Translations under genes and position numbers: made by a program
Assembly: GCF_000473265.1 (NCBI RefSeq)
Contig: NZ_KI421511.1
Span: 4,067,560 to 4,131,559, forward strand
Source of the DNA: Amycolatopsis thermoflava N1165
Lineage (GTDB): Bacteria > Actinomycetota > Actinomycetes > Mycobacteriales > Pseudonocardiaceae
Direction: 5' to 3'
Length of the DNA stretch: 64,000 nucleotides
Part shown: positions 1 through 64,000 of the stretch, piece by piece
Numbering within the stretch: position 1 is the stretch's first letter
Layout: every line of letters begins with the position of its first letter
Notes under the pieces: generated by a model
What the model saw: the letters and a program-made list of their open reading frames with translations, nothing else
Database searches by the model: none
Told to the model about the DNA's origin: nothing

Positions 1-144
1 GTTCCACGGGCGGAACTCCGCGGGCTCCGGCTTGATCAGGTTCTCCCGCTCGGCGAAGGCCTCGTCGTTGGCCCACACCACGCTGCCGCCGACCCGGCGC
101 GACGCCAGATCCGGCTCATGAGTCCACTCCGGACGTTCGGTCAA
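1..144 (-). CDS. alc: Allantoicase, N-terminal part (cut by window edge)
   Basis: The 48 visible residues contain [20 protein letters not shown] followed by RENLIKP, the conserved N-terminus of allantoicase, which hydrolyses allantoate to ureidoglycolate and urea in the cytoplasm. The start is TTG at 144, overlapping the allantoinase stop as TTGA; an in-frame GTG at 147 is an alternative. The overlap implies translational coupling with allB and one transcript running left. The remainder, including most of the catalytic domain, lies outside the window. Confidence 0.85.
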
Positions 145-1466
145 CACTGCCCTCGATTCAGCAACTCGCCCCGCGGACTGTCCCCGGTGACTTCCTGGCC
201 CCGCAACCACGTCTGCCGCACCACACCGCGCAGCGGGCTGCCGTCGTAGGCGCTCACCGGGTTCCGGTGGCGCAGCTTCGCGACGTCCACGACGAACTCC
301 TCGTCCGGCGCGAACACGCAGAAATCCGCGTCGTACCCGACCGCGATGCGACCCTTGCGCGTCATCCCCGCCAGTTCCGCCGGCCGCGTCGCCATCCAGC
401 GCACCACGTCCGCCAGCGTGTGCCCGCGCCGCGCGGCCCCGCTCCACACCGCGGACAACCCGACCTGCAGCCCGGAGATCCCGCCCCACGCCTCGCCGAA
501 GTCGCCGCTGTCGAACCGCTTCAGCTCCGGCGTGCACGGCGAGTGGTCGCTCACCACGCAGTCGATCACGCCGTCGGCCAGCCCCTGCCACAGCCGATCG
601 CGGTTACCTGCCTCGCGGATCGGCGGGCAGCACTTGAACTGCGTCGCGCCGTCGCGGATCTCCTCCGCGGTGAAGCTGAGGTAGTGCGGGCACGTCTCGA
701 CCGTCAGCGCGACCCCCTCGGCGCGGGCCGTCGCGATCATCGGCAGGGCGTCCGAAGAGGACAGGTGCAGGATGTGCGCCCGCGCCCCGGTGCGCCGCGC
801 CAGCTCGATGACCCGCGCGATCGCCCGGTTCTCCGCCTCGGGCGGCCGCGACGCCAGGAACCCCGCATACCGCGGGCCGTGCGGTCGCGGCGCCGCGTCG
901 ATCGTCGGCGCGTCCTCGGCGTGCACGATCATCAGCGCGCCGAGCGCGGCGAGGATCCGCAGGTCGGCCTCCAGTTCGGCGTCGTCGAGCGGCGGGAACT
1001 CGTCGACGCCCGAGTGCAGCAGGAAGCACTTGAACCCGAACACCCCGGCCTCGTGCAGGGCCGCCAATTGCCCGCCGTTGCCGGGGATCGCGCCGCCCCA
1101 GAACCCGACGTCGACGTGCACCCGCCCGGCCGCGGTCTTCCGCTTCACGTCCAGCGCGTCCGGGTCGACGGTCGGTGGCAGGCTGTTCAGCGGCATGTCC
1201 ACGATCGTGGTGACCCCGCCCGCCGCGGCCGCGCGGGTGGCCGTCTCGAAGCCCTCCCACTCGGCGCGGCCGGGGTCGTTGACGTGCACGTGCGTGTCGA
1301 CGAGCCCGGGCATCAGGACGACGTCCTCCCCCAGCTCGACGACCCGGTCACCGGACAACGCGCGGCCAGGTTCGACGGCCGTGATCCGTCCTCTGTCGAC
1401 ACCGACCGAGCACGGCCCGTCGCCCGCGGCCGTGATCGCGCGCCGCGCCCGGAAGACCAGTTCCAC
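141..1466 (-). CDS. allB: Allantoinase
   Basis: This 441-residue amidohydrolase opens the hydantoin ring of allantoin to give allantoate. Visible motifs are [10 protein letters not shown] (metal-binding His pair) near residue 57, [10 protein letters not shown] (the Lys expected to be carboxylated), [16 protein letters not shown] and SDHSPC (metal Asp), in the order found in allantoinases and dihydropyrimidinases. Length matches the family. The start is GTG preceded by AAAGGAG. Its stop overlaps the allantoicase start, so the two ureide enzymes form one operon. It is divergent from a small HTH regulator 56 bp away, which probably controls it. Dihydropyrimidinase is the main alternative but the allantoicase partner argues for allantoinase. 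Confidence 0.93.
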
Positions 1467-1501
1467 CCGGCACTCCTTTCGTCCGCTTCCAGTTCCCCCG
1501 C

Positions 1502-1520
1502 CCGTACGGTTACCGTGCGG
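1502..1520. promoter_or_regulatory. Imperfect palindrome between allB and the divergent regulator
   Basis: CCGTACGG-TTA-CCGTGCGG forms an inverted repeat with one mismatch in the 56-bp divergent gap, two bases before the GTG of the regulator. Position and symmetry suggest an operator or autoregulatory site. No protein is known to bind it. Confidence 0.35.
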
Positions 1521-1522
1521 GC

Positions 1523-1993
1523 GTGGAACTGCAAGCCGAGTTCACCACCGAACCGTTCCGCGGCGAGGGCGAGCCGCCCGAGCACGCCGTCCGGGCGCGC
1601 ACCGCCGCCGAGGAGGCCGGCCTGTCCGTGGACTTCGGCCCGCTCGGCACCACCGCCCGCGGCGACGCGGACGCCCTGCTCGGCGCGCTCCCGGCCATCG
1701 CGCGGGCCGCGTTGGACGGCGGCGCGAACCGCCTGACCCTGCAGCTGTCCACGCCGACCGCCGCGAGCGAACCGGCCGGTGCGCCGCCCACCACGCTGGA
1801 GCGGCTGATCGCCGACGTCGAGCGGGAGCTCGGCTGCAGGCTGGCCGACCTGGACCGGCCCGGCAAGCAACGCGCCGTGCGCCTGCTGGAGGAGCGCGGT
1901 GCGTTCGCCATGCGCAGGGCCGCACCCACCGTCGCCGAAGCACTCGGCGTCACCCGGTTCACGGTCTACAACTATCTCAACCGCGAGCCATGA
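1523..1993 (+). CDS. HTH regulator with N-terminal MTH1187/YqgV-like domain
   Basis: The protein has 156 residues. Residues 1-75 (QAEFTTEPF, then [16 protein letters not shown]) resemble the MTH1187/YqgV thiamine-binding-type fold. Residues about 95-156 end in [20 protein letters not shown] followed by RFTVYNYLN, which matches the C-terminal helix-turn-helix of YheO/DauR-type regulators. The start GTG at 1523 lies just after an imperfect palindrome. It is divergent from allB and 83 bp upstream of uraD, with a clean palindrome in that gap, so it is probably the local ureide/urate regulator. The domain calls come from sequence pattern only; the ligand is unknown. Confidence 0.75.
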
Positions 1994-1995
1994 TT

Positions 1996-2035
1996 TCAAC
2001 AAATTGTTGACGCTCGTCGAACACGACCGTAACGT
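1996..2035 (+). promoter_or_regulatory. Promoter and 15-bp palindromic operator of the urate operon
   Basis: TCAACAAATTGTTGA at 1996-2010 is a perfect palindrome around one central base. Its right arm overlaps a candidate -35 TTGACG (2007-2012), followed after 17 bp by TAACGT (2030-2035) as a -10. A repressor bound here would cover the -35 of uraD-uraH-uricase-permease. The AT-rich core stands out against the GC-rich surroundings. Confidence 0.6.
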
Positions 2036-2076
2036 CCATTTCCCAGAATCGGCAGCACCGTGATCCGGAGGAACAC

Positions 2077-2547
2077 TTGACTGTCACGCTCGCCGAGTTC
2101 AACACCGCGCCCCCCGAGAAGGCCGGGGAACTGCTCACCGCGTGCCTGGACGTGCCGCGCTGGGTGGACGCGGTGCTGGCCGGACGGCCCTACCCCGACC
2201 TCGCCGCGCTGACCGGCGCCGCCCGCCTCACCCTGACCGGGGACGAGACCCGGCGGGCCATCGCGGCGCACCCGCGGATCGGCGAGAAACCGTCCGGCGG
2301 CTGGTCCCGGGACGAGCAGTCCGGTGTGGACGATGCCGCGGCCAGGGAGTTCCGCGCCGCCAACGCCGAGTACGAAGAACGGTTCGGGCACGTGTTCCTG
2401 GTCTGCGCGGCCGGCCGCAGCGGCGACGAACTGCTGGCGAACCTGCGGGAGCGCATGCACAACGACCCGGACACCGAACTGGCCGTCGCCGGACGGGAGC
2501 TGGTCGACATCGCGGTGCTGCGACTGGGAAAGGCGGTGACGGCATGA
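2077..2547 (+). CDS. uraD: 2-oxo-4-hydroxy-4-carboxy-5-ureidoimidazoline decarboxylase
   Basis: The 156-residue protein matches OHCU decarboxylase, which converts OHCU to S-allantoin in the last urate-to-allantoin step. It shows the conserved AAHPRIGEK segment carrying the catalytic His, then EYEERFGHVFLVCAAGRS and a C-terminal ELVDIAVLRL helix. The start is TTG at 2077, chosen because CCGGAGGA lies just upstream and the reading begins with the usual hydrophobic N-terminus. The stop overlaps the uraH start by ATGA, so the two are translationally coupled. It is first in the rightward urate operon. Confidence 0.93.
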   Translation: MTVTLAEFNTAPPEKAGELLTACLDVPRWVDAVLAGRPYPDLAALTGAARLTLTGDETRRAIAAHPRIGEKPSGGWSRDEQSGVDDAAAREFRAANAEYEERFGHVFLVCAAGRSGDELLANLRERMHNDPDTELAVAGRELVDIAVLRLGKAVTA

Positions 2548-2861
2548 GCCTGGTGACCACCCACGTGCTGGACACCGCCGCCGGACGCCCGGCGGCGGAC
2601 GTCGCCGTGCGGCTGGAAGCGAGCGACGGCACGGTGATCGCACAGGGCCGCACCGACGACGACGGCCGCGTCCGCGACCTCGGCCCCGCAGAACTGGACC
2701 CCGGCGTCTACCGGCTGGTGTTCGACACCGGCGCCTACCTCGGCCCGGGCGCGTTCTTCCCCGAGATCACCGTGGCCTTCCGGATCACCGATGGCACGCA
2801 GCACCACCACGTGCCCGTGCTGCTGAGCCCGTTCTCCTACTCCACCTACCGAGGGAGCTGA
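2544..2861 (+). CDS. uraH: 5-hydroxyisourate hydrolase (transthyretin-like)
   Basis: The 105-residue protein hydrolyses 5-hydroxyisourate, the uricase product, to OHCU. It begins with TTHVLDTAAGRPA, carries the central Arg-rich loop region and ends in YSTYRGS, the C-terminal signature that separates HIU hydrolase from transthyretin. Length is typical. It overlaps uraD by four bases and is two bases before the uricase gene, so the order uraD-uraH-uricase encodes the whole urate-to-allantoin conversion as one unit. Confidence 0.95.
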   Translation: MSLVTTHVLDTAAGRPAADVAVRLEASDGTVIAQGRTDDDGRVRDLGPAELDPGVYRLVFDTGAYLGPGAFFPEITVAFRITDGTQHHHVPVLLSPFSYSTYRGS

Positions 2862-2863
2862 CG

Positions 2864-3739
2864 ATGGCGATCAAGCTGGGGCCGAACCAGTACGGCAAGG
2901 CCGAGGTCCGCCTCGTCACGGTGACCCGGGCCGGGGACGTGCACCACCTCAAGGACCTCACGGTCTCCACCGCGCTGCGCGGCGACCTCGCGAAGACCCA
3001 CCTCACCGGCGACAACTCCGACGTGGTCGCCACCGACACGCAGAAGAACACCGTCTACGCGTTCGCCAAGGAGAGCCCGGTCGGCGAGATCGAGGACTTC
3101 GGGCTGCGGCTGGCCAGGCACTTCGTCGGCCGGTTCGGCCAGATCACCGGCGCGCGGATCACGATCGACGAGCACGCCTGGGACCGCATCACCGTCGGCG
3201 GCCGCCCGCACGACCACGCCTTCTCCCGGTCGAGCGACGAGAAGCGGACCACCGTGGTGACGGTCGAGGACGACCGCGCCTGGGTGGTGTCCGGCCTGCG
3301 CGACCTGGTCGTGCTGAAGTCCACCGGCTCGGAGTTCCACGGCTTCCCGCGCGACGAGTACACGACGCTGGCCGAGACCGACGACCGCATCCTGGCCACC
3401 GCCGTCACCGCGCAGTGGCGGTACCAGGGCAGCGACATCGACTGGCGCAAGAGCTTCGCGGAGATCCGGCGGATCCTGCTGGAGACGTTCGCGACGAAAC
3501 ACAGCCTTTCGCTGCAGCAGACCCTGTACGCGATGGGCGAGGCGGTTCTCGAAGCACGCGGCGAGGTGGCCGAGATCCGGCTGTCGATGCCGAACAAGCA
3601 CCACTTCGTGGTGGACCTCAGCCCGTTCGGGCTCACCAACGACAACGAGGTCTTCCACGCCGCGGACCGTCCGTACGGCCTGATCGAAGGAACCGTCCTG
3701 CGCGACGACGCGGAGGACCCGGGCCCCGCCTGGCAGTAG
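2864..3739 (+). CDS. Urate oxidase (uricase)
   Basis: The 291-residue protein oxidises urate to 5-hydroxyisourate with oxygen, without cofactor. It contains the duplicated T-fold of uricase, with NQYGKAEVRLV at the start, TGDNSDVVATDTQKNTVYAF (conserved active-site Thr region) near residue 55, and the late HHFVVDLSPFGLTNDNEVF segment. Length is close to the usual ~300. The ATG follows GAGGGAG, two bases after the uraH stop. No C-terminal peroxisomal or export signal is seen, so it is cytoplasmic. Confidence 0.96.
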   Translation: MAIKLGPNQYGKAEVRLVTVTRAGDVHHLKDLTVSTALRGDLAKTHLTGDNSDVVATDTQKNTVYAFAKESPVGEIEDFGLRLARHFVGRFGQITGARITIDEHAWDRITVGGRPHDHAFSRSSDEKRTTVVTVEDDRAWVVSGLRDLVVLKSTGSEFHGFPRDEYTTLAETDDRILATAVTAQWRYQGSDIDWRKSFAEIRRILLETFATKHSLSLQQTLYAMGEAVLEARGEVAEIRLSMPNKHHFVVDLSPFGLTNDNEVFHAADRPYGLIEGTVLRDDAEDPGPAWQ

Positions 3740-3764
3740 CGCCGGGCGAGTTGGGAGAACCCGC

Positions 3765-5099
3765 GTGACCACGACCGCCGCGCCCGCAGCGGCCATTCAT
3801 CCCGTCGACCGCAAACCACCGGCGCTGCAACTCGTCGTCGGCGGCGTCCAGCACGTCGCCGCGATGTACGCCGGGGTGGTCGCCCCGCCGCTGATCATCG
3901 GCAGCGCCGTCGGCCTGTCCGGCGGGCAGCTGAGCCTGCTGATCAGTGCGAGCCTGTTCACCGCGGGGCTGGCGACCCTGCTGCAGACCCTCGGCGTGTG
4001 GCGGTTCGGCGCCCGGCTGCCGCTGGTCAACGGCGTCACGTTCGCGAACGTGGCCCCGGTGATGGCGATCGTGCAGCAGCACGGGCCGCAGAACGCGCTC
4101 GGCGTCGTCTACGGCGCCACGCTCGTCGGCGCCGCGCTGATGGTGCTCGCCGCGCCGTTCTTCTCCCGGCTGACGCGGTTCTTCCCGCCGCTGGTGACCG
4201 GCACGGTCATCACGCTCATCGGGGTCTCGCTGCTGCCGGTGGCGGTCAACTGGATCTCCGGCCAGCAGGACTCCGCCGAACCGCACGGCATCCTGCTCGC
4301 CGCGATCACGCTGCTCGCGGTGCTGGCGTTCAACCGGTTCCTGCCCGGCTTCTGGAGCCGGATCGCGTTGCTGCTGGGTTTGGTGGTGGGCACGCTGATC
4401 GCGTGGCCGCTCGGCGAGGTCGACACGTCGACGTTCCGCGAGGCGCCTGCGTTCGGTGTCGCGAGCCCGTTCCACTTCGGCAGCCCCGCGTTCGACATCG
4501 CGGCCATCGTCTCCATGGCGATCGTGATGATCGTGATCATGGCGGAGAGCACCGCGGACATGCTCGCACTCGGCGAGGTGGTCGGCCGGCCGACCGGACA
4601 GCGCACGCTCGCCGACGGCCTGCGTGCGGACGGCGTGGCGACCGCGGTGTCCACGGTGTTCGGCGGGTTCGCCTGCACCGCCTTCGCGCAGAACGTCGGG
4701 CTGGTCGCGTTGACGCGCGTGTTCAGCCGGTACGTGGTGGCCGCCTGCGGCGCGATCCTGGTGCTGCTGGGCCTGTTCCCGGTCGCCGGCGGCGTGGTCG
4801 CGCTGGTGCCGCAACCGGTGCTCGGCGGCGCCGGGCTGGTGTTGTTCGGCAGCGTCGCGGTCTCCGGCATCCGCACCCTGGCCACGGCGGCGTTCGACCG
4901 CCCGGCGAACGTGACGATCGTGGCGGCCGCGCTGGGCGTCGGGATCATCCCGATCGCCGCGCCCGAGTTCTACGCACACTTCCCGTCGGCCGTGCGGACC
5001 GTGCTGGACTCCGGGATCAGCGCCGGCTGCGTGGTCGCCGTGGTGCTCAACCTCGTTTTCGGGACGCGACGGGAACGAACTCCCGCAACAGGTTCGTGA
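3765..5099 (+). CDS. NCS2-family urate/xanthine permease
   Basis: This 444-residue polytopic membrane protein belongs to the nucleobase-cation symporter-2 family. It shows QLVVGGVQHVAAMYAGVV at the first helix and AESTADMLALGEVVGRP in the substrate/proton region near helix 8, with about 14 hydrophobic segments. As last gene of the urate operon, 25 bp after uricase, it probably imports urate or xanthine with protons. The start is GTG at 3765 after GGGAGAA. Its last 53 bp overlap the convergent hydrolase gene. Exact substrate cannot be read from sequence; urate is the best guess from context. Confidence 0.88.
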   Translation: MTTTAAPAAAIHPVDRKPPALQLVVGGVQHVAAMYAGVVAPPLIIGSAVGLSGGQLSLLISASLFTAGLATLLQTLGVWRFGARLPLVNGVTFANVAPVMAIVQQHGPQNALGVVYGATLVGAALMVLAAPFFSRLTRFFPPLVTGTVITLIGVSLLPVAVNWISGQQDSAEPHGILLAAITLLAVLAFNRFLPGFWSRIALLLGLVVGTLIAWPLGEVDTSTFREAPAFGVASPFHFGSPAFDIAAIVSMAIVMIVIMAESTADMLALGEVVGRPTGQRTLADGLRADGVATAVSTVFGGFACTAFAQNVGLVALTRVFSRYVVAACGAILVLLGLFPVAGGVVALVPQPVLGGAGLVLFGSVAVSGIRTLATAAFDRPANVTIVAAALGVGIIPIAAPEFYAHFPSAVRTVLDSGISAGCVVAVVLNLVFGTRRERTPATGS

Positions 5100-5895
5100 G
5101 CAGTTCCGGCTGGTCCTCCGGCACGAGCGTGTAGCTGTCCGGCACCTCGGCCAGCCGCGCGTGCGGGAACAGCGCCGCCAGCCGCGGCCCGTGTTCGCGG
5201 GGTATGAGCTTGTCCTCCTTCGCCCATACCACGAGCACGGGCCCGGTGAACTCCCCCAGCCTGCCGGACCACTCCAGCAGCGTCTCCTTCGGCGGCGTGT
5301 GCAGGCCGTACTTCAGCAGGTCCCGCATGATCGCCGGGTTCTCGCGGGCCGGCCGGAACCAGCTGTCCATGACCTCCGCGGGCACCGGCGTCTTGCTCAT
5401 CCACCCCCACGACCCCGGCGCGCGCTGGACGAACCGGAACTTCAGCAGGTGCAGCATCGCCTTCAGGCCGCCGGGGATCCGCGCGACGCGGACGAGCATG
5501 CGCCCGGACAGGCCGGGCGGGAAGTTGTCGAACGCCTCGCACGCCACGAGCGCCAGCCTGCCGACGCGGCCGGCGAGCCCTTCGGAGATCAGGAACTGGC
5601 CGCCGCCCCAGTCGTTGAGGACCAGCGTGACGTCCCTCAGGTCGAGCGCCTCCAGGAATTCGGCCAGCAGCCGGACGTGACCGCGCAGCGACAGGTCGGC
5701 GTCCGGTTTCATCGGCTTCCGGTGCGAGCCCAGCGGCCAGTTCGGCAGCACGCACCGGTACTCGCCGAGGCCCGGCAGGACCTTGCGCCACACGGTGTTG
5801 TCGATGGTCAGGCCGTGCAGGAAGACGATCACCGGCCCCCCACCGCCGGTGTCGTCGTACTCGATCGTCCCCGCGGACAGCTCCACCTCGGGCAT
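5047..5895 (-). CDS. Alpha/beta hydrolase with Asp nucleophile
   Basis: A 282-residue alpha/beta-hydrolase. The oxyanion region is FLHGLT (about residue 25) and the nucleophile elbow LVLNDWGGGQ places Asp95, not Ser, at the nucleophile position, as in haloalkane dehalogenases and epoxide hydrolases. EREHGPRLAALFPHA leads toward the C-terminal catalytic residues, but no obvious final His is seen in the expected context (a Ser-Tyr-Thr-Leu stretch stands there). ATG at 5895 starts MPEVELSAG; upstream in-frame starts would run into the operator. It is divergent from a TetR gene, which likely represses it. Substrate unknown. Confidence 0.75.
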   Translation of the reverse strand: MPEVELSAGTIEYDDTGGGGPVIVFLHGLTIDNTVWRKVLPGLGEYRCVLPNWPLGSHRKPMKPDADLSLRGHVRLLAEFLEALDLRDVTLVLNDWGGGQFLISEGLAGRVGRLALVACEAFDNFPPGLSGRMLVRVARIPGGLKAMLHLLKFRFVQRAPGSWGWMSKTPVPAEVMDSWFRPARENPAIMRDLLKYGLHTPPKETLLEWSGRLGEFTGPVLVVWAKEDKLIPREHGPRLAALFPHARLAEVPDSYTLVPEDQPELLTNLLREFVPVASRKRG

Positions 5896-5915
5896 CTCCG
5901 CCCCCTCGGATTTGA

Positions 5916-5927
5916 TAGATCGCTCTA
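5916..5927. promoter_or_regulatory. Candidate TetR operator
   Basis: TAGATCGCTCTA is an inverted repeat (TAGA-N4-TCTA) in the 58-bp gap between the divergent hydrolase and TetR genes. LmrA/YxaF-like TetR proteins often bind TAGA...TCTA dyads. TAGGAT at 5940-5945 could be the -10 of the TetR gene. Confidence 0.5.
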
Positions 5928-5953
5928 GTGAGAGAGTAGCTAGGATCAGTGAC

Positions 5954-6538
5954 GTGGGCAACACCAAAGAACGGATCCTGGCCGCGAGCGCGGAGCTGTT
6001 CCGGCGTAACGGTTACACCGGGACGGGCCTGAAACAGATCGTCGCCGAGGCGAGCGCGCCGTTCGGCTCGATCTACCACTTCTTCCCCGGCGGCAAGGAA
6101 CAGCTGGCCGAGGAGGTGATCCGCAGCTCCGGCATGGAGTACGGGAAGCTGTTCGACCTGCTGATCGCGCCGGCGCCGGACCTGGTCACCGGGCTGGAGC
6201 AGGCCTTCGCCGCCGCCGCGGTGACGCTGCGGGAGACCGACTACGCCGACGCCTGCCCGATCGCCACCGTGGCGCTGGAGGTGGCGAGCACGAACGAGAC
6301 GCTGCGCCGGGCGACCGCGGAGGTGTTCCAGGCGTGGATCCTCACCGGGACGGGTGTTTTCACGCGCTTCGGCCTGCGCGAAGACGACGCCCGGCGGCTG
6401 ACGATCGCGGTGATCAGCGCGCTGGAAGGGGCCTTCGTGCTCAGCCGTTCGCTGCGGGACGTGGAGCCGCTGGCCGTCGCCGGGGAGGCCGCCGTGGCGA
6501 CCGCTCGTGAAATGCTCACCGGGAGGGGCCGCGGGTAG
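5954..6538 (+). CDS. TetR-family repressor, LmrA/YxaF-like
   Basis: A 194-residue regulator with a TetR N-terminal HTH (NTKERILAASAELFRRNGYT, then GTGLKQIVAEA and GSIYHFFPGGKEQL). The C-terminal domain has DACPIATVALEVASTNETLR, which fits the LmrA/YxaF C-terminal type. The start is GTG at 5954; longer forms would overlap the operator and the hydrolase start. Its divergent arrangement with the hydrolase and the dyad between them point to ligand-relieved repression of both. The DDN-type gene follows 10 bp downstream and may be co-transcribed. Confidence 0.85.
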   Translation: MGNTKERILAASAELFRRNGYTGTGLKQIVAEASAPFGSIYHFFPGGKEQLAEEVIRSSGMEYGKLFDLLIAPAPDLVTGLEQAFAAAAVTLRETDYADACPIATVALEVASTNETLRRATAEVFQAWILTGTGVFTRFGLREDDARRLTIAVISALEGAFVLSRSLRDVEPLAVAGEAAVATAREMLTGRGRG

Positions 6539-6548
6539 TGTCGGGTTC

Positions 6549-6968
6549 ATGAGTTCTGCCATCGATCTGCACGGCCAGCCGCACGTCGACCGCTATCTGG
6601 AGACCGACGGCGAGGACGGCTACCACTGGCGCAACGGGACGACGATCCTGATCCTGTTCACGAAGGGCCGCAAGTCCGGGCAGGAACGCAGGCACGCCCT
6701 GATCTTCCGCGAGCACGAAGGCGCCTACCTGGTGGTGGCGTCCAAGGGCGGCACCGACGCGCCGCCGGCGTGGTTCGTCAACCTGCAGGCCGACCCGAAC
6801 GTCGAGGTCCAGATCAAGGGCGAGCGCTTCAAGGCGGTCGCGAGGGTCGCCACGCCCGACGAGAAGCCCGCGATGTGGGCGAAGATGGCCGAGGTGTGGC
6901 CGGACTACGACGAGTACCAGAAGAAGACCTCACGGGAGATCCCCGTCGTGGTGCTGGAACGCGCCTGA
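6549..6968 (+). CDS. DDN-type F420-dependent nitroreductase family protein
   Basis: A 139-residue split-barrel flavoprotein of the deazaflavin-dependent nitroreductase family (Mtb Ddn/Rv3547 relatives). Diagnostic are NGTTILILFTKGRKSGQERR near residue 28, then ASKGGTDAPPAWFVNLQADP and the C-terminal PVVVLERA. These proteins bind F420 and reduce quinones or other acceptors at the membrane. ATG 6549 is 10 bp after the TetR stop, suggesting co-expression. Only actinobacteria with F420 use this family widely. Physiological substrate unknown. Confidence 0.85.
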   Translation: MSSAIDLHGQPHVDRYLETDGEDGYHWRNGTTILILFTKGRKSGQERRHALIFREHEGAYLVVASKGGTDAPPAWFVNLQADPNVEVQIKGERFKAVARVATPDEKPAMWAKMAEVWPDYDEYQKKTSREIPVVVLERA

Positions 6969-6977
6969 TCCACCGCC

Positions 6978-7019
6978 GCGGGTTCCCGGCGCGGCCGGTG
7001 GTGTGCGCCGGGAACCCGC
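6978..7019. terminator. Bidirectional hairpin terminator
   Basis: A perfect 15-bp stem, GCGGGTTCCCGGCGC paired with GCGCCGGGAACCCGC, with a 12-base loop, lies between the convergent ends of the DDN gene and the xanthine dehydrogenase operon. There is no T-run, as is common in actinomycetes. Confidence 0.75.
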
Positions 7020-7043
7020 CGAGCCCGGCGCCCCACGAACGCC

Positions 7044-9308
7044 TCAGCCGACGATGTGCTCCGGGCGCACCGGGACCCGTGGCAGCTCCTTGCCCGTCGC
7101 GGCGCGGATGGCTGCCACGATCGCCGGGGTGGAGGAGATCGTCGGGGGCTCGCCGACTCCGCGCAGGCCGTAGGGGGCGTTCGGGTCGGCCCGTTCCAGC
7201 ACGTCGATATCCATCGGCGGCATGTCGAGCACCGTCGGGATCAGGTAGTCCGTGAACGACGGGTTGCGGATCTTCCCGTCCCGCGTCTGGATCTCCTCCA
7301 TCACCGCCAGCCCGAGCCCCTGCGCCGAACCGCCCTGGATCTGGCCCAGCACGGCCTGCGGGTTCAGCGCCCGCCCGACGTCCTGCGCGCAGTCCAGCGC
7401 GACCACCTTCACCAGCCCCAGCTCGGTGTCCACGTCCACCACCGCCCGGTGCGCGGCGAACCCGTACTGCACGTGCGCGTTCCCCGCGCCGGTCTCCGGG
7501 TCGAGCACCTCGGTCGGCCGGTGCCGCCACTCCACGGTCTCGTCGTAGACGTCGTCGCCGAGCGCGTCGGCCAGGTCCGCGACCACACCGTCCCGGGTGG
7601 ACACCAGCTTGCCGCCCACCAGTTCCAGGTCGGGCGATCCGATCCGCTTGGCCAGCGCCGTCCGCACCGCCACGCACGCGGCCCGCACCGCTCCCCCGGT
7701 CACGTACGTCTGCCGGGACGCCGACGTCGAACCGGCGTTGCCGATCGAGGTGTCCATCGGCAGGATCGTCACCTGCTCCACGCCCAGCTCGGTCCGCACG
7801 ATCTGCTGCAGCACCGTGACCAGGCCCTGCCCGACCTCGCACGCCGCGGTCTGCACCGTCGCGGCCGCCTCGCCGCCCACGACCCGCAGTTGCACGCGCG
7901 CGGTCGAGTAGTCGTCGAAGCCCTCGGAGAAGCAGATGTTCTTGATCCCGACGGCGTACCCGACGCCACGCACGACCCCCTCGCCGTGGGTGGTGTTCGA
8001 GACGCCGCCGGGCAACGTCCGCAGGTCCCGCTCGCCGGATGGCGCGGGCGGCAGCGGTTTCGCGGCCACCCGTCGCAGCAGCTCGGCGACCGGCGCGGCC
8101 GAGTCCACGACCTGCCCGGTCGGCATGCGGGAGCCCTCGCTCATCGCGTTGCGGACCCGCACCTCGACCGGGTCCAGCCCGCACGCCTGCGCGAGCTTGT
8201 CCATTTGGGACTCGTACGCGAAGGCCGCCTGCACCGCACCGAAGCCGCGCATCGCCCCGCAGGGCGGGTTGTTCGTGTACGCGCCCCAGCAGTCGACCGC
8301 GACGTTGTCCACGTCGTACGGCCCCACGCCGAGGGTCGCGGCGTTGGCGACGACCGCGCCGGTGGACGAGGCGTACGCGCCGCCGTCGAGGAACAGCCGC
8401 GCCTTGACGTAGACGAGCTTCCCGTCCCGGTCGGCGCCGTGCTCGTAGTACATCTTCGCGGGGTGCCGGTGCACGTGGCCGTAGAACGATTCCTCGCGGT
8501 TGTAGACCATCTTCACCGGCTTGCCGGTGCGCAGCGCGAGCAGGCACGCGTGGATCTGGATGGACAGGTCCTCGCGCCCGCCGAACGCGCCGCCGACCCC
8601 GCCGAGCGTCAGCCGCACCTTGTCCTCGGGCAACCCGAGTGCGGCGACGATCTGCCGCTGGTCGACGTGCAGCCACTGCGTCGCGACGTACAGGTCGACG
8701 CCGCCGTCCTCGGCCGGGACCGCGAGCCCGGACTCCGGGCCGAGGAACGCCTGGTCCTGCATGCCCACCTCGTACACGCCCGACACCACCACGTCGGCGG
8801 TCGCGGCCGGGTCACCGCGGCGGATCGGCACGTGCCGCACGACGTTGCCGTTCGGGTGGACCTTCGGCGCGTCGCCGCGCACCGCGCGCTCGGCGTCGGT
8901 GACCGGTTCCAGCACCTCGTAGTTCACCCGGATTCGTTTCATCGCCCGGCGTGCGGTCTCCGGGTGGTCGGCCGCCACGAGCGCGACCGGTTCGCCCTGG
9001 TAGCGCACCACGTCGACGGCCAGCACCGGCTGGTCCGGGTGCTCCAGGCCGTACCGGTTCACGCCCGGCACGTCCTCGTGGGTGAGCACGGCCTCCACGC
9101 CCGGCACCTTCAGCGCCTCGGTGATGTCGATGCCGGTGATGCGGGCGGACGGGTGCGGGCTGCGCAGGGTCACGCCCCACACCATGTCCTCGTGCCACAG
9201 GTCCGAGGAGTACGCGAACTCGCCGCGCACCTTCACGATCCCGTCCGGGCGGCGCGGGCTGGCGCCGATCCCGCCGGCTGTGCCGGTGCGCTCGACTGAC
9301 GTGGTCAT
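7044..9308 (-). CDS. xdhA: Xanthine dehydrogenase, molybdopterin-binding subunit
   Basis: The 754-residue large subunit carries the molybdopterin cytosine dinucleotide domains that hydroxylate hypoxanthine and xanthine to urate. Visible are the N-terminal RPDGIVKVRGEFAYSSDL, the glycine-rich GGVGGAFGGREDL near residue 230, AMRGFGAVQ, and the C-terminal GLRGVGEPPT that includes the expected active-site Glu. ATG 9308 overlaps the stop of the upstream deaminase (ATGA). It is the last gene of a four-gene operon after FAD, 2Fe-2S and deaminase genes. Gene names follow the E. coli convention. The cofactor-insertion chaperone (XdhC/PucA type) is absent here. Confidence 0.94.
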   Translation of the reverse strand: MTTSVERTGTAGGIGASPRRPDGIVKVRGEFAYSSDLWHEDMVWGVTLRSPHPSARITGIDITEALKVPGVEAVLTHEDVPGVNRYGLEHPDQPVLAVDVVRYQGEPVALVAADHPETARRAMKRIRVNYEVLEPVTDAERAVRGDAPKVHPNGNVVRHVPIRRGDPAATADVVVSGVYEVGMQDQAFLGPESGLAVPAEDGGVDLYVATQWLHVDQRQIVAALGLPEDKVRLTLGGVGGAFGGREDLSIQIHACLLALRTGKPVKMVYNREESFYGHVHRHPAKMYYEHGADRDGKLVYVKARLFLDGGAYASSTGAVVANAATLGVGPYDVDNVAVDCWGAYTNNPPCGAMRGFGAVQAAFAYESQMDKLAQACGLDPVEVRVRNAMSEGSRMPTGQVVDSAAPVAELLRRVAAKPLPPAPSGERDLRTLPGGVSNTTHGEGVVRGVGYAVGIKNICFSEGFDDYSTARVQLRVVGGEAAATVQTAACEVGQGLVTVLQQIVRTELGVEQVTILPMDTSIGNAGSTSASRQTYVTGGAVRAACVAVRTALAKRIGSPDLELVGGKLVSTRDGVVADLADALGDDVYDETVEWRHRPTEVLDPETGAGNAHVQYGFAAHRAVVDVDTELGLVKVVALDCAQDVGRALNPQAVLGQIQGGSAQGLGLAVMEEIQTRDGKIRNPSFTDYLIPTVLDMPPMDIDVLERADPNAPYGLRGVGEPPTISSTPAIVAAIRAATGKELPRVPVRPEHIVG

Positions 9309-10639
9309 CGCAACCTCCTGCTCGCGGCCGCCAGCTCGCCCGCGATCGCGGTCTCGTCGTCCGTGCGCAGCTCGCCGTCGGCGACCACCGTCCGGCCGCT
9401 GACGAGCAGCAGCTTCAGCGGCGGGGTCGCACCGAGCACGAGCGCGGCCAGCGGGTCGTCGATCCCCGCGTAGCGCAGGCCGTTCAGGTTCCACACGGCG
9501 AGGTCGGCGAGCTTGCCGGGCTCGATGGAGCCGAGTTCGCCGTCCCGGCCGAGGCAGCGTGCGCCGCCCATGGTGCCCATCCACAGCGCCTCGCGGACGG
9601 CCAGCGCGGTCGGGCCGCCGCGTTGCCGCGCCTGCAGCAACGCCTGGTGCAGCTCCTCGCCGAGCCCGCCGGACTCGTTGGACGCGGCGCCGTCGACCCC
9701 GAGGCCGACCGGGGCGCCGGCGTCGAGCAGGTCCCGCACCGGGGCGATCCCGGTGCCGAGGCGGCCGTTCGACGTCGGGCAGTGCGCCGAACCGGTGCGG
9801 GTGGCGCCCATGCGGCGGATCGCCGGGCCATCGAGGTGGACGGTGTGTGCGAGCCACACGTCGTCGCCGAGCCAGCCCAGCTTGTCGGCGTACTCGGCGG
9901 GTGTGCAGCCGTTCTCGGCGACGCACTGCTCTTCCTCGTCCAGCGTCTCGGCGAGGTGGGTGTGCAGCCGGACTCCCGTGCGCCGCGCCAGGTCCGCGGC
10001 CTGGCGCATCAGATCCTCGCTGACCGAGAACGGCGAGCACGGCCCGGCGGCGATCCGGATGCGGGCGTCGCGCGCCGGGTCGTGGTGGGCGTCGATCGCG
10101 GCTTCGGTGCCCAGCAACGCGGCTTCGGTGGTTTCCACCAGGTTGTCCGGCGGCAGGCCGCCGTCGGACTCGCCGCGGTCCATCGACCCGCGCACGAGGT
10201 GCGCGCGCACGCCGATCCGGTTCGTCGCCGCGACGAGCGCCTCGATCTGGTCGCCGCTGTCCTGTGGGAAGACGTAGTGGTGGTCGGCGACCGTGGTGCA
10301 GCCGGTCATCGCCAGGTGTGCCATCCCGGCGGTCGCGGCGGCATGCGTGATGCCGGCGTCCAGCCGCTTCCAGACCGGGTACAGGTGGACCAGCCACTCG
10401 AACAACGTGGCGTCGGCCGCGAGCCCGCGGGTGGCCCACTGGTACAGGTGGTGGTGGGTGTTGACCAGGCCGGGGGTGACCAGGCAGCCTGCGGCGTCGA
10501 TTCGCTCCCCCGGCACGGCCGCCGGGCCGGGGCCGACGGCGGTGATCGTGTCGCCGTCGATGACGACGTGCCCGCTGCGGTGCTCGGCGCCGTCGGCGTC
10601 GACCGTCGCGATGGCGGCGTTCTCCAGGATCAGGGTCAT
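9305..10639 (-). CDS. 8-Oxoguanine deaminase (amidohydrolase)
   Basis: A 444-residue amidohydrolase with GLVNTHHHLYQ (metal His), a HTHLAE strand, SAHCPTSNGRLG and LGVDGAASNESGG, the motif set that distinguishes 8-oxoguanine deaminases from guanine deaminase and from chlorohydrolases such as AtzA. It would convert 8-oxoguanine to urate, or act on guanine or isocytosine. ATG 10639 overlaps the 2Fe-2S subunit stop by four bases and its own stop overlaps xdhA, so it is locked into the xanthine dehydrogenase operon. That position suggests a feed into urate independent of xanthine. Confidence 0.85.
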   Translation of the reverse strand: MTLILENAAIATVDADGAEHRSGHVVIDGDTITAVGPGPAAVPGERIDAAGCLVTPGLVNTHHHLYQWATRGLAADATLFEWLVHLYPVWKRLDAGITHAAATAGMAHLAMTGCTTVADHHYVFPQDSGDQIEALVAATNRIGVRAHLVRGSMDRGESDGGLPPDNLVETTEAALLGTEAAIDAHHDPARDARIRIAAGPCSPFSVSEDLMRQAADLARRTGVRLHTHLAETLDEEEQCVAENGCTPAEYADKLGWLGDDVWLAHTVHLDGPAIRRMGATRTGSAHCPTSNGRLGTGIAPVRDLLDAGAPVGLGVDGAASNESGGLGEELHQALLQARQRGGPTALAVREALWMGTMGGARCLGRDGELGSIEPGKLADLAVWNLNGLRYAGIDDPLAALVLGATPPLKLLLVSGRTVVADGELRTDDETAIAGELAAASRRLR

Positions 10640-11091
10640 TTCGCCGCCGCCCGCACCGCGTCGAGGATCTTCTCGTAGCCCGTGCAGCGGCAGAGGTTCC
10701 CGGCGAGGGCCTCGCGGATCTCCTCGTCGCTCGGGTTCGGCACCCGGTTCAGCAGGTCGTGCGCGGCGACCACCAGGCCGGGCGTGCAGAAGCCGCACTG
10801 CACGGCGCCCGCGTCCACAAAGGACTGCTGCACCGGATCGAGCCGGTCGCCGTCGGCCAGTCCTTCGACGGTGCGCACCTCACGTCCCTCGGCCTGCCCC
10901 GCGGCGACCAGGCACGCGCAGACCGGCGTGCCGTCCAGGTAGACCGTGCAGGAACCGCATTCGCCCTGCTCGCAGGCGTTCTTCGAGCCGGGCAGGCCGA
11001 GCCGCTCGCGCAGCAGGTAGAGCAGGCTCTCGCCCTCCCACACGTCGTCGGCCTGCCGGGCTTCACCGTTGACCGTCACGTTCACGCGCAT
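10636..11091 (-). CDS. xdhC: Xanthine dehydrogenase, 2Fe-2S subunit
   Basis: A 151-residue electron-transfer subunit with two 2Fe-2S clusters. Plant-type ferredoxin ligands are seen as KNACEQGECGSCTVYLDG with a following Cys in PVCACLV. The second, helical cluster uses GAVQCGFCTPG and GNLCRCTGYEKI. Length is typical. Its ATG lies within the last codons of the FAD subunit gene (10-bp overlap), and its stop overlaps the deaminase start. It passes electrons from the molybdenum centre to FAD. Confidence 0.95.
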   Translation of the reverse strand: MRVNVTVNGEARQADDVWEGESLLYLLRERLGLPGSKNACEQGECGSCTVYLDGTPVCACLVAAGQAEGREVRTVEGLADGDRLDPVQQSFVDAGAVQCGFCTPGLVVAAHDLLNRVPNPSDEEIREALAGNLCRCTGYEKILDAVRAAAK

Positions 11092-11951
11092 GTCCGCTCA
11101 CTTCCCAGGTAGTCCTGCCAGGCCCAGCCGAGTGTCCGGCGGGCGAGCACCGCCAGCGCGTGCCTGCGGTACTCCGCGGTGCCGCGCACGTCGTCGATCG
11201 GCGCGGCCGCCGACGCGACCAGCTCGCCGAAGCGCCGCTTGACCGAGTCGCGCAGCGGCGCGGGCGCGTCCCACGGCAGCTCGGCGGCCAGGAACTCCTC
11301 GGCTTCGGCGGCTCGGCGGGGGGTGGGCGCCGCGGAACCGATCGCCGCACCCGCGCGCCGGTGCTCCGGATCGAGCGCGACGGCGAACGAGCACACCGCG
11401 ATGACCATGGCGTTGCGCGTGCCGACCTTCGCGAACTGCTGGGGCGCGGTCGCGACCGGCAGGTGCACGGCCACGATCAGCTCGTCCGGCGCGAGGCTGT
11501 GCTTCTTGACGCCGACGTAGAAGTCGTCCGCATCGATCATCCGGGTGCCTCGCGTGGAGGCGACCTCGACCCGCGCGCCCGTCGCCAGCAGCACCGGGTG
11601 CGTGTCCCCCGCGGGCGAGGCAGCGCCGAGGTTGCCGCCGACCGTGCCGCGGTTGCGGATCTGCGGCGAGCCGACCGTGCGCGAAGCCATCGCCAGCGCG
11701 GGCAGCTGTTCACCCAGCTCAGTGATGAGCCGCGTGTAGGAAACGCCCGCGCCGAGCCGGACCACGCCGTCCTCGACGGTCCACCCGGCGAGTTCCGCGA
11801 CGCGGGTCAGGTCGAGCAGCGCGTCCGGACGGCGGTGGTCGAAGTTCAGCTCGACCATGACATCCGTGCCGCCCGCCAGTGGCACGGCGTCCGGGTGCTC
11901 GGCCTTCGCGGCGAGCGCCTCGGCCAGGTTCGCCGGTCGCAGGAATTCCAT
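11082..11951 (-). CDS. xdhB: Xanthine dehydrogenase, FAD-binding subunit
   Basis: A 289-residue subunit of the CoxM/XdhB type. It starts MEFLRPANLAEALA, has PLAGGTDVMVEL (FAD pyrophosphate loop) near residue 30, and SPQIRNRGTVGGNLGAASPAGD near residue 105, the second FAD-contact loop. The CO-dehydrogenase flavoprotein C-terminal domain follows from about residue 175. ATG 11951 is chosen because the family starts at this point; upstream in-frame codons lack homology. It is the first gene of the operon, divergent from pucR across 100 bp, a layout that suggests PucR control. Confidence 0.94.
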   Translation of the reverse strand: MEFLRPANLAEALAAKAEHPDAVPLAGGTDVMVELNFDHRRPDALLDLTRVAELAGWTVEDGVVRLGAGVSYTRLITELGEQLPALAMASRTVGSPQIRNRGTVGGNLGAASPAGDTHPVLLATGARVEVASTRGTRMIDADDFYVGVKKHSLAPDELIVAVHLPVATAPQQFAKVGTRNAMVIAVCSFAVALDPEHRRAGAAIGSAAPTPRRAAEAEEFLAAELPWDAPAPLRDSVKRRFGELVASAAAPIDDVRGTAEYRRHALAVLARRTLGWAWQDYLGSERTCA

Positions 11952-12051
11952 GGAAAGAAGTAGACGCCCGGGGCACGGGCACCGGCAACGGCGGCTCAGT
12001 ACGAACCGACAGCAGCGTACGGGCCCGCGTTTGTGCTTTCCTACAACCCTG

Positions 12052-13503
12052 ATGACGACCGTGAAAACTCTGCTGGAGATCCCGGAACTGCGCCTGCGGT
12101 TGCGCACCGGCGCCGGGCAGCTCGGCCGCGCGGTCAGCCGGATCTACGTCACCGAGCTGCCCGACCCGAGCCGGTACGTCTCGGCGGGCGAGGTCGTCCT
12201 CAGCGGGCTGCTGTGGTGGCGCGAGCCGGGCGACGCCGGGCCGTTCGTCGCCGCGCTGGCCCGCGCCGGGGTCGCCGCGCTGGCCGCGTCCGGCGCGGAC
12301 ACCGGCGGGATCCCGCCGGACGTCGTGCAGGCGTGCGCGCAGCACCGCATCCCGCTGCTGGAGGTGCCCGCCGACCTGTCGTTCGCGGTGATCACCGAGC
12401 GCGTGGTGCTGGAGCTGGCCGCGGCGCGGGGCCGGGAACCGAGCGGCGCCCGCAAACGCTTGCTGGCCGCGGCGACCGAGGACATCTCGCTGCCCGCGTT
12501 GCTGCGGCAGGGTGCGATCGAGCTGGGCGCGCCGTGCTGGGTGCTGTCCGGGACGGGGCGGGTCGTCGCGGGCACGGCCGTGCCGCCCGAGGATCTCGTC
12601 GCGCATTTCGTGCCGGGCCGGGAGGTCACGGTCCACGACGGGTACGCGCTGATGCCGGTCGGCGGGAGCTTCGCGGTGCCGTGGCTGCTGGCGGTCGCGC
12701 AGCCGGAGCCGGGTGAGCTGGCCGCGGAGCTGGCCGAGCTGGTGCGGCTGGCGCGGGCGCGGGCCGACCAGGTGCGGCGCATGTCGGGCCGGGCGGCCGA
12801 GCCGTTGCTCCAAGCCCTGGCCGACGGCGGGCCGGTCGGGGACGCCTTCGCCGCGTCCGGACTGCCCGCGGACACGGAGCTCCGCGTGCTGCTCGCGCGG
12901 GCGCCGGACGAGAGCCCGGCACTGGCGGCGGAGGTGCTGGCCGAACTGCTCGCCGAGGCGCGGCCGCTGGTCGGCGTCGTCGGCGAGGACGCCTACGCGC
13001 TGGTCGCCGGACCGGGCAACTGGATGCGCGCGGCGGCCGAGGCGCTGACGCGGCTGGACCGGCTGATGTCGTTGTCGCGGTTCCACCTGGGTTCCGGCGG
13101 CCCGGCGTCGGTGGACGGCCTGCACGGGGCGACGCAGGAGGCGCGGCACGCGGTCGAACTGGCGGCCCGCCGCGGCGGGCGGATCGAGCTGGTGGCGGGC
13201 GAGGACATCGCCGTGCACCAGTTGCTGGCTGCCGGCGCGCCGGACGAGCTGCGCCGGTCGGTGCGGGAGCGCGTGCTCGGGCCGTTGCTCGCCTACGACG
13301 CGGCGCAGGGCACGGATCTGGTGCACACCGTGCGGGTGTACCTGGAGTGCTCCAGCTCGCCGACCGCGGCGGCGCGGGCGCTGCACGTCCACGTCAACAC
13401 GCTGCGGTACCGCATCGCGCGGGCGTCGGAGCTGCTCGGCGTGGACCTCAACGACTTCGTCACCCAGGTGGACGTGTATCTCGCGCTTCTGGTTACCGTC
13501 TAA
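12052..13503 (+). CDS. PucR-family transcriptional regulator
   Basis: The 483-residue protein has an N-terminal PucR domain (residues 1-120, YVTELPDPSRYVSAGEVVLS), a central region, and a C-terminal HTH_30 domain with AARALHVHVNTLRYRIARAS near residue 440. PucR regulators activate purine catabolic genes in Bacillus and actinomycetes. It is divergent from the xanthine dehydrogenase operon with a 100-bp gap. ATG 12052 begins MTTVKTLLEIPELR, matching the family start. No clear dyad was found in the intergenic gap. Effector unknown; allantoin or urate derivatives are plausible. Confidence 0.9.
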   Translation: MTTVKTLLEIPELRLRLRTGAGQLGRAVSRIYVTELPDPSRYVSAGEVVLSGLLWWREPGDAGPFVAALARAGVAALAASGADTGGIPPDVVQACAQHRIPLLEVPADLSFAVITERVVLELAAARGREPSGARKRLLAAATEDISLPALLRQGAIELGAPCWVLSGTGRVVAGTAVPPEDLVAHFVPGREVTVHDGYALMPVGGSFAVPWLLAVAQPEPGELAAELAELVRLARARADQVRRMSGRAAEPLLQALADGGPVGDAFAASGLPADTELRVLLARAPDESPALAAEVLAELLAEARPLVGVVGEDAYALVAGPGNWMRAAAEALTRLDRLMSLSRFHLGSGGPASVDGLHGATQEARHAVELAARRGGRIELVAGEDIAVHQLLAAGAPDELRRSVRERVLGPLLAYDAAQGTDLVHTVRVYLECSSSPTAAARALHVHVNTLRYRIARASELLGVDLNDFVTQVDVYLALLVTV

Positions 13504-13522
13504 GCGGGTTAACTGGTAACGT
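13493..13522 (+). promoter_or_regulatory. Putative promoter of a leaderless transcript
   Basis: TTACCG (13493-13498) and TAACGT (13517-13522) are spaced 18 bp apart. The ATG of the hydrolase begins at 13530, seven bases after the -10, where transcription would be expected to start. GTTACC (13492-13497) and GGTAAC (13515-13520) also form an inverted repeat across the same stretch. Confidence 0.4.
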
Positions 13523-13529
13523 CCGGTGC

Positions 13530-14348
13530 ATGGAGGAATTCGAGACACCGGGCGGGACCGTGCGCTGGGCTTCTTCGGGTTCCGGCCCGCCGGTCGTGTT
13601 GCTGCACGGCACGCCGTTCTCGTCGTCCGTGTGGCGGGACATCGCGTCCGCGTTGAGCGAGCGGCACCAGGTGTTCGTCTGGGACATGCTGGGTTACGGG
13701 CGGTCCGAGAAGCGGGACGGCCAGGACGTGTCGCTGGGGACGCAGGCGGAGATCTTCGCGTCGCTGCTGGAGCACTGGGGGCTGGAGTCCCCGTCGGTCG
13801 TGGCGCACGACTTCGGCGGCGTCGTCTCGCTGCGGGCGCACCTGCTCCATGGCGCACGTTACGACCGGCTCGCCCTGGTCGACGTCGTGGCGATCGCGCC
13901 GTGGGGGACGCCGTTCTTCCACCTGGTGCGGGACAACCCGTGGGTCTTCGAGCAGCTGCCGTCACACCTGCACGAAGCGATCGTGCGCACCCAGACCGCG
14001 ACCGCGTCCGCTGCCGGTCTGCGCGACGGCGTGCTGGACGAGTTGGTCGCGCCGTGGCTCGGCGCCGCGGGGCAGGCCGCGTACTACCGGCAGATCGCGC
14101 AGGCGGACCAGCGGTTCACCGACGAGATCGAGCCGCTGCTGGGCTCGCTGGACCTGCCGGTGCTGGTCGGCTGGGGCGAGGCCGACGAGTGGATCCCGGT
14201 CGAGCAGGGCAAGGAACTGGCGTCGCGCATCCCGGGCGCGCGGCTGCGCCTGTTCCCCGGCACCGGGCACCTGGTGCAGGAGGACGCGCCGGCCGCGCTC
14301 ACCGCCACCCTGCTGGAATTCCTCGGTCAGCCGCGGAAGGTCGCGTAG
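13530..14348 (+). CDS. Alpha/beta hydrolase with Asp nucleophile
   Basis: A 272-residue alpha/beta-hydrolase with LLHGTPF (oxyanion) at about residue 24, SVVAHDFGGVVS placing Asp94 at the nucleophile elbow, GEADEWIP and GTGHLVQED (catalytic His) near the end. An Asp nucleophile is typical of epoxide hydrolases and dehalogenases. It starts 27 bp after pucR with no ribosome-binding site of note and a -10-like TAACGT seven bases upstream, so it may be leaderless. Its last 22 bp overlap the convergent CitE-like gene. Substrate unknown; proximity to pucR may be incidental. Confidence 0.78.
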   Translation: MEEFETPGGTVRWASSGSGPPVVLLHGTPFSSSVWRDIASALSERHQVFVWDMLGYGRSEKRDGQDVSLGTQAEIFASLLEHWGLESPSVVAHDFGGVVSLRAHLLHGARYDRLALVDVVAIAPWGTPFFHLVRDNPWVFEQLPSHLHEAIVRTQTATASAAGLRDGVLDELVAPWLGAAGQAAYYRQIAQADQRFTDEIEPLLGSLDLPVLVGWGEADEWIPVEQGKELASRIPGARLRLFPGTGHLVQEDAPAALTATLLEFLGQPRKVA

Positions 14349-15532
14349 CTCTCCAAACGCGCGCGGGTGAGGCCGGTCAAGTTCTCGGCCTCGGCGGTGT
14401 CGATGGCGCCGCAATCCAAGCCGCGCAACAGGAAACCGGACAACGCCCGTGCCGTGGCCGGCTCGTCGAGCACGCCGCTGTCCACTTGTGCGGCGTAGTC
14501 CCGCAACCTCGCCGCCGCCGCGGGCAGGCCCTCGCGGAAGAAGGCGTACGTCGCGGCGAAGCGGGTGGGCAACTGATGCGGGTGCAGGTCCCACCCCTGG
14601 TAGAAGCCGCGCTCCAGGGAGCGTCGCACCAGCCGCAGATGCTCGCGCCAGGCCGGCACCAGCGCGTCGCCCACCGGAAGTTTGTTCGTCGACCCGTCAG
14701 ACAGGCGCACACCCGTCCCCGCGGCGCTGACCTGCATGAACGCCTTCGCGAAGTCCGCCGCCGGGTGGTCCATGCTCTGGTGCTCCGCGGCGATGCCCAG
14801 GCCGGCGCTGTAGTCGTAGGTGCCGTAGTGCAGCCCACTGCACCGGCCCTCGGCGGCCTGCACGATCCGGGCCACCGCGACGCGGCCTTCACCGTCCACG
14901 ATGGACTGCGCGGTTTCGATCTGCACCTCGAACCGCAGCGCGCCGTCCGGGAGACCGTAGGCCGTCTCCAGGTGGCCGAGCACCTCGGCGGCGGCGCCGA
15001 CCTGCTCGACCGCCGTCACCTTCGGCAACGTCACCACGAACCCGGCAGGCAGCTCGCCGTGCTCCAGCAGCCCGGACAGGAACAGGTCGAGCGTCCGGAT
15101 GCCGCGACGGCGGGTCGCCCGTTCGAAGCTCTTGAACCGGATCCCGCAGAACGGCGTGACCGGGTTCGCCGCCAGCACACGGCCCGCCGTGACCGCGGCC
15201 TCGTCCTCGGCGTCGTCGCCGGGGCGGCCGTAGCCGTCCTCGAAGTCGATGCGCAGGTCCTCGATCGGTTCGGTGACCAGCTTGCGCCGCACCCGCTCGG
15301 CCACGGCCGGGTCGAGCCCGAGCGCGTCGCCGCACGCGTCGAACACGGCCCGCGCCTGCTCGCCCCAGCGCGCGACCAGATCGGCGGAGTACCGGTGCGC
15401 GGGCACGTAGACCGTGTGCACCGGTTGCCGCCCGGACGGCTCACCGGGGTAGCGCGCCTCGACCCGTGCGTCCACTTCGGACAGCCGGGCGTCGATGCCC
15501 GCGTACACGTCCCCGGTGAGCCGTCCGGCCAC
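14327..15532 (-). CDS. CitE/HpcH-like aldolase-lyase family protein beside malate synthase
   Basis: The 401-residue protein belongs to the HpcH/HpaI aldolase / citrate lyase beta fold. It has DLRIDFEDGYG near residue 78, FEVQIETAQSIVDGEG (metal-binding Glu) near residue 190 and GTYDYSAGLGIA (metal Asp region) near residue 220. It begins with GTG at 15532, two bases after the aceB stop, so it is translated with malate synthase. The family regularly accompanies malate synthase A in actinomycetes, but no reaction has been firmly assigned as far as I know. A malyl-CoA-, citramalyl- or beta-hydroxy-acid-type C-C lyase is possible. Confidence 0.75.
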   Translation of the reverse strand: MAGRLTGDVYAGIDARLSEVDARVEARYPGEPSGRQPVHTVYVPAHRYSADLVARWGEQARAVFDACGDALGLDPAVAERVRRKLVTEPIEDLRIDFEDGYGRPGDDAEDEAAVTAGRVLAANPVTPFCGIRFKSFERATRRRGIRTLDLFLSGLLEHGELPAGFVVTLPKVTAVEQVGAAAEVLGHLETAYGLPDGALRFEVQIETAQSIVDGEGRVAVARIVQAAEGRCSGLHYGTYDYSAGLGIAAEHQSMDHPAADFAKAFMQVSAAGTGVRLSDGSTNKLPVGDALVPAWREHLRLVRRSLERGFYQGWDLHPHQLPTRFAATYAFFREGLPAAAARLRDYAAQVDSGVLDEPATARALSGFLLRGLDCGAIDTAEAENLTGLTRARLESYATFRG

Positions 15533-15534
15533 GG

Positions 15535-17109
15535 TTACTTGATCCGCTCGTAGGCGGGCAGGGTCAGGAAGTCGACGAACTCGTCGGCGAGCGCGACCTC
15601 CTCGAAGATCTCGACCGCCGGGGCGAGCAGGTCGGCCGGGACCTGGCCGTCGAGCTCCTTGCGCACGTCGTCCAGCACCGACTTGACCAGGTCGCGGGTG
15701 ACCTTCTGGCCGTTGTCGAGCTGGGTGCCGTTCTGCACCCACTGCCAGATCTGCGAGCGCGAGATCTCCGCGGTCGCGGCGTCCTCCATCAGGTTGTGGA
15801 TGCCCGCCGCGCCGTTGCCGCCCAGCCACGACGCGATGTAGCGGACGCCGACGTCGACCGCGCCACGCAGGCCGGCCTCGGTCGCGCCGCCCTCGGTGCT
15901 CGCGACGTCGAGGAGCTGGTCGGCGGTCACCGACACGTCCTCACGCAGCCGGTCGAGCTGGTTCGGCTTGTCGCCGAGGACCTTGTCGAACTCCTCCTTG
16001 CACAGCTCGACCATGCCCGGGTGCGCGACCCACGAGCCGTCGAAGCCGTCATTGGCCTCGCGGGCCTTGTCGGCGTGGACCTTCTTCGAGGCGTTCTCGT
16101 TGACCTCGGGGTCCTTGCTCGGGATGAACGCGGCCATGCCGCCGATCGCGAACGCGCCGCGCTTGTGGCAGGTGCGCACCAGCAGCTCGGTGTAGGCGCG
16201 CATGAACGGCGCGGTCATGGTGACGCTGTTGCGGTCCGGCAGCACGAACTTCTCGCCCGCGTCGCGGAAGTACTTGATGACGCTGAACAGGTAGTCCCAG
16301 CGGCCCGCGTTGAGGCCGGAGGCGTGCTCGCGCAGCTCGTAGAGGATCTCCTCCATCTCGAACGCGGCCGGGATGGTCTCGATCAGGACGGTGGCGCGGA
16401 CGGTGCCGTGCTCGATGCCCAGGGTCTTCTCCGCGTGGGTGAAGACGTCGTTCCACAGCCGGGCCTCGAGGTGGCTCTCCATCTTCGGCAGGTAGAAGTA
16501 CGGGCCCTTGCCGCGCTCGAGCAGCTCCTTCGCGTTGTGGAAGAAGTAGAGCCCGAAGTCGACCAGCGCGCCGACACCCTTGCGGCCGCCGAAGGTCAGG
16601 TTGTGCTCGTCGAGGTGCCAGCCGCGCGGGCGGACCACGATGGTCGCCAGCTCGATGTCCTTGCGCAGCTCGTAGTGCTTGCCGTTGGAGTCGAGCTCGA
16701 TGGTGCCGCGGATCGCGTCGTACAGGTTGACCTGGCCGCCGACGACGTTGTGCCAGTGCGGGGTGTTGGCGTCCTCGAAGTCGGCCAGCCACACCTTGGC
16801 GCCCGAATTGAGGGCGTTGATCGTCATCTTGCGGTCGGTCGGGCCGGTGATCTCCACGCGGCGGTCGCGCAGGGCGGGCGGCGCCTCGGCCACTCGCCAG
16901 TCGCCCTCGCGGATCTCCTTGGTCTCGGGGAGGAAGTCCAGGCGCCCGGTGCGCTTGGCCTCCTCGCGCCGCTTCGCGCGGGCGGCGAGCAGCTCGTCAC
17001 GGCGAGCCGCGAAGTTCTCGTGCAGCCCGGCCAGGAAGTCCAGCGCTTCCCGGGTCAGGATCTCGTCGCCTCGCTCGACGGAGCCACCGAGCACCTGGAC
17101 GTCAGCCAT
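15535..17109 (-). CDS. aceB: Malate synthase A
   Basis: The 524-residue protein condenses glyoxylate with acetyl-CoA to malate. Motifs include INALNSGAKVWLADFEDANT near residue 100, RPRGWHLDEHN, GPYFYLPKMESH and MTAPFMRAYTELLVRTCHKRG with GGMAAFIPSKDP. Length matches the A form (about 530). ATG 17109 is preferred over upstream TTG because GGGAG lies before it. No isocitrate lyase is nearby. In this setting the glyoxylate comes from allantoin breakdown, closing purine carbon into the TCA cycle. It is divergent from an IclR regulator with a repeated element in the gap. Confidence 0.95.
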   Translation of the reverse strand: MADVQVLGGSVERGDEILTREALDFLAGLHENFAARRDELLAARAKRREEAKRTGRLDFLPETKEIREGDWRVAEAPPALRDRRVEITGPTDRKMTINALNSGAKVWLADFEDANTPHWHNVVGGQVNLYDAIRGTIELDSNGKHYELRKDIELATIVVRPRGWHLDEHNLTFGGRKGVGALVDFGLYFFHNAKELLERGKGPYFYLPKMESHLEARLWNDVFTHAEKTLGIEHGTVRATVLIETIPAAFEMEEILYELREHASGLNAGRWDYLFSVIKYFRDAGEKFVLPDRNSVTMTAPFMRAYTELLVRTCHKRGAFAIGGMAAFIPSKDPEVNENASKKVHADKAREANDGFDGSWVAHPGMVELCKEEFDKVLGDKPNQLDRLREDVSVTADQLLDVASTEGGATEAGLRGAVDVGVRYIASWLGGNGAAGIHNLMEDAATAEISRSQIWQWVQNGTQLDNGQKVTRDLVKSVLDDVRKELDGQVPADLLAPAVEIFEEVALADEFVDFLTLPAYERIK

Positions 17110-17142
17110 GCGGAACACTCCCAAGAAGACTTGCGGTTCGGT

Positions 17143-17178
17143 TTTTTACATCCCGGACTATAGTTTCTACATAGCGGA
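17143..17178. promoter_or_regulatory. Paired 21-bp-phased operator between aceB and iclR
   Basis: TTTTTACATCCCGGA (17143-17157) and TTTCTACATAGCGGA (17164-17178) are direct copies offset by exactly 21 bp, two helical turns. TATAGT (17159-17164) lies between them and is the likely -10 of the iclR gene. Each copy is also a weak TTC-N9-GAA type dyad, which suits IclR-family binding. The layout suggests glyoxylate-relieved repression of aceB and autoregulation. Confidence 0.6.
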
Positions 17179-17199
17179 AGCTCAATGTGAGGAGTCGCG

Positions 17200-17967
17200 G
17201 TGGCCGAGGAGAAGGCAGGACGAGACGGCGGGGTCCAGTCGCTGCGTCGCGCGTTCGAGCTGCTCGAGCGGCTGGCTGACACCGGTGGCGAGGCCAGCCT
17301 GTCCGAGCTGGCGGCCACGTCCGGCCTGCCGATGCCGACGATCCACCGCCTGATCCGCACGCTCGTGCAGCTCGGCTACGTGAGGCAGAACACGAACCGG
17401 AAGTACGCGCTGGGGGCGCGGCTGATCCGGCTCGGCGAGAACGCGAGCATGCAGTTCGGCGCGTGGGCGCGTCCGCTGCTGGCGGAACTGGTGGAGGCGA
17501 CCGGCGAGACGGCGAACCTGGCGGTGCTGGAGCGCGACGAGGTGGTGTACGTGTCGCAGGTGCCGTCGAAGCACTCGATGCGGATGTTCACCGAGGTCGG
17601 GCGGCGGGTGCTGCCCCACGGGACGGGCGTCGGGAAGGCCATCCTGTCGCAGCTGCCCGCCGAGGACGTCCGCGCGTTGCTGGACCGCACGGGCATGCCC
17701 GCGTACACCGACCACACCTTCACGGACCCCGACGAGCTGCTGGCGCACCTCGCCCAGGTGGCGGCGCAGGGCTACGCCGTCGACGAGAGCGAGCAGGAAT
17801 TGGGAGTGCGGTGCATCGCGGTCCCGCTCACCGGGACACCGGCTCCCGCGGCGGTCTCGGTGTCCGGCCCCTCCGGCCGGCTGACACGCGAGGCGGTCTC
17901 GCGGATCGCCCCGCTGGTCCAGGCGACCGCGGCGACGTTGTCGACGCACCTCGCGGAGAGCGCCTGA
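17200..17967 (+). CDS. IclR-family regulator (AllR/IclR-like)
   Basis: A 255-residue regulator. Residues 10-75 are the winged HTH (SLRRAFELLERLAD, then LSELAATSGLPMPTIHRLIRTL). The C-terminal IclR effector domain runs from about residue 85, with YVSQVPSKHSMR, GRRVLPHGTGVGKAILSQLP and the late ELGVRCIAVPL strand carrying the Cys found in small-molecule-binding members. GTG 17200 follows GTGAGGAG. Being divergent from aceB and near allantoin genes, it is most likely a glyoxylate/allantoate-responsive repressor of the AllR type. Its TGA abuts the stop of the convergent lipoprotein gene. Confidence 0.88.
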   Translation: MAEEKAGRDGGVQSLRRAFELLERLADTGGEASLSELAATSGLPMPTIHRLIRTLVQLGYVRQNTNRKYALGARLIRLGENASMQFGAWARPLLAELVEATGETANLAVLERDEVVYVSQVPSKHSMRMFTEVGRRVLPHGTGVGKAILSQLPAEDVRALLDRTGMPAYTDHTFTDPDELLAHLAQVAAQGYAVDESEQELGVRCIAVPLTGTPAPAAVSVSGPSGRLTREAVSRIAPLVQATAATLSTHLAESA

Positions 17968-18291
17968 TCAGCCGAACCAGGGGTTTTCGAGGGGCTGGTC
18001 GTCGACCTGGATGTGGTAGTCGGCGCCGCCGTTCGCGACTGCGGTGACCGTCGCGGTGACCCCGTAGCGCTTGCCCCCGACGGTGAGCACGCAGCGAGCG
18101 GTCTTACCCGGCTGCGCGGTCAGCGGATCCGGGCAATCGACCGCCTCGGGCCGGTGCCCGACCATGCTGAGGACCGTGTCGGAAATCCCCTGCTCGACGG
18201 TCTCCTGACTGAGCGAACGGGTCGTCCCGACGGTGACTGTGCAGCCGGCGAGCAGCAGGGCGGAGCAGACGACGAGCGCGGCGCGGAACAT
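17968..18291 (-). CDS. DUF4333-like lipoprotein
   Basis: A 107-residue lipoprotein: MFRAALVVCSALLLAGCTV gives a signal peptide with lipobox LAGC, lipidated at Cys17. The mature part contains SQETVEQGISDTVLSMVGHRP, the DCPDPL and ARCVLTVGGKRYGVTVT-like pattern (here with TATVTAV) of DUF4333 domains common in mycobacteria and relatives. The two mature Cys residues may form a disulfide. Function unknown. Its TGA is directly adjacent to the iclR stop, both encoded in the palindrome TGATCA (17965-17970). Confidence 0.8.
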   Translation of the reverse strand: MFRAALVVCSALLLAGCTVTVGTTRSLSQETVEQGISDTVLSMVGHRPEAVDCPDPLTAQPGKTARCVLTVGGKRYGVTATVTAVANGGADYHIQVDDQPLENPWFG

Positions 18292-18314
18292 TGCGAGAAC
18301 CCCCAGGAAGTGAA

Positions 18315-18345
18315 AGAGCGCGCCGCCTCCCCAGCGACGCGCCCT
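18315..18345 (-). terminator. Terminator of the type VII substrate-like operon
   Basis: Read on the minus strand, AGGGCGCGTCGC pairs with GCGGCGCGCTCT (12 bp with two G-U pairs, 7-base loop) and is followed by TTTCACTT. It lies 49 bp after the last gene of the 18394-22107 operon, before the lipoprotein gene. Confidence 0.75.
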
Positions 18346-18393
18346 CACATCCTGCACTGCTCTGACCTGGCTTGCACAGCGTTCCCGATCTTC

Positions 18394-19176
18394 TCACCCG
18401 ATCAGGGGGATGCGGTCGAGGATGTCGCAGCGGAGGTCGAGCGCCGCGACCAGTTCGGCGGGATCGCGGTGGTCGCGGATCCGGTCGAGGGCGTCGACGC
18501 GGTCGGCGAACAGCGTGAACCCGCGGAACCGGCGCGCATCGGTGAGCAGGAACTCCGCCAGCGCCGGAGTGATCACGTGGGCGAGGAACCGCTCGTCCGG
18601 CCCGTTGACGTCGAACCGGTCGTCGAAGGCCGGGTGGCCGGTGCGGAAGTCGCCCTGCCCGACGGCCGCGTTGATCTTGCTGACCATTCCCACCGTCTGC
18701 CGCACGTACACCGGCGGGCACGGCGCGGGCGTGCGCACCCAGATGCAGAGTTCGGTGGTGATCTGGTGCATGTAGAAGATTTCGAGCGTCGCGGCGACGA
18801 ACGGGCGGCCGCGGTGGGTGCCGGTGATGATGTCGTGAGCGCTTCGCGCGTGCGGGGGCCGGATGAAGTGCTGTTCCAGCGGCCCCGGCGCCTTGGCCTG
18901 GAAGCCGGACCGCCATACCGGCTGGTTCGGCCGCCAGAACTGGCTCTGCTCCGGGCTCCAGAACTGCTCGTACTGCCGGTTGTAGGCCTCGGCCAACGAA
19001 TCGTCGCGCTCGACGTACGTCCACCCCCGCCGCGGCAACTCCTCCCGCAACTTGGCGAGCGTGACCGCCGCGGCGGCGCCCTGCCTGCGGTTGAACCACA
19101 CGATCAGCCAGGTGATCAGCCCCATGAAGAGCACCGACCCGCCGACCGCGATCGCGACGACCGCTCCCGCGCTCAC
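18394..19176 (-). CDS. Membrane-anchored protein of unknown function
   Basis: A 260-residue protein with one N-terminal transmembrane helix (residues about 5-27, AVGGSVLFMGLITWLIVWF) and a cytoplasmic or external soluble domain. A segment around residues 45-110 is rich in aromatic residues (QFWSPEQSQFWRP). The region IITGTHRGRPFVAATLEIFY resembles an immunoglobulin-binding or DUF3137-like beta strand pattern but I cannot assign a family. It is the last gene of a coupled operon with YbaB-like and type VII secretion substrate-like genes, overlapping the YbaB-like gene by four bases. A role connected with the secreted partners is inferred from context only. Confidence 0.6.
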   Translation of the reverse strand: MSAGAVVAIAVGGSVLFMGLITWLIVWFNRRQGAAAAVTLAKLREELPRRGWTYVERDDSLAEAYNRQYEQFWSPEQSQFWRPNQPVWRSGFQAKAPGPLEQHFIRPPHARSAHDIITGTHRGRPFVAATLEIFYMHQITTELCIWVRTPAPCPPVYVRQTVGMVSKINAAVGQGDFRTGHPAFDDRFDVNGPDERFLAHVITPALAEFLLTDARRFRGFTLFADRVDALDRIRDHRDPAELVAALDLRCDILDRIPLIG

Positions 19177-19772
19177 CGGCTCGAACCGTCCGCGAACAGG
19201 TCGGTCTCCTCGAACGGCTCGTCGTCCTGCGCGGGCGGCCGCCGGTGCGCCGCGGGCGCACGAGGCGGCACCGGCGTCGGGGCGGGAGGCGGTGGCGGCG
19301 GAACAGCCGGGCGCTCCTCGAAGAGCTGGTCGGCGGTCTCCAGCGGTTCCTCTTCGCGAGGTGGGACGAACACGGGAGCCGGACCGGGGTGTTTCGGCCG
19401 CTGGTCGCCGAACGTGTTCTCGTCCGCGTCGAGCACGCGGTCCAGCAGCTCGGTGTCGCCGAGGCCCCGGCGCACGACCTCGGCCTGCTGCCTGGCCGCG
19501 GCGGCCCGCGCGACCGCGAGGGTGTGCATCACCGCCGCGGACAGCGCGGCCGGCGGCAGGTCGCGGACGCGTTCGCCGAAGGTCACCGCCTTGACCTCGC
19601 CGCCCGCGCCCGCGACGACCCGGACGGCGCCGTCCGGCGAGACCGCCTCCGCGGTCACGTCCTTCAGTTCCCCGGCCATCTGCTCGTAGGCCTGGGCGCG
19701 GCGGCGGTTGTCGGCCGCCGCGGTGTCGATGGCCTCGATCCGGCGCAGCAACTGCTGGGCGAACTCGCTCAC
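19173..19772 (-). CDS. YbaB/EbfC-like protein with proline-rich tail
   Basis: Residues 1-110 form a YbaB/EbfC-type helix-strand-helix domain: RRIEAIDTAAADNRRRAQAY, then VSPDGAVRVVAGAGGEVKAV and an alanine-rich second helix. Residues 120-199 are low-complexity, acidic and proline-rich (PPPPPPAPTPVPP). Classical YbaB is about 100 residues, so this is an extended form typical of type VII secretion-associated operons in actinobacteria. It overlaps neighbours by four bases on both sides. It may bind DNA or act as a helical-hairpin partner; the sequence does not decide. Confidence 0.72.
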   Translation of the reverse strand: MSEFAQQLLRRIEAIDTAAADNRRRAQAYEQMAGELKDVTAEAVSPDGAVRVVAGAGGEVKAVTFGERVRDLPPAALSAAVMHTLAVARAAAARQQAEVVRRGLGDTELLDRVLDADENTFGDQRPKHPGPAPVFVPPREEEPLETADQLFEERPAVPPPPPPAPTPVPPRAPAAHRRPPAQDDEPFEETDLFADGSSR

Positions 19773-20260
19773 CGCGTCTCCTCCGGGCGGATGGTCGACA
19801 GGAATTCGTGGAAGTCGCCGACGACCTGGTCGAACTGCTCGGCGAGCGAGCTCAGCACGATCTGCAGCACGGCGTACCGGCTCGGCTCACGGGTGTCGCG
19901 GATGCCGAGGAACACCTGGAGCTGCACCACCTGCTCGGGCTTGCCGTTCAGCATCAGGGACAGGCGCACGGCCTGTGTCAGGCCGGGGCCGCCCGCGGAC
20001 CCGGCCTCCTTGCGCCTGCCGAGCTGGGCGTCCGGCGCGCCGCGGCGCAGCCGGTCCAGCGCCGCGTCGGCGAGTTCGGTCAGCGACACGTCGCGGGGGT
20101 GCAGCTCGCCGCTGATCGTGATGTTCGGGGTGAACCCCTTGACCGCGGGCGGGCGCAGGGCCACGAACGCGGCCTCGTCGGCCTTGACCTCGGCCGGTCG
20201 CACCGACTGCCAGCCCTCGGGCAGCGAGAACTGGATCGGCACCGGAATGGTGGCTACCAC
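19769..20260 (-). CDS. LpqN/DUF1795-like protein
   Basis: A 163-residue protein without signal peptide. It starts IPVPIQFSLPEGWQSV and contains EAAFVALRPPAVKGFTPNIT, then a helix ELADAALDRL and a strand QLQVFLGI; this arrangement resembles the LpqN/PsbP-like fold of mycobacterial proteins. It ends in FHEFLSTIRPEE. The start is GTG 20260 after GGAGAC. It is coupled to the YbaB-like gene by a four-base overlap and lies 18 bp after the large substrate-like gene. It may be a chaperone or partner for that protein; this is inference from gene order. Confidence 0.6.
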   Translation of the reverse strand: MVATIPVPIQFSLPEGWQSVRPAEVKADEAAFVALRPPAVKGFTPNITISGELHPRDVSLTELADAALDRLRRGAPDAQLGRRKEAGSAGGPGLTQAVRLSLMLNGKPEQVVQLQVFLGIRDTREPSRYAVLQIVLSSLAEQFDQVVGDFHEFLSTIRPEETR

Positions 20261-20278
20261 GATGTCTCCGTCTCCGTC

Positions 20279-21589
20279 CTAGAACAGGAAGTCCGCGACC
20301 GCGTCCGCGGCGTTGGCCAGCCCGTGCCCGACGTCCGTCGCGATGTCGGCAACGTCGTCGGCCACGTCCGTCACAGTGTCCACGACCTCCTGCGGGTCGA
20401 TCGCGATGTCGAACCCGACGTCCGCGCCGATGCCCAAGGTCAGGCCGAGCGACGCGCTCAGGTGGAACTTGCCGTCGTCGCCCATCCCGATCTGGCCGTC
20501 CGCGTGCGCACCGACCCCGGCCGAGAGCCCGCCGTGAACGCCCGCGCTGAGGCCAGCCCCCTCGGCGCTCGCCGCGACACCGGCCCGGACGCCGGCAGAG
20601 CCTCCCAGGCTGCCCCGGACACCGGTCAGGCTCGCGCTTCCCTCGGCCTCGGCCCGCACTCCAACGGAGGCTTCCGCGTGCCCGGAAGCGCCGGCGTGCT
20701 CCCCGAGCTTGACCTGTCCCTCTGCCGACCCCTTGGCCAGCCACGCCTCGGCGTTCGCCGCCGCGGTCACACCGAGGGCGTTGACGCTTCCGGACACGCC
20801 GGCGCTGGCGCCGAAGAGCGAGCCCTCGAGCTTCCCCGATCCCGACAGCGCACCGGCGCCGAAAGAGCCGTCCAGGCTCCCGCCCACCAGCTCCCCGCTC
20901 GCGGAGGCGCTGAAGGTCTCGTCCGAGAGGTCGAAGCCGAGCGCTTCGAGGGTCTCGTCGATCCGGTCGCTGAGCATCCCGTCGGACTGGGAGCCCCACT
21001 CGAACCCCTTCTGCCTCCCGGGTTCGTGGCTCTTCTCGCCGAGCTCCTTGCGGTACCCGCCGTCGCCGTCGGGCTCGAAACCGAAGGCCGCCGCGACGGA
21101 ATCGCCGATCTGGCTCACGTGGGCGCGGGCGAAGTCGAGCACCGACTGGGCTTCCCTCGCCAGGGCCTCGCCGGGGTCCTGGAACGGGGCGAGAGCCTGA
21201 CCGACGGCCTGAGCCTGCGCGGCCTGGGCGTCGTACTGGGTGGCTGCCGCGCGGGAGGCGGCCTGCGCCTCGGTGTACATCTCGATGGCGCGCTGCGCTT
21301 CGGACTGCGCCCAGGTCAGCGCGTCGCCGAAGTCCGCGAGCGCCTGACCGCCCTGGCCGAGGAGCGCCGCGGTCTCGATCCACTTGGGCGGCTCCGCGCC
21401 GAACGCCTCCCGGAAGGCATCGGCGGCCGCACCGCTCCACTGCGCGGGGGCGATCCCGGCGAGCCCGTCGCCGGTGGTGCCGATCTGCTGGATGCCGGCG
21501 ACCAGGTCGCGCAGGTCGCCTGCGATCAGCTCCGGCTCGCCCGGGATCAGCTCCCTGGGGTTGGTCGTCTCACCGAGTCCGGCGGCCAT
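20279..21589 (-). CDS. Large type VII secretion substrate-like protein with Gly/Ala-rich repeats
   Basis: The 436-residue protein opens with LIPGEPELIAGDLRDLVAGI and a WSGAAADAF (WxG) turn near residue 50, matching the putative type VII secretion signal/WXG-like helical region (residues 10-165). Residues about 215-400 are a Gly/Ala/Ser-rich array with alternating polar and hydrophobic residues (SGELVGGSLDGSFGAGAL, AGVHGGLSAGVGAHADG), likely repeated beta strands. It ends in an acidic helix-like DVADDVADIATDVG tract. No recognisable toxin domain is present at the C-terminus. The start overlaps the stop of the preceding gene by one base (TGATG). Confidence 0.7.
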   Translation of the reverse strand: MAAGLGETTNPRELIPGEPELIAGDLRDLVAGIQQIGTTGDGLAGIAPAQWSGAAADAFREAFGAEPPKWIETAALLGQGGQALADFGDALTWAQSEAQRAIEMYTEAQAASRAAATQYDAQAAQAQAVGQALAPFQDPGEALAREAQSVLDFARAHVSQIGDSVAAAFGFEPDGDGGYRKELGEKSHEPGRQKGFEWGSQSDGMLSDRIDETLEALGFDLSDETFSASASGELVGGSLDGSFGAGALSGSGKLEGSLFGASAGVSGSVNALGVTAAANAEAWLAKGSAEGQVKLGEHAGASGHAEASVGVRAEAEGSASLTGVRGSLGGSAGVRAGVAASAEGAGLSAGVHGGLSAGVGAHADGQIGMGDDGKFHLSASLGLTLGIGADVGFDIAIDPQEVVDTVTDVADDVADIATDVGHGLANAADAVADFLF

Positions 21590-22107
21590 CAGTAGGTCCG
21601 CTCGTCGGCGTCGAACTCGGCGGGGTTCAGCCGGCTGGAGATGCTGCCGCCGTCCGGGAACAGCTCGCGCGCGCGTTCCGGGCTCATGATCCCGGCCTGC
21701 TCGACCGGACCACTGGCGGCGCCCTGGAGACCGGCGGCGCTCGCGGGCGCGCTGCCCGTCACGCGAGCACCGGCGAAGCCGCCGCCGACCATGCCGCCGA
21801 GCGGGTCACCGGTCTCGCCGATCAGCTCGCCGATGCCGGCCAGGGACCGGCCGGCGTCGTCGTCCGACTCCAGGTACACGCCTGCCGCGACACGCAGGCT
21901 CTCGCCGTGCTCCTCGGCCTTGGCGCGCAGCTTCTTCAGCTGCGCCTCCATCTCGCGGAGGAAATCGGTCCAGCCCGCCTGCACGCCGGCGTGCCCGTAG
22001 TCGCCGGCCGGTGCGCGGAAGGCCACGCCGGCGACGCCGGACACGACGTCCCCGATGGTGCTCGCCGTCTGCCGCAGTTCGTCCGGGACCGCGCCGAAGC
22101 CGGTCAT
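21589..22107 (-). CDS. EspC/WXG100-like secreted helical-hairpin protein
   Basis: A 172-residue protein whose first ~95 residues form a helix-turn-helix hairpin: VPDELRQTASTIGDVVSGV, a GW turn near residue 45, then FLREMEAQLKKLRAKAEEHG. VYLESDDD supplies a YxxxD-type secretion motif after the second helix. These are the features of ESX-secreted EspC/WXG100-like proteins. The C-terminal 70 residues are Gly/Ala-rich. It is the first gene of a five-gene operon. No ESX core components (EccA-E, MycP) are in the window, so secretion must depend on a system encoded elsewhere. Confidence 0.72.
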   Translation of the reverse strand: MTGFGAVPDELRQTASTIGDVVSGVAGVAFRAPAGDYGHAGVQAGWTDFLREMEAQLKKLRAKAEEHGESLRVAAGVYLESDDDAGRSLAGIGELIGETGDPLGGMVGGGFAGARVTGSAPASAAGLQGAASGPVEQAGIMSPERARELFPDGGSISSRLNPAEFDADERTY

Positions 22108-22128
22108 CGCCCACCCCCAGTCAAGGAA

Positions 22129-22157
22129 AAGGCGCGCCGCTCCCCGCGGCGCGCCTT
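22129..22157 (-). terminator. Intrinsic terminator after ftsY
   Basis: On the minus strand AAGGCGCGCCGC pairs perfectly with GCGGCGCGCCTT around a 5-base loop, followed by TTTTCCTT. It lies 68 bp after the ftsY stop and 21 bp before the start of the type VII substrate-like operon, so it could also act on that operon's leader. Confidence 0.85.
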
Positions 22158-22225
22158 CACAGACTGGCGAAATCCAGCCGACCTTGTACGGCGTTTATGA
22201 TCATCTCACCCGGACGGGTGACGGC

Positions 22226-23605
22226 TCATCCGAGCAGGGCGTCCACGAAGGCGGCCGGCTCGAAGGGCGCCAGGTCGTCCGGCCCTTCGCCCAGTCCGAC
22301 GAGCTTCACGGGCACCCCGAGTTCCCGCTGGACCTGGAACACGATGCCGCCCTTGGCGGTGCCGTCGAGCTTGGTCAGCACGATCCCGGTGACGTTCACG
22401 ACCTCCCGGAACACGCGGGCCTGCATCAGCCCGTTCTGGCCGGTCGTGGCGTCGAGGACCAGCAGCACCTCGTCGACCTTGGCCTGCTTCTCGACGACCC
22501 GCTTGACCTTGCCGAGCTCGTCCATCAAGCCGGTCTTCGTGTGCAGGCGGCCCGCCGTGTCGATCAGCACCGCGTCGACCCCGGCGTCCACGCCCCGCTT
22601 GACCGCGTCGAACGCCACGGACGCCGGGTCGGCGCCCTCCTTGCCGCGCACGACCTCGGCCCCGACCCGCTCCGACCAGGTCTGCAGCTGCTCGGCCGCC
22701 GCCGCGCGGAAGGTGTCCGCGGCGCCCAGCAGCACCTCGCTGCCCTGCGCGACCAGCACCCGCGCGAGCTTGCCCGTCGTCGTGGTCTTGCCGGTGCCGT
22801 TGACACCCGCGACCAGCACGACGGCCGGCTGCTTCGTCCCGTCCACGGTGTGCGCGAGCGCCCGCACCGAGCGGTCCCAGTCCGGGTGCAGCGCGTTGGT
22901 CAGCACGGTCTTGAGCACCGTGCGCGCCTCCGCGGACGTCCGCACCGCCCGCGCGGTCAACTCGGTCCGCAGCGTCTCCACGATCTCCGTCGTCGTGGCC
23001 GCTCCGAGGTCCGCCATCAGCAGGGTGTCCTCGACGTCCTGCCACGAGTCCTCGTCCAGGTCACCGGCGCCGAGCAGGCCGAGCAGGCTCTGCCCGAACA
23101 TCGACCGGGACTTCGACAGCCGCCCGCGCAGCCGCTCGATCCGCCCGGAGACCGGCTCCGGCTCCTCGACCGCGACCGCGACCTTCTCCGGCTCACGCGC
23201 GGCAGGTACCTCGGGCGTCGCAGGCACCTCGGGTGTGGCCGGGACCTGCGCCGGCGGCGCGGGCGCCTCGGCCTCCGGGAGGCCCACGTCGACGATGCCC
23301 CGGCGGGGCGAGTCGCGGGGCACGGAGGCGTCGTCGCCGACACCCGGCTGCCCGTCCACCTCGGTGCGCTCACCCGCGGGGTGCTCGGGCGGTTCGGCCG
23401 TCTCCGTCTTCTGACCACCAGGCGCCAGGGCGATGCCGCCGCCGGCCTGGTAGTTCCCGCCTCTCGGGGGCTTGGTCTCCCGCTCCGGCTCCGCCTCGGT
23501 CAGGCTGATCCGCCGCCTGCGGGCGAAGACCAGACCGGTGATGAGGAGGATCGCCAGCAGGACGACGACCACCAGGATGATCCAGAACCAGAGGTTTTCC
23601 GCCAC
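22226..23605 (-). CDS. ftsY: Signal recognition particle receptor FtsY
   Basis: A 459-residue SRP-receptor GTPase that docks ribosome-SRP complexes at the membrane. An N-terminal transmembrane helix (residues 5-28, rich in Val/Leu/Ile) precedes an acidic, Pro-rich linker to about residue 130; this anchor is usual in actinobacterial FtsY. The NG domain follows with GVNGTGKTTTTGKLA (G1), DTAGRLHTKTGLM and TKLDGTAKGG (G4). The GTG start lies inside the palindrome GCCACGTGGC. It is divergent from anmK. In many actinobacteria ftsY directly follows smc; here 6.5 kb of other genes separates them. Confidence 0.96.
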   Translation of the reverse strand: MAENLWFWIILVVVVLLAILLITGLVFARRRRISLTEAEPERETKPPRGGNYQAGGGIALAPGGQKTETAEPPEHPAGERTEVDGQPGVGDDASVPRDSPRRGIVDVGLPEAEAPAPPAQVPATPEVPATPEVPAAREPEKVAVAVEEPEPVSGRIERLRGRLSKSRSMFGQSLLGLLGAGDLDEDSWQDVEDTLLMADLGAATTTEIVETLRTELTARAVRTSAEARTVLKTVLTNALHPDWDRSVRALAHTVDGTKQPAVVLVAGVNGTGKTTTTGKLARVLVAQGSEVLLGAADTFRAAAAEQLQTWSERVGAEVVRGKEGADPASVAFDAVKRGVDAGVDAVLIDTAGRLHTKTGLMDELGKVKRVVEKQAKVDEVLLVLDATTGQNGLMQARVFREVVNVTGIVLTKLDGTAKGGIVFQVQRELGVPVKLVGLGEGPDDLAPFEPAAFVDALLG

Positions 23606-23697
23606 GTGGCCATCCTCGCATCTGCTGGTTGACCGGGCAGGACACCCCTCGCGGACAAAAACTCACCGGATGCCTTGCGCTCCGGTCAAAAAAGGAC

Positions 23698-23713
23698 TAG
23701 ACCACTCGGTCAT
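23698..23713. promoter_or_regulatory. Candidate TetR-type operator over the anmK start
   Basis: TAGACCACTCGGTCAT carries the inverted arms TAGACC and GGTCA-T, with one mismatch, and resembles TAGACC-N4-GGTCTA operators of TetR proteins. It overlaps the anmK ATG. No TetR gene is adjacent; the only one in the window is at 5954. Confidence 0.45.
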
Positions 23714-24890
23714 GCGCGTCGTCGGGCTCATCTCCGGCACGTCGGTCGACGGGATCGACGTGGCACTGGCCGAGTTGACCGCGTCCGGCGACGAGGTCGT
23801 GCTCGTCCCGCTCGGGCACTCGTCGGTCCCCTACCCCGGCGACCTGCGGCGGGAGCTGCTCGCGGCGCTCCCGCCGTCCGGAACCACCGTCGAGCAGGTC
23901 ACGCGCCTGGACACCAGGGTGGGGCAGGCCTTCGCCGAAGCCGCGAGCACCTTGTCCGGCACCGCGGACCTGGTCGCCTCCCTCGGCCAGACCGTCTTCC
24001 ACTGGGTCGACGGCGGTCGCGCCCGCGGCTCCCTGCAGCTGGGACAGCCGGCCTGGATCGCGGAACGGACCGGGCTGCCGGTGGTCGCCGACCTGCGTGT
24101 CCGGGACATCGCGGCGGGCGGGCACGGCGCTCCCCTGGCCAGCACGCTCGACGCGTTGTGGCTGCGCGACCTGGCCCCGGCCGTCGCGCTGAACATCGGC
24201 GGCATCGCCAACGTGACCGTCGTGCGGGCGGACGGCGTGCAGGCCTTCGACACCGGCCCGGGCAATGCCCTGCTCGACCTCGCCGCGCACCAGGTGACCG
24301 GCGGCGCCCAGAGCAGCGACCTGGACGGCGCCATCGCCGCCCGCGGGCAGATTCACGAGGAACTGCTCCGCCGCCTCCTCGACGAGCCCTTCTACGCGGC
24401 CCCGCCACCGAAGTCGACCGGCAAGGAGCTGTTCCACGCCGGCTACCTGCGTGCCGCGACCGACGGGCTCGACGTCCGCGACGAGGACCTGCTCGCCACC
24501 CTCACCGAGCTGACCGCCGTCACCATCGCCCGCGCCTGCGCGGACGCGACCACCGTGATCGTCTCCGGCGGCGGCGCCGACAACCCGTCGCTGATGCGCG
24601 CGCTGGCGCGGCACCTGCCCGCCGCCCGGCTGGCGACGAGCGACGAGTTCGGGCTGCCCCGCGACGCGAAGGAGGCGTACCTGACCGCGTTGCTCGGCTG
24701 GCTCACCTGGCACGGTGTCCCGGCGAACCTGCCGGAGGCGACCGGCGCACGCGGACCCCGGCTGCTCGGCAGCATCACCCCGGGCGCGCACCCGCTGTCG
24801 ATGCCCGCTCCACATCCGGTGACCGTCACCCGTCTGCGGGTAGCGGCCCACCCGGACCAACCGATAGGAGTGCCTGATGCACCCAGTTGA
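23712..24890 (+). CDS. anmK: Anhydro-N-acetylmuramic acid kinase
   Basis: The 392-residue kinase opens and phosphorylates 1,6-anhydro-MurNAc to MurNAc-6-phosphate in peptidoglycan recycling. It shows GLISGTSVDGIDVALAEL at the N-terminus, DLRVRDIAAGGHGAPL near residue 125, LNIGGIANVTV and FDTGPGNALLD, then the late SGGGADNP phosphate loop. Length is typical. ATG 23712 begins the family-conserved sequence; AAGGA is 15 bases upstream, rather far. The stop region overlaps the symporter gene by 14 bp, so kinase and transporter are translated together. No murQ, nagZ or ampG is in the window. Confidence 0.95.
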   Translation: MRVVGLISGTSVDGIDVALAELTASGDEVVLVPLGHSSVPYPGDLRRELLAALPPSGTTVEQVTRLDTRVGQAFAEAASTLSGTADLVASLGQTVFHWVDGGRARGSLQLGQPAWIAERTGLPVVADLRVRDIAAGGHGAPLASTLDALWLRDLAPAVALNIGGIANVTVVRADGVQAFDTGPGNALLDLAAHQVTGGAQSSDLDGAIAARGQIHEELLRRLLDEPFYAAPPPKSTGKELFHAGYLRAATDGLDVRDEDLLATLTELTAVTIARACADATTVIVSGGGADNPSLMRALARHLPAARLATSDEFGLPRDAKEAYLTALLGWLTWHGVPANLPEATGARGPRLLGSITPGAHPLSMPAPHPVTVTRLRVAAHPDQPIGVPDAPS

Positions 24891-26406
24891 CCTGGCGATC
24901 ATCGTGGTCTACCTGGCCGCGATGCCCGCGATCGGCGTGCTCGTGGGGCGGCGCCAGCGCTCGGCGGCGGACTACTTCATCGGCGAACGCAGCCTGCCGT
25001 GGTGGGCGGTGTGCTTCTCGATCGTCGCCACCGAGACCTCCACGCTCACCGTGATCAGCACGCCGGGCCTGATCTGGGCGGCGTCCGGCAACTACAACGG
25101 CCTGACCTACCTGCAGCTGCCGTTCGGCTACATCATCGGGCGCACGCTCGTGTCGTTCGTCCTGCTGCCGCGCTACTTCAAGGGACAGCAGACCACCGCG
25201 TACGCGTTCCTCGGCGAGCGGTTCGGCTCGGCCATGCAGGGTGTGTCGTCGGTGGCGTTCATCGTGACGCGGCTGCTGGCCGAGGGCGTGCGGCTGTTCG
25301 CCGGCGCGATCCCGATCCAGGTCATCCTCAAGCACTTCGGGCTGAACACGTCGTACTGGCAGATCGTGGTGGTGCTGACCGCGCTCACCGTGATCTACGC
25401 GCTGGTGGGCGGCATCAAGGCCGTCGTGTGGGTGGACGTGATCCAGCTGTCGGTCTACATCGGCGGCGCGATCATCGCGATGATCGTGCTGGCCGGGAAA
25501 CTTCCCGACGGGTGGACCTCGCGCGCCGCGGACGCCGGGATCTTCCGGCTGTTCGACTTCAACTTCGACGTCCTGCACCTGCTGACCAGCCAGTACGCGT
25601 TCGTCACGGCCGTGGTCGGCGGCGCGATCTTCACCATGGCCTCGCACGGCACGGACCAGCTGATCGTGCAGCGGTTCCTGGCCTGCCGCAGCGTCGCCGA
25701 CGGCCGCAAGGCGCTGATCGGCAGCGGCGTCGCGGTGACCGTCCAGTTCGCGTTGTTCCTGTTCGTCGGCGCGATGCTGTGGGCGCACAACGGGTTCCGC
25801 ACCCTGCCCGAGCTGGGCGTGAAGGGCGACGACGTGTTCACCAACTTCATCACCAGCGAACTGCCGGTCGGCGTCGCGGGACTGCTGATCGCCGCGATCC
25901 TGGCGTCCACGATGGGCGCGCTCGCCTCGGCGCTCAATGCGTTGTCCAACTCGACGGTCGCCGACCTCTACCAGCGGTTCACCAAGCGGCAGCCGGAGGA
26001 TTCGAAACTGCTGCGGCACGGCCGGATCTGGACGCTGGTGTGGGCGGTGGTGTTCGCGGTGTTCGGTTCGCTGTTCAGCAACCGGAACAACCCGGTGATC
26101 GAGCAGGGCCTGTCGATCACCGGCTACACCTACGGCGCGATGCTGGGCGCGTTCTTCCTCGGCATGTGGGTCAAGCGCGCGCGGCAGCTGGACGCGATCA
26201 TCGCGTTCGTGGTGACAGTCGCGGTGATGGCGGTCGTGGTGCTGGGGGTGAAGATCCCGCCCGCGCCCGGAGCGAGGCCGGTCGTGCTGGCATTCCCGTG
26301 GTATACGCTGCTCGGCGTACTGATCACGCTCGTCGTGGGCGGCGCGCTGTCCCTGCGGCACCGCACTCCGGACACCACGGCCGCGAAGGAACCGGAGCCG
26401 GTCTAG
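24877..26406 (+). CDS. Sodium:solute symporter (SSS family)
   Basis: A 509-residue protein with about 13 transmembrane helices of the SSS family. Helix 1 (LAIIVVYLAAMPAIGVLVG) and the motif ATETSTLTVISTPG in helix 2 are typical, as is LLIAAILASTMGALASALNA (sodium-site Ser/Thr residues in helix 8). It starts inside anmK (14-bp overlap) and the next gene begins directly after its stop. Some SSS proteins import sialic acids, which are acidic sugars like MurNAc, so uptake of (anhydro)MurNAc is a reasonable proposal from context. The substrate cannot be read directly. Confidence 0.85.
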   Translation: MHPVDLAIIVVYLAAMPAIGVLVGRRQRSAADYFIGERSLPWWAVCFSIVATETSTLTVISTPGLIWAASGNYNGLTYLQLPFGYIIGRTLVSFVLLPRYFKGQQTTAYAFLGERFGSAMQGVSSVAFIVTRLLAEGVRLFAGAIPIQVILKHFGLNTSYWQIVVVLTALTVIYALVGGIKAVVWVDVIQLSVYIGGAIIAMIVLAGKLPDGWTSRAADAGIFRLFDFNFDVLHLLTSQYAFVTAVVGGAIFTMASHGTDQLIVQRFLACRSVADGRKALIGSGVAVTVQFALFLFVGAMLWAHNGFRTLPELGVKGDDVFTNFITSELPVGVAGLLIAAILASTMGALASALNALSNSTVADLYQRFTKRQPEDSKLLRHGRIWTLVWAVVFAVFGSLFSNRNNPVIEQGLSITGYTYGAMLGAFFLGMWVKRARQLDAIIAFVVTVAVMAVVVLGVKIPPAPGARPVVLAFPWYTLLGVLITLVVGGALSLRHRTPDTTAAKEPEPV

Positions 26407-27006
26407 ATGGATGCGAACGCCCTGCTGTCCACCGCGCAGGAGTGCGCGGAGTTCCTGTCGGGGCAACTGCACCGCGACTGGTCGGCCGCGATTCCGGAGA
26501 TGGACATGACGGTCGCGCAGGTCGTCGCCCACATCGCGGACTGCGTGCACTGGTACTCCTACGACCTCGCGGCCGGGCCGGTCGAGTTGTCGACGATGGA
26601 GACGAAGGTGCGGCCGGAGTCCGAGCCGGCCGAGCTGGTGGTCACGCTGGGCACGACGGCGAAGGTGCTGGCGGCGGTGGTCGCGACCAGCTCGCCCGAC
26701 GCCCGCGGCTGGCACCCGTGGGGCGTCGCCGACGCGTCCGGTTTCGCGGCCATGGCGTGCGACGAGCTGCTGGTGCACACCTCCGACGCGGCGCGCGGAC
26801 TGGGCGTGGAGTTCTCGCCGACGCCCCGCCTGGCGGCCGCCGCGCTGTACCGGCTGTTCCCGTGGACGCCGATGGACACCGACCCGTGGCCCACGTTGCT
26901 GTGGGCCAACGGGCGGGCGTCCCTGCCGGGCCACCCGAGACTGACGAAGTGGCGGTGGCACTGCGCGCCACTGTCCGAATGGGACGGTTCGGCGCCGATC
27001 AGCTAG
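26407..27006 (+). CDS. DinB/MDMPI-like protein
   Basis: A 199-residue protein with the N-terminal four-helix fold of mycothiol-dependent maleylpyruvate isomerase-type proteins: VAQVVAHIADCVHWYSYDL (metal-ligand His) near residue 35 and ACDELLVHTSDAARGLG near residue 115, supplying a second His. The C-terminal part is rich in Trp (FPWTPMDTDPWPTLLWANG). Such proteins may use mycothiol as cofactor. ATG follows the symporter stop with no gap, implying coupling. Its role with anmK and the symporter is unknown. Confidence 0.72.
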   Translation: MDANALLSTAQECAEFLSGQLHRDWSAAIPEMDMTVAQVVAHIADCVHWYSYDLAAGPVELSTMETKVRPESEPAELVVTLGTTAKVLAAVVATSSPDARGWHPWGVADASGFAAMACDELLVHTSDAARGLGVEFSPTPRLAAAALYRLFPWTPMDTDPWPTLLWANGRASLPGHPRLTKWRWHCAPLSEWDGSAPIS

Positions 27007-27346
27007 GACGTGCGGCCGCTGGGTGGGCGTATCACCGGCGCGGCGGGGCGGCAGCGGCCAGAGCGCCGACGCGGCACTGGCGGGCGGCCAGCCACCGTGC
27101 CGAGCGGCCTCGCGATGCGGCCGGCCGCCCCGGCGCACCGGCTGGACCACCATCCAGCCGCGCGGCCGCACGCCCGGGCCCGCCGCACCACAGCAGCGAC
27201 ACCCCGCCACCCGCCCGACCACCAACCGCGCTCAGCCCGAGCACCCACAGCACACGAATAACCACCACAACGCCCCCGGCCGACGCACACCGACACCCAC
27301 GCAGCCCCAAACCGGCTCCGCGCACCGCAGCAGCGCTGGCCGCGGC
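27007..27346 (+). other. C-rich, G/T-poor non-coding tract, possible Rho utilisation site
   Basis: No gene is supported here. Between 27181 and 27330 I count 80 C, 38 A, 29 G and 3 T. The tract lies just after the anmK operon and before the convergent end of the GH172 gene. C-rich, G-poor, unstructured RNA is what Rho binds, and no strong hairpin terminator is visible, so Rho-dependent termination of the rightward operon is plausible. Confidence 0.45.
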
Positions 27347-29884
27347 CTAGTCCTGCGCGGGCTGGGTCGGCGCGCCCTGCGAGAAGACCGTGTAGCGCGA
27401 CGCCGACCAGGCCGGCGCCCCCGCGACCGGTTCCAGCCGCACCCGCACCGAGGTCTGGCCTGCCGTCGCCGAGGCCGGGATGTCGAAACTGTCCTCCAGC
27501 CACCGCGAATGCGTGTTGCCCAGCGGCTGGTACCACTCGCCGACGAGCCGGTCGTTCACGAACACCCGCGCGTGCTGGAACGCCTGGGCCTGGTCGGAAA
27601 CCCGGTGCAACCGCAAGCCGCCGTTGGACTGGTCCACCCGCGCGGTGAACGTGACCGGCTGGGTGGTGGCCGTCGTGGTCCCGGTGACCGGCGTGCGGTC
27701 CCGCTTGCCCTCGAACGTCGACGTCAGCGACTCGCGCGTTTCGCCCGGCGCCGAATACCCGTGCTGCGACCGGCTTGCGTCGTCGCCGACCTCGACCACG
27801 TCGCTCTGGCTCATCGACGGCGTGCTCTGCCCGTACCAGTACGCGGTCGAGCTGTAGTCGGCAGGCATCGACGACCGGTCGCCGTGCTCGATGTCGAACT
27901 CGATGCCGTTGCCGAACGGCACCCCGTCGCCGATCATCAGCCGGTAGGCGTTGAGGCACACGTACTGGCAGCCGTCGCTCGCGTCCTCCCGGCTGACCAG
28001 CCCCGCCTGCGGCATCGCGTACGGCACGCCCTCGACCCCGCCGTCGCGGCCGTCCTGGAAGTACCAGCCGGACTCGTAGAAGTCCTCGGACCCGGTGCCG
28101 TGGATCGCCGGGCTGGCCGAGCCGTTCGGGTACATCCGCTCGTCGCCTTCGAGGTAGTTCAGCTGGTTCTGCCCCGGCGGGATGCCGCCGCGCATGCTGG
28201 AGGTGACCCCGTAGAACACGCCCCGCCCTTGCGCGGTGAGGAAGTTCCAGTCCTGACCGGACACCGTCGCGGCCCGGTGGTGGGTCGCGTGGAAGTAGCC
28301 GAGGGTGCCGTCCCGCAGGCCCGCGGCCACGCCCGAGTCCGGCGCCGATGTCACCTCCAGGCTGCCCCCGGTGACCGGCACGCCCGAGGTGTTGACCAGT
28401 TCCGCCACCGCGCTGCGGGCGTACGGCATCGGCCACCACGCCGTGAACGCGCCGTTCTCCGTGGTGTCGATGGCGTGCAGCAGCGTCCGCGACGCGTACT
28501 TGCCGAGCCCGGAGCCGAAGAACTCCCCGACCGGGGCGTCGACCGTGGTCTGCCCGTCGAAGGTCAGCCGCAGCCGCAGGCCCTCCAGCACCGCCTCGGA
28601 CGCCGTGGCCTGCCCGGGGTCGGCCGGGTAGCGGAAACGCCGCAGCCCTGCCCACCGCTCACCGTCCACCCGGTACCCGTGCACGGCCTCTTCGTTGGGG
28701 TGGTTGTGGCCGAGGTCGAGCACGTCGGTGCGCACCCACTGCCCGCCGACCTTGCTGTGCACCTCGTAGCGGAACTCGTTGACGTCCTCGGCTGAGGACA
28801 CGAACCTGGTCGCGACCTGCACCTGCGACCGGTTGCGGGTCAGGTCCGCGGGCACCTCGACGACCTGGTCCAGCCAGCCGCCCCCGGCGCGGGCCGGACC
28901 GCTGTAGAACTGGCCGGCCGGACGCCCGCCGACCAGCAGGTCCGCGCGTTGTTCGCCGATGCCGGCGTCGACGCGGCGGGTGATCCGCACGCCGTCGTTC
29001 TCCGGGGCCACGGTCGCGGTGAACGAGCTGCCGCCCGCGCCGTACGCGCGGCCGTCGTCGGACAGCCCGGGGGCCGCGATGACCTGCGGCAACCGGAGGT
29101 TGAGCTGTGTGATGCGCCGCGCGCCGGACGGCAACGGAATCGAGGCCGCGGACCCGGCAGGCACGTCGACCGCGGCCGACTGGACCCGCGCCCCTGGCGC
29201 CGCCGGTTTCGGGTCGCGCACGCCGAACCCGCGCAGGCGCTGGATGACGTCCGTGGCCTTGTCGGCCGGGTTGAACGTGCGCACCCCCGCCGCGTCGGCG
29301 AACTGCCGGTAGGTGACGTGGTAGAAGTGCGGGTTGTTCTGGGTGGTGATCCGCATCGAGGTCGTGTACGGCATCGGCACCTTGATCGCCGCGCCGCCCA
29401 TGGTGTCGGCCGAGTTCCCCACCAGCGGCCACACGAACGGCGCGCCCTGCGCGCCGTTCACGATGTCCTGCAACGAACCCTGCAGCACGACCTTGCCGTC
29501 CAGTTCGATCTTGATCCGCCCGATCGCGGCGACCGACGTCGACTCGTAGGTGAACCAGATCGAGGACACCTCGCCCGGCCCGCGCGCGTCGGCGAGCAGG
29601 CAGTCCCCGTTGGCCTCCTCGCGCAGGCACGAGTAGGTGCCGACGAAGCCGTCGTCGTTGTTGCCCGCCCGGTCGAAACTGGAGAACTGCTTGACCTGCT
29701 CACCGGGCCGCATCCGGGCGAGCCCGTCGATCGATCGGTAGACGTCCCAGCCAACGGGTCCCTTGTCGCTCGCCCCGGGAGCAGGCGCCGCACCGGCGGG
29801 AACACCGACGACGAGCGCGAGAACCAGCCCGAGCACGACGATCACGGAGCGGTTTTTGGGCGCGACGAAGGAACTTTCGGGCAC
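27347..29884 (-). CDS. Secreted DUF2961 / GH172-family glycoside hydrolase
   Basis: The 845-residue protein has a signal peptide (residues about 12-35, VIVVLGLVLALVVGVPAGA then APAPGA). The DUF2961 domain follows with RMRPGEQVKQFSSFDRAGNN, NQLNYLEGDERMYPNG and AIHGTGSEDFYESGWYF, the most conserved block and probable site of a catalytic Glu. Known GH172 enzymes act on difructose dianhydride or on mycobacterial D-arabinan. The long middle part (residues 240-470) and C-terminal part look like beta-sandwich modules. GTG 29884 follows GGGGG. It is convergent with the anmK operon. Arabinogalactan trimming is plausible but unproven. Confidence 0.82.
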   Translation of the reverse strand: MPESSFVAPKNRSVIVVLGLVLALVVGVPAGAAPAPGASDKGPVGWDVYRSIDGLARMRPGEQVKQFSSFDRAGNNDDGFVGTYSCLREEANGDCLLADARGPGEVSSIWFTYESTSVAAIGRIKIELDGKVVLQGSLQDIVNGAQGAPFVWPLVGNSADTMGGAAIKVPMPYTTSMRITTQNNPHFYHVTYRQFADAAGVRTFNPADKATDVIQRLRGFGVRDPKPAAPGARVQSAAVDVPAGSAASIPLPSGARRITQLNLRLPQVIAAPGLSDDGRAYGAGGSSFTATVAPENDGVRITRRVDAGIGEQRADLLVGGRPAGQFYSGPARAGGGWLDQVVEVPADLTRNRSQVQVATRFVSSAEDVNEFRYEVHSKVGGQWVRTDVLDLGHNHPNEEAVHGYRVDGERWAGLRRFRYPADPGQATASEAVLEGLRLRLTFDGQTTVDAPVGEFFGSGLGKYASRTLLHAIDTTENGAFTAWWPMPYARSAVAELVNTSGVPVTGGSLEVTSAPDSGVAAGLRDGTLGYFHATHHRAATVSGQDWNFLTAQGRGVFYGVTSSMRGGIPPGQNQLNYLEGDERMYPNGSASPAIHGTGSEDFYESGWYFQDGRDGGVEGVPYAMPQAGLVSREDASDGCQYVCLNAYRLMIGDGVPFGNGIEFDIEHGDRSSMPADYSSTAYWYGQSTPSMSQSDVVEVGDDASRSQHGYSAPGETRESLTSTFEGKRDRTPVTGTTTATTQPVTFTARVDQSNGGLRLHRVSDQAQAFQHARVFVNDRLVGEWYQPLGNTHSRWLEDSFDIPASATAGQTSVRVRLEPVAGAPAWSASRYTVFSQGAPTQPAQD

Positions 29885-30139
29885 AGTGGGGACCCCCAGC
29901 CTGGACGGACCGCCGCGCCGGAGCGCGAGTAATCGTTTTCTGAACTTAGCGCCTGGTGGCTTCAGTGTGTCTAGCGCCACATGGGTGGTTACGGATCAGA
30001 CACTGAGGGTTATTGCCGGGCAGGAGTGATCGAAACGGACACTTTCGAGGGAAGTGGGTGTCAAAACCCGGGCGCGGGGGAGGTCTGGGGCGTTGGTCGG
30101 CGTCGTTGCGTTGCCGTGCGCCCGACCCGCGGTGGTTTG
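29885..30139. other. Gap between the GH172 gene and smc
   Basis: This holds the promoter region of the GH172 gene and the 3' flank of smc. TAGCGCC occurs twice (29947-29953, 29972-29978), and GTGGC (29956-29960) mirrors GCCAC (29976-29980). I find no convincing -35/-10 pair or terminator. Confidence 0.35.
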
Positions 30140-33100
30140 CTAGGCCTCCTGGCGGAGGCGCTGGCTGATCACCTTCGTGATGCCGTCGCCCTGCATGCTG
30201 ACCCCGTAGAGGGCGTCCGCGATCTCCATCGTCGGCTTCTGGTGCGTGATGATGATCAGCTGCGAGGACTCCCGCAGCTGCTCCAGCAGGCCGATCAGGC
30301 GCCGCATGTTGGTGTCGTCCAGCGCGGCCTCGACCTCGTCCATCACGTAGAACGGCGAGGGGCGCGCGCGGAAGATCGCGACCAGCATCGCGACCGCGAC
30401 CAGCGACTTCTCGCCACCGGACAGCAGCGACAGGCGCTTGACCTTCTTGCCCGGCGGGCGCGCCTCGACGTCCACGCCGGTCGCGAGCATGTCGTCCGGC
30501 TCGGTCAGCACCATCCGGCCGTCGCCGCCGGGGAAGAGCACCGAGAACACCGTCTCGAACTCGCGGGCGACGTCGTGGTAGGCGGACGTGAAGACCTCGA
30601 GGATCTTGTCGTCCACCTCCTTGATGACCGTGAGCAGGTCCTTGCGCGTGGCCTTCAGGTCTTCCAGCTGGGTGGACAGGAACTTGTACCGTTCCTCCAG
30701 CGCGGCGAACTCCTCCAGCGCCAGCGGGTTGACCTTGCCCAGCGTCGCGAGGTCCCGTTCGGCCCGCTTCGCGCGCCGCTCCTGGGTGCTGCGGTCGTAC
30801 GGGATCGACGGCGGGGCGCTGACCTGCTCGCCGTTCGCCTTGGCCTCCTCGTACTCGGCCATCTCCTGCGCGCTCGGCGGCACGGGCACGTCCGGGCCGT
30901 ACTCGGCGACCAGGTCCTCCAGGCCGATGCCGAAGTCCTCGGCGATCTTCGTCTCCAGCTGCTCCAGCCGCAGTCGCTGCTCGGCGCGCAACACCTCGTC
31001 CCGGTGCACCGCGTCGGTCAGCTTCTCCAGCTCGTGGGTCAGCTCGCGAACCTTGTTGCGCACCTGGGTGAGCGCGGCCTCGCGCTGCTGGCGCACGGCC
31101 TGGGCTTCGTCGCGCTCGGCGGCGGCCCGCTGCACCGACAGCTCGATCCGCTCCAGCGCCAGCTCACCCGCGTCGACCACGGCCGCGGCGATTTCCGCGC
31201 CACGGGCCCGCGCCGCCCGCGCCTTCTCGGCCCGCTCCCGCGCCGCGCGCTCCGCGTGCGCGGCCCGGCGCAGCGAGTCCGCGCGGCCGGCGATGCTGCG
31301 TGCCCGCTCCTCGGAGGTCCGCAGCGCCAGCCGCGACTCGACCTCCTCCTGGCGCACCGCCGCCAGCCGCTCCGCGGCCTCGTCGCGGGCGCTCGTGTCG
31401 GGGTCCTCGTCCACCGGCTGCTCGGCGACCGCGGCCAGCCGCTCCTCCAGCTCCGCCAGGCTGGCCAGCGCCTGCTCACGGCTGGCCTCGACCTTCGCGC
31501 GCTGGTCCCGCAGCCGCGTCACCTCGGCCTCGGCGGACCGCGCGGCCTGCTGCAGCCGGTTCAGCCGCTCCGACGACCTGGCCTTGCGGACCTTCGCCTC
31601 GGACAGCGCTTCCTTCGCCTGGGCCACCTCTTCGCGCCGGGCCTGCTGCTCGGCGCGGGCGCCCTCCAGCTCGGCGGCCGTCTGCTCCAGGCGGCGTTCC
31701 GCGGCCATCAGCCGGTCGCGCGCCTCGTCGACCGCGGCCTGCACCTCGATGACGCTCTCGCTGCGGCCGGAACCGCCGACGGCCCAGTGCGAACCGAACA
31801 CGTCGCCCTCGGCGGTCACGGCGCTGACCTCCGGGTGCGCCGCGACCAGCTGCCGCGCCGTCTCCAGGGTGTCCACGACCGCGATCCGGTCCAGCGCGCG
31901 CTCCACCGCGGGACGCAGCGGCTCCGGCGCGGTGACGACGTCCCGGGCCCAGCGCGCGCCGTCCGGCAGCGACGGCCAAGCCGAGGTGTCCACTGTGTAC
32001 GGAGCGCCGCCGAGCAGCACCCCGGCGCGGCCGGAGTCGTTGTCCTTCAAGAACTTCAGCGCCGCGATCGCCTCGTCGCCACCCTGCACCGCGACCGCGT
32101 CGGCGACCGGGCCGAGCGCCGCGGCGAGCGCGACCTCGTAGCCGGTCTCGACCGACAGCAGCGCGGCGACCGAGCCGAGCAGCCCGGGCAGCTGGTCGCT
32201 CGCGCCGAGCAGCTCACCGGCGCCGTCCTTGCGCCGCAGCCCCATCGACAGTGCGTCCACGCGCGCCTTCTCCGACGCGATCTCGCGCTCGGCCTGCCGC
32301 TCGGCCTTGACCAGCTCCTCGACCCGGGCCTTGGCGGCCTGGTTGGCCTGCACCGCGCGGTCGTGCCGGTCCTGCAGGTCGGCGTCGTCGGACTCCTCGA
32401 CCCCGCCCTCGGCCCTGGCCTCCTCCAGCTCCTCGACCGCCAGCTCGGCACGCGCCGCGGCCTCGTCGATGGCCGCGGTGAGGCGGTCGATCTCGTCCGA
32501 GGTCGCGCTGTTCTTGCTGCGCAGCGCCTCGACCTGGCCGGTGAGCTTCGCCAGGCCTTCGCGCCGGTCGGCGATCGCGCGCACCGCGGCCATGTGGGCC
32601 TTCTCCGCGGCCTGGACCTCGTGCTCCAGCTCCTCGCGGCGCAGCACGGCCTCGGCGAGCGTCTCGCGGGCGATCATCACCGCTTCGTTCAGCTCGGCCT
32701 CGCGCTCGGCGACCTGCTCGGCCTCGGCCAGCAGCTCCTCCGGGTCGCGGCCGCCCGTCGAGGTCTCGACGTCGGCGGACAGATGCCGCTGCCGCTCCAC
32801 CGCCAGCCGCACCGTGCCGCGCAGCCGCTCGCCGAGCGCGGACAGCTTGAACCAGGTGTCCTGCGCGGCGTTGAGGCGCGGCGCGTCCTCCGCGACCATC
32901 GCCTCCAGCTGGGCCTCTTCGGCGCCGGCGAGTTCGAGCGCCTGCTCCACCTCGGCGCGGCGGGCGCGCGCGGCGTTCTCGTCCGCCTCCTCGCGCGCGA
33001 TCGCCTCGCGCTGGGTCACCAGGTCGTCGGCCAGCAGCCGCAGCCGCGAGTCCCGCAGTTCGGCCTGCACGGCCTGCGCCTTGCGGGCGATCTCGGCCTG

Positions 33101-33721
33101 CTTGCCCAGCGGCTTGAGCTGGCGGCGCAGCTCGGCGGTCAGGTCGTTGAGGCGGTCCAGGTTCGCCTGCATCGCGGTGAGCTTGCGCAGCGCCTTTTCC
33201 TTGCGCTTGCGGTGCTTGAGCACACCCGCGGCCTCCTCGATGAAGGCGCGGCGCTCCTCCGGCTTCGACTCCAGGATCTGCGCCAGCTGCCCCTGGCCGA
33301 CGATGACGTGCATCTCGCGGCCGATGCCGGAGTCCGACAGCAGCTCCTGGATGTCCAGCAGGCGGCACGAGCTGCCGTTGATCTCGTACTCGCTGGCGCC
33401 GTCGCGGAACATCCGGCGCGTGATCGAGACCTCGCTGTACTCGATCGGCAGTGCGCCGTCGGCGTTGTCGATGGTCAGCGTGACCTCGGCGCGGCCCAGC
33501 GGGGCGCGGCCGGAGGTGCCGGCGAAGATGACGTCCTCCATCTTGCCGCCGCGCAGGTCCTTCGCGCCCTGCGTGCCCATCACCCACCGCAGCGCGTCGA
33601 GCACGTTCGACTTCCCCGACCCGTTCGGGCCGACGACGCAGGTGATGCCCGGTTCGAACCGCAAGGTGGTAGCCGAGGCGAAGGACTTGAAGCCCTTCAG
33701 CGTCAAGCTCTTGAGATGCAC
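30140..33721 (-). CDS. smc: Chromosome segregation ATPase SMC
   Basis: The 1193-residue SMC protein organises chromosome arms with ScpA/ScpB. Walker A GPNGSGKS is at residues 31-38. Long Glu/Arg/Ala coiled coils run to and from a hinge around residues 500-660 ([20 protein letters not shown]). The C-terminal head has the signature [15 protein letters not shown] and Walker [17 protein letters not shown] 33721 gives [14 protein letters not shown], the standard SMC start, after GAAGGG. It follows acyP on the minus strand as in many actinobacteria. Confidence 0.97.
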
Positions 33722-33842
33722 GTGGCGGGACCCTTCAACGCCTGGGTGATCCACGGAGTCTATCGGGGGCGGGTGGGCGTCCCGGTCATGCCCGTGGGCG
33801 TGTTGTCCCCGGGAGTCCCACTGTGCTCAGCCGCCCCAGGTG

Positions 33843-34130
33843 TCACTCCTCGACGAAGCCGTCCAGCCCGCCCTGCGCCGGCGACCAGTGCTCGACGACT
33901 TGATCCACACGACCGGGTGATGATGTTGAGCGAAGGGTGTCAAGTAGCTGCTGACAGTTGTCCCGACTACCCTCCGCCAATACCCGAACACGCCCGTCGT
34001 CGAGGTTGCGCGCACTGCCGACCAGGCCGAGCTCCAGCGCCCTGCACCTGGTCCACCAGCGGAAACCCACTCCCTGAACCCGTCCGCCGACCCACGCCGT
34101 GAGCCGGACGGCGTCCTTTTCACCCGTCAC
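33843..34130 (-). CDS. acyP: Acylphosphatase
   Basis: A 95-residue acylphosphatase that hydrolyses carboxyl-phosphate bonds. [14 protein letters not shown] carries the catalytic Arg loop near residue 15 and [15 protein letters not shown] carries the catalytic Asn near residue 40. GTG 34130 is chosen as the family-length start, with AGGGGAC immediately upstream. It precedes smc by 121 bp on the same strand; the acyP-smc order is conserved in actinobacteria. Confidence 0.9.
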
Positions 34131-34298
34131 GTCCCCTATCCTGCCGGAAGCTTTCCGAATGCGGAGGGTGATCATGCCGGTGCTCCTGGACAGATCGGTA
34201 TTCACTCCCAGTGCTAATCTCCCCGGCAGGCGCCACCATTCGGGCTCACCCGTCCGGATGTGCTCAAGCCGGTTTCCCCGCCAGTCAAGGAGCGTCAA

Positions 34299-34922
34299 AT
34301 GGCCCACATGGGTCGTCGGACCGAGGTGTCCCCGCCACGCGACTCCGCCTCGCGCAGCCAGCGCAGCGGCTACGTGCTGCTCGCGGTCAGCGGCGTCGTG
34401 CTCGCCACCGCGTTCGGCGGACTGGCCACGATCATCGCACCGGGCGGCTCGCCGAAGGTCGCGGTGCCGGGGGGCACCAACTCGACGTCGGGGGCGCAGC
34501 TCATCCCCGGCGACGCGGCGCCCGGCCAGACGCCGGTGACCGTCGACGGTGTGGCGATCCCCGCGGGCACCCGCACGGCCGTGGTGACCACCAACCCGGA
34601 CGGGACGCAGGTCGTGACGCTGGTGCCGGCCGAGGGCTCCGGCGAGGCGCCGATAGTGCTGCCGCCCGGCACGCCGCTGCCGCCCGGCACGGTCATCCCG
34701 CCCGGCACCACGCTCCCGCCGGGCACCACGACCACTCCCCCGCGCAGCGACACCACCGCGACGCGAACCACGCCTACGCAGCCGCCCACCAGCACGTCAA
34801 CGAGCACGCCGTCGTCGTCCTCGAGCAGCGAGACATCGACCAGCACGCCGACCGAAAGCCCGACGCAACCACCGTCGGACTCAACCACCAACGACAGCAC
34901 GACTCCGAGCGGGCAGGCCTGA
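34299..34922 (+). CDS. Membrane-anchored Pro/Thr/Ser-rich protein
   Basis: The 207-residue protein has a short basic N-terminus, one transmembrane helix (residues about 24-46, [20 protein letters not shown]) and a long low-complexity extracellular part. Residues 120-150 contain repeats of the PPGT unit and residues 155-207 are Thr/Ser/Pro-rich. This suggests a wall-spanning stalk, possibly glycosylated. ATG 34299 follows AAGGAG. TAATCT at 34215-34220 may be a -10. It overlaps the convergent membrane-protein gene by 42 bp. No family is recognised. Confidence 0.7.
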
Positions 34923-35540
34923 TCGCCGTCGGCTGACCAGCCGCGTCACCAGCGCGATCACCGACAGCAGCGGGATCGGAAAGCCCAGCACCAGGCCGAT
35001 CCCGGCGTCGGCGAGCGGGGCGCACACCGCGGCGGCGAACACCCACACCGGACCGGTCTGCGGTTTCGCGGCACCGGCCCAGGGCGTGCGCTTCCACGGT
35101 TTCGCTACCGACAGCCAGGCCTGGAACGCGATCGCGCTCACCATGAGCACGGTGCCGGCGACGAGACCCCACGGCGCGGGTGACGGATCCCCTGCCAGGG
35201 CCGCCTGTTCGGCGTCCGCCAGGGCCGGGGACAGCACGATGATGGCGACGTTGAACTGCACCACGGTGATCGTGAACTTGCCGAACACCCACCAGTGCCG
35301 GAAGAACCCCCACGGCGTCGCGGCCGCGAGCAGGAACCCGGTGAACGCGGACGCGTTGGCCAGCGGGGCGAGCAGGTGCAGGTCGATGGCGTGGGCCATG
35401 GACATCGCGCTCGCCCGGCGGCCGGGATCCCCGCCCGAGCCGATCAGCATGAGCACGAACAACGTGAGCGCCTCGGCCATCCAGCCGACGGACGTGATGA
35501 TGTGCAACCAGACGGCCGCGTGCCGCCAACTCTTGAGCAT
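34881..35540 (-). CDS. Integral membrane protein (DUF2269-like)
   Basis: A 219-residue protein with about five transmembrane helices: VWLHIITSVGWMAEALTLFV, a segment with ANASAFTGFLLAAATPWGFF, FTITVVQFNVAIIVLS, VAGTVLMVSAIAFQAWL and VWVFAAAVCAPLADAGIG. The His in the first helix and the HWW turn recall DUF2269 membrane proteins, some of which may bind heme, but this is weak. ATG 35540 (MLKSWRH) is preferred to an upstream ATG because it begins just before helix one. It is convergent with the Pro/Thr-rich gene, sharing 42 bp. Function unknown. Confidence 0.65.
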   Translation of the reverse strand: MLKSWRHAAVWLHIITSVGWMAEALTLFVLMLIGSGGDPGRRASAMSMAHAIDLHLLAPLANASAFTGFLLAAATPWGFFRHWWVFGKFTITVVQFNVAIIVLSPALADAEQAALAGDPSPAPWGLVAGTVLMVSAIAFQAWLSVAKPWKRTPWAGAAKPQTGPVWVFAAAVCAPLADAGIGLVLGFPIPLLSVIALVTRLVSRRRSGLPARSRAVVGG

Positions 35541-35657
35541 GCTTCCGAGGCTGCCGCCCGGGAAAGCCGCCCACATCGGGCGACGCCCGGATCTCTGCCC
35601 TGGTACGGAAGTCGCCGGATGTTGACAGGGCGGATCACCCTCGGGCGACCGCTCCGG

Positions 35658-35703
35658 GCGACAAGTCAGCCACTCCGGGCGGCGACTTGGCCACCCCAGG
35701 GCG
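35658..35703. repeat. Two degenerate tandem repeat units, same family as 48921-49003
   Basis: Two units of 24 and 22 bp (35658-35681, 35682-35703) share GCGAC, GCCAC(T/C)CC and a GG(G)CG end. A shortened unit GCGACCGCTCCGGG precedes them. The same consensus recurs four times at 48921-49003. Confidence 0.65.
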
Positions 35704-35715
35704 GCGGGGCCGCGC

Positions 35716-35740
35716 CGCCGGCGGGGGTCACACGCCGGCG
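35716..35740 (-). terminator. Possible hairpin downstream of the kdp operon
   Basis: CGCCGGCG (35716-35723) and CGCCGGCG (35733-35740) can form an 8-bp GC stem with a 9-base loop, 40 bp past the kdpE stop. No T-run follows. Each arm is itself palindromic, so other folds are possible. Confidence 0.4.
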
Positions 35741-35780
35741 GGCGCTGCCGGGCGGCAGGCCCCGCGGAGCGGCGCCGGGA

Positions 35781-36473
35781 TCAGGCCTCGAAGCGGTACC
35801 CCATCCCGGGCTCGGTGATCAGGTGCCTCGGCCGGGACGGCTCCCGCTCCAGTTTCCGCCGCAGCTGCGCCAGGTAGACCCGCAGGTAGTGGGACTCGTT
35901 CTCGTACCCCGGACCCCACACCTCCCGCAGCAGCTGCTTCTGCGCCACCAACCGGCCGCGGTTGCGCACCAGCAGCTCCAGCACCCCCCACTCGGTCTTC
36001 GTCAGGTGCACCTCGACCCCGTCGCGGTGCACCTTCTTCGCCAGCAGGTCCAGCGTGAACGACTCGGTCTCGATCAGCGCCTCGCCCTCCGCGGGCGGCA
36101 CCGCGGAGCGCCGCATGGCCGCGCGCAGCCTGGCGAGCAGCTCGTCCATCCCGAACGGCTTCGTCACGTAATCATCCGCGCCCAGGTCGAGCGCCTTGAC
36201 CTTGTCGGGCGACTCGCCGCGCGCGGACAACACGATGATCGGCACCGTGGTCCACCCGCGTAGCCCGGTGATCACGTCCGTGCCGTCGATGTCCGGCAAC
36301 CCCAGGTCCAGCACCACGACGTCCGGCTTCGTGTCGGCCACCGCCCGCAGCGCCGCCGCCCCGTCGTGCGCCGTCACCACCTTGTACCCGCGCGCGGTCA
36401 GGTTGATCCGCAGCGCGCGCACGATCTGCGGCTCGTCGTCGACCACCAGTACCGTGCCGGTCTGCTCGGTCAC
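35781..36473 (-). CDS. kdpE: KDP operon response regulator KdpE
   Basis: The 230-residue OmpR-type response regulator activates kdp transcription. The receiver domain has Asp12/Asp13, phospho-acceptor Asp56 in VVLDLGLPD, and VTKPFGMDELLARL with the conserved Lys. The C-terminal winged helix contains HLTKTEWGVLELLVRNRGRL and RVYLAQLRRKLE and ends GMGYRFEA. GTG 36473 overlaps the kdpD stop by four bases (GTGA). It is last in the six-gene kdp operon. Confidence 0.95.
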   Translation of the reverse strand: MTEQTGTVLVVDDEPQIVRALRINLTARGYKVVTAHDGAAALRAVADTKPDVVVLDLGLPDIDGTDVITGLRGWTTVPIIVLSARGESPDKVKALDLGADDYVTKPFGMDELLARLRAAMRRSAVPPAEGEALIETESFTLDLLAKKVHRDGVEVHLTKTEWGVLELLVRNRGRLVAQKQLLREVWGPGYENESHYLRVYLAQLRRKLEREPSRPRHLITEPGMGYRFEA

Positions 36474-39016
36474 GGAGCCACCTCCTTCAGCACCACCGGC
36501 ACCACGTCGGGAGCCTGGCACGCCTTGAGCGCCACCACCACTGTGAGCCCGCCACCGGGCGTGTCCTCCGCCCGGATCGTGCCGCCCATGGCCTCGGTGA
36601 ATCCTTTCGCGACGGACAACCCGAGCCCGACCCCGGGCGTCGCGTCCCGGTCCCCGAGCCTTTGAAATGGCGCGAACGCCGCCTCCGCCATCCCCTTCTT
36701 CAAGCCGCGCCCGTGGTCCACGATCCGCAGCTCGACCCACTCCGCGTACGCCGAACCCCGCACCGCCACCGGACCGCCGCCGTGCCGCAACGCGTTGTCC
36801 AGCACGTTCGCGATCACCCGCTCCAGCAGCCCGGGATCGGCCATCACCGCGGGCAGCCGCTCGTCCACCTCGACCGCGACCGACTCCGAACCGTCCACAT
36901 TCGACAGCGCGTGCGCCACCACCTCGTCGTACCCCACCGGCCGCAGGTGCGTCCGCACCGCCCCGGCCGCCAGCCGCGACGAGTCGAGCAGGTTGTTCAC
37001 CAGCCGGGCGAGCCGGTCGGTCGACTCCTCCGCCGCCTCCAGCAGCTCCTCGGTGTCCTCCGGCGACAGGTCGATGTCCTGCGCCCGCAGGCTCCCGATC
37101 GCGGCCTTGATCGAGGTCAACGGCGTGCGCAGGTCGTGGCCCAGCGCGGACAGCAACGCCGTGCGCAGCTGGGTCGCCTCGGCCTGGCGCTCGGCTTCCG
37201 CCTGTGCGGCCGCCATCCGCTGCTGCCGCAACGCGAGCAGCGCCTGCCCGGCCGCCGCCTCCAGCGCGCGCCGGTCCGCCGCGGGCAACGCCCGGCCCCG
37301 CAACGTCAGGTGCACGTCCGCGGTGACCGGGATGTCCACATCGGCTTCGTCCGGCTTGCCGCACGGGTTGACGCCGGCGTGCTCGGCCACCTGCCAGTTC
37401 CCGTCGCGCTTTTCCAGCAGCACCACGCATTCCATGCCGAAGTTCTCGCGCACCTTCTCCAGCAGCCGCGGCAATGGCTCGGCGTTGGTCAGCACCGTGC
37501 GCGCGTAGGACGCCAGCAACGCCGCCTCCGTGCGCGCCTGCGCCGCCTGGGTGGCCCGCCGCGCCGCCCGGTCCACGACCAGCGCGACCAGCACCCCGAC
37601 CAGGACCATCGCGACCAGGGTGATCACGTTGCTCTGCGCGTGCACGGTCAGCGTGTAGAGCGGTTCGGTGAAGAAGAAGTTCAGCAACCCGGCCGACAGC
37701 AGCGCCGCCACCAGCGCCGGTCCCAGCCCGCCGACCAGCGCGACCACCACCGTGGCGAGGAAGTAGTCGACCACGTCGGTGGAGAAGTCCAGCTCCCGGC
37801 GCAGCAGCACCCCGGTCAGCGTGGCCAGGGCGGGCGCGAGGAACGCCAGCACCCAGCCGGCCAGCAGCCGCGACGGCGCCAGCGGGCTGCGCCTGCCCAG
37901 CCACGACCGCAGCCGTCCGCCCGCCTCGTCGTGGGTCACCATGTGCACGTCGATCTGCCCGGACCGCTGCACCACCGTCGCGCCGATGCCCTCGTCGAAC
38001 AGCCGCGCGACACGCGACCGCCGGGACGTGCCCAGCACGAGCTGCGTCGCGTTGACGCCGCGCGCGAAGTCCAGCAGCGCGGTCGGCACGTCGTCGCCGA
38101 CGACGGTGTGGAACGTGCCGCCCAGCTGGTCGGTGAGCTTGCGGTACCGGCCGGTCTCGACGTGCCCGAGCGCGGACAGCCCGTCGCCGCGCAGGACGTG
38201 CAGCACCAGCAGCTCCGCTCCGGCCCTGGTGGCGATGCGGCTGCCGCGCCGGATCAGCGTCTCGCTCTCCGGGCCGCCGGTGATCGCGACGACCACCCGC
38301 TCCCGCGTCTCCCACGTGTCGGTGATGCGCTGCTCGGCGCGGTAGCGCTGCAACGCCACGTCCACCTGGTCGGCCACCCACAGCAGCGCCAGCTCGCGCA
38401 GGGCGGTGAGGTTGCCGGTGCGGAAGTAGTTGCCCAGCGCGGCGTCGATCCGCTCCGCCGGGTAGACGTTGCCGTGCGCGAGCCGCCGCCGCAGCGCCTC
38501 CGGCGTGATGTCGACCAGCTCCACCTGCTCGGCCCGGCGCACGACGTCGTCGGGCACGGTCTCCTGCTGCGCGACGCCGGTGATGCGCTCCACGACGTCG
38601 CTCAGGCTCTCCAGGTGCTGCACGTTCACGGTCGACAGCACGTCGATCCCGGCGGCGAGCAGCTCCTCGATGTCCTGCCAGCGCTTCTCGTTGCGCGAGC
38701 CGGGCACGTTGGTGTGCGCCAGCTCGTCCACAATGGCCACCTCGGGGGCGCGGGCGAGCACCGCGTCCACGTCCAGCTCCTCGAAGTCGCGGCCGCGGTA
38801 GGTCATCCGCCGCCGCGGCACCGCCTCGATGCCCTCCAGCAGCGCCGCTGTCTTCGCCCGGCCGTGGGTCTCGACCAGCCCGGCGACCACGTCGGTGCCG
38901 CGGTCGAGGCGGCGCCGCGCCTCGCCCAGCATGGCGTAGGTCTTGCCGACGCCGGGCGCCGCGCCGAGGTAGATGCGCAGCTCTCCCCGGCGCGGCGGTT
39001 CCTTCTCCACGTCCAC
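36470..39016 (-). CDS. kdpD: Sensor histidine kinase KdpD
   Basis: The 848-residue sensor detects potassium limitation or turgor and phosphorylates KdpE. Domains in order: KdpD N-terminal domain with Walker A GAAPGVGKTYA near residue 18 and VDELAHTNVPGSRNEKRWQD; a universal-stress-like domain to about residue 370; four close transmembrane helices near 390-500; a GAF-like region; HisKA with ALGHDLRTPLTSIKA (phospho-His about residue 627); and an HATPase domain with DNALRHGG and GVGLGLSVAKGF. GTG 39016 starts four bases after the kdpC stop. Confidence 0.96.
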   Translation of the reverse strand: MDVEKEPPRRGELRIYLGAAPGVGKTYAMLGEARRRLDRGTDVVAGLVETHGRAKTAALLEGIEAVPRRRMTYRGRDFEELDVDAVLARAPEVAIVDELAHTNVPGSRNEKRWQDIEELLAAGIDVLSTVNVQHLESLSDVVERITGVAQQETVPDDVVRRAEQVELVDITPEALRRRLAHGNVYPAERIDAALGNYFRTGNLTALRELALLWVADQVDVALQRYRAEQRITDTWETRERVVVAITGGPESETLIRRGSRIATRAGAELLVLHVLRGDGLSALGHVETGRYRKLTDQLGGTFHTVVGDDVPTALLDFARGVNATQLVLGTSRRSRVARLFDEGIGATVVQRSGQIDVHMVTHDEAGGRLRSWLGRRSPLAPSRLLAGWVLAFLAPALATLTGVLLRRELDFSTDVVDYFLATVVVALVGGLGPALVAALLSAGLLNFFFTEPLYTLTVHAQSNVITLVAMVLVGVLVALVVDRAARRATQAAQARTEAALLASYARTVLTNAEPLPRLLEKVRENFGMECVVLLEKRDGNWQVAEHAGVNPCGKPDEADVDIPVTADVHLTLRGRALPAADRRALEAAAGQALLALRQQRMAAAQAEAERQAEATQLRTALLSALGHDLRTPLTSIKAAIGSLRAQDIDLSPEDTEELLEAAEESTDRLARLVNNLLDSSRLAAGAVRTHLRPVGYDEVVAHALSNVDGSESVAVEVDERLPAVMADPGLLERVIANVLDNALRHGGGPVAVRGSAYAEWVELRIVDHGRGLKKGMAEAAFAPFQRLGDRDATPGVGLGLSVAKGFTEAMGGTIRAEDTPGGGLTVVVALKACQAPDVVPVVLKEVAP

Positions 39017-39020
39017 GCTT

Positions 39021-39608
39021 TCAGTGTGCTCCTGCCGACTGGACGGCGAGGTTGAGTTCGAGCACGTTCACCCCGGGGACGCCGATGCCGTGACCGGTCG
39101 TGTTCGCCTCGACCAGCCGGCGGACGCGGTCCTCGGTCAGCCCCGTGTTGCGCGCCACCCGCGGCACCTGCAGGTCGGCGTAGGCGACGCTGATGGTCGG
39201 GTCGAGGCCCGACCCCGAGGCCGTGACCGCGTCCGCGGGCACCGCGTCCGGCGAGACGCCCTCGCGCTGTGCGATGGCCGCCCTGCGCTCCTCGACGGCC
39301 GCGACCAGGTCGGAGTTGAACCCGCCCTTGTTCGACCCGCCGGACACCGACGGGTCACCGGTCGCGGACGGCCGGGTGTGGAAGTACGGGTCGTGCGCCG
39401 GGTCGGCCGGGACCGGGTCGATCCCGATCAGCGACGAGCCCACGACCTGCCCGTTCGCCGTCACGAGCGACCCCTCGGCGTTGTCGTGCAGCCCCGGGAT
39501 CCGGGACACCGCCCACACGCCCAGCGGGTAGACCACCCCGAGCAGCACCGTGAACACCAGCAGCACCCGCAGGCCGGCGCCGGTCTGCTTCAGCAGATTC
39601 TTGATCAT
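39021..39608 (-). CDS. kdpC: Potassium-transporting ATPase subunit KdpC
   Basis: The 195-residue subunit stabilises the KdpA-KdpB complex. It has one N-terminal transmembrane helix (VLLVFTVLLGVVYPLGVWAV) and the typical DPYFHTRPSAT, GGSNKGGFNSDLVAAV and GLDPTISVAYADLQVPRVA segments, ending NVLELNLAV. ATG 39608 is two bases after the kdpB stop. Length fits the family. Confidence 0.96.
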   Translation of the reverse strand: MIKNLLKQTGAGLRVLLVFTVLLGVVYPLGVWAVSRIPGLHDNAEGSLVTANGQVVGSSLIGIDPVPADPAHDPYFHTRPSATGDPSVSGGSNKGGFNSDLVAAVEERRAAIAQREGVSPDAVPADAVTASGSGLDPTISVAYADLQVPRVARNTGLTEDRVRRLVEANTTGHGIGVPGVNVLELNLAVQSAGAH

Positions 39609-39610
39609 GA

Positions 39611-41653
39611 CTACCCGATTCCTGGGATGAAACGGACGACGAGGTCGATGAGCCAGATGCCGAGGAACGGCGTCGCGATGCCGCCGACCCCGTAGACCAG
39701 CAGGTTGCGCCGCAGCAGCGCGGACGCGCTGGACGGCTGGTACCGCACGCCCCGCAGCGCGAGCGGGATCAGCACCACGATGATCAGCGCGTTGAAGATC
39801 ACCGCGGACAGGATCGCCGACCGCGGGGTCGCCAGGTGCAGGATGTTCAGCGCGGCCAGCTGCGGGAAGATCGCCACGAACATGGCGGGCAGGATCGCGA
39901 AGTACTTCGCGAGGTCGTTGGCGATGCTGAACGTCGTCAGCGCGCCGCGGGTGATCAGCAGCTGCTTGCCGATCTCCACGATCTCGATCAGCTTCGTCGG
40001 GTCCGAGTCGAGGTCGACCATGTTGCCGGCCTCCTTCGCGGCCGACGTGCCGGTGTTCATCGCGACCCCGACGTCGGACGCGGCCAGCGCGGGTGCGTCG
40101 TTGGTGCCGTCGCCGGTCATCGCGACCAGGCGGCCGCCCTCCTGCTCGCGGTGGATGAGCGCCATCTTGTCCTCGGGCTTGGCCTCGGCGAGGTAGTCGT
40201 CGACGCCGGCGTCCTCGGCGATGGCCTTCGCGGTGCGCGGGTTGTCGCCGGTGATCATCACCGTCTTGATGCCCATCCGGCGCAGCTCGGCGAACCGTTC
40301 CCGCATGCCCGGCTTGACGACGTCGGACAGCCGGATCACGCCACGAACGAACGCGCGCCCGCCGGTCAGCTCGGCGACCACCAGCGGGGTGCCGCCCTGT
40401 TCGCTGATCTCGTCGACGATCCGCTCGGTCTCGTCCGGGAAGTCGCCGCCGTGCTCCCGCACCCACTCGCGGACGGCGCTCGCCGCGCCCTTGCGGACCT
40501 GACGGCCCGGCAGGTCGACGCCGCTCATCCGGGTCTGCGCGGTGAACGGGACGAACTCGCCGCCGCCGGGAACCGTGGTGCCCTCGGTCAGCTCGACGAC
40601 GCTGCGGCCCTCCGGGGTGCCGTCCGCGAGGCTGGACAGCCGGGCGGCCTCGGCCAGCTGGTGCCGGTCCGTCGAGCCGACCGGGATCAGCTCGGTCGCC
40701 CGCCGGTTGCCGAAGGTGATCGTGCCGGTCTTGTCCAGCAGCAGCGTCGACACGTCACCGGCGGCCTCGACCGCGCGGCCGGACGTGGCGAGCACGTTGC
40801 GCTGAACCAGCCGGTCCATCCCGGCGATGCCGATCGCCGACAGCAGCGCGCCGATCGTCGTCGGGATGAGGCACACCAGCAGCGCGGTCAGCACGATCAC
40901 CGACTGCTCGCTGCCGGAGTAGGCGGCCATCGGCTGCAGCGCCACGACGGCGAGCAGGAAGATGATCGTCAGCGTGGACAGCAGGATCGTCAGGGCGACC
41001 TCGTTCGGGGTCTTCTGCCGTGACGCGCCCTCCACCAGCGCGATCATCCGGTCCACGAAGGACTCGCCGGGTTTGGTGGTGATCCGGACGACGATCCGGT
41101 CGCTCAGCACCGTCGTGCCGCCGGTGACGGCCGAGCGGTCGCCGCCGGATTCGCGGATCACCGGCGCGGATTCCCCGGTGATGGCCGATTCGTCGACCGT
41201 CGCGATGCCCTCGACCACGTCGCCGTCGCCGGGGATGGTCTCGCCAGCCTCGACGACCACCAGGTCGCCCACCCGCAGTTCGACGCCCGGCACGCGTTCC
41301 TCGCCGTCCGGGGTGAGCCGCCGCGCGACGGTCTCCTTCTTGGTGCGGCGCAACGACTCCGCCTGCGCCTTGCCGCGCCCCTCGGCGACGGCCTCGGCCA
41401 GGTTCGCGAACACGACCGTGAACCACAGCCACACCGCGATCAGGATCGTGAACACGCTCGGGTCGGTGACCGCGAAGACCGTGGTGAGCACCGAGCCCAC
41501 CCACACCACGAACATGACCGGGTTGCGGACCTGGTGCCGCGGGTGGAGCTTGCGCAGCGCGTCGGGCAGCGAGGTCAGCAGCTGCCGTCCGTTGAACACG
41601 CCCGCGCCGACGCGAGCCGGCGTTTCGACGGGCCGGTCTTGGGTGATGGTCAT
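39611..41653 (-). CDS. kdpB: Potassium-transporting P-type ATPase subunit KdpB
   Basis: The 680-residue P-type ATPase energises high-affinity potassium uptake. Asp307 in [12 protein letters not shown] is phosphorylated. TGES in the actuator domain ([11 protein letters not shown]), the nucleotide-binding region and [16 protein letters not shown] are intact. Seven transmembrane helices are expected. ATG 41653 (MTITQDRP) overlaps the kdpA stop by four bases; in-frame codons further upstream lie inside kdpA. Confidence 0.97.
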
Positions 41654-43311
41654 GCCATGGCCTCCGCGATGGGACCGAGCGCGAGCGCCGGGACGAACGT
41701 CAGCGCCGCGACGAGCAGGATGGTTCCGGCGAGCACGGAGCCGAACAGCGGCCCGGTCGTCGGCAGGGTGCCCGCGGTCTCCGGCACCTTCTTCTGCGCG
41801 GCCAGCGAACCGGCCAGGCACAGGACCGCGATGATCGGCACGAACCGGCCGATCAGCATCGCCACCGACAGCGAGGACTGGAACCAGCCGTCCGTCACTG
41901 TGATGCCGGCGAAGGCGCTGCCGTTGTTGTTGCCGGTGGAGGCGTACGCGTAGAGCACTTCGGACAGTCCGTGCGCCCCGCTGTTGCCCAGCGCGCCCGC
42001 GGTGCCCGGCATGAGCAGGGCCGCGCCGGCGCCGAGCAGGACGACCGCGGGCATCGCCAGCATCGCGATCGCGGCGGCGGTGACCTCGCGCTTGCCGAGC
42101 TTCTTGCCCAGGTATTCCGGGGTGCGGCCGACCATCAGGCCGGCCAGGAACATCGCGATGATCGCCATCACCAGGATGCCGTACAGACCGGTGCCGACAC
42201 CGCCCGGCGAGACCTCGCCGAACAGCATGTGCAGCAGGGTCATGCCGCCGCCGAGGCCGCTGTAGCTGTCGTGCAACGAGTTCACCGCGCCCGTCGAGGT
42301 GCCGGTGGTGCTGGTGGCGAACAGCGACGACGCGCCGATGCCGAACCGCTGCTCCTTGCCCTCCAGGTTCGCGCCCGCCAGCAACGCCGCGGGGCCGTTG
42401 GGGTGCGATTCGGCCCACCAGGTCACCGCGAGCACGAACGTCCACAGCAGACCCACCACCGACAGCAGGACGTACCCCTGCTTGGGATTGCCGACGAGCC
42501 TGCCGAACGTCCGGGTCAGCGACACCGGGATCACCAGGATCAGGAAGATCTCGATCAGGTCGGTCCAGACGTTCGGGTTCTCGAACGGGTGCGCGGAGTT
42601 GGCGTTGAAGATGCCGCCGCCGTTGGTGCCGAGTTCCTTGATGACCTCCTGGCTCGCCGTGGGCGCCATCGAGATGGTGCTCTGCGTGCCGTCCAGGCCG
42701 GTCACCGTGACGCCGGCGCGGAGGCTCTGCGTGACGCCCAGCGCGATCAGCACGATCGCGAACACGACCGACAGCGGCAGCAGGATCCGCACGGTGCCGC
42801 GGGTGAGATCGACCCAGAAGTTGCCGAGCCGGTCGGTCCTGGACCTCGTGAACCCGCGGACCAGCGCCATCGCGACCGACAGGCCGACCGCCGCGGACAG
42901 GAAGTTCTGCACCGTCAGCCCGGCCATCTGGACGAGGTGGCCCATGGTCGTCTCGGGCACGTAGGACTGCCAGTTCGTGTTGGTCACGAAACTGACCGCC
43001 GTGTTGAACGCGACGCCCGGATCGACCGCGCCGCGGCCGAGACTCAGCGGCAGGACGGACTGCAGGCGCTGCAGCAGGTACAGGAAGACGATGGACACCA
43101 GCGAGAACCCGAGCACGCCCAGCGCGTAGGTGGGCCAGCGCTGTTCGGAGGACGGGTCCACCCGGAACGCGCGGTACAGGCCGCGCTCCAGCTTGAGGTG
43201 CTTCTCGCTGGTGAACACGCGCGCCATGTAGTCGCCCAGCGGTTTGTGGACCAGGGCGAGCGCGGCGACGAGGATGCCGACCGTGACCAGGCCGGAGGCG
43301 AGGTCCGACAT
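41650..43311 (-). CDS. kdpA: Potassium-transporting ATPase subunit KdpA
   Basis: The 553-residue channel-like subunit binds and moves potassium. Selectivity-filter-like stretches are recognisable as [45 protein letters not shown] and [15 protein letters not shown] 43311 (MSDLASGL) sits after AGGAGG with ideal spacing and overlaps the kdpF stop by one base (TGATG). Confidence 0.97.
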
Positions 43312-43463
43312 CAGGCCCTCCTGTCGCCCGACCGCCACCCCTGGCGGTGGCGCTTCGCGCCGCTGTTTCGATCCGGCTTGATCAACGCGATGAACAGGTA
43401 GACGACCAGGCCCAGCGCCAGCACCCCGCCGACGACGTTGGCCACCACCCCGGCGCCGCTCAC
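43311..43463 (-). CDS. kdpF: KdpF, small subunit, with extended basic tail
   Basis: A 50-residue peptide. Residues 8-30 form one transmembrane helix ([20 protein letters not shown]) followed by IKPDR, the classical KdpF ending (usually about 30 residues). It then runs on for 18 basic residues to a stop that overlaps the kdpA ATG. The tail also encodes the kdpA ribosome-binding site. GTG 43463 overlaps the stop of the preceding small ORF (GTGA). KdpF stabilises the KdpABC complex. Confidence 0.8.
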
Positions 43464-43543
43464 AGCTTCTCCAGCCCGCGCAACGTCAGCGCCAGCACCG
43501 CGAACACCGCGATCAGCAGCACGGCGTACAGCAGATCCGCCAC
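43460..43543 (-). CDS. 27-residue membrane peptide upstream of kdpF
   Basis: GTG 43543, preceded by GGAAGG, encodes a 27-residue peptide that is almost entirely one hydrophobic helix (LLYAVLLIAVFAVLALTLRG) with a LEKL end. It overlaps kdpF by four bases. It resembles KdpF in size and topology but not in the C-terminal motif. It may be a second small subunit of the pump or a regulatory leader peptide. Confidence 0.65.
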   Translation of the reverse strand: MADLLYAVLLIAVFAVLALTLRGLEKL

Positions 43544-43561
43544 TTCACACCTTCCAGCACG

Positions 43562-43580
43562 GGTCACCCGATCGGTGACC
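43562..43580. promoter_or_regulatory. Perfect 19-bp dyad upstream of the kdp operon
   Basis: GGTCACC-CGATC-GGTGACC is a perfect inverted repeat lying 19 bp upstream of the first small kdp ORF. CCGGTGAC follows at 43584-43591 as an extra half-site. This could be a KdpE or repressor site. I could not find a clear -35/-10 pair for the operon in 43581-43809. CGCCG-CTT-CGGCG (43641-43653) forms a small hairpin. Confidence 0.5.
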
Positions 43581-43809
43581 GCTCCGGTGACAGCCTGCGC
43601 TCGGATGTCCCGTCTCCTCGTCCGGATGACGGCGCCTTGACGCCGCTTCGGCGCGGATTTACGCGTTCTTGAGGTGCGTGTGCAACCGGCCACACTGCGT
43701 GAAATCCATCCCGTCAGAGCGGACGAATCGAGCAGACAGTTACCGGTGAGTTGTGTTACCACGGTGTTACGCATAGTTGTACTTGCTAAGCATCGGGAGG
43801 GTAGTACGC

Positions 43810-45645
43810 ATGTGCGGCATCACCGGCTGGGTCTCCTTCGAGACCGACCTCACCCAGCGGCGCGAGGTGCTCGACGCCATGACCGGGACCATGGCCTGCC
43901 GTGGTCCGGACGACTCCGGGACGTGGATCGCCCCGCACGCCGCCCTCGGCCACCGCCGGCTCGCGATCATCGACCTGCCCGGCGGGCGGCAGCCGATGTC
44001 GGTGACCACGCCGGCCGGCGAGGTGGCCATGGTCTACAGCGGTGAGGCCTACAACTTCACCGAGCTGCGCCGCGAACTGGAGGGCAAGGGCCACACCTTC
44101 CGCACCGACAGCGACACCGAGGTCGTGCTGCACGGGTACCTGGAGTGGGGCGAGTCCGTCGCCGACCACCTCAACGGCATGTACGCCTTCGCCATCTGGG
44201 ACGCGCGCGACGAGAAGCTCGTCATGATCCGCGACCGGATGGGCATCAAGCCGTTCTACTACTACCCGACCCGCGACGGCGTGCTGTTCGGGTCCGAGCC
44301 GAAGGCGATTCTGGCCAACCCCGCGGCGAAGCGGATCGTGGACGCGGACGGGTTGCGGGAGCTGTTCTCGTTCACCAAGCAGCCCGGCTGGTCGCTGTGG
44401 CACGGGATGTCCGAAGTGGAGCCCGGCACGATCGTCCGGGTGGATCGGGACGGCGTGCACACCCGCACCTACTGGAAGCTGGAGGCGCGCGAGCACACCG
44501 ACGGCCAGGAGACCACGGTCGCGCGTGTGCGCGAGCTGATGACCGACATCGTGCACCGGCAGCTGGTCGCCGACGTGCCACGCTGCGTGCTGCTGTCCGG
44601 CGGCCTGGACTCCAGCGCGATCACCGGCCTTGCCGCCGCGCGGCTGCGCGAGGAGGGTGAGCAGCTGCGCACCTTCTCGGTCGACTTCGTGGGGCAGGAG
44701 GAGAACTTCAAGCCCGACGAGATGCGCGACACCCCGGACTCGCCGTTCATCCGGGACGTGGCGAAGCTGGTCGGGTCGGCGCACCAGGACGTCGTGCTCG
44801 ACCCGGCGGCGCTGACCGACCCGGCGGTGCGGCGGGCGGTGCTGACCGCGCGGGACATCCCGGCCGGCTTGGGCGACATGGACACGTCGCTGTACCTGCT
44901 GTTCAAGGCCATCCGGACGGAGTCGACGGTGGCGCTGTCCGGCGAGTCGGCCGACGAGGTGTTCGGCGGCTACCGGTGGTTCCACGACGAGACCGCCCGC
45001 AACGCCGACACGTTCCCGTGGCTGGCGTTCCGCACCGGCGTCCAGGACGGCGGCAACCTGCTGCGGTCGGACGTGTCGCGGAAGCTGGACCTGGACGGCT
45101 ACATCGCGGACCAGTACCGCACCGCGCTGGCGCAGGTCGAGCACCTGGACGGCGTTTCCGCGGAGGAGCGCCGGATGCGTGAGGTGTGCCACATGCACCT
45201 GACGCGGATGGTGCGAGCGCTGCTGGACCGCAAGGACCGCGCGTCGATGGCGGTGGGCCTGGAGGTGCGGGTGCCGTTCTGCGACCACCGGCTCGTCGAG
45301 TACGTCTACAACACGCCCTGGTCCCTGAAAACGTTCGACGGCAGGGAAAAGAGCCTGTTGCGGCACGCGACCAAGCACGTGCTGCCGCAGTCCGTTGTGG
45401 ACCGGGTGAAGAGCCCGTACCCGTCCACGCAGGACCCCGGGTACGCGGCGGCGTTGCAGCAGCAGGCGAAGGAGGTGCTCGCCACGCCCGGCGACCCGGT
45501 GTTCGAACTGGCCTCCCGCGAGTGGGTGACGGACGCAGTGGACCAGGACCCGGCCACGATGACGTCCCAGACACGCCACGGCCTGGACCGGCTGCTCGAC
45601 CTGCACCACTGGTTCGACATCTACCGGCCGGAGCTGCGAGTCTGA
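43810..45645 (+). CDS. asnB: Asparagine synthetase, glutamine-hydrolysing
   Basis: The 611-residue enzyme makes asparagine, or amidates another carboxylate, from glutamine and ATP. Cys2 in MCGITGWVSF is the glutaminase nucleophile, so ATG 43810 must be the start. CRGPDDSG and the GMYAFAIWD strand are in the glutaminase domain. The synthetase domain has VLLSGGLDSSAITG (PP-loop Ser263-Ser268), GESADEVFGGYRWF and RMVRALLDRKDRASMAVGLE. GTTAC occurs three times upstream (43739-43770). It stands alone, divergent from kdp. Confidence 0.92.
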   Translation: MCGITGWVSFETDLTQRREVLDAMTGTMACRGPDDSGTWIAPHAALGHRRLAIIDLPGGRQPMSVTTPAGEVAMVYSGEAYNFTELRRELEGKGHTFRTDSDTEVVLHGYLEWGESVADHLNGMYAFAIWDARDEKLVMIRDRMGIKPFYYYPTRDGVLFGSEPKAILANPAAKRIVDADGLRELFSFTKQPGWSLWHGMSEVEPGTIVRVDRDGVHTRTYWKLEAREHTDGQETTVARVRELMTDIVHRQLVADVPRCVLLSGGLDSSAITGLAAARLREEGEQLRTFSVDFVGQEENFKPDEMRDTPDSPFIRDVAKLVGSAHQDVVLDPAALTDPAVRRAVLTARDIPAGLGDMDTSLYLLFKAIRTESTVALSGESADEVFGGYRWFHDETARNADTFPWLAFRTGVQDGGNLLRSDVSRKLDLDGYIADQYRTALAQVEHLDGVSAEERRMREVCHMHLTRMVRALLDRKDRASMAVGLEVRVPFCDHRLVEYVYNTPWSLKTFDGREKSLLRHATKHVLPQSVVDRVKSPYPSTQDPGYAAALQQQAKEVLATPGDPVFELASREWVTDAVDQDPATMTSQTRHGLDRLLDLHHWFDIYRPELRV

Positions 45646-45722
45646 GGATTCCCTGTGAGGTTCGGACATGGGGCACAAGTGGGTATGCGGGAGCGTTGAA
45701 CAGGTCAGGAGAGGTGAGGAAG

Positions 45723-46244
45723 ATGACCCAAGCATTCACGCAGACCGCTTTCACCAACGCCCGGACGAGCCCGCAGCTCCCGACCCTGCCCACCGGCTGG
45801 CCGATCGGGTCCTACGAGTCCTACGAAGAGGCCCAGCGGGCGGTCGACCACCTCGCCGACAACGACTTCCCCGTGGCGGACGTCACGATCGTCGGGGTCG
45901 AGCCGATGCTGGTCGAGCGGGTCGCCGGCAAGCTCAGCTGGGGCCGCGTGCTCGGCGGCGCCGCGATGTCGGGCGCCTGGTTCGGTGTCTTCGTCGGCCT
46001 GTTGCTGACGCTGTTCACGCCGGGCGCCGGGCTGTTGCCGATCCTGTTCGGTCTGGTCGCCGGTGTCGCGTTCAGCATGGTGTTCGCGGCCATCAGCTAC
46101 GGCGCCACCCGCGGCAAGCGTGACTTCGTGTCGCAGACGCAGCTGGTCGCGCGCCGCTACGACGTGCTGAGCCAGCCGCGCAACGCCGAGAAGGGCCGCG
46201 AGCTGCTGGCGAACCTCGCCGCGCGGACGCACGTGTTCAACTGA
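45723..46244 (+). CDS. General stress protein 17M/YflT-like membrane protein
   Basis: The 173-residue protein has an N-terminal YflT-like domain (GWPIGSYESYEEAQRAVDHL, then VADVTIVGVEP), then two transmembrane helices (residues about 82-128, GAWFGVFVGLLLTLF and LFGLVAGVAFSMVFAAISYG), and a short C-terminal tail. This architecture is common in actinobacterial stress proteins. ATG 45723 follows AGGTGAGGA. It lies 77 bp after asnB and may be transcribed separately. A strong hairpin terminator follows. Confidence 0.82.
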   Translation: MTQAFTQTAFTNARTSPQLPTLPTGWPIGSYESYEEAQRAVDHLADNDFPVADVTIVGVEPMLVERVAGKLSWGRVLGGAAMSGAWFGVFVGLLLTLFTPGAGLLPILFGLVAGVAFSMVFAAISYGATRGKRDFVSQTQLVARRYDVLSQPRNAEKGRELLANLAARTHVFN

Positions 46245-46256
46245 GCCACCCCTGAC

Positions 46257-46294
46257 AAGAGCCCCGAGCCCCACCCCCTGGGTTCGGGGCTCTT
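46257..46294. terminator. Bidirectional terminator
   Basis: AAGAGCCCCGAGCCC pairs with GGGTTCGGGGCTCTT (15 bp with one G-U) around an 8-base loop, between convergent genes ending at 46244 and 46301. Confidence 0.85.
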
Positions 46295-46300
46295 CCCTGT

Positions 46301-47281
46301 TCAGGTGCCGCTCGACACGCCCAGTTCCGGGCCGGGGTGTGTCCTCCGGCCCGTGCGCAGCAGGTGCCGCCACCGGTGCACGTCGTGCCGGGCCGGCGCG
46401 GTCGTGGTGAGGAAGTCGCGCAGGACGGCCAGGAAACGCTGCGGCTCCGTGTGGTGCGGGAAGTGCCCGGCGCCCTCGAAGATCTCCAGCCTGCTGCCCG
46501 GCATCGCGGCGTGGGCGACCAGCGCGTGCGCGCTCGGCACGACGTGGTCCCGCGTCCCCCACACGAGCATCGTCGGGATGCCCTCGGTCAGGTAGCAGCG
46601 GTCGAGCATGTTCACCACCTGCCCGCGCCAGTCCACGACCGCGCGCAGTGTGCGCAGGAACGCCTGCCTGCTGGTCGATTCCGCGAGCCGCACGTACTTG
46701 CCGACGACGTAGTCGAGGTCCTCCCCCAGCCCGAACCCGCCGCCGGCCTTGAGCACGCTCTGGAAGCGCCGCAACGCTTCCCCCACCGGCAGGGTGCCGA
46801 CGAGGGGCAGCACCAGCTCGGCGCCCGGCGCGGCCGCGAGCCGCAGCAGCGGGTGCACACCCACGCCGATGCCGCCGGAGCTGACCAGCACCAGACGCTC
46901 GCAGCGTTCCGGGAACTGGTAGGCGAACTGCATCGCCACGCCACCGCCGAGCGAGTGGCCGATCACGGTCACCCGGTCGACGTCGAGCGTCGCCAGCAGG
47001 TCCCGCATCCCGCACGCGTAGGCGGCCACCGAGTAGTCGGCGCGCGGCTTGTCCGAACCGCCGTGGCCGAGCAGGTCCGGCGCGATCACGGTGTAGTCCC
47101 TGGTCAGCGACGCGAGCACGTCCAGCCAGGTGGACGAGTCGTCACCGATGCCGTGGACGAACAGCAACGCGGGGCCGCTGCCCGCCATGCGGTAGGCGCG
47201 CCGGTAGCCGTGGATGGTGCGGTGGCGCAGGTCGAACGTGTCCGGGCCGATCCCGGTGAGCGCGGTGTCCGGGGAACGCAC
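46301..47281 (-). CDS. Alpha/beta hydrolase with Ser nucleophile
   Basis: A 326-residue alpha/beta-hydrolase with LFVHGIGDDSSTWLDVL (oxyanion) near residue 41, VIGHSLGGGVAMQFA with nucleophile Ser110, WGTRDHVVPSAHA (acid) and GAGHFPHHTEP (His). GTG 47281 is the best start; it lies 23 bp after idi, so the two are probably co-transcribed. The C-terminal 35 residues are basic and not part of the fold. Substrate unknown; an esterase or C-C hydrolase is possible. Confidence 0.78.
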   Translation of the reverse strand: MRSPDTALTGIGPDTFDLRHRTIHGYRRAYRMAGSGPALLFVHGIGDDSSTWLDVLASLTRDYTVIAPDLLGHGGSDKPRADYSVAAYACGMRDLLATLDVDRVTVIGHSLGGGVAMQFAYQFPERCERLVLVSSGGIGVGVHPLLRLAAAPGAELVLPLVGTLPVGEALRRFQSVLKAGGGFGLGEDLDYVVGKYVRLAESTSRQAFLRTLRAVVDWRGQVVNMLDRCYLTEGIPTMLVWGTRDHVVPSAHALVAHAAMPGSRLEIFEGAGHFPHHTEPQRFLAVLRDFLTTTAPARHDVHRWRHLLRTGRRTHPGPELGVSSGT

Positions 47282-47304
47282 CCGGCAAGCCCACCAGTCG
47301 GCTG

Positions 47305-47850
47305 TTACCGCTGTGTTGCCCCCACCGAAAGAGTTTCCGCGAGCCGCGGGACCTGCAACTGCGACCACGGGCTGAACACGAACGGCGTGCGAGTCATGCT
47401 CTCCACCAGGTCGGTCCAGGCCGACCAGCGCCACTCGCACACCTCGTCCGGCTCGGGCAGCGGGTCGGCGTCGGCTTCAGCCACCCACACCGGACAGAAC
47501 TCGTTCTCCACCACGCCGCCCGCGTCTGTCGCCGTGTAGCGGAAGTCCGGCAGCACCTTCCGCAGGCCGGTGACCTCCAGGCCCAGCTCCTGCTTCGCGC
47601 GCCGCGCGATGGCCTCCGCCATGTCCTCGCCAGGGCCCGGGTGGCCGCAGAACGAGTTGGTCCAGACACCCGGCCACGTCTTCTTGCCGATGGCGCGCCG
47701 GGTCAGCAGCACACGGCCGGCGCGGTCGAAGACGTAACAGGAGAACGCCAGGTGCAGCGGGGTGTGCGCGTCGTGCACCGTGCGCTTCGGCGCTGTGCCG
47801 ACGGGGTCGAAGCGCTCGTCGAGCAGCACCACGAGTTCTTCCTGGGCCAC
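47305..47850 (-). CDS. idi: Isopentenyl-diphosphate delta-isomerase, type 1
   Basis: The 181-residue Nudix-fold isomerase interconverts IPP and DMAPP for isoprenoid synthesis. Metal-ligand His26 and His33 lie in RTVHDAHTPLHLAF, catalytic Cys68 in NSFCGHPGPGE, and the Nudix helix Glu residues follow in AIARRAKQELG. The second catalytic Glu is in VVENEFCPVW. GTG 47850 gives the typical length. It sits between mutM and a hydrolase gene, apart from other isoprenoid genes. Confidence 0.94.
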   Translation of the reverse strand: MAQEELVVLLDERFDPVGTAPKRTVHDAHTPLHLAFSCYVFDRAGRVLLTRRAIGKKTWPGVWTNSFCGHPGPGEDMAEAIARRAKQELGLEVTGLRKVLPDFRYTATDAGGVVENEFCPVWVAEADADPLPEPDEVCEWRWSAWTDLVESMTRTPFVFSPWSQLQVPRLAETLSVGATQR

Positions 47851-47868
47851 GTGACCTGCCTTCCGGTG

Positions 47869-48732
47869 TCAGGAGGAGCGGCGCGGCCGGGGCTGGCAGC
47901 GCGGGCAGAAGTAGGACGACCGGTTCATGAACGGCTCGCGGCGGATGGGCGTGCCGCAGCGGCGGCAGGGGCGGTCGCCCTGGCCGTAGACGTTCAGTGA
48001 GCGGTCGAAGTAGCCGGACTGGCCGTTGACGTTGACGTACAGCGCGTCGAACGACGTGCCACCGGCCTGGAGGGCCTCGTTCATCACCTCGGTGGCCGCT
48101 TCGAGGACGGCCGCGCCCTGGGCGCGGGTGAGCTTCTCGGTGGGGCGGGCCCAGTGCAGCCGGGCGCGCCAGAGGGACTCGTCGGCGTAGATGTTGCCGA
48201 CCCCGGACACGAGCGTCTGGTCGAGCAGCGCGCGCTTGATCTCAGTGCGGCGGGAGCGCAGGGCCTTGACCGCCTCGGCCGGGTCGAACGCCGGGTCCAT
48301 CGGGTCGCGGGCGATGTGCGCGATCGGGGCGGGCAGGAGCGTGCCGTCGGAGGTGACGAGGTCGGCCAGAGCGAGGCCGCCGAAGGTGCGCTGGTCGACG
48401 AACCGCAGCTCGGGGCCACCGTCGTCGAACCGGATGCGGACGCGCAGGTGCTTCTCGTCGGGGGCGCCCTCGGGCTGCACGAGCATCTGGCCGCTCATGC
48501 CCAGGTGGGCGAGGATCGCTTCCTTGTCCGACAGCTCCAGCCACAGGTACTTGCCGCGACGCCGCGCGGCTTCGACGCGCGCCCCGGCGAGCCGGCCGGT
48601 GAAGTCCTCGGGGCCCAGCTCGTGACGGCGGATCGCGCGGGGGTGCAGCACCTCGACGCGGGCGATCCCGCGGCCCGCCACGTGGGCCTGCAGCCCGCGG
48701 CGCACCACTTCTACTTCGGGAAGCTCCGGCAC
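47869..48732 (-). CDS. mutM: Formamidopyrimidine-DNA glycosylase
   Basis: The 287-residue DNA glycosylase/AP lyase removes 8-oxoguanine. The enzyme needs Pro at position 2 (PELPEVE) as nucleophile, so of two adjacent GTG codons the second (48732) is the start. Glu3 follows, [10 protein letters not shown] supplies the conserved Lys, and the C-terminal zinc finger is CRRCGT with CPRCQ. Motif [15 protein letters not shown] matches the H2TH region. It belongs to the rnc-mutM-acyP-smc order conserved in actinobacteria, though 14 kb of other genes now separate it from acyP. Confidence 0.96.
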
Positions 48733-48920
48733 CACACCACCCTATCCACGACCCCCGACAATTCCCGACGTCCGTCCGGGTCGCACTCCGGCGACGGACA
48801 GTGACTTCCGGCGCGTCAGCCACTCGACGCCCGGAAGGGCAAACACACCGGCCGGCACTTCTATGCCCATCCCCGCGCGGCCAGTCGCCCGCTCCCGGTC
48901 GCGGGTGGCTACTTCCGGCA

Positions 48921-49003
48921 GCGAGATGGCCACTCCCGGCGGCGACTTCGCCACCCCGGCGGCCAGTTTTCAGCTCCGGGCAGCAAATCAGCCGCCCGCG
49001 CGG
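48921..49003. repeat. Four degenerate tandem repeats of 20-21 bp
   Basis: Units start at 48921, 48942, 48962 and 48983. Consensus is GCGA(C/G)-T-x-x-CCAC-x-CCCGGC(G/A), clearest in the first two. Less regular copies (TGACTTCCGG, GGCTACTTCCGGCA) lie just upstream. The 384-bp gap 48733-49116 has no gene; besides these repeats it holds the rnc terminator. Confidence 0.65.
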
Positions 49004-49069
49004 CTAGCCTGCCGAAGCGGCTGCCCCAGGGCGTGGCGCGCCAGGCGGCAGGTGCCCGGAAATGACGAA

Positions 49070-49103
49070 AGCCGGGCCACCGCACCATGGCGGCGACCCG
49101 GCT
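49070..49103 (-). terminator. Intrinsic terminator after rnc
   Basis: On the minus strand AGCCGGG and CCCGGCT close a longer stem containing CGCCGCC/GGTGGC-like pairs, 13 bp past the rnc stop, followed by TTTCGTCATTT. mutM downstream therefore probably has its own promoter. Confidence 0.75.
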
Positions 49104-49116
49104 CCCGTTGCGAGAA

Positions 49117-49857
49117 CTACTCGGAGCCCTCGGGCTTCAGCTCCTCCGAGAGGGCACGCCAAGCGGTCTCGGCGGCCTTCTGCTCGGCTTCCTTCTTCGT
49201 GGTGCCGTTGCCGTTGCCGAAGTCACGGCCGGCGACCAGCACCGTGGCGCTGAACTCCTTGCGGTGGTCCGGCCCGGTGTCCTCCACCTTGTACTCCGGC
49301 ACACCCAGCCCGGCCGACGCCGTCAGCTCCTGCAGGCTCGTCTTCCAGTCCAGCCCGGCCCCGCGCAGCGGCGCCTCCGCCAGCAGCGCGTCGAACAGCC
49401 GGTGCACCAGCGCGCGGGCCGCATCGATGCCGTGCGCGAGGTACGCCGCACCGATCACGGCCTCCAGACCGTCGGCGAGGATGCTCGCCTTGTCACGGCC
49501 ACCGGTGAGCTCCTCGCCCTTGCCGAGGAGCAGGTGCGCGCCGAGCCCGCCGGGGCCCAGCCCCCGCGCGACCCCGGCCAGGGCGTGCATGTTGACCACA
49601 CTGGCCCGCAGCTTCGCGAGCTGCCCCTCCGGCAGCTCGGGGTGCGTGCGGTACAGGTGGTCGGTGACGACCAGACCGAGCACGGCGTCACCGAGGAACT
49701 CGAGCCGCTCGTTCGGCGGCAACCCACCGTTCTCGTACGCGTACGAGCGGTGGGTGAGCGCCAGCGTGAGCAGCTCGGCGTCGAGTTCGACGCCGAGCGC
49801 TTCGAGCAACGGTTTCGGGTCGGCGGCCGGCCCTCCCGATCTCGACCTGCCCCCCAT
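49117..49857 (-). CDS. rnc: Ribonuclease III
   Basis: The 246-residue enzyme cuts double-stranded RNA, maturing rRNA. The catalytic signature [12 protein letters not shown] is near residue 45 and the second acidic set is in [13 protein letters not shown] near residue 118. The double-stranded RNA-binding domain covers about residues 165-240 ([15 protein letters not shown], then [20 protein letters not shown]). ATG 49857 fits the family length; it lies 14 bp after rpmF, within the yceD-rpmF-rnc operon. Confidence 0.96.
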
Positions 49858-49871
49858 ACTGGTCAGCGACC

Positions 49872-50054
49872 TCAGGCGGGCTCGACGACCTGACGACCGT
49901 CGTACTGGCCGCAGGTCGGGCAGGCCACGTGCTGCGGCTTCGGCTGACGGCAGGCCCGGTTCTGGCAGGGCACCAGCTGCACGGGCGTCGCCTTCCACTG
50001 CGCACGACGGTGGCGCGTGTTGGAGCGCGACATCTTCCGCTTCGGGACGGCCAC
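49872..50054 (-). CDS. rpmF: 50S ribosomal protein L32
   Basis: A 60-residue ribosomal protein starting [20 protein letters not shown], the L32 signature, with four Cys (CQNRAC and CPTCG) forming a zinc ribbon. This is therefore the zinc-binding C+ version. GTG 50054 is the start. It lies between yceD and rnc as in most bacteria. Confidence 0.97.
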
Positions 50055-50130
50055 GACTGAATCTCCTCATCCACGGTTCGCTCACGCGGGCGCGAGCGTG
50101 CTTACTCAGGTGCTTACGAGCTGATGCCCG

Positions 50131-50718
50131 TCAGGCTTGCCGGCCGGGCCCGCCGGAGGACGAGTCGTCGAAACGCTCGACCAGCGCGGCCCACCGAGGG
50201 TCTATCGTCTCATGCCCGTGTCCGGGCTCGAGATCGGCCCACTTCCCGCCGCAATCGGGGCACAGGCCCTGGCAGTCCTCGCGGCACAGCGGGACCTGCG
50301 GCAGCGCCAGCACGACGGCGTCGCGGACCAGCGGTTCGAGGTCGATCCGGTCGTCGACGAGGCGCATGACCTCGTCCTCGTCGGTCGTCTCGTCCGTGGT
50401 CGAGTCGGGGTAGGCGAACAGCTCGGTGAGCTCGACCTCGACCTCGTCGTCGATCGGGTCGAGGCAGCGGGAGCAGGCGCCGGTGGTCCGCACCGCGGCG
50501 GAGCCGGTGACCAGCACGCCCTCGACCACCGACTCGAGCAGCAGGTCCAGCTCGACCTCGGCGCCCTTCGGCACCACGATCACATCGGGCACGCCCCACT
50601 CGACGGCGGTGGGCGCCGTGCGCTGGATGGTCCGGCTCAGGCCGGCACGCCGACCCAGCTCACGGGTGTCGACGATCCACGGGTTGCGGACGTCGGGGGT
50701 GTCATTCTGCTGAGACAT
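50131..50718 (-). CDS. YceD/DUF177 family protein
   Basis: The 195-residue protein is the usual upstream neighbour of rpmF and is thought to act in 23S rRNA metabolism. WIVDTRELGRRAGLSRTIQ begins the domain, CSRCLDPIDDEVEVELTELF gives the first CxxC and CREDCQGLCPDCGGKW the second Cys cluster, together a likely zinc site. ATG 50718 gives the normal length. The gap to rpmF is 76 bp. Confidence 0.9.
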   Translation of the reverse strand: MSQQNDTPDVRNPWIVDTRELGRRAGLSRTIQRTAPTAVEWGVPDVIVVPKGAEVELDLLLESVVEGVLVTGSAAVRTTGACSRCLDPIDDEVEVELTELFAYPDSTTDETTDEDEVMRLVDDRIDLEPLVRDAVVLALPQVPLCREDCQGLCPDCGGKWADLEPGHGHETIDPRWAALVERFDDSSSGGPGRQA

Positions 50719-50774
50719 CGGTCCGTTGAGTAGAGGGGCGGAAGGCAACCCCACCACTCTACGCCTCCACCCGA

Positions 50775-51497
50775 TCAGGCCTGGAAGTCGTACAGGGGTG
50801 TGGGGCGCTGGCCGAGGCTGGACGGGGCGCGCAGGTGGTTGCGGCCGGAGTCGACCGTGCGCAGCGTGGTGGACAGCAGCTCGGAGAACTCGGCGAGCTT
50901 GCCGTCGACGTAGGCGTCGCAGTCGGCGCGCTGACGGTCGGCCTCGGCGTGGGCCTCGTCCACGATGCGCGCGGATTCGGCGTGCGCGGCCTGCACGACC
51001 TCGGTCTGGGACACCAGCCGGGACTGCTCGTGGCGGCCGTCTTCGACGGCGCGCTCGTAGGCGTCGCGGCCGGCCTGCATCATGCGCTCGGCCTCGGCGC
51101 GGGCCCGCTCGGTGAGGTTGTGGTACTCGGCCTGGCCCGCGGCGATCATCCGCTCGGCCTCGGCACGCGCGTCGGCCATGACCTGCTCGGCGCGCGCCTG
51201 CGCGTCGGCGATCATGCGCTCGGCCTCGGCGGCGGCCTCGGAGGTGACCCGCTCGGCCTCGGCGTTGGCGTCGCCGACCGTCGTCTCGGCCTGGTGGCGC
51301 GCCTTGTTGATCAGCTCGTCGCGCTGGTCGAGCACGTCCTGCGCGTCGTCGACCTCGCGGGGCAGCGCGTCGCGCACGTCGTCGAGCAGTTCGAGGACGT
51401 CCCCGCGGGGAACCACGCAGCTGGACGTCATCGGCACCCCGCGTGCCTCTTCCACGATCGTGACGAGCTCGTCCAGCGCCTCGAACACCCGGTACAC
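50775..51497 (-). CDS. SepIVA/DivIVA-like coiled-coil cell-division protein
   Basis: The 240-residue protein has an N-terminal DivIVA-like segment (YRVFEALDELVTIVEEARG) and a long coiled coil with repeated AEAERM units (residues about 65-200), such as AEAAAEAERMIADAQARAEQ in pattern. It matches mycobacterial SepIVA (Rv2927c), which lies at the same place before yceD-rpmF-rnc and is needed for division and polar envelope growth. GTG 51497 follows AGGGAG. Confidence 0.88.
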   Translation of the reverse strand: MYRVFEALDELVTIVEEARGVPMTSSCVVPRGDVLELLDDVRDALPREVDDAQDVLDQRDELINKARHQAETTVGDANAEAERVTSEAAAEAERMIADAQARAEQVMADARAEAERMIAAGQAEYHNLTERARAEAERMMQAGRDAYERAVEDGRHEQSRLVSQTEVVQAAHAESARIVDEAHAEADRQRADCDAYVDGKLAEFSELLSTTLRTVDSGRNHLRAPSSLGQRPTPLYDFQA

Positions 51498-51583
51498 AGC
51501 GACTCCCTAGGTGGCCTTTCCCCATCCGGCTTGACCACAAGTCTGCCCGCTTCTCGCGTGAAACGGCGGGAACGCTGCGTTAC

Positions 51584-51671
51584 GGGCGTGTCAGCGACGC
51601 GAAGCGTCTCCGTTGAGGGTGGCGGTGGGCGACGGGCGGGCGTGTCAGCGACGCGAAGCGTCTCCGTTGAG
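51584..51671. repeat. Perfect 34-bp direct repeat carrying a small hairpin
   Basis: Copies at 51584-51617 and 51638-51671 are identical over 34 bases and offset by 54 bp. Each contains GACGC-GAA-GCGTC, a 5-bp stem with a GAA loop. The 295-bp gap 51498-51792 between sepIVA and the alcohol dehydrogenase gene has no gene. This looks like a dispersed intergenic (REP-like) element. Confidence 0.8.
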
Positions 51672-51711
51672 CGTCCGCGCGGCTCGGCGTGGCACTCGGG
51701 CAGACCACCGG

Positions 51712-51737
51712 CCCCCCCCCCCCCCCCCCCCCCCCCC
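51712..51737. repeat. Run of 26 cytosines
   Basis: A homopolymer of 26 C lies 55 bp from the end of the alcohol dehydrogenase gene. It may be a real slippage-prone tract or an artefact of sequencing or assembly. The true length is uncertain in either case. Confidence 0.85.
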
Positions 51738-51792
51738 GCGACCAGACGTGGATGTGCGGGGCTACCAGGGCACGCCGCTCCCCACCACCTGG

Positions 51793-52812
51793 TCAGTAGG
51801 TGATGACGGCCTTGAAGCGGACCTCGCCGGCGGCTGCCTTCGCGCGGGCCTCCTCCGCGCGCTCCTTGGGGAACGTCTCGATCATGGTCGAGACCTTGCC
51901 GCGGGCGACGAAGTCGAGGGCCTCGACCAGGTGCTCGATGGTGTTGTGGGCCGAGCCGATCACCTGGTAGCTGTTCGAGGTCAGCGCGAGCGCGGGCAGG
52001 TGCAGCTCGTCCGTCGCGATGCCCATGAGGACCACCTTCCCCCACGGCCGCAGGCCCTCCATCGCCTTGGCGACGGCCCCGTGCGAGCTGTTGGTGTGCA
52101 GCAGCACGTCCGCTCCACCGGCCGACTTGAGCGCGGCACCGTCGGCCACGACCTCGTCCGCGCCGAGCTGCCGCGCGAGGTCCTCCTTGTCCGCGCTGTG
52201 GGTCAGCGCGGTGACGTGGAAGCCCGCGGCCTTCGCGTACTGGATCGCCAGGTGCCCCAGCCCGCCGATGCCCGACACTGCCACCCGCGCACCGGGCTTG
52301 GGCTCGGCCCGGCGCAGGCCGGCCCACACCGTGTAGCCGGCGCAGATGATCGGCGCGGCCTGCTCGTAGGACACCCCGTCGGGAATGAGCACCGTCCCGC
52401 CTGCGTCGACCGCGACGTACTCGGCGTGGGCACCATCCACGGTGACGCCGGTCAGTCTCGGGTTGGCGCAGTTCGCCGAGGTGACGAAGCTGTTCGGGTG
52501 CTCCTCGTGGCAGAAGTCGCACACCCCGCACATCTTCTGCGACATGAAGACGCCGACCCGGTCACCGACCTTGCGCTTCGTGACACCCTCACCCACGGCG
52601 ACGACCTCACCGGCAGCCTCGTGTCCCAGCACGAGGGGAAAGTCCCGAAACGCCAACACCCCCTGGGTGATCCATTGGTCGGTTCCGCAGATCCCGCACG
52701 CCCGGATCCGCACCAGAACGTCGTCGGGTCCCACCTGCGGCATATCCCGGTCCTGCAGTTCCCACTTGCCCTTCACCTCTGAGACGACGACGGCCTTCAT
52801 CTGTCCGGTCAT
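51793..52812 (-). CDS. Zinc-dependent alcohol dehydrogenase
   Basis: The 339-residue medium-chain dehydrogenase oxidises alcohols with NAD(P). The catalytic zinc ligands are in RACGICGTDQW and GHEAAGEVVAVGEGV; structural-zinc Cys are in CGVCDFCHEEHPN with a later ANC. The Rossmann loop is VSGIGGLGHLAIQYAKAAG near residue 170. ATG 52812 follows GAGGAG. It is divergent from a large LuxR-type regulator, which may control it. Substrate preference cannot be read; ethanol-type AdhA is nearest in pattern. Confidence 0.9.
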   Translation of the reverse strand: MTGQMKAVVVSEVKGKWELQDRDMPQVGPDDVLVRIRACGICGTDQWITQGVLAFRDFPLVLGHEAAGEVVAVGEGVTKRKVGDRVGVFMSQKMCGVCDFCHEEHPNSFVTSANCANPRLTGVTVDGAHAEYVAVDAGGTVLIPDGVSYEQAAPIICAGYTVWAGLRRAEPKPGARVAVSGIGGLGHLAIQYAKAAGFHVTALTHSADKEDLARQLGADEVVADGAALKSAGGADVLLHTNSSHGAVAKAMEGLRPWGKVVLMGIATDELHLPALALTSNSYQVIGSAHNTIEHLVEALDFVARGKVSTMIETFPKERAEEARAKAAAGEVRFKAVITY

Positions 52813-52904
52813 GTTTGAACTCCTCGTTGATCAGTGCGGACCGCCCGACGGCGTCTCACCGACCCATCCTCAAGGTCATGGCAGCACGTTCGCGTCGGTG
52901 GAAG

Positions 52905-52936
52905 TCGCCTATGCCGTGTGTCCGTGATCGCCTATG
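52905..52936. promoter_or_regulatory. Repeated TCGCCTATG element between adh and the LuxR gene
   Basis: TCGCCTATG occurs at 52905-52913 and 52928-52936, 23 bp apart, in the 161-bp divergent gap. TATGGT (52933-52938) could be a -10 for the regulator. LuxR-type regulators can bind such direct repeats. Confidence 0.4.
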
Positions 52937-52973
52937 GTGATCGGGGGCTCGGTGGACTCGGACAGGAGCGAAT

Positions 52974-55736
52974 CTGGCGGACAGTGGTTGGCGCTCACCG
53001 GAGAATCACGCGACACTCCTCGGCCGGGGCGCCGAGCGCGAGGCGGTCGAGCGGTTGCTAGCCCAGGCCCGGAACGGGCGCAGCGGCGCACTGGTGATCC
53101 GCGGCGAAGCCGGCATCGGCAAGACCGCACTGCTGGAGCACGCACGCGACGCCGCGACCGGGTTCCGGGTCGAACGCGCTCTGGGCGTGGAGTCCGAGAT
53201 CGAGTTCGCCTACGCGGGCCTGCACCAGGTGTGCGCACCGCTGCTCGACTGGCTCCCCGCACTACCCGATCCGCAACGGACCGCGCTCGGCGTCGCATTC
53301 GGCCTCCACACCGGCGACCCCCCGGACCGCTTCCTGGTCGGATTGGCCACCCTCAGCCTCCTCGCCGAGACCGCCGAAGAACGACCGCTGCTGTGCCTGG
53401 TCGACGACGCGCAGTGGCTCGACAAGGTCTCCGCCCAAACCCTCGCTTTCGTCGCACGACGACTCGACGCCGAACGGGTGGCACTGTTGTTCGCGGTGCG
53501 CGGCCCGAACGGTTCCGAGCCCTTCACCGGGCTACCCGAGCTGCGCTTGAGCGGACTCGACGAGACGGACGCGCGGACGCTGCTGGCCCGTGCCGTCCAC
53601 GCGCCGCTGGACGAGGGGGTCCGCGACCGGATCATCGCCGAAGCGCGCGGCAACCCGCTGGCCCTGCTCGAGCTGCTGCGCGGCGCGGAGCCGGCGGAGC
53701 TGGCGGGCGGGTTCGCGCTGCCGGATGCGCTGAGCGTGCCGCGCCGGGTCGAGGAGAGCTTCCGGCGCCGCTCGGGCAGTCTGCCCGCCGACACGCAGGT
53801 GCTGCTGCTGGTCGCGGCGGCCGAGCCACTCGGCGATCCGGCGCTGCTGTGGCGCGCGGCCGAGTCGCTGGGAATCAGCGTCGAGGCGGCCGCACCGGCG
53901 GAGGCGGCGGAACTGCTGGAGATCGGCACCCGGGTGCGGTTCGCCCATCCGCTGGTCCGCTCTGCCGTGTACCGGGCTGCCACGGCACCTCAGCGCCGTC
54001 GCGCGCACTACGCGTTGGCCGCGGCGACCGACGCGCGGACCGACCCCGACCGCCGTGCCTGGCACAGTGCGCAGGCCGTGCCGGGCACGGACGAGACGGT
54101 CGCGGTGGAGCTGGAGCGCTCGGCGGACCGGGCACGGGCCCGCGGCGGGTTCGCCGCCGCGGCCGCGTTCCTGGAACGAGCCACCGCGCTGACCCCCGAG
54201 CCCCCCGACCGTGCTCGCCGGGCGCTGGCCGCCGCGCACGCCAGGCACGAGGCCGGGGCGCCCGAGGCCGCCTCGGAGCTGCTGGCGGTCGCGGCCGCCG
54301 GCCCGTTGGACGCGCTGCAACGCGCCCGGGCCGAGCTGTTGCGCGTGCAGATCGCGTTCGTCCTGACCCGCGGCAACGAGGTGCCCGGGATGCTGGTGGA
54401 CGCCGCCAAGACGCTCGCCCCGCTGGACGCCGGGCTGGCCCGCGAGACCCATCTCCAGGCACTCGAGGCGGCGCTCATCGCCGGCTCACTCGGTCAGGGC
54501 CGCGGGCTGCTGGAGGCGGCCGACTCCGCGCTGGCCGCGCCCGCACCACCGACACCGCCAGGGCTGGTGGATCTCCTGCTCGACGGGCTGGTGACCAGGT
54601 ACACGCACGGGTACGAGGCGAGCGTGCCCGGCCTGCGTCATGCGCTGGAGGCGCTCCGCGACGATCACCACGCGGTGAGCGCCAGCCGCCGCTGGCTGTG
54701 GTTGGCCTGCCGCATCGGGACGATGCTGTGGGACGACGAGGTGGTCCACGTGTTGACCAGCCGCCGCGTCCGCCTTGCTCGCGAAGCCGGCGCACTTGCC
54801 ATGCTCTCCACGGCGATCAACTTCCAGGCCTCCGTGCTCGTGCTCGCCGGCGAGCTCACCGGGGCCGCCGAGCTGGTCGCGGAGTCCGCCGCGATCACGG
54901 AGGCGACCGGGGCCGCACCGCTGCCCCATGCCGAGCTCATGCTCGCCGCCTGGCGCGGCCGGCGGGCCGAGGCCGTCGAGCTGTGCGCGGCCGCGGTCCA
55001 GGAGGCGACCGGGCGGGGCGACGGCATGGTGGTGACCCTGGCCCAGTACGCGCTGTCGGTGCTGAACAACGGCCTGGGTGACTACCGCGCCGCGATCGCC
55101 GCCGCCGCGGGTCCGTGCGAGTCCGACGAGCTGGTGCACAGCAGTCTGACCCTGCCCGAGCTGGTCGAGGCGTCCGTCCGCGCCCGTGAACCAGCCCGTG
55201 CGGCCGACGCGCTGGATCGGCTCAGCTCGCGCGCTCGGGCCAGCGGCACCCGGTGGGCGCTGGGGGTCGAGGCCCGCTCGCGCGCGCTGATGAGCACAGG
55301 TCCGACCGCCGAGGAGCTCTACCGCGAGGCGATCCAGCAGCTCGGGGCCTGCCGGATCGTCACCGACCTCGCCCGCGCACATCTGGTCTACGGCGAGTGG
55401 CTGCGCCGCGAAGGCCGTCGCCAGGACGCGCGTGCCCAGCTACGCACCGCGCACGAGCTGCTGTCGGGCATGGGCGCGGAGGCCTTCGCCGCGCGGGCCG
55501 CCCGCGAGCTGACCGCCACCGGCGAACGGCCACGCAAGCGGGCCGCCCGGCCCGCCGACGCGCTCACCGCCCGCGAGCTGCACATCGCCCGCCTCGTCGC
55601 CGCGGGAGCCACCTCCAAGGAGATCGGCGCCCAGCTGTTCCTCAGCCCGCGCACGATCGACGCCCATCTCCGCAACATCTTCCGCAAGCTCGGCATCACC
55701 TCCCGCCGTCAGCTCCGGACCATGCGACTCCCCTGA
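52974..55736 (+). CDS. Large ATP-binding LuxR (LAL) regulator, probable CTG start
   Basis: The 920-residue regulator has LLGRGAEREAVERLL at the N-terminus, Walker A GEAGIGKT (residues 44-51), Walker B LLCLVDDAQWLD, a long alpha-helical sensor region, and a C-terminal LuxR HTH (LTARELHIARLVAAGATSKE, then SPRTIDAHLRNIFRKLG). The conserved LLGR segment lies upstream of the first TTG (53055). The open frame extends to a stop at 52938 with no ATG, GTG or TTG, but CTG 52974 is preceded by AGGAG with 5-base spacing. I therefore choose CTG. It is divergent from the alcohol dehydrogenase gene. Confidence 0.85.
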   Translation: MADSGWRSPENHATLLGRGAEREAVERLLAQARNGRSGALVIRGEAGIGKTALLEHARDAATGFRVERALGVESEIEFAYAGLHQVCAPLLDWLPALPDPQRTALGVAFGLHTGDPPDRFLVGLATLSLLAETAEERPLLCLVDDAQWLDKVSAQTLAFVARRLDAERVALLFAVRGPNGSEPFTGLPELRLSGLDETDARTLLARAVHAPLDEGVRDRIIAEARGNPLALLELLRGAEPAELAGGFALPDALSVPRRVEESFRRRSGSLPADTQVLLLVAAAEPLGDPALLWRAAESLGISVEAAAPAEAAELLEIGTRVRFAHPLVRSAVYRAATAPQRRRAHYALAAATDARTDPDRRAWHSAQAVPGTDETVAVELERSADRARARGGFAAAAAFLERATALTPEPPDRARRALAAAHARHEAGAPEAASELLAVAAAGPLDALQRARAELLRVQIAFVLTRGNEVPGMLVDAAKTLAPLDAGLARETHLQALEAALIAGSLGQGRGLLEAADSALAAPAPPTPPGLVDLLLDGLVTRYTHGYEASVPGLRHALEALRDDHHAVSASRRWLWLACRIGTMLWDDEVVHVLTSRRVRLAREAGALAMLSTAINFQASVLVLAGELTGAAELVAESAAITEATGAAPLPHAELMLAAWRGRRAEAVELCAAAVQEATGRGDGMVVTLAQYALSVLNNGLGDYRAAIAAAAGPCESDELVHSSLTLPELVEASVRAREPARAADALDRLSSRARASGTRWALGVEARSRALMSTGPTAEELYREAIQQLGACRIVTDLARAHLVYGEWLRREGRRQDARAQLRTAHELLSGMGAEAFAARAARELTATGERPRKRAARPADALTARELHIARLVAAGATSKEIGAQLFLSPRTIDAHLRNIFRKLGITSRRQLRTMRLP

Positions 55737-55764
55737 GCAGCGCCGCGGCACGTCGAGGACGCGC

Positions 55765-56184
55765 CTACCGCACATCCACCAGGTCGAAGCTCGCGTAGTG
55801 GTCGCCGGTGTAGAAGTACTCCCCCGCCGAGCCGGTGACGATGCGGCGGGCGCCGCGGTCGTCGCTGCCGGGCGTCTCCACGGTGTACTCGTGGTAGTAG
55901 CCGCTCGCGCAGGCGGGCAGCAGCCCTTCGCGGTTCTGGAAGACCGTCCCGTCCTGCTCGTACGGGTACGGGCCGCCCTGCTGGATCAGCTCGTAGGTGT
56001 CGGCGGCCTCGGCGGGCAGCGACGACAGCGCGACCACCGTGAAGCCGGAGGTGTCGCCGCACTCGGCCTGCGCGGCGGACAGCGGCGCGGCCGAGGCGGG
56101 AGCGGCCGGCCCGAACCCGGTGAACAACGTGAGGACGACCGCGAGCAGCGCACCAGCCACCCGGGATTTCGTGATGTTGGTCAT
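55765..56184 (-). CDS. Secreted guanyl-specific ribonuclease (RNase Sa/N1 family)
   Basis: The 139-residue precursor has a signal peptide ending about residue 33 (AAPASAAP). The mature part matches RNase Sa of Streptomyces: LSSLPAEAADTYELI, GGPYPYEQDGTVFQNREGLL, YYHEYTVETPG with catalytic Glu99, RGARRI (Arg110 and Arg114) and TGDHYASFDL with His129. The usual C-terminal Cys is missing; Cys42 and Cys92 are the only pair, so any disulfide differs from RNase Sa. No barstar-like inhibitor gene is adjacent. It is convergent with the LuxR gene. Confidence 0.88.
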   Translation of the reverse strand: MTNITKSRVAGALLAVVLTLFTGFGPAAPASAAPLSAAQAECGDTSGFTVVALSSLPAEAADTYELIQQGGPYPYEQDGTVFQNREGLLPACASGYYHEYTVETPGSDDRGARRIVTGSAGEYFYTGDHYASFDLVDVR

Positions 56185-56267
56185 TTTCGGACCGTAGCCC
56201 GGACGCGTTACCTGAAGGGGGCCGTCAGGTGAACGCGCCCGAAGTCCCGACGAAAGTCGTCGCCCGA

Positions 56268-56750
56268 TCAGGCGCGTTCGGCGAGTTTCGCGGTGAGCCG
56301 TTCGAAGACTACGTCCGGCACCAGGTTCTTCACGTCGCCGCCGTAGGTGGCGACCTCCTTGACCAGCGAGCTGGACACGAAGCCGTAGGCCGGGTTGTTC
56401 GACATCAGCAGGGTCTCGACGCCGGAGAGCTCGCGGTTCATCTGCGCCATCTGCAGCTCGTAGTCGAAGTCGCTGACCGAGCGCAGCCCCTTGGCGATCG
56501 CCGCGATGTCGTGCTGCCTGCAGTAGTCCACGAGCAGCCCGTGCCACGAATCGACGCGGACGTTGGGCAGGTGCGCGGTGATCTCCCGCAGCATGTCCAG
56601 CCGCTCGTCGATGGTGAACATGCCCTTCTTGGACTTGTTGATCATGACCGCGACCACGACCTCGTCGAACAGCTTCGCCGCCCGCTCGATGATGTCGAGG
56701 TGGCCGTTGGTCACCGGGTCGTAGGAGCCTGGACACACCGCACGCCGCAT
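56268..56750 (-). CDS. coaD: Phosphopantetheine adenylyltransferase
   Basis: The 160-residue enzyme makes dephospho-CoA from phosphopantetheine and ATP. PGSYDPVTNGHLDIIERA carries the nucleotidyltransferase T/HxGH motif (His17), INKSKKGMFTIDERL the phosphate-binding loop, KGLRSVSDFDYELQMAQMN the substrate site and VSSSLVKEVA the ISSSxVRE motif. ATG 56750 is the start. It lies 20 bp after rsmD as in most actinobacteria. Confidence 0.96.
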   Translation of the reverse strand: MRRAVCPGSYDPVTNGHLDIIERAAKLFDEVVVAVMINKSKKGMFTIDERLDMLREITAHLPNVRVDSWHGLLVDYCRQHDIAAIAKGLRSVSDFDYELQMAQMNRELSGVETLLMSNNPAYGFVSSSLVKEVATYGGDVKNLVPDVVFERLTAKLAERA

Positions 56751-56770
56751 GTCGCGGACGCTATCAAGCT

Positions 56771-57343
56771 CTACCCGCCGTGGCGCGGTGAAGTGACGTA
56801 CTCCGCCCAGTACAAGGCCGTGTCGCCGTAGCGCGAGGTGCGCACCGGCGCGAACCCGGCGGGCCAGTCCGGTTCGCCGTCACGCAGCGCCCGCTCGACG
56901 ATCACCAGCCCGTCCTCGGCGATCCACCCGCCGGCGGCCAGCGCGGCCAGCACCGTGCCGATCTTCTCGGCGCCCACCGAATAGGGCGGATCGGCCAGCA
57001 CGAGGTGGAACGGCTCGTCGGCGGGCTGCGCCAGCACCGTCTCGACCGGACCCGAGCGCACCGAACCGCCCAGCCCGAGCGCGCTCACGTTGGCCTTGAG
57101 GACCTGCACTGCGCGACGGTCGGATTCGACGAACACCGCGTCCGCCGCGCCCCGCGAGAGCGCCTCGAGCCCCAGCGCGCCGGAACCGGCGTAGAGGTCC
57201 AGCACCCGCGCGTCGGTCAGCTCACCCGCCGCCTCCAGCGCGTTGAACAACGCCTCCCGCACGCGCTCGGACGTCGGCCGCGTGCCCTGCGCCGGCACCT
57301 TGAGCCGCCGCCCGCTCGCCGCCCCGGCCACGATCCTCGTCAC
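56771..57343 (-). CDS. rsmD: 16S rRNA m2G966 methyltransferase
   Basis: The 190-residue methyltransferase modifies G966 of 16S rRNA. It begins MTRIVAGAASGRRLKVP, has RPTSERVREALFNAL, the SAM-binding LDLYAGSGALGLEALSRGA and the catalytic LVLADPPYS motif. GTG 57343 fits the family start. It heads the rsmD-coaD pair and is divergent from helD across 118 bp. Confidence 0.94.
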   Translation of the reverse strand: MTRIVAGAASGRRLKVPAQGTRPTSERVREALFNALEAAGELTDARVLDLYAGSGALGLEALSRGAADAVFVESDRRAVQVLKANVSALGLGGSVRSGPVETVLAQPADEPFHLVLADPPYSVGAEKIGTVLAALAAGGWIAEDGLVIVERALRDGEPDWPAGFAPVRTSRYGDTALYWAEYVTSPRHGG

Positions 57344-57461
57344 AGCCCCATCATCGCGCTGTGTTCTGCGCGGTGTTTTGCCCAGGACCCGGTGAACGGC
57401 CCGCGGGGCACGCGTAGAGTCAATCTTCCTGTTGCCGGCGAGTGAGCTGTAGGAGCGCTGC

Positions 57462-59591
57462 GTGTCGGAACCTCGGGTCAGACGGGCCGAGATCGCCATC
57501 GAACAACATCACGTGGACCGCGTCTACACCCGGCTCGCCGAACTCCGGGCGCAGGCGGAGGCGATGCGTGCCAAGGGCTACGAGATCGGCCACGGCGCCC
57601 AGCGCGAAGCCGTTTTCGAGCAGGCCTCGATGCTGTTCGAGCGGGACATGATGGTCCACCACGCGACCCAGACGCTGCAGACTCTGGACGCCGAGTACGA
57701 GGGCCTGGTCTTCGGACGGCTCGACCACACCACCGGGGAGAAGATCTACGTCGGCCGGCTCGGCATCCGCGACGCCGAGTTCGACAACCTCGTGACCGAC
57801 TGGCGCGCCCCGGCGGCCGCCGCGTTCTACCAGGCCACCGCCGAGGAGCCGATGGACGTGGTGCGCCGCCGCGTCATCCGCTGCTCCGGGCAGACCGTGC
57901 TCGACGTGGACGACGACGTGCTGATCCCGGACGCGGTCGGCGACGACATGCAGGTGGTCGGCGAGGGCGCGCTGATGGCCGCGCTCGGCCGGTCGCGCGG
58001 CGACAAGATGCGCGACATCGTCGCGACCATCCAGAAGGAACAGGACGAGGTCATCCGGGCGCCGTGGCGCGGTGTCACGGAGATCACCGGCGGCCCCGGC
58101 ACCGGCAAGACCGCCGTGGCGCTGCACCGCGCCGCCTACCTGCTGTACCGGTACCGCCGCCAGCTCGGCGGAGCCGGGGTGCTGGTGGTCGGCCCGTCCG
58201 GGGTCTTCACGAACTACATCTCGCGCGTGCTGCCGTCGATGGGCGAGACGAACGTCGAGCTGCGCGCGCTGGGCGCCGTGCTCGACGGCATCAGCACCGA
58301 CCGGCAGGACCCGGCGCCGCTCGCCGCGATCAAGGGCTCGCTGCGGATGCGTAAGGTTCTCACGAAGGCGATGCGCGACACCCCGCCGGACGTGCCGGAC
58401 GAGATGCGGATCGTCTACAAGGGCGAGGTCCTCAAGCTCAACCGCAAGGAGCTGGAGAAGGTCCGCCGCAAGGTGCACGGCCACGGCGGGCCGCCGAACC
58501 GCTCGCGCGTGCGGGCGGCCGAGGCGCTGCTGGAGGCGCTGGCCGACCGCGCCGAGGAGAACGCGCGCGCCGACGGCCGCACGATCGAGCGCGCCGAGCT
58601 GATCCACGACCTCGGCGAGCGGATCGACTTCCACCGCTTCCTGGTGGTGTGGTGGCCGGTGCTGTACCCGGCCGAGATCCTGCGGTGGCTGGGCGATCCG
58701 CGGCGCCTGACGAAGGCCGCGCGGGGCGTGCTGACCCCGGCCGAGGTCGACCTGCTGGCCGCCTCGTTCGCCGACGGCGAGCGCGAGTGGACGGTCGCCG
58801 ACGTGGCGTTGCTGGACGAGCTGCGCGTGCTGGTCGGCCCGCCGCCGAAGCGCCGCCGCCGGGCGCAGCAGATCGAGCTGGACGCGGCGCCGCCGGAGCG
58901 CGGGTCGCAGGGCAAGCCGCACCGGCCGGAGCACTACGACGAGTACTCGCACATCGTGGTCGACGAGTCGCAGGACCTCTCGCCGATGCAGTGGCGGATG
59001 GTCGGCAGGCGCGGCAAGTACGCCAGCTGGACGGTGGTCGGCGACCCGGTGCAGAGCTCGTGGCCGGATCCGGAGGAGGCGGCGCAGGCCCGGACGCAGG
59101 TGTTCGGCGCGCGCACCCCGGTCCGCCGCTACACGCTGCGCACCAACTACCGGAACTCGGCGGAGATCTTCGACCTGGCCGCCCGCGTGGTCGCCGGGCA
59201 CGCCGCCGAGGGCGAGCTGCCGCGCGCGGTCCGGACCACCGGGATCGAGCCGGACGTGCGGCTGGTCGAGCGCGGCAACGTGGAGAGCGCGGTGCAGGCG
59301 GCGGCGAAGGAGCTGCTGGACGCGGTCGAGGGCACGGTCGGCGTGGTGTGCGCCATGGACCGGGTCGCCGAGGTCGGCGCGTGGGTGCGGGGGCAGGCGG
59401 ACGAGCGGCTCAAGGTCGTCGGCAGCCTGGACGCCAAGGGCCTGGAGTACGACGCCGTCGTGCTGGTCGAGCCGACCGAGCTGATCACCGAGTCGCTCAC
59501 CGGGCGGCGCGTGCTCTACGTCGCACTGACCCGGGCGACGCAGCAGCTGACGGTCGTGGCGTCCGACGACGACTGGCTGCCTGCGGAATAA
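57462..59591 (+). CDS. helD: RNA polymerase recycling helicase HelD, class II
   Basis: The 709-residue UvrD-like SF1 helicase has an N-terminal coiled coil (residues 5-75) that reaches into RNA polymerase. Walker A is GGPGTGKTAVALHRAAYLL near residue 208; the Walker B region HIVVDESQDLSPMQW is near residue 500; LRTNYRNSAEIFDLA and the late VALTRATQQLTVV follow. HelD removes stalled RNA polymerase from DNA, and the actinobacterial HelR form gives rifampicin tolerance. GTG 57462 follows TAGGAG. I find no RAE-type palindrome upstream. TAGAGT at 57415-57420 may be the -10. Confidence 0.93.
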   Translation: MSEPRVRRAEIAIEQHHVDRVYTRLAELRAQAEAMRAKGYEIGHGAQREAVFEQASMLFERDMMVHHATQTLQTLDAEYEGLVFGRLDHTTGEKIYVGRLGIRDAEFDNLVTDWRAPAAAAFYQATAEEPMDVVRRRVIRCSGQTVLDVDDDVLIPDAVGDDMQVVGEGALMAALGRSRGDKMRDIVATIQKEQDEVIRAPWRGVTEITGGPGTGKTAVALHRAAYLLYRYRRQLGGAGVLVVGPSGVFTNYISRVLPSMGETNVELRALGAVLDGISTDRQDPAPLAAIKGSLRMRKVLTKAMRDTPPDVPDEMRIVYKGEVLKLNRKELEKVRRKVHGHGGPPNRSRVRAAEALLEALADRAEENARADGRTIERAELIHDLGERIDFHRFLVVWWPVLYPAEILRWLGDPRRLTKAARGVLTPAEVDLLAASFADGEREWTVADVALLDELRVLVGPPPKRRRRAQQIELDAAPPERGSQGKPHRPEHYDEYSHIVVDESQDLSPMQWRMVGRRGKYASWTVVGDPVQSSWPDPEEAAQARTQVFGARTPVRRYTLRTNYRNSAEIFDLAARVVAGHAAEGELPRAVRTTGIEPDVRLVERGNVESAVQAAAKELLDAVEGTVGVVCAMDRVAEVGAWVRGQADERLKVVGSLDAKGLEYDAVVLVEPTELITESLTGRRVLYVALTRATQQLTVVASDDDWLPAE

Positions 59592-59654
59592 ATCACGAAA
59601 AAAGCGGCGCCGCGGTTGGCCACCGCCATTTCCCGGGCAATTACCATGCACGGC

Positions 59655-59669
59655 GAGACCGATCGTCTC
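59655..59669. promoter_or_regulatory. Inverted repeat before the solute-binding lipoprotein gene
   Basis: GAGAC-CGATC-GTCTC is a perfect 5-bp-arm dyad, 35 bp before the ATG of the lipoprotein. It may be an operator or a leader hairpin. Confidence 0.4.
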
Positions 59670-59704
59670 TTCGTGGTGTCACGGGACTGTGGATGGAGCA
59701 CCAA

Positions 59705-60640
59705 ATGGCGGGTTGGGTGCGCGCTGCGCGCCGTACGGCGGCCTCGATCGGCCTCGCCGCGGCGTTGCTCACAACGGCCGTCGCCTGTACGGGCGACGAC
59801 AACGCGAGCACCGGCGGCGAGGTTTCGGCTGGTCAGGGCGTCATCGGTGAAGCACCGGTGGCCGGCGACGCCGATCTGGCAGCCAGCCCGACGGCGCAGG
59901 CCATCAAGGCCCGCGGCACGCTGGTCATCGGCGGCGACGAGAACCTGCCCCTGCTGTCGCAGCGGAATCCGATCACCGGGAGCACCGACGGATTCGACGC
60001 GACACTTGGAAAAATGCTCGCGAAATACATCATCGGTCGGCCGAACGTCAACATCGTGACGACCACACCGGAAACCCGGGAAGCGATGTTGAAAACGGGC
60101 ACGGTGGACGCGGTGATCCGGATCTACACGATCACCGCGGAGCGGGCGCAGCGGGTCGCGTTCGCCGGGCCGTACCTGCTGTCCGGGCAGGCGATCGCCA
60201 CCCTCAAGGGCACCACCGGCATCGACGACCCCGGTGACCTCAACGGCAAGACCGTCCTCGCGGTCGCCGGGACGACCAGCGTCGCCGCGATCCAGCAGCG
60301 CGCGCCCGGCGCGAAGATCACCACGTTCGGCACCGCCGAGGAGTGCGTGCAGGCGCTGGAGCAGGGCAAGGGCGATGCGTACGTGCACGACCTGACCGTG
60401 CTGGCCGGCGAGGCGCAACTGGACTCGAAGCTGCAGATCAGCGGGCAGCCGTTCACCAGCGAGCCGTACGGCATCGGCCTGAAGCTCGACGACGACTCGT
60501 TCAAGCGGTTCGTCAACGAGTGGCTGCGCAAGATCGAGGCGGCCGGGCTGTGGCAGCGGGCCTGGCAGGAGACGCTGGGCACGGTCGTGACCGGGGGCGT
60601 GCCGTCCCCGCCCGCGATCGGCTCGGTCCCCGGCTCGTAG
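59705..60640 (+). CDS. Amino-acid ABC-type solute-binding lipoprotein
   Basis: The 311-residue lipoprotein has a signal peptide with lipobox TAVAC (Cys28) and then a periplasmic-binding type 3 domain: RGTLVIGGDENLPLL, FDATLGKMLAKYII, VDAVIRIYTITAERAQRVAF, GKTVLAVAGTTS and SEPYGIGLKLDDDSFKRFVN. The fold suggests glutamate, glutamine or a similar polar ligand. ATG 59705 is preferred to ATG 59693 because TGGAG lies at proper spacing. No permease or ATPase gene is adjacent, so it is an orphan binding protein or a sensor component. Confidence 0.82.
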   Translation: MAGWVRAARRTAASIGLAAALLTTAVACTGDDNASTGGEVSAGQGVIGEAPVAGDADLAASPTAQAIKARGTLVIGGDENLPLLSQRNPITGSTDGFDATLGKMLAKYIIGRPNVNIVTTTPETREAMLKTGTVDAVIRIYTITAERAQRVAFAGPYLLSGQAIATLKGTTGIDDPGDLNGKTVLAVAGTTSVAAIQQRAPGAKITTFGTAEECVQALEQGKGDAYVHDLTVLAGEAQLDSKLQISGQPFTSEPYGIGLKLDDDSFKRFVNEWLRKIEAAGLWQRAWQETLGTVVTGGVPSPPAIGSVPGS

Positions 60641-60643
60641 CCG

Positions 60644-61291
60644 TCACACCCGCATCGGAACCACCACGCAGGTCACCGCCGCGCCCCCGTCCGGCGGGGC
60701 GGTGAACACCGTCGGGCGCAGCCCATCCTGGTGCTCGATCCGCACCGTCCGCCCGGCGAACGGCCGCAGCGCGTCGAGCAGGTAGCGTGCCTGGTAGGTG
60801 GCGCCCAGCCGGCCGCCGGAGACGCTCGCCTTGACCACCTGCTCCGATTCCCCGCTGTGCGGATCGCTGCTGATCACCCGCAGCTCGCCGTCCCAGCCGG
60901 CGAGGGTCACGGTGCCGCGCGGCCCGGCGTAGGGCGAGGCGCGGCGCAGGGCCGCGACGAGCGCCTCGGCGTCCAGCTCGACCGCGCCGGACGGCTGGGC
61001 CCGGACGAGCTCGCGCGCCCGCTCGTCCGGGAACGGCACCGCCAGGAGCGCGGTGGCGAACGAGTCCGGCCCCCAGGTGAGGCCCAGCCGGTCGGAATCG
61101 GCGCCGAGCCCGACCGACGGCGCCGCCCCGAGCCCGCGCGCCAGAGCGGACAACGCGGCCGCGGGCGCCAGGGCGTCCAGCCGCCCGCCGGTCCAGTCCA
61201 GGGTGGCCAGCGCCATCCGGTAGCGGTCGGTGGCCAGCAGGGTCAGCACGTCACCTTCGGTCCACATGCGCACACCGGTGAAGATCGGCAA
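60644..61291 (-). CDS. Sliding-clamp (DnaN)-like protein lacking domain 1
   Basis: The 215-residue protein matches domains 2 and 3 of the DNA polymerase III beta clamp. It starts LPIFTGVRMWTEGDVLTLLA then TDRYRMALATLDW (domain 2), and later has VELDAEALVAALRRASPY, YQARYLLDALRPFAGRTVRI and a terminal VVVPMRV, the MPMRL-like clamp end. The first clamp domain is missing. TTG 61291 is the start because GGGAGGA lies five bases upstream. Alone it could not form the six-domain ring from two subunits, so it may act by binding clamp partners or the real clamp. It may also be a decayed paralogue. Confidence 0.75.
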   Translation of the reverse strand: MPIFTGVRMWTEGDVLTLLATDRYRMALATLDWTGGRLDALAPAAALSALARGLGAAPSVGLGADSDRLGLTWGPDSFATALLAVPFPDERARELVRAQPSGAVELDAEALVAALRRASPYAGPRGTVTLAGWDGELRVISSDPHSGESEQVVKASVSGGRLGATYQARYLLDALRPFAGRTVRIEHQDGLRPTVFTAPPDGGAAVTCVVVPMRV

Positions 61292-61599
61292 CGCGTCCTC
61301 CCGCGACGCAGGGTGGGACCCGCCACCGGACCCGCGACCAGCCGGCGGGGCCGAGACCCTGGGGTGCAGAGAACAGCGCGTGCGAGCCGAAACGTGCGAT
61401 CCGATGTAGCGTGCGGAGGCGAAGCCCGCCGTTGTAATCGCGTGCCCCTGGGGTCTTTGTTCCCATCGCCGTCCTCGCCGCCTCAACGGCGAGGACGATG
61501 CAGCGGCTCCCTGCCGCGCCGGGTGGTGTCTGCTGACCATCGCCGAGGGGTACGACAAAACCGGGAAGAGCCGCGGCCGGGGCCGCGTTGGACGTTGCC
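61292..61599. other. Divergent gap with two stable hairpins
   Basis: This 308-bp gap has no supported gene. CGTCCTCGCCG (61470-61480) and CGGCGAGGACG (61487-61497) form a perfect 11-bp stem with a 6-base loop. CGCGGCC-GG-GGCCGCG (61572-61587) forms another immediately before the oxidoreductase start. They could be attenuator-like leader structures; no T-runs follow. Confidence 0.5.
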
Positions 61600-62589
61600 G
61601 TGAAGCCTCTGTCCGATGTCGCGTTGTCCGTGCTGGACCTGTCCCCCATCCCGAGCGGCGCGGACGCGCGCACCGCGCTCCGCGGATCCGTCGAGCTGGC
61701 CCGGCACGCCGAGCGGCTCGGCTACCGCCGGTTCTGGGTGGCCGAGCACCACAACATGCCGGGCGTGGCGAGCTCGGCCACGACCGTCCTGATGAGCCAC
61801 GTCGCGGCGGCCACCGAGACCATCCGCGTCGGTTCCGGCGGCATCATGCTGCCCAACCACGCGCCGCTCGTGGTGGCCGAGCAGTTCGGGATGCTGGAGG
61901 CCTTCCACCCCGGCCGCATCGACCTCGGCATCGGCCGCGCGCCCGGCACCGACCAGCGCACGGCGCTCGCGCTGCGCCGGTCCCCGCAGGCGCTGGGCGC
62001 GGACGACTTCCCGCAACAGCTGACCGAGCTGATGGGCTACTTCGACGGCGAGGGCGCGGTGCGCGCGGTGCCGAGGTACAAGCCGCCGGTGTGGCTGCTC
62101 GGGTCGAGCGGGTTCAGCGCGCGGCTGGCCGGCTCGCTCGGCTTGCCGTTCGCGTTCGCCCACCACTTCAGCGCCCGCAACACGATCCCGGCGGTCGAGC
62201 TGTACCGCGAGTCGTTCCGGCCGTCGGAGGCGCTGTCCGAGCCGTACGTGATGCTCGGCGCGGCGGTGATCTGCGCCGACACCGACGAGCAGGCGCGGTG
62301 GCTGGCCGGGCCGAGCGGCCTGCAGTTCCTGCAGCTGCGCCGCGGCAACCCGATCCCGCTGCCCTCACCCGAGGAGGCCGCCGAGTACCCGTACTCGGAC
62401 ATCGACCGGCACTTCGTGGACGAGCGCCTCGGCACGACGATCCACGGCTCGCCGTCGACCGTCCGGAAGGGCCTGGAGACGCTGGTCGCCGACACCGGAG
62501 CCGACGAGATCATGATCACGACGATGGTCCACGGCGAGGCCGACCGCCTGCGCTCCTACGAGCTGGTGGCCGGCCTCGCCCGCGACTAG
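61600..62589 (+). CDS. Luciferase-like (LLM) flavin oxidoreductase
   Basis: The 329-residue protein has [32 protein letters not shown] and [20 protein letters not shown] then GIGRAPGTD, the typical pattern of the MsnO8-like group of LLM monooxygenases, which bind FMN or F420. HSS-type C-terminal residues are replaced by [15 protein letters not shown] 61600 is taken as start; TTG 61588 is possible and neither has a good ribosome-binding site. A GC hairpin lies directly upstream. The stop TAG is part of CTAG shared with the convergent methyltransferase gene. Substrate unknown. Confidence 0.8.
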
Positions 62590-63878
62590 GACAGCCAGGC
62601 GGTGCGCACCGGCGGCATCCCGCTGCCGCCGCGTGCCGTCGGCTTCACGGCGAGGACCTGGTTCACCCCGATCGCGCCGCTTTCGAAGCTCAGCGCGCAC
62701 GCGGCCATGTACAGCCGCCACACGCGGGCCCGTCCGGCGCCGCTCAGGCGAACGGCTTCGTCCCAGTTCGCCTCCAGGTTGGCGACCCACGCGCGCAACG
62801 TGCGCCCGTAGTGCTCGCGCAGCGCCTCGACGTCACGCACCTCGAACCCGGCCTCTTCGAGCGCGCCCGCCATCACGCTGACCGGCTCCAGCTCGCCGTC
62901 CGGGAAGACGTACCGGTCGATGAACGACGTCTTCTGGTTGCGCGGCGGCACCGCCGGGTGCCGCGAGATGGCATGGTTGAGCAGCCGCCCCTCCGGACGC
63001 AGCAACTCGAACAGCGACCTCGCGTACACCGGCAGCATCGACGCGCCCACGTGCTCGGCCATTCCGATGCTGGAGATCGCGTCGAACGGCCCGTCGGACA
63101 CCTCGCGGTAGTCCTGCACCCGGATCTCCACCAGGTCCGACAGGCCCTCCTCGGCGACCCGCTTGCGCGCGAAATCGGCCTGCGCCTGCGACAGCGTGAC
63201 GCCGACCGCGTGCGCGCCGTACTCCTTGGCCGCGTGGATCACGAACGTGCCCCAGCCGCAGCCGACGTCGAGCACCCGCATGCCTTCGCGCAGCCCGAGC
63301 TTGCGCGCGACCAGGTCGACCTTCGCTGTCTGCGCCTCCTCCAGTGTGGTCTCCGGCTTCGCCCACACCGCGCACGAGTACGTCATCGACGGCCCGAGCA
63401 CCAGTGCGTAGAAGTCGTTGCCCACGTCGTAGTGGTGCGAGATGGCGGCCGCGTCGCGACGGCGGGAGTGCATGCGCCCGGCGAGCTTGATCTCCTCGGG
63501 CGGCGGCTTCGGCGGGAACCCGACGATGCCCAGCTTCAGCGCCGCCTTCGCCAGATCGCGCCGCAGCGACCACGTCAGGTCCACGTCGAAGTCGACGTCG
63601 TAGACCAGGTCGTGCAGCCGTTCCAGGGCTGCCACGAACGGCCCCTCGACGTCGAGCTCACCCGCGACGTGCGCCCGTGCGACGCCCAGCTCGTTGGGCG
63701 CCCACAGCAGCCGGCGCAGCGCCCGGCGGTGCCTGATGTGCAGGACCGGCGCGTCCGGCGGGCCGGTTTCACTGCCGTCCCAGCAACGAATCCGGATGGG
63801 GACAACCTGGCCGAGCGCCGTGTGCAGGAGTTCACCAACGGCGCCGGCGACTCCGCCTGCGCTACCCACGAACCTCAT
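62586..63878 (-). CDS. cfa: Cyclopropane-fatty-acid synthase-like methyltransferase
   Basis: The 430-residue SAM-dependent methyltransferase acts on unsaturated acyl chains of phospholipids, or on related lipids. The first 150 residues form the N-terminal lipid-binding part ([20 protein letters not shown]). Catalytic features are [37 protein letters not shown], the SAM loop [27 protein letters not shown] and [14 protein letters not shown]. Length fits the CFA/CMAS family. ATG 63878 is the start. Its stop overlaps the convergent oxidoreductase stop in CTAG. Confidence 0.9.
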
Positions 63879-63908
63879 TCAAGCACGCGCCGCGCGAAAT
63901 CGCTTGTA

Positions 63909-64000
63909 TTAGCGAAGTAATTCACCAATGGTGTGCAGCACGGGTGCCAGAATCGCCAGTTCCTCCCGTTTGCCGGAAACGCATTCGGTGACGCCCGCGC
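63909..64000 (-). CDS. C-terminal part of an unidentified protein (cut by window edge)
   Basis: Thirty codons end at a TAA (63909-63911). The translation ends REELAILAPVLHTIGELLR, an amphipathic helix of the kind that closes MarR- or HxlR-type regulators, but this is too short to identify. It would be transcribed toward the cfa gene, with 30 bp between them. Confidence 0.45.
   Translation of the reverse strand, partial: AGVTECVSGKREELAILAPVLHTIGELLR

Follow-up and report, generated by a model that had tools for sequence, protein, structure and literature searches.

A probable orphan type VII secretion substrate module behind ftsY in Amycolatopsis thermoflava, with a PsbP/MOG1-fold protein linked to a beta-body

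The genes A–F, located behind ftsY in Amycolatopsis thermoflava N1165, probably form an orphan module of type VII (ESX) secretion substrates. In this module, A and B would be exported, C would be a chaperone or adaptor dedicated to the beta-body of B, and D would be a helper. This reading builds on the observed gene content and synteny, purifying selection, the specificity with which C is linked to the body, and the finding of body, C and YbaB together inside ESX loci.

The operon and its products

The window, the whole 64,000-nucleotide stretch of DNA analysed, corresponds to C1:4067560-4131559 of a genome of 8.69 Mb. Six genes are encoded on the minus strand between 17968 and 22107 (Table 1). 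The sequence-only reading had listed five of them; their positions are confirmed here, and gene F is added. Based on the coordinates, A/B, C/D and D/E overlap by 1–4 nt, and B and C are separated by 18 nt. Between ftsY and A, an inverted repeat with TTTT behind it resembles an ftsY terminator that parts ftsY from the operon; it is absent from the output of the consensus scan. ESX machinery is encoded elsewhere in the genome. The EccB genes found, C1:3577477 and C1:5120665, lie some 0.5 and 1 Mb from the window, in agreement with the earlier statements that no ESX genes are near and that the substrate operon is an orphan in its host.

Table 1. Positions of the operon features in the window
Feature	Position	Strand	Basis
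Gene A, EspC-like helical hairpin, 172 aa	21589..22107	-	PF10824, Y78xxxD82, position 5' of B
Gene B, predicted type VII substrate, 436 aa	20279..21589	-	PF21725, WxG, homologue names
B signal domain for secretion (residues 4-167), modelled as a PPE-like helical bundle	21089..21580	-
B W51xG53 motif	21431..21439	-	Invariant in alignment of 59
B residues 224-397, Gly/Ala/Ser-rich beta-body	20399..20920	-	AlphaFold strands, alternation score
Gene C, PsbP/MOG1-fold protein (LpqN/DcrB/Eag superfamily), predicted body-specific chaperone, 163 aa	19769..20260	-	Model
Gene D, predicted accessory chaperone, YbaB-like with a Pro-rich C-terminal extension, 199 aa	19173..19772	-	PF02575
Gene E, predicted membrane protein, 260 aa	18394..19176	-	Sequence by eye; homologues named DUF3137
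Gene F, DUF4333 lipoprotein, probable sixth gene of the set, 107 aa	17968..18291	-	PF14230, synteny
Putative ftsY terminator, perfect 10-bp inverted repeat, then TTTT	22131..22155	-	By eye

The signal domain of B matches T7SS_signal (PF21725) at 5.5e-32 (112 bits; cut-off 27). The same family is matched by all 59 aligned B sequences, the window copy included, and W51 and G53 are invariant among them. Many homologues carry the name "putative T7SS-secreted protein", and the nearest relative, 98% identical, is from Amycolatopsis thermoflava. PF18879 (EspA/EspE) does not match B at E 1, and is not among the 12 families listed for the 59 sequences at E 0.1. Neither a toxin domain nor a PAAR match was found in the Pfam scans of B and the 59 aligned sequences.

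Residues 224-397 of B show a residue alternation of 1.77 (shuffle sd 0.147), which was reached by none of 2000 shuffles. In the AlphaFold model, this body has seven strands, each 22-23 residues long, in which residues alternate with a period of two. Strands 4-7 have one hydrophobic or small face and one polar face. Structure searches gave no clear fold match for the body. B is conserved through the last strand of the body in the 59 sequences, and a variable C-terminal toxin domain is not seen. The C-terminal part of B is best read as a conserved amphipathic beta-meander rather than as an exchangeable toxin tip. An anchoring motif was not noticed in B. The description of B in the sequence-only reading, a 436-residue WxG-signal protein with a repeat-rich, beta-like body and no toxin domain, agrees with these results, although a 50-residue repeat scores only marginally, above the 95% and below the 99% level of the shuffles.

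Gene A matches EspC (PF10824) with 23.5 bits, exactly at the cut-off of 23.5, and contains the motif Y78LESD82, which fits the EspC-like hairpin with YxxxD proposed earlier. YxxxD/E arises in 38% of shuffled A sequences, so the value of the motif is its recurrence upstream of PF21725 genes. An ORF of 70-260 aa is present upstream of 57 among 60 PF21725-like matches in the fetched loci. YxxxD/E is seen in 52 of these 57 ORFs, in 33 of the 52 at residues 77-85 (rows counted by hand); the paralogue locus in the same genome (L031) is among the five ORFs without it. A is predicted to be the co-export partner of B.

The AlphaFold model of C (pLDDT 91.3) has the PsbP/MOG1 fold, and its nearest structures are 3lyd, MTC28, LpqN, SciW and EagT6. 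No EspG chain is among the structural matches listed. The likeness to secreted or lipidated proteins is at least equal to that with Eag chaperones. The scores of C against DcrB/DUF1795 (PF08786; 15.0 bits) and LpqN (PF10738; 12.4 bits) are under the cut-offs of 27.2 and 22.4, and 12 of the 49 aligned C sequences match DcrB/DUF1795 at E up to 1, the best at 6.7e-4. Neither a signal peptide nor a lipobox is evident in C by eye. The protein labelled "LpqN-like" before is modelled more precisely as a PsbP/MOG1-fold protein, a fold that LpqN shares, with a family score under the LpqN cut-off and no evident signal peptide.

D matches YbaB (PF02575) with 37.6 bits (cut-off 25.5; 2.6e-9) and has a Pro-rich tail, as expected for the extended YbaB-like protein of the earlier description. 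E, described there as a membrane protein, has one N-terminal hydrophobic segment by eye, followed by Arg-Arg; read in this way, it would consist of one membrane helix and a cytosolic domain. E matches PF11335 below the cut-off only, and several of its homologues are named DUF3137. F matches DUF4333 (PF14230) at 2.2e-15 and contains a lipobox-like LLAGC. No classical signal peptide is evident by eye in A–D.

Synteny and the linkage of C to the beta-body

B was searched against 18 same-genus relatives, and 20 stretches were fetched and compared. The operon adjoins ftsY in the same order in eight of the 18 relatives and in one genome of another genus. A–F are all detectable in these nine ftsY-linked loci, some in pieces only; A is 5' of B, and F is 3' of E, in all nine. 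As deposited, several genes are interrupted in G014, as is gene B in G010. Tandem copies are present in G012 and G018. The genes do occur together in other genomes, which is one of the points on which the sequence-only reading had made its proposal depend. A shorter trio, composed of a hairpin gene, a B-like gene and a C-like gene and lacking YbaB, is found elsewhere in the same genome and in others (L031, L042-L046).

A–E are under purifying selection. Their dN/dS values are 0.10-0.20 in one pair and 0.11-0.32 in another. Within B, the two pairs gave 0.18 and 0.20 for the signal, and 0.17 and 0.16 for the body.

A model of C and a model of the body, each from 36 sequences, were run against one shared set of 120 family genomes. 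C is found in 53 genomes, the body in 48, and both in 47. C lies directly downstream in 62 of 70 body loci, and the body lies upstream in 62 of 81 C places. Nineteen C places have no upstream body, and eight body matches have no C. Each of the genome searches scored only the best first-look candidates per genome, so absences are lower-bound statements.

PF21725 at E 1e-10 is seen at 113 places in the 120 genomes, a total that one protein or more enters as two pieces. With the body accepted up to 900 nt behind the signal, and C up to 2.5 kb, C is just downstream at 48 of the 51 places with the body, and at none of the 62 places without it. The sampled genomes are related, so Fisher values cannot be read as probabilities; the contrast is nonetheless complete. 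C follows the beta-body of B, not its secretion signal. The pairing is kept across different N-terminal signals, PF21725 in orphan loci and WXG100-type in several others. It is also present in all three further genomes holding C in a class sample of 296 genomes (12 candidates scored per genome). The dedicated partners proposed earlier are consistent with both the conserved synteny of the set and the tracking of the beta-body by C.

ESX core genes are present in 15 of the 80 fetched loci with C. Thirteen of these ESX loci came from the 120-genome sample, and two (G002 and G010) from the search of relatives with B. Body, C and YbaB are arranged in this order beside EccC, EccD, EccB, EccE or MycP. 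The YbaB gene is directly 3' of C in 14 of the 15, and is near but on the opposite strand in L125; among all 80 loci, YbaB was detected in 45. The local body model found the body upstream in 13 of the 15, and the genome search added a fourteenth (G082:C6, E 8e-6). The Pfam scan covered the body-bearing proteins of three ESX loci: those of L057 and L055 match WXG100-type families, and that of L058 has no Pfam match. The C profile matches the ESX-locus version of C at 100% (E 2.7e-39). Among named genomes, which partly overlap those already sampled, the same arrangement is seen in 16 of 17 loci, all but that of Haloechinothrix alba. The module is not foreign to ESX, given that relatives of body, C and D occur together inside ESX loci.

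The ESX locus of the host at 3.58 Mb (L060) contains core genes and a YbaB-like gene, and neither the body nor C. YbaB genes can therefore accompany ESX in general, whereas C goes with the body. In L063, L064 and L134, the body likewise has a neighbour, an FtsK-type ATPase. The ATPase of L134 has an FHA domain, and the gene after its body matches LpqN at 2e-13. The family of genes next after the body in these ATPase loci matches the solved protein 3lyd (E 2.3e-30).

Proposed mechanism and alternatives

A and B would form a pair of helical hairpins, with YxxxD on A and WxG on B, exported by a distant ESX machine. C would act in the cytosol as a chaperone or adaptor with the PsbP/MOG1 fold, reserved for the body; the linkage and the fold suggest that it acts on the body, which it would bind. 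By analogy with the Eag proteins, which shield transmembrane segments of type VI effectors, C could shield the body, so that it neither aggregates nor inserts ahead of its export. D might be a YbaB-like helper of the EspH/EspD/EspL kind, and E and F could be envelope-facing parts of the orphan version. The exported body may assemble in or on the membrane or wall. Points that speak against this reading are the likeness of C to secreted or lipidated proteins, its Pfam scores under the cut-offs, and the C places and body matches that lack the other partner. Of the sequence-only interpretation, what stands is an operon for type VII substrates and their dedicated partners, which is an orphan here and conserved in synteny.

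Alternatively, B could be an antibacterial membrane-active effector with a toxic beta-body, and C (or E) its immunity protein. The two-faced strands 4-7 and a weak, statistically poor similarity of the body to outer-membrane beta-barrels would suit such an effector. The fold of C is also found in the T6SS immunity proteins TplEi and Tsi3, and solitary and extra C genes resemble spare immunity genes. However, the conservation of the body to its last strand and the purifying selection on it differ from polymorphic toxin tips. Without an evident signal peptide, C could not meet an incoming toxin in the envelope. Immunity proteins are expected to be less conserved than their toxins, and C is mostly better conserved than B in the ftsY-linked loci, the reverse of this expectation. 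The effector explanation is considered unlikely.

Somewhat less likely again is the adhesive structure of the sequence-only reading, in which B would be a structural surface protein and its Ala/Gly sheets, similar to silk, would pile up after export as a fibre or a layer of the cell wall. Residues 171-395 contain 22% Gly, 15% Ala and 12% Ser, the alternating strands are long, and B has no enzyme or toxin domain found. EspC of M. tuberculosis is reported, in the title of a paper, as filament-forming. On the other hand, no fibre protein stood out for the body among the 50 Foldseek matches listed, and the anchoring motif not noticed in B argues in the same direction. Fibre proteins often expand repeats, whereas the length of B varies little between close homologues.

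C and D could also be general ESX adaptors for many substrates, with the link to the body as a by-product of operon inheritance. Both types are present in ESX loci, and L060 has its YbaB-like gene without body or C. This explanation is improbable as a whole, given the absence of C at all 62 PF21725 places without the body and the body-C pairing kept despite differing N-terminal signals; as an account of D it is more credible than as one of C. A cytosolic operon that takes no part in secretion, as its distance from ESX genes and the signal peptides not evident in A–D might suggest, is hardly credible against PF21725, WxG, the EspC-like partner with YxxxD, and the recurrence of body-C-YbaB inside ESX loci.

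Comparison with known systems and implications

The orphan substrate module resembles espA-espC-espD and espE-espF-espH of mycobacterial ESX-1 in combining an EspC-like hairpin, a larger partner and a YbaB-like protein. Like this operon, the mycobacterial espACD lies away from its ESX locus. Unlike in both, B belongs to PF21725 rather than PF18879 and has the beta-body, the YbaB-like gene is fourth rather than third, and a PsbP/MOG1-fold protein, a membrane protein and a DUF4333 lipoprotein are additional. EspH interacts with EspE, and YbaB-like proteins have been proposed as dedicated chaperones (PMC6107294).

C resembles Eag (DUF1795) proteins in its small size, its PsbP/MOG1 fold, its position beside the substrate gene and the lack of an evident signal peptide. 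It differs from them in its type VII rather than type VI context and in its DcrB score below the cut-off. Eag proteins bind transmembrane segments of effectors (PMC7773334). The clients of Eag contain prePAAR and N-terminal transmembrane helices, whereas the predicted client region of C is a beta-meander. Whereas LpqN is a lipoprotein, and MTC28 a secreted antigen according to its title, C shows no evident signal peptide and is encoded in a substrate operon. EspG, EsaE and TscG are described as dedicated substrate chaperones of type VII systems (PMC11217815). The role predicted for C is like theirs, but its fold is PsbP/MOG1. Other actinobacterial PF21725 proteins, toxins included, share the signal domain and usually an upstream hairpin-sized gene with B. 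Unlike them, B has the conserved beta-body, and C occurs only alongside the body.

PsbP/MOG1-like proteins have been suggested as T6SS adaptors (Zhang et al. 2012; PMC3482391), and a 2025 paper treats the PsbP/MOG1 domain as diagnostic of T6SS (PMC12419801). The main text of a 2024 survey of type VII variants (PMC11217815) does not contain the words DUF1795, DcrB, LpqN, PsbP or YbaB. Among the literature matches listed, which cover few subscription papers and preprints, no tie of PsbP/MOG1/DUF1795 to type VII secretion was found. The linkage of the body and C in type VII settings suggests that the T6SS-diagnostic label is too narrow.

Little is known of the type VII substrates of actinomycetes other than mycobacteria. 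It may be that one clade of PsbP/MOG1 chaperones serves type VII secretion, is dedicated to substrates with a seven-strand amphipathic beta-meander, which it keeps soluble until export, and travels with them through full ESX loci, type VII-like loci with an FHA-ATPase, and orphan loci. The substrate would be a beta-sheet that assembles in the membrane or envelope. The uncharacterised solved structure 3lyd gains a context, as it matches relatives encoded behind bodies in distant loci. A partner that tracks a single payload domain, whatever the secretion signal, offers a testable handle on how type VII machines deal with aggregation-prone cargo.

Open frames and gene F in the window

Very long open frames run antisense to the operon genes and their neighbours. 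Such frames are expected in DNA of about 70% G+C, and they were not counted as genes. Gene F, encoding the DUF4333 lipoprotein, also shows a resemblance to NCBIfam NF052486 (anti-apoptotic protein) at 5e-20, yet far below the family cut-off.

Positions of the features discussed (window positions for the host operon region; otherwise each fetched locus's own coordinates)
Locus	Genome	Position	Feature
Window	G000	13526-19689, plus strand	Antisense open frames, e.g., 18013-19689
Window	G000	17968-18291	Gene F
L037	G012	6942-13964	Operon copies
L040	G018	4022-12985	Operon copies
L038	G014	7010-10838	Interrupted operon genes
L039	G010	7848-9156	Interrupted B
L060	G000	4422-14353 (C1, ~3.574-3.584 Mb)	ESX locus: EccC, EccD, EccB, MycP-like
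L076		5357-5842	C gene
L083		5380-5862	C gene
L085		5941-7397	E-like genes
L063		1976-8700	Body and partner gene(s)
L064		1838-8770	Body and partner gene(s)
L134		917-8341	Body and partner gene(s)
L136		6817-9229	Body and partner genes

The operon at ftsY in relatives

In G012 and G018, the operon is duplicated in tandem at the ftsY locus. The second copy of C in G018 is divided over two or more frames. Several genes of the G014 operon, and the G010 copy of B, have interrupted reading frames, with whole ftsY alignments in both genomes. These interruptions may reflect decay or assembly error.

ESX and other loci

Also present in the host's own ESX locus are small genes of WXG-like type, along with a YbaB-like one. 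Both the body (the C-terminal beta-sheet part of B) and C, its predicted chaperone, are absent from this locus.

C genes without an upstream body are found at L076 and L083, where they are divergent from two small lipoprotein-like genes, as judged by eye. At L085, two E-like genes, also judged by eye, lie on the opposite strand close to a body-less C.

At L063, L064, and L134, the body is followed by one or more LpqN/DcrB-like genes and adjoined by an FtsK-type ATPase; among these three, an FHA domain was demonstrated for the ATPase of L134. At L136, two such partner genes follow the body in tandem.
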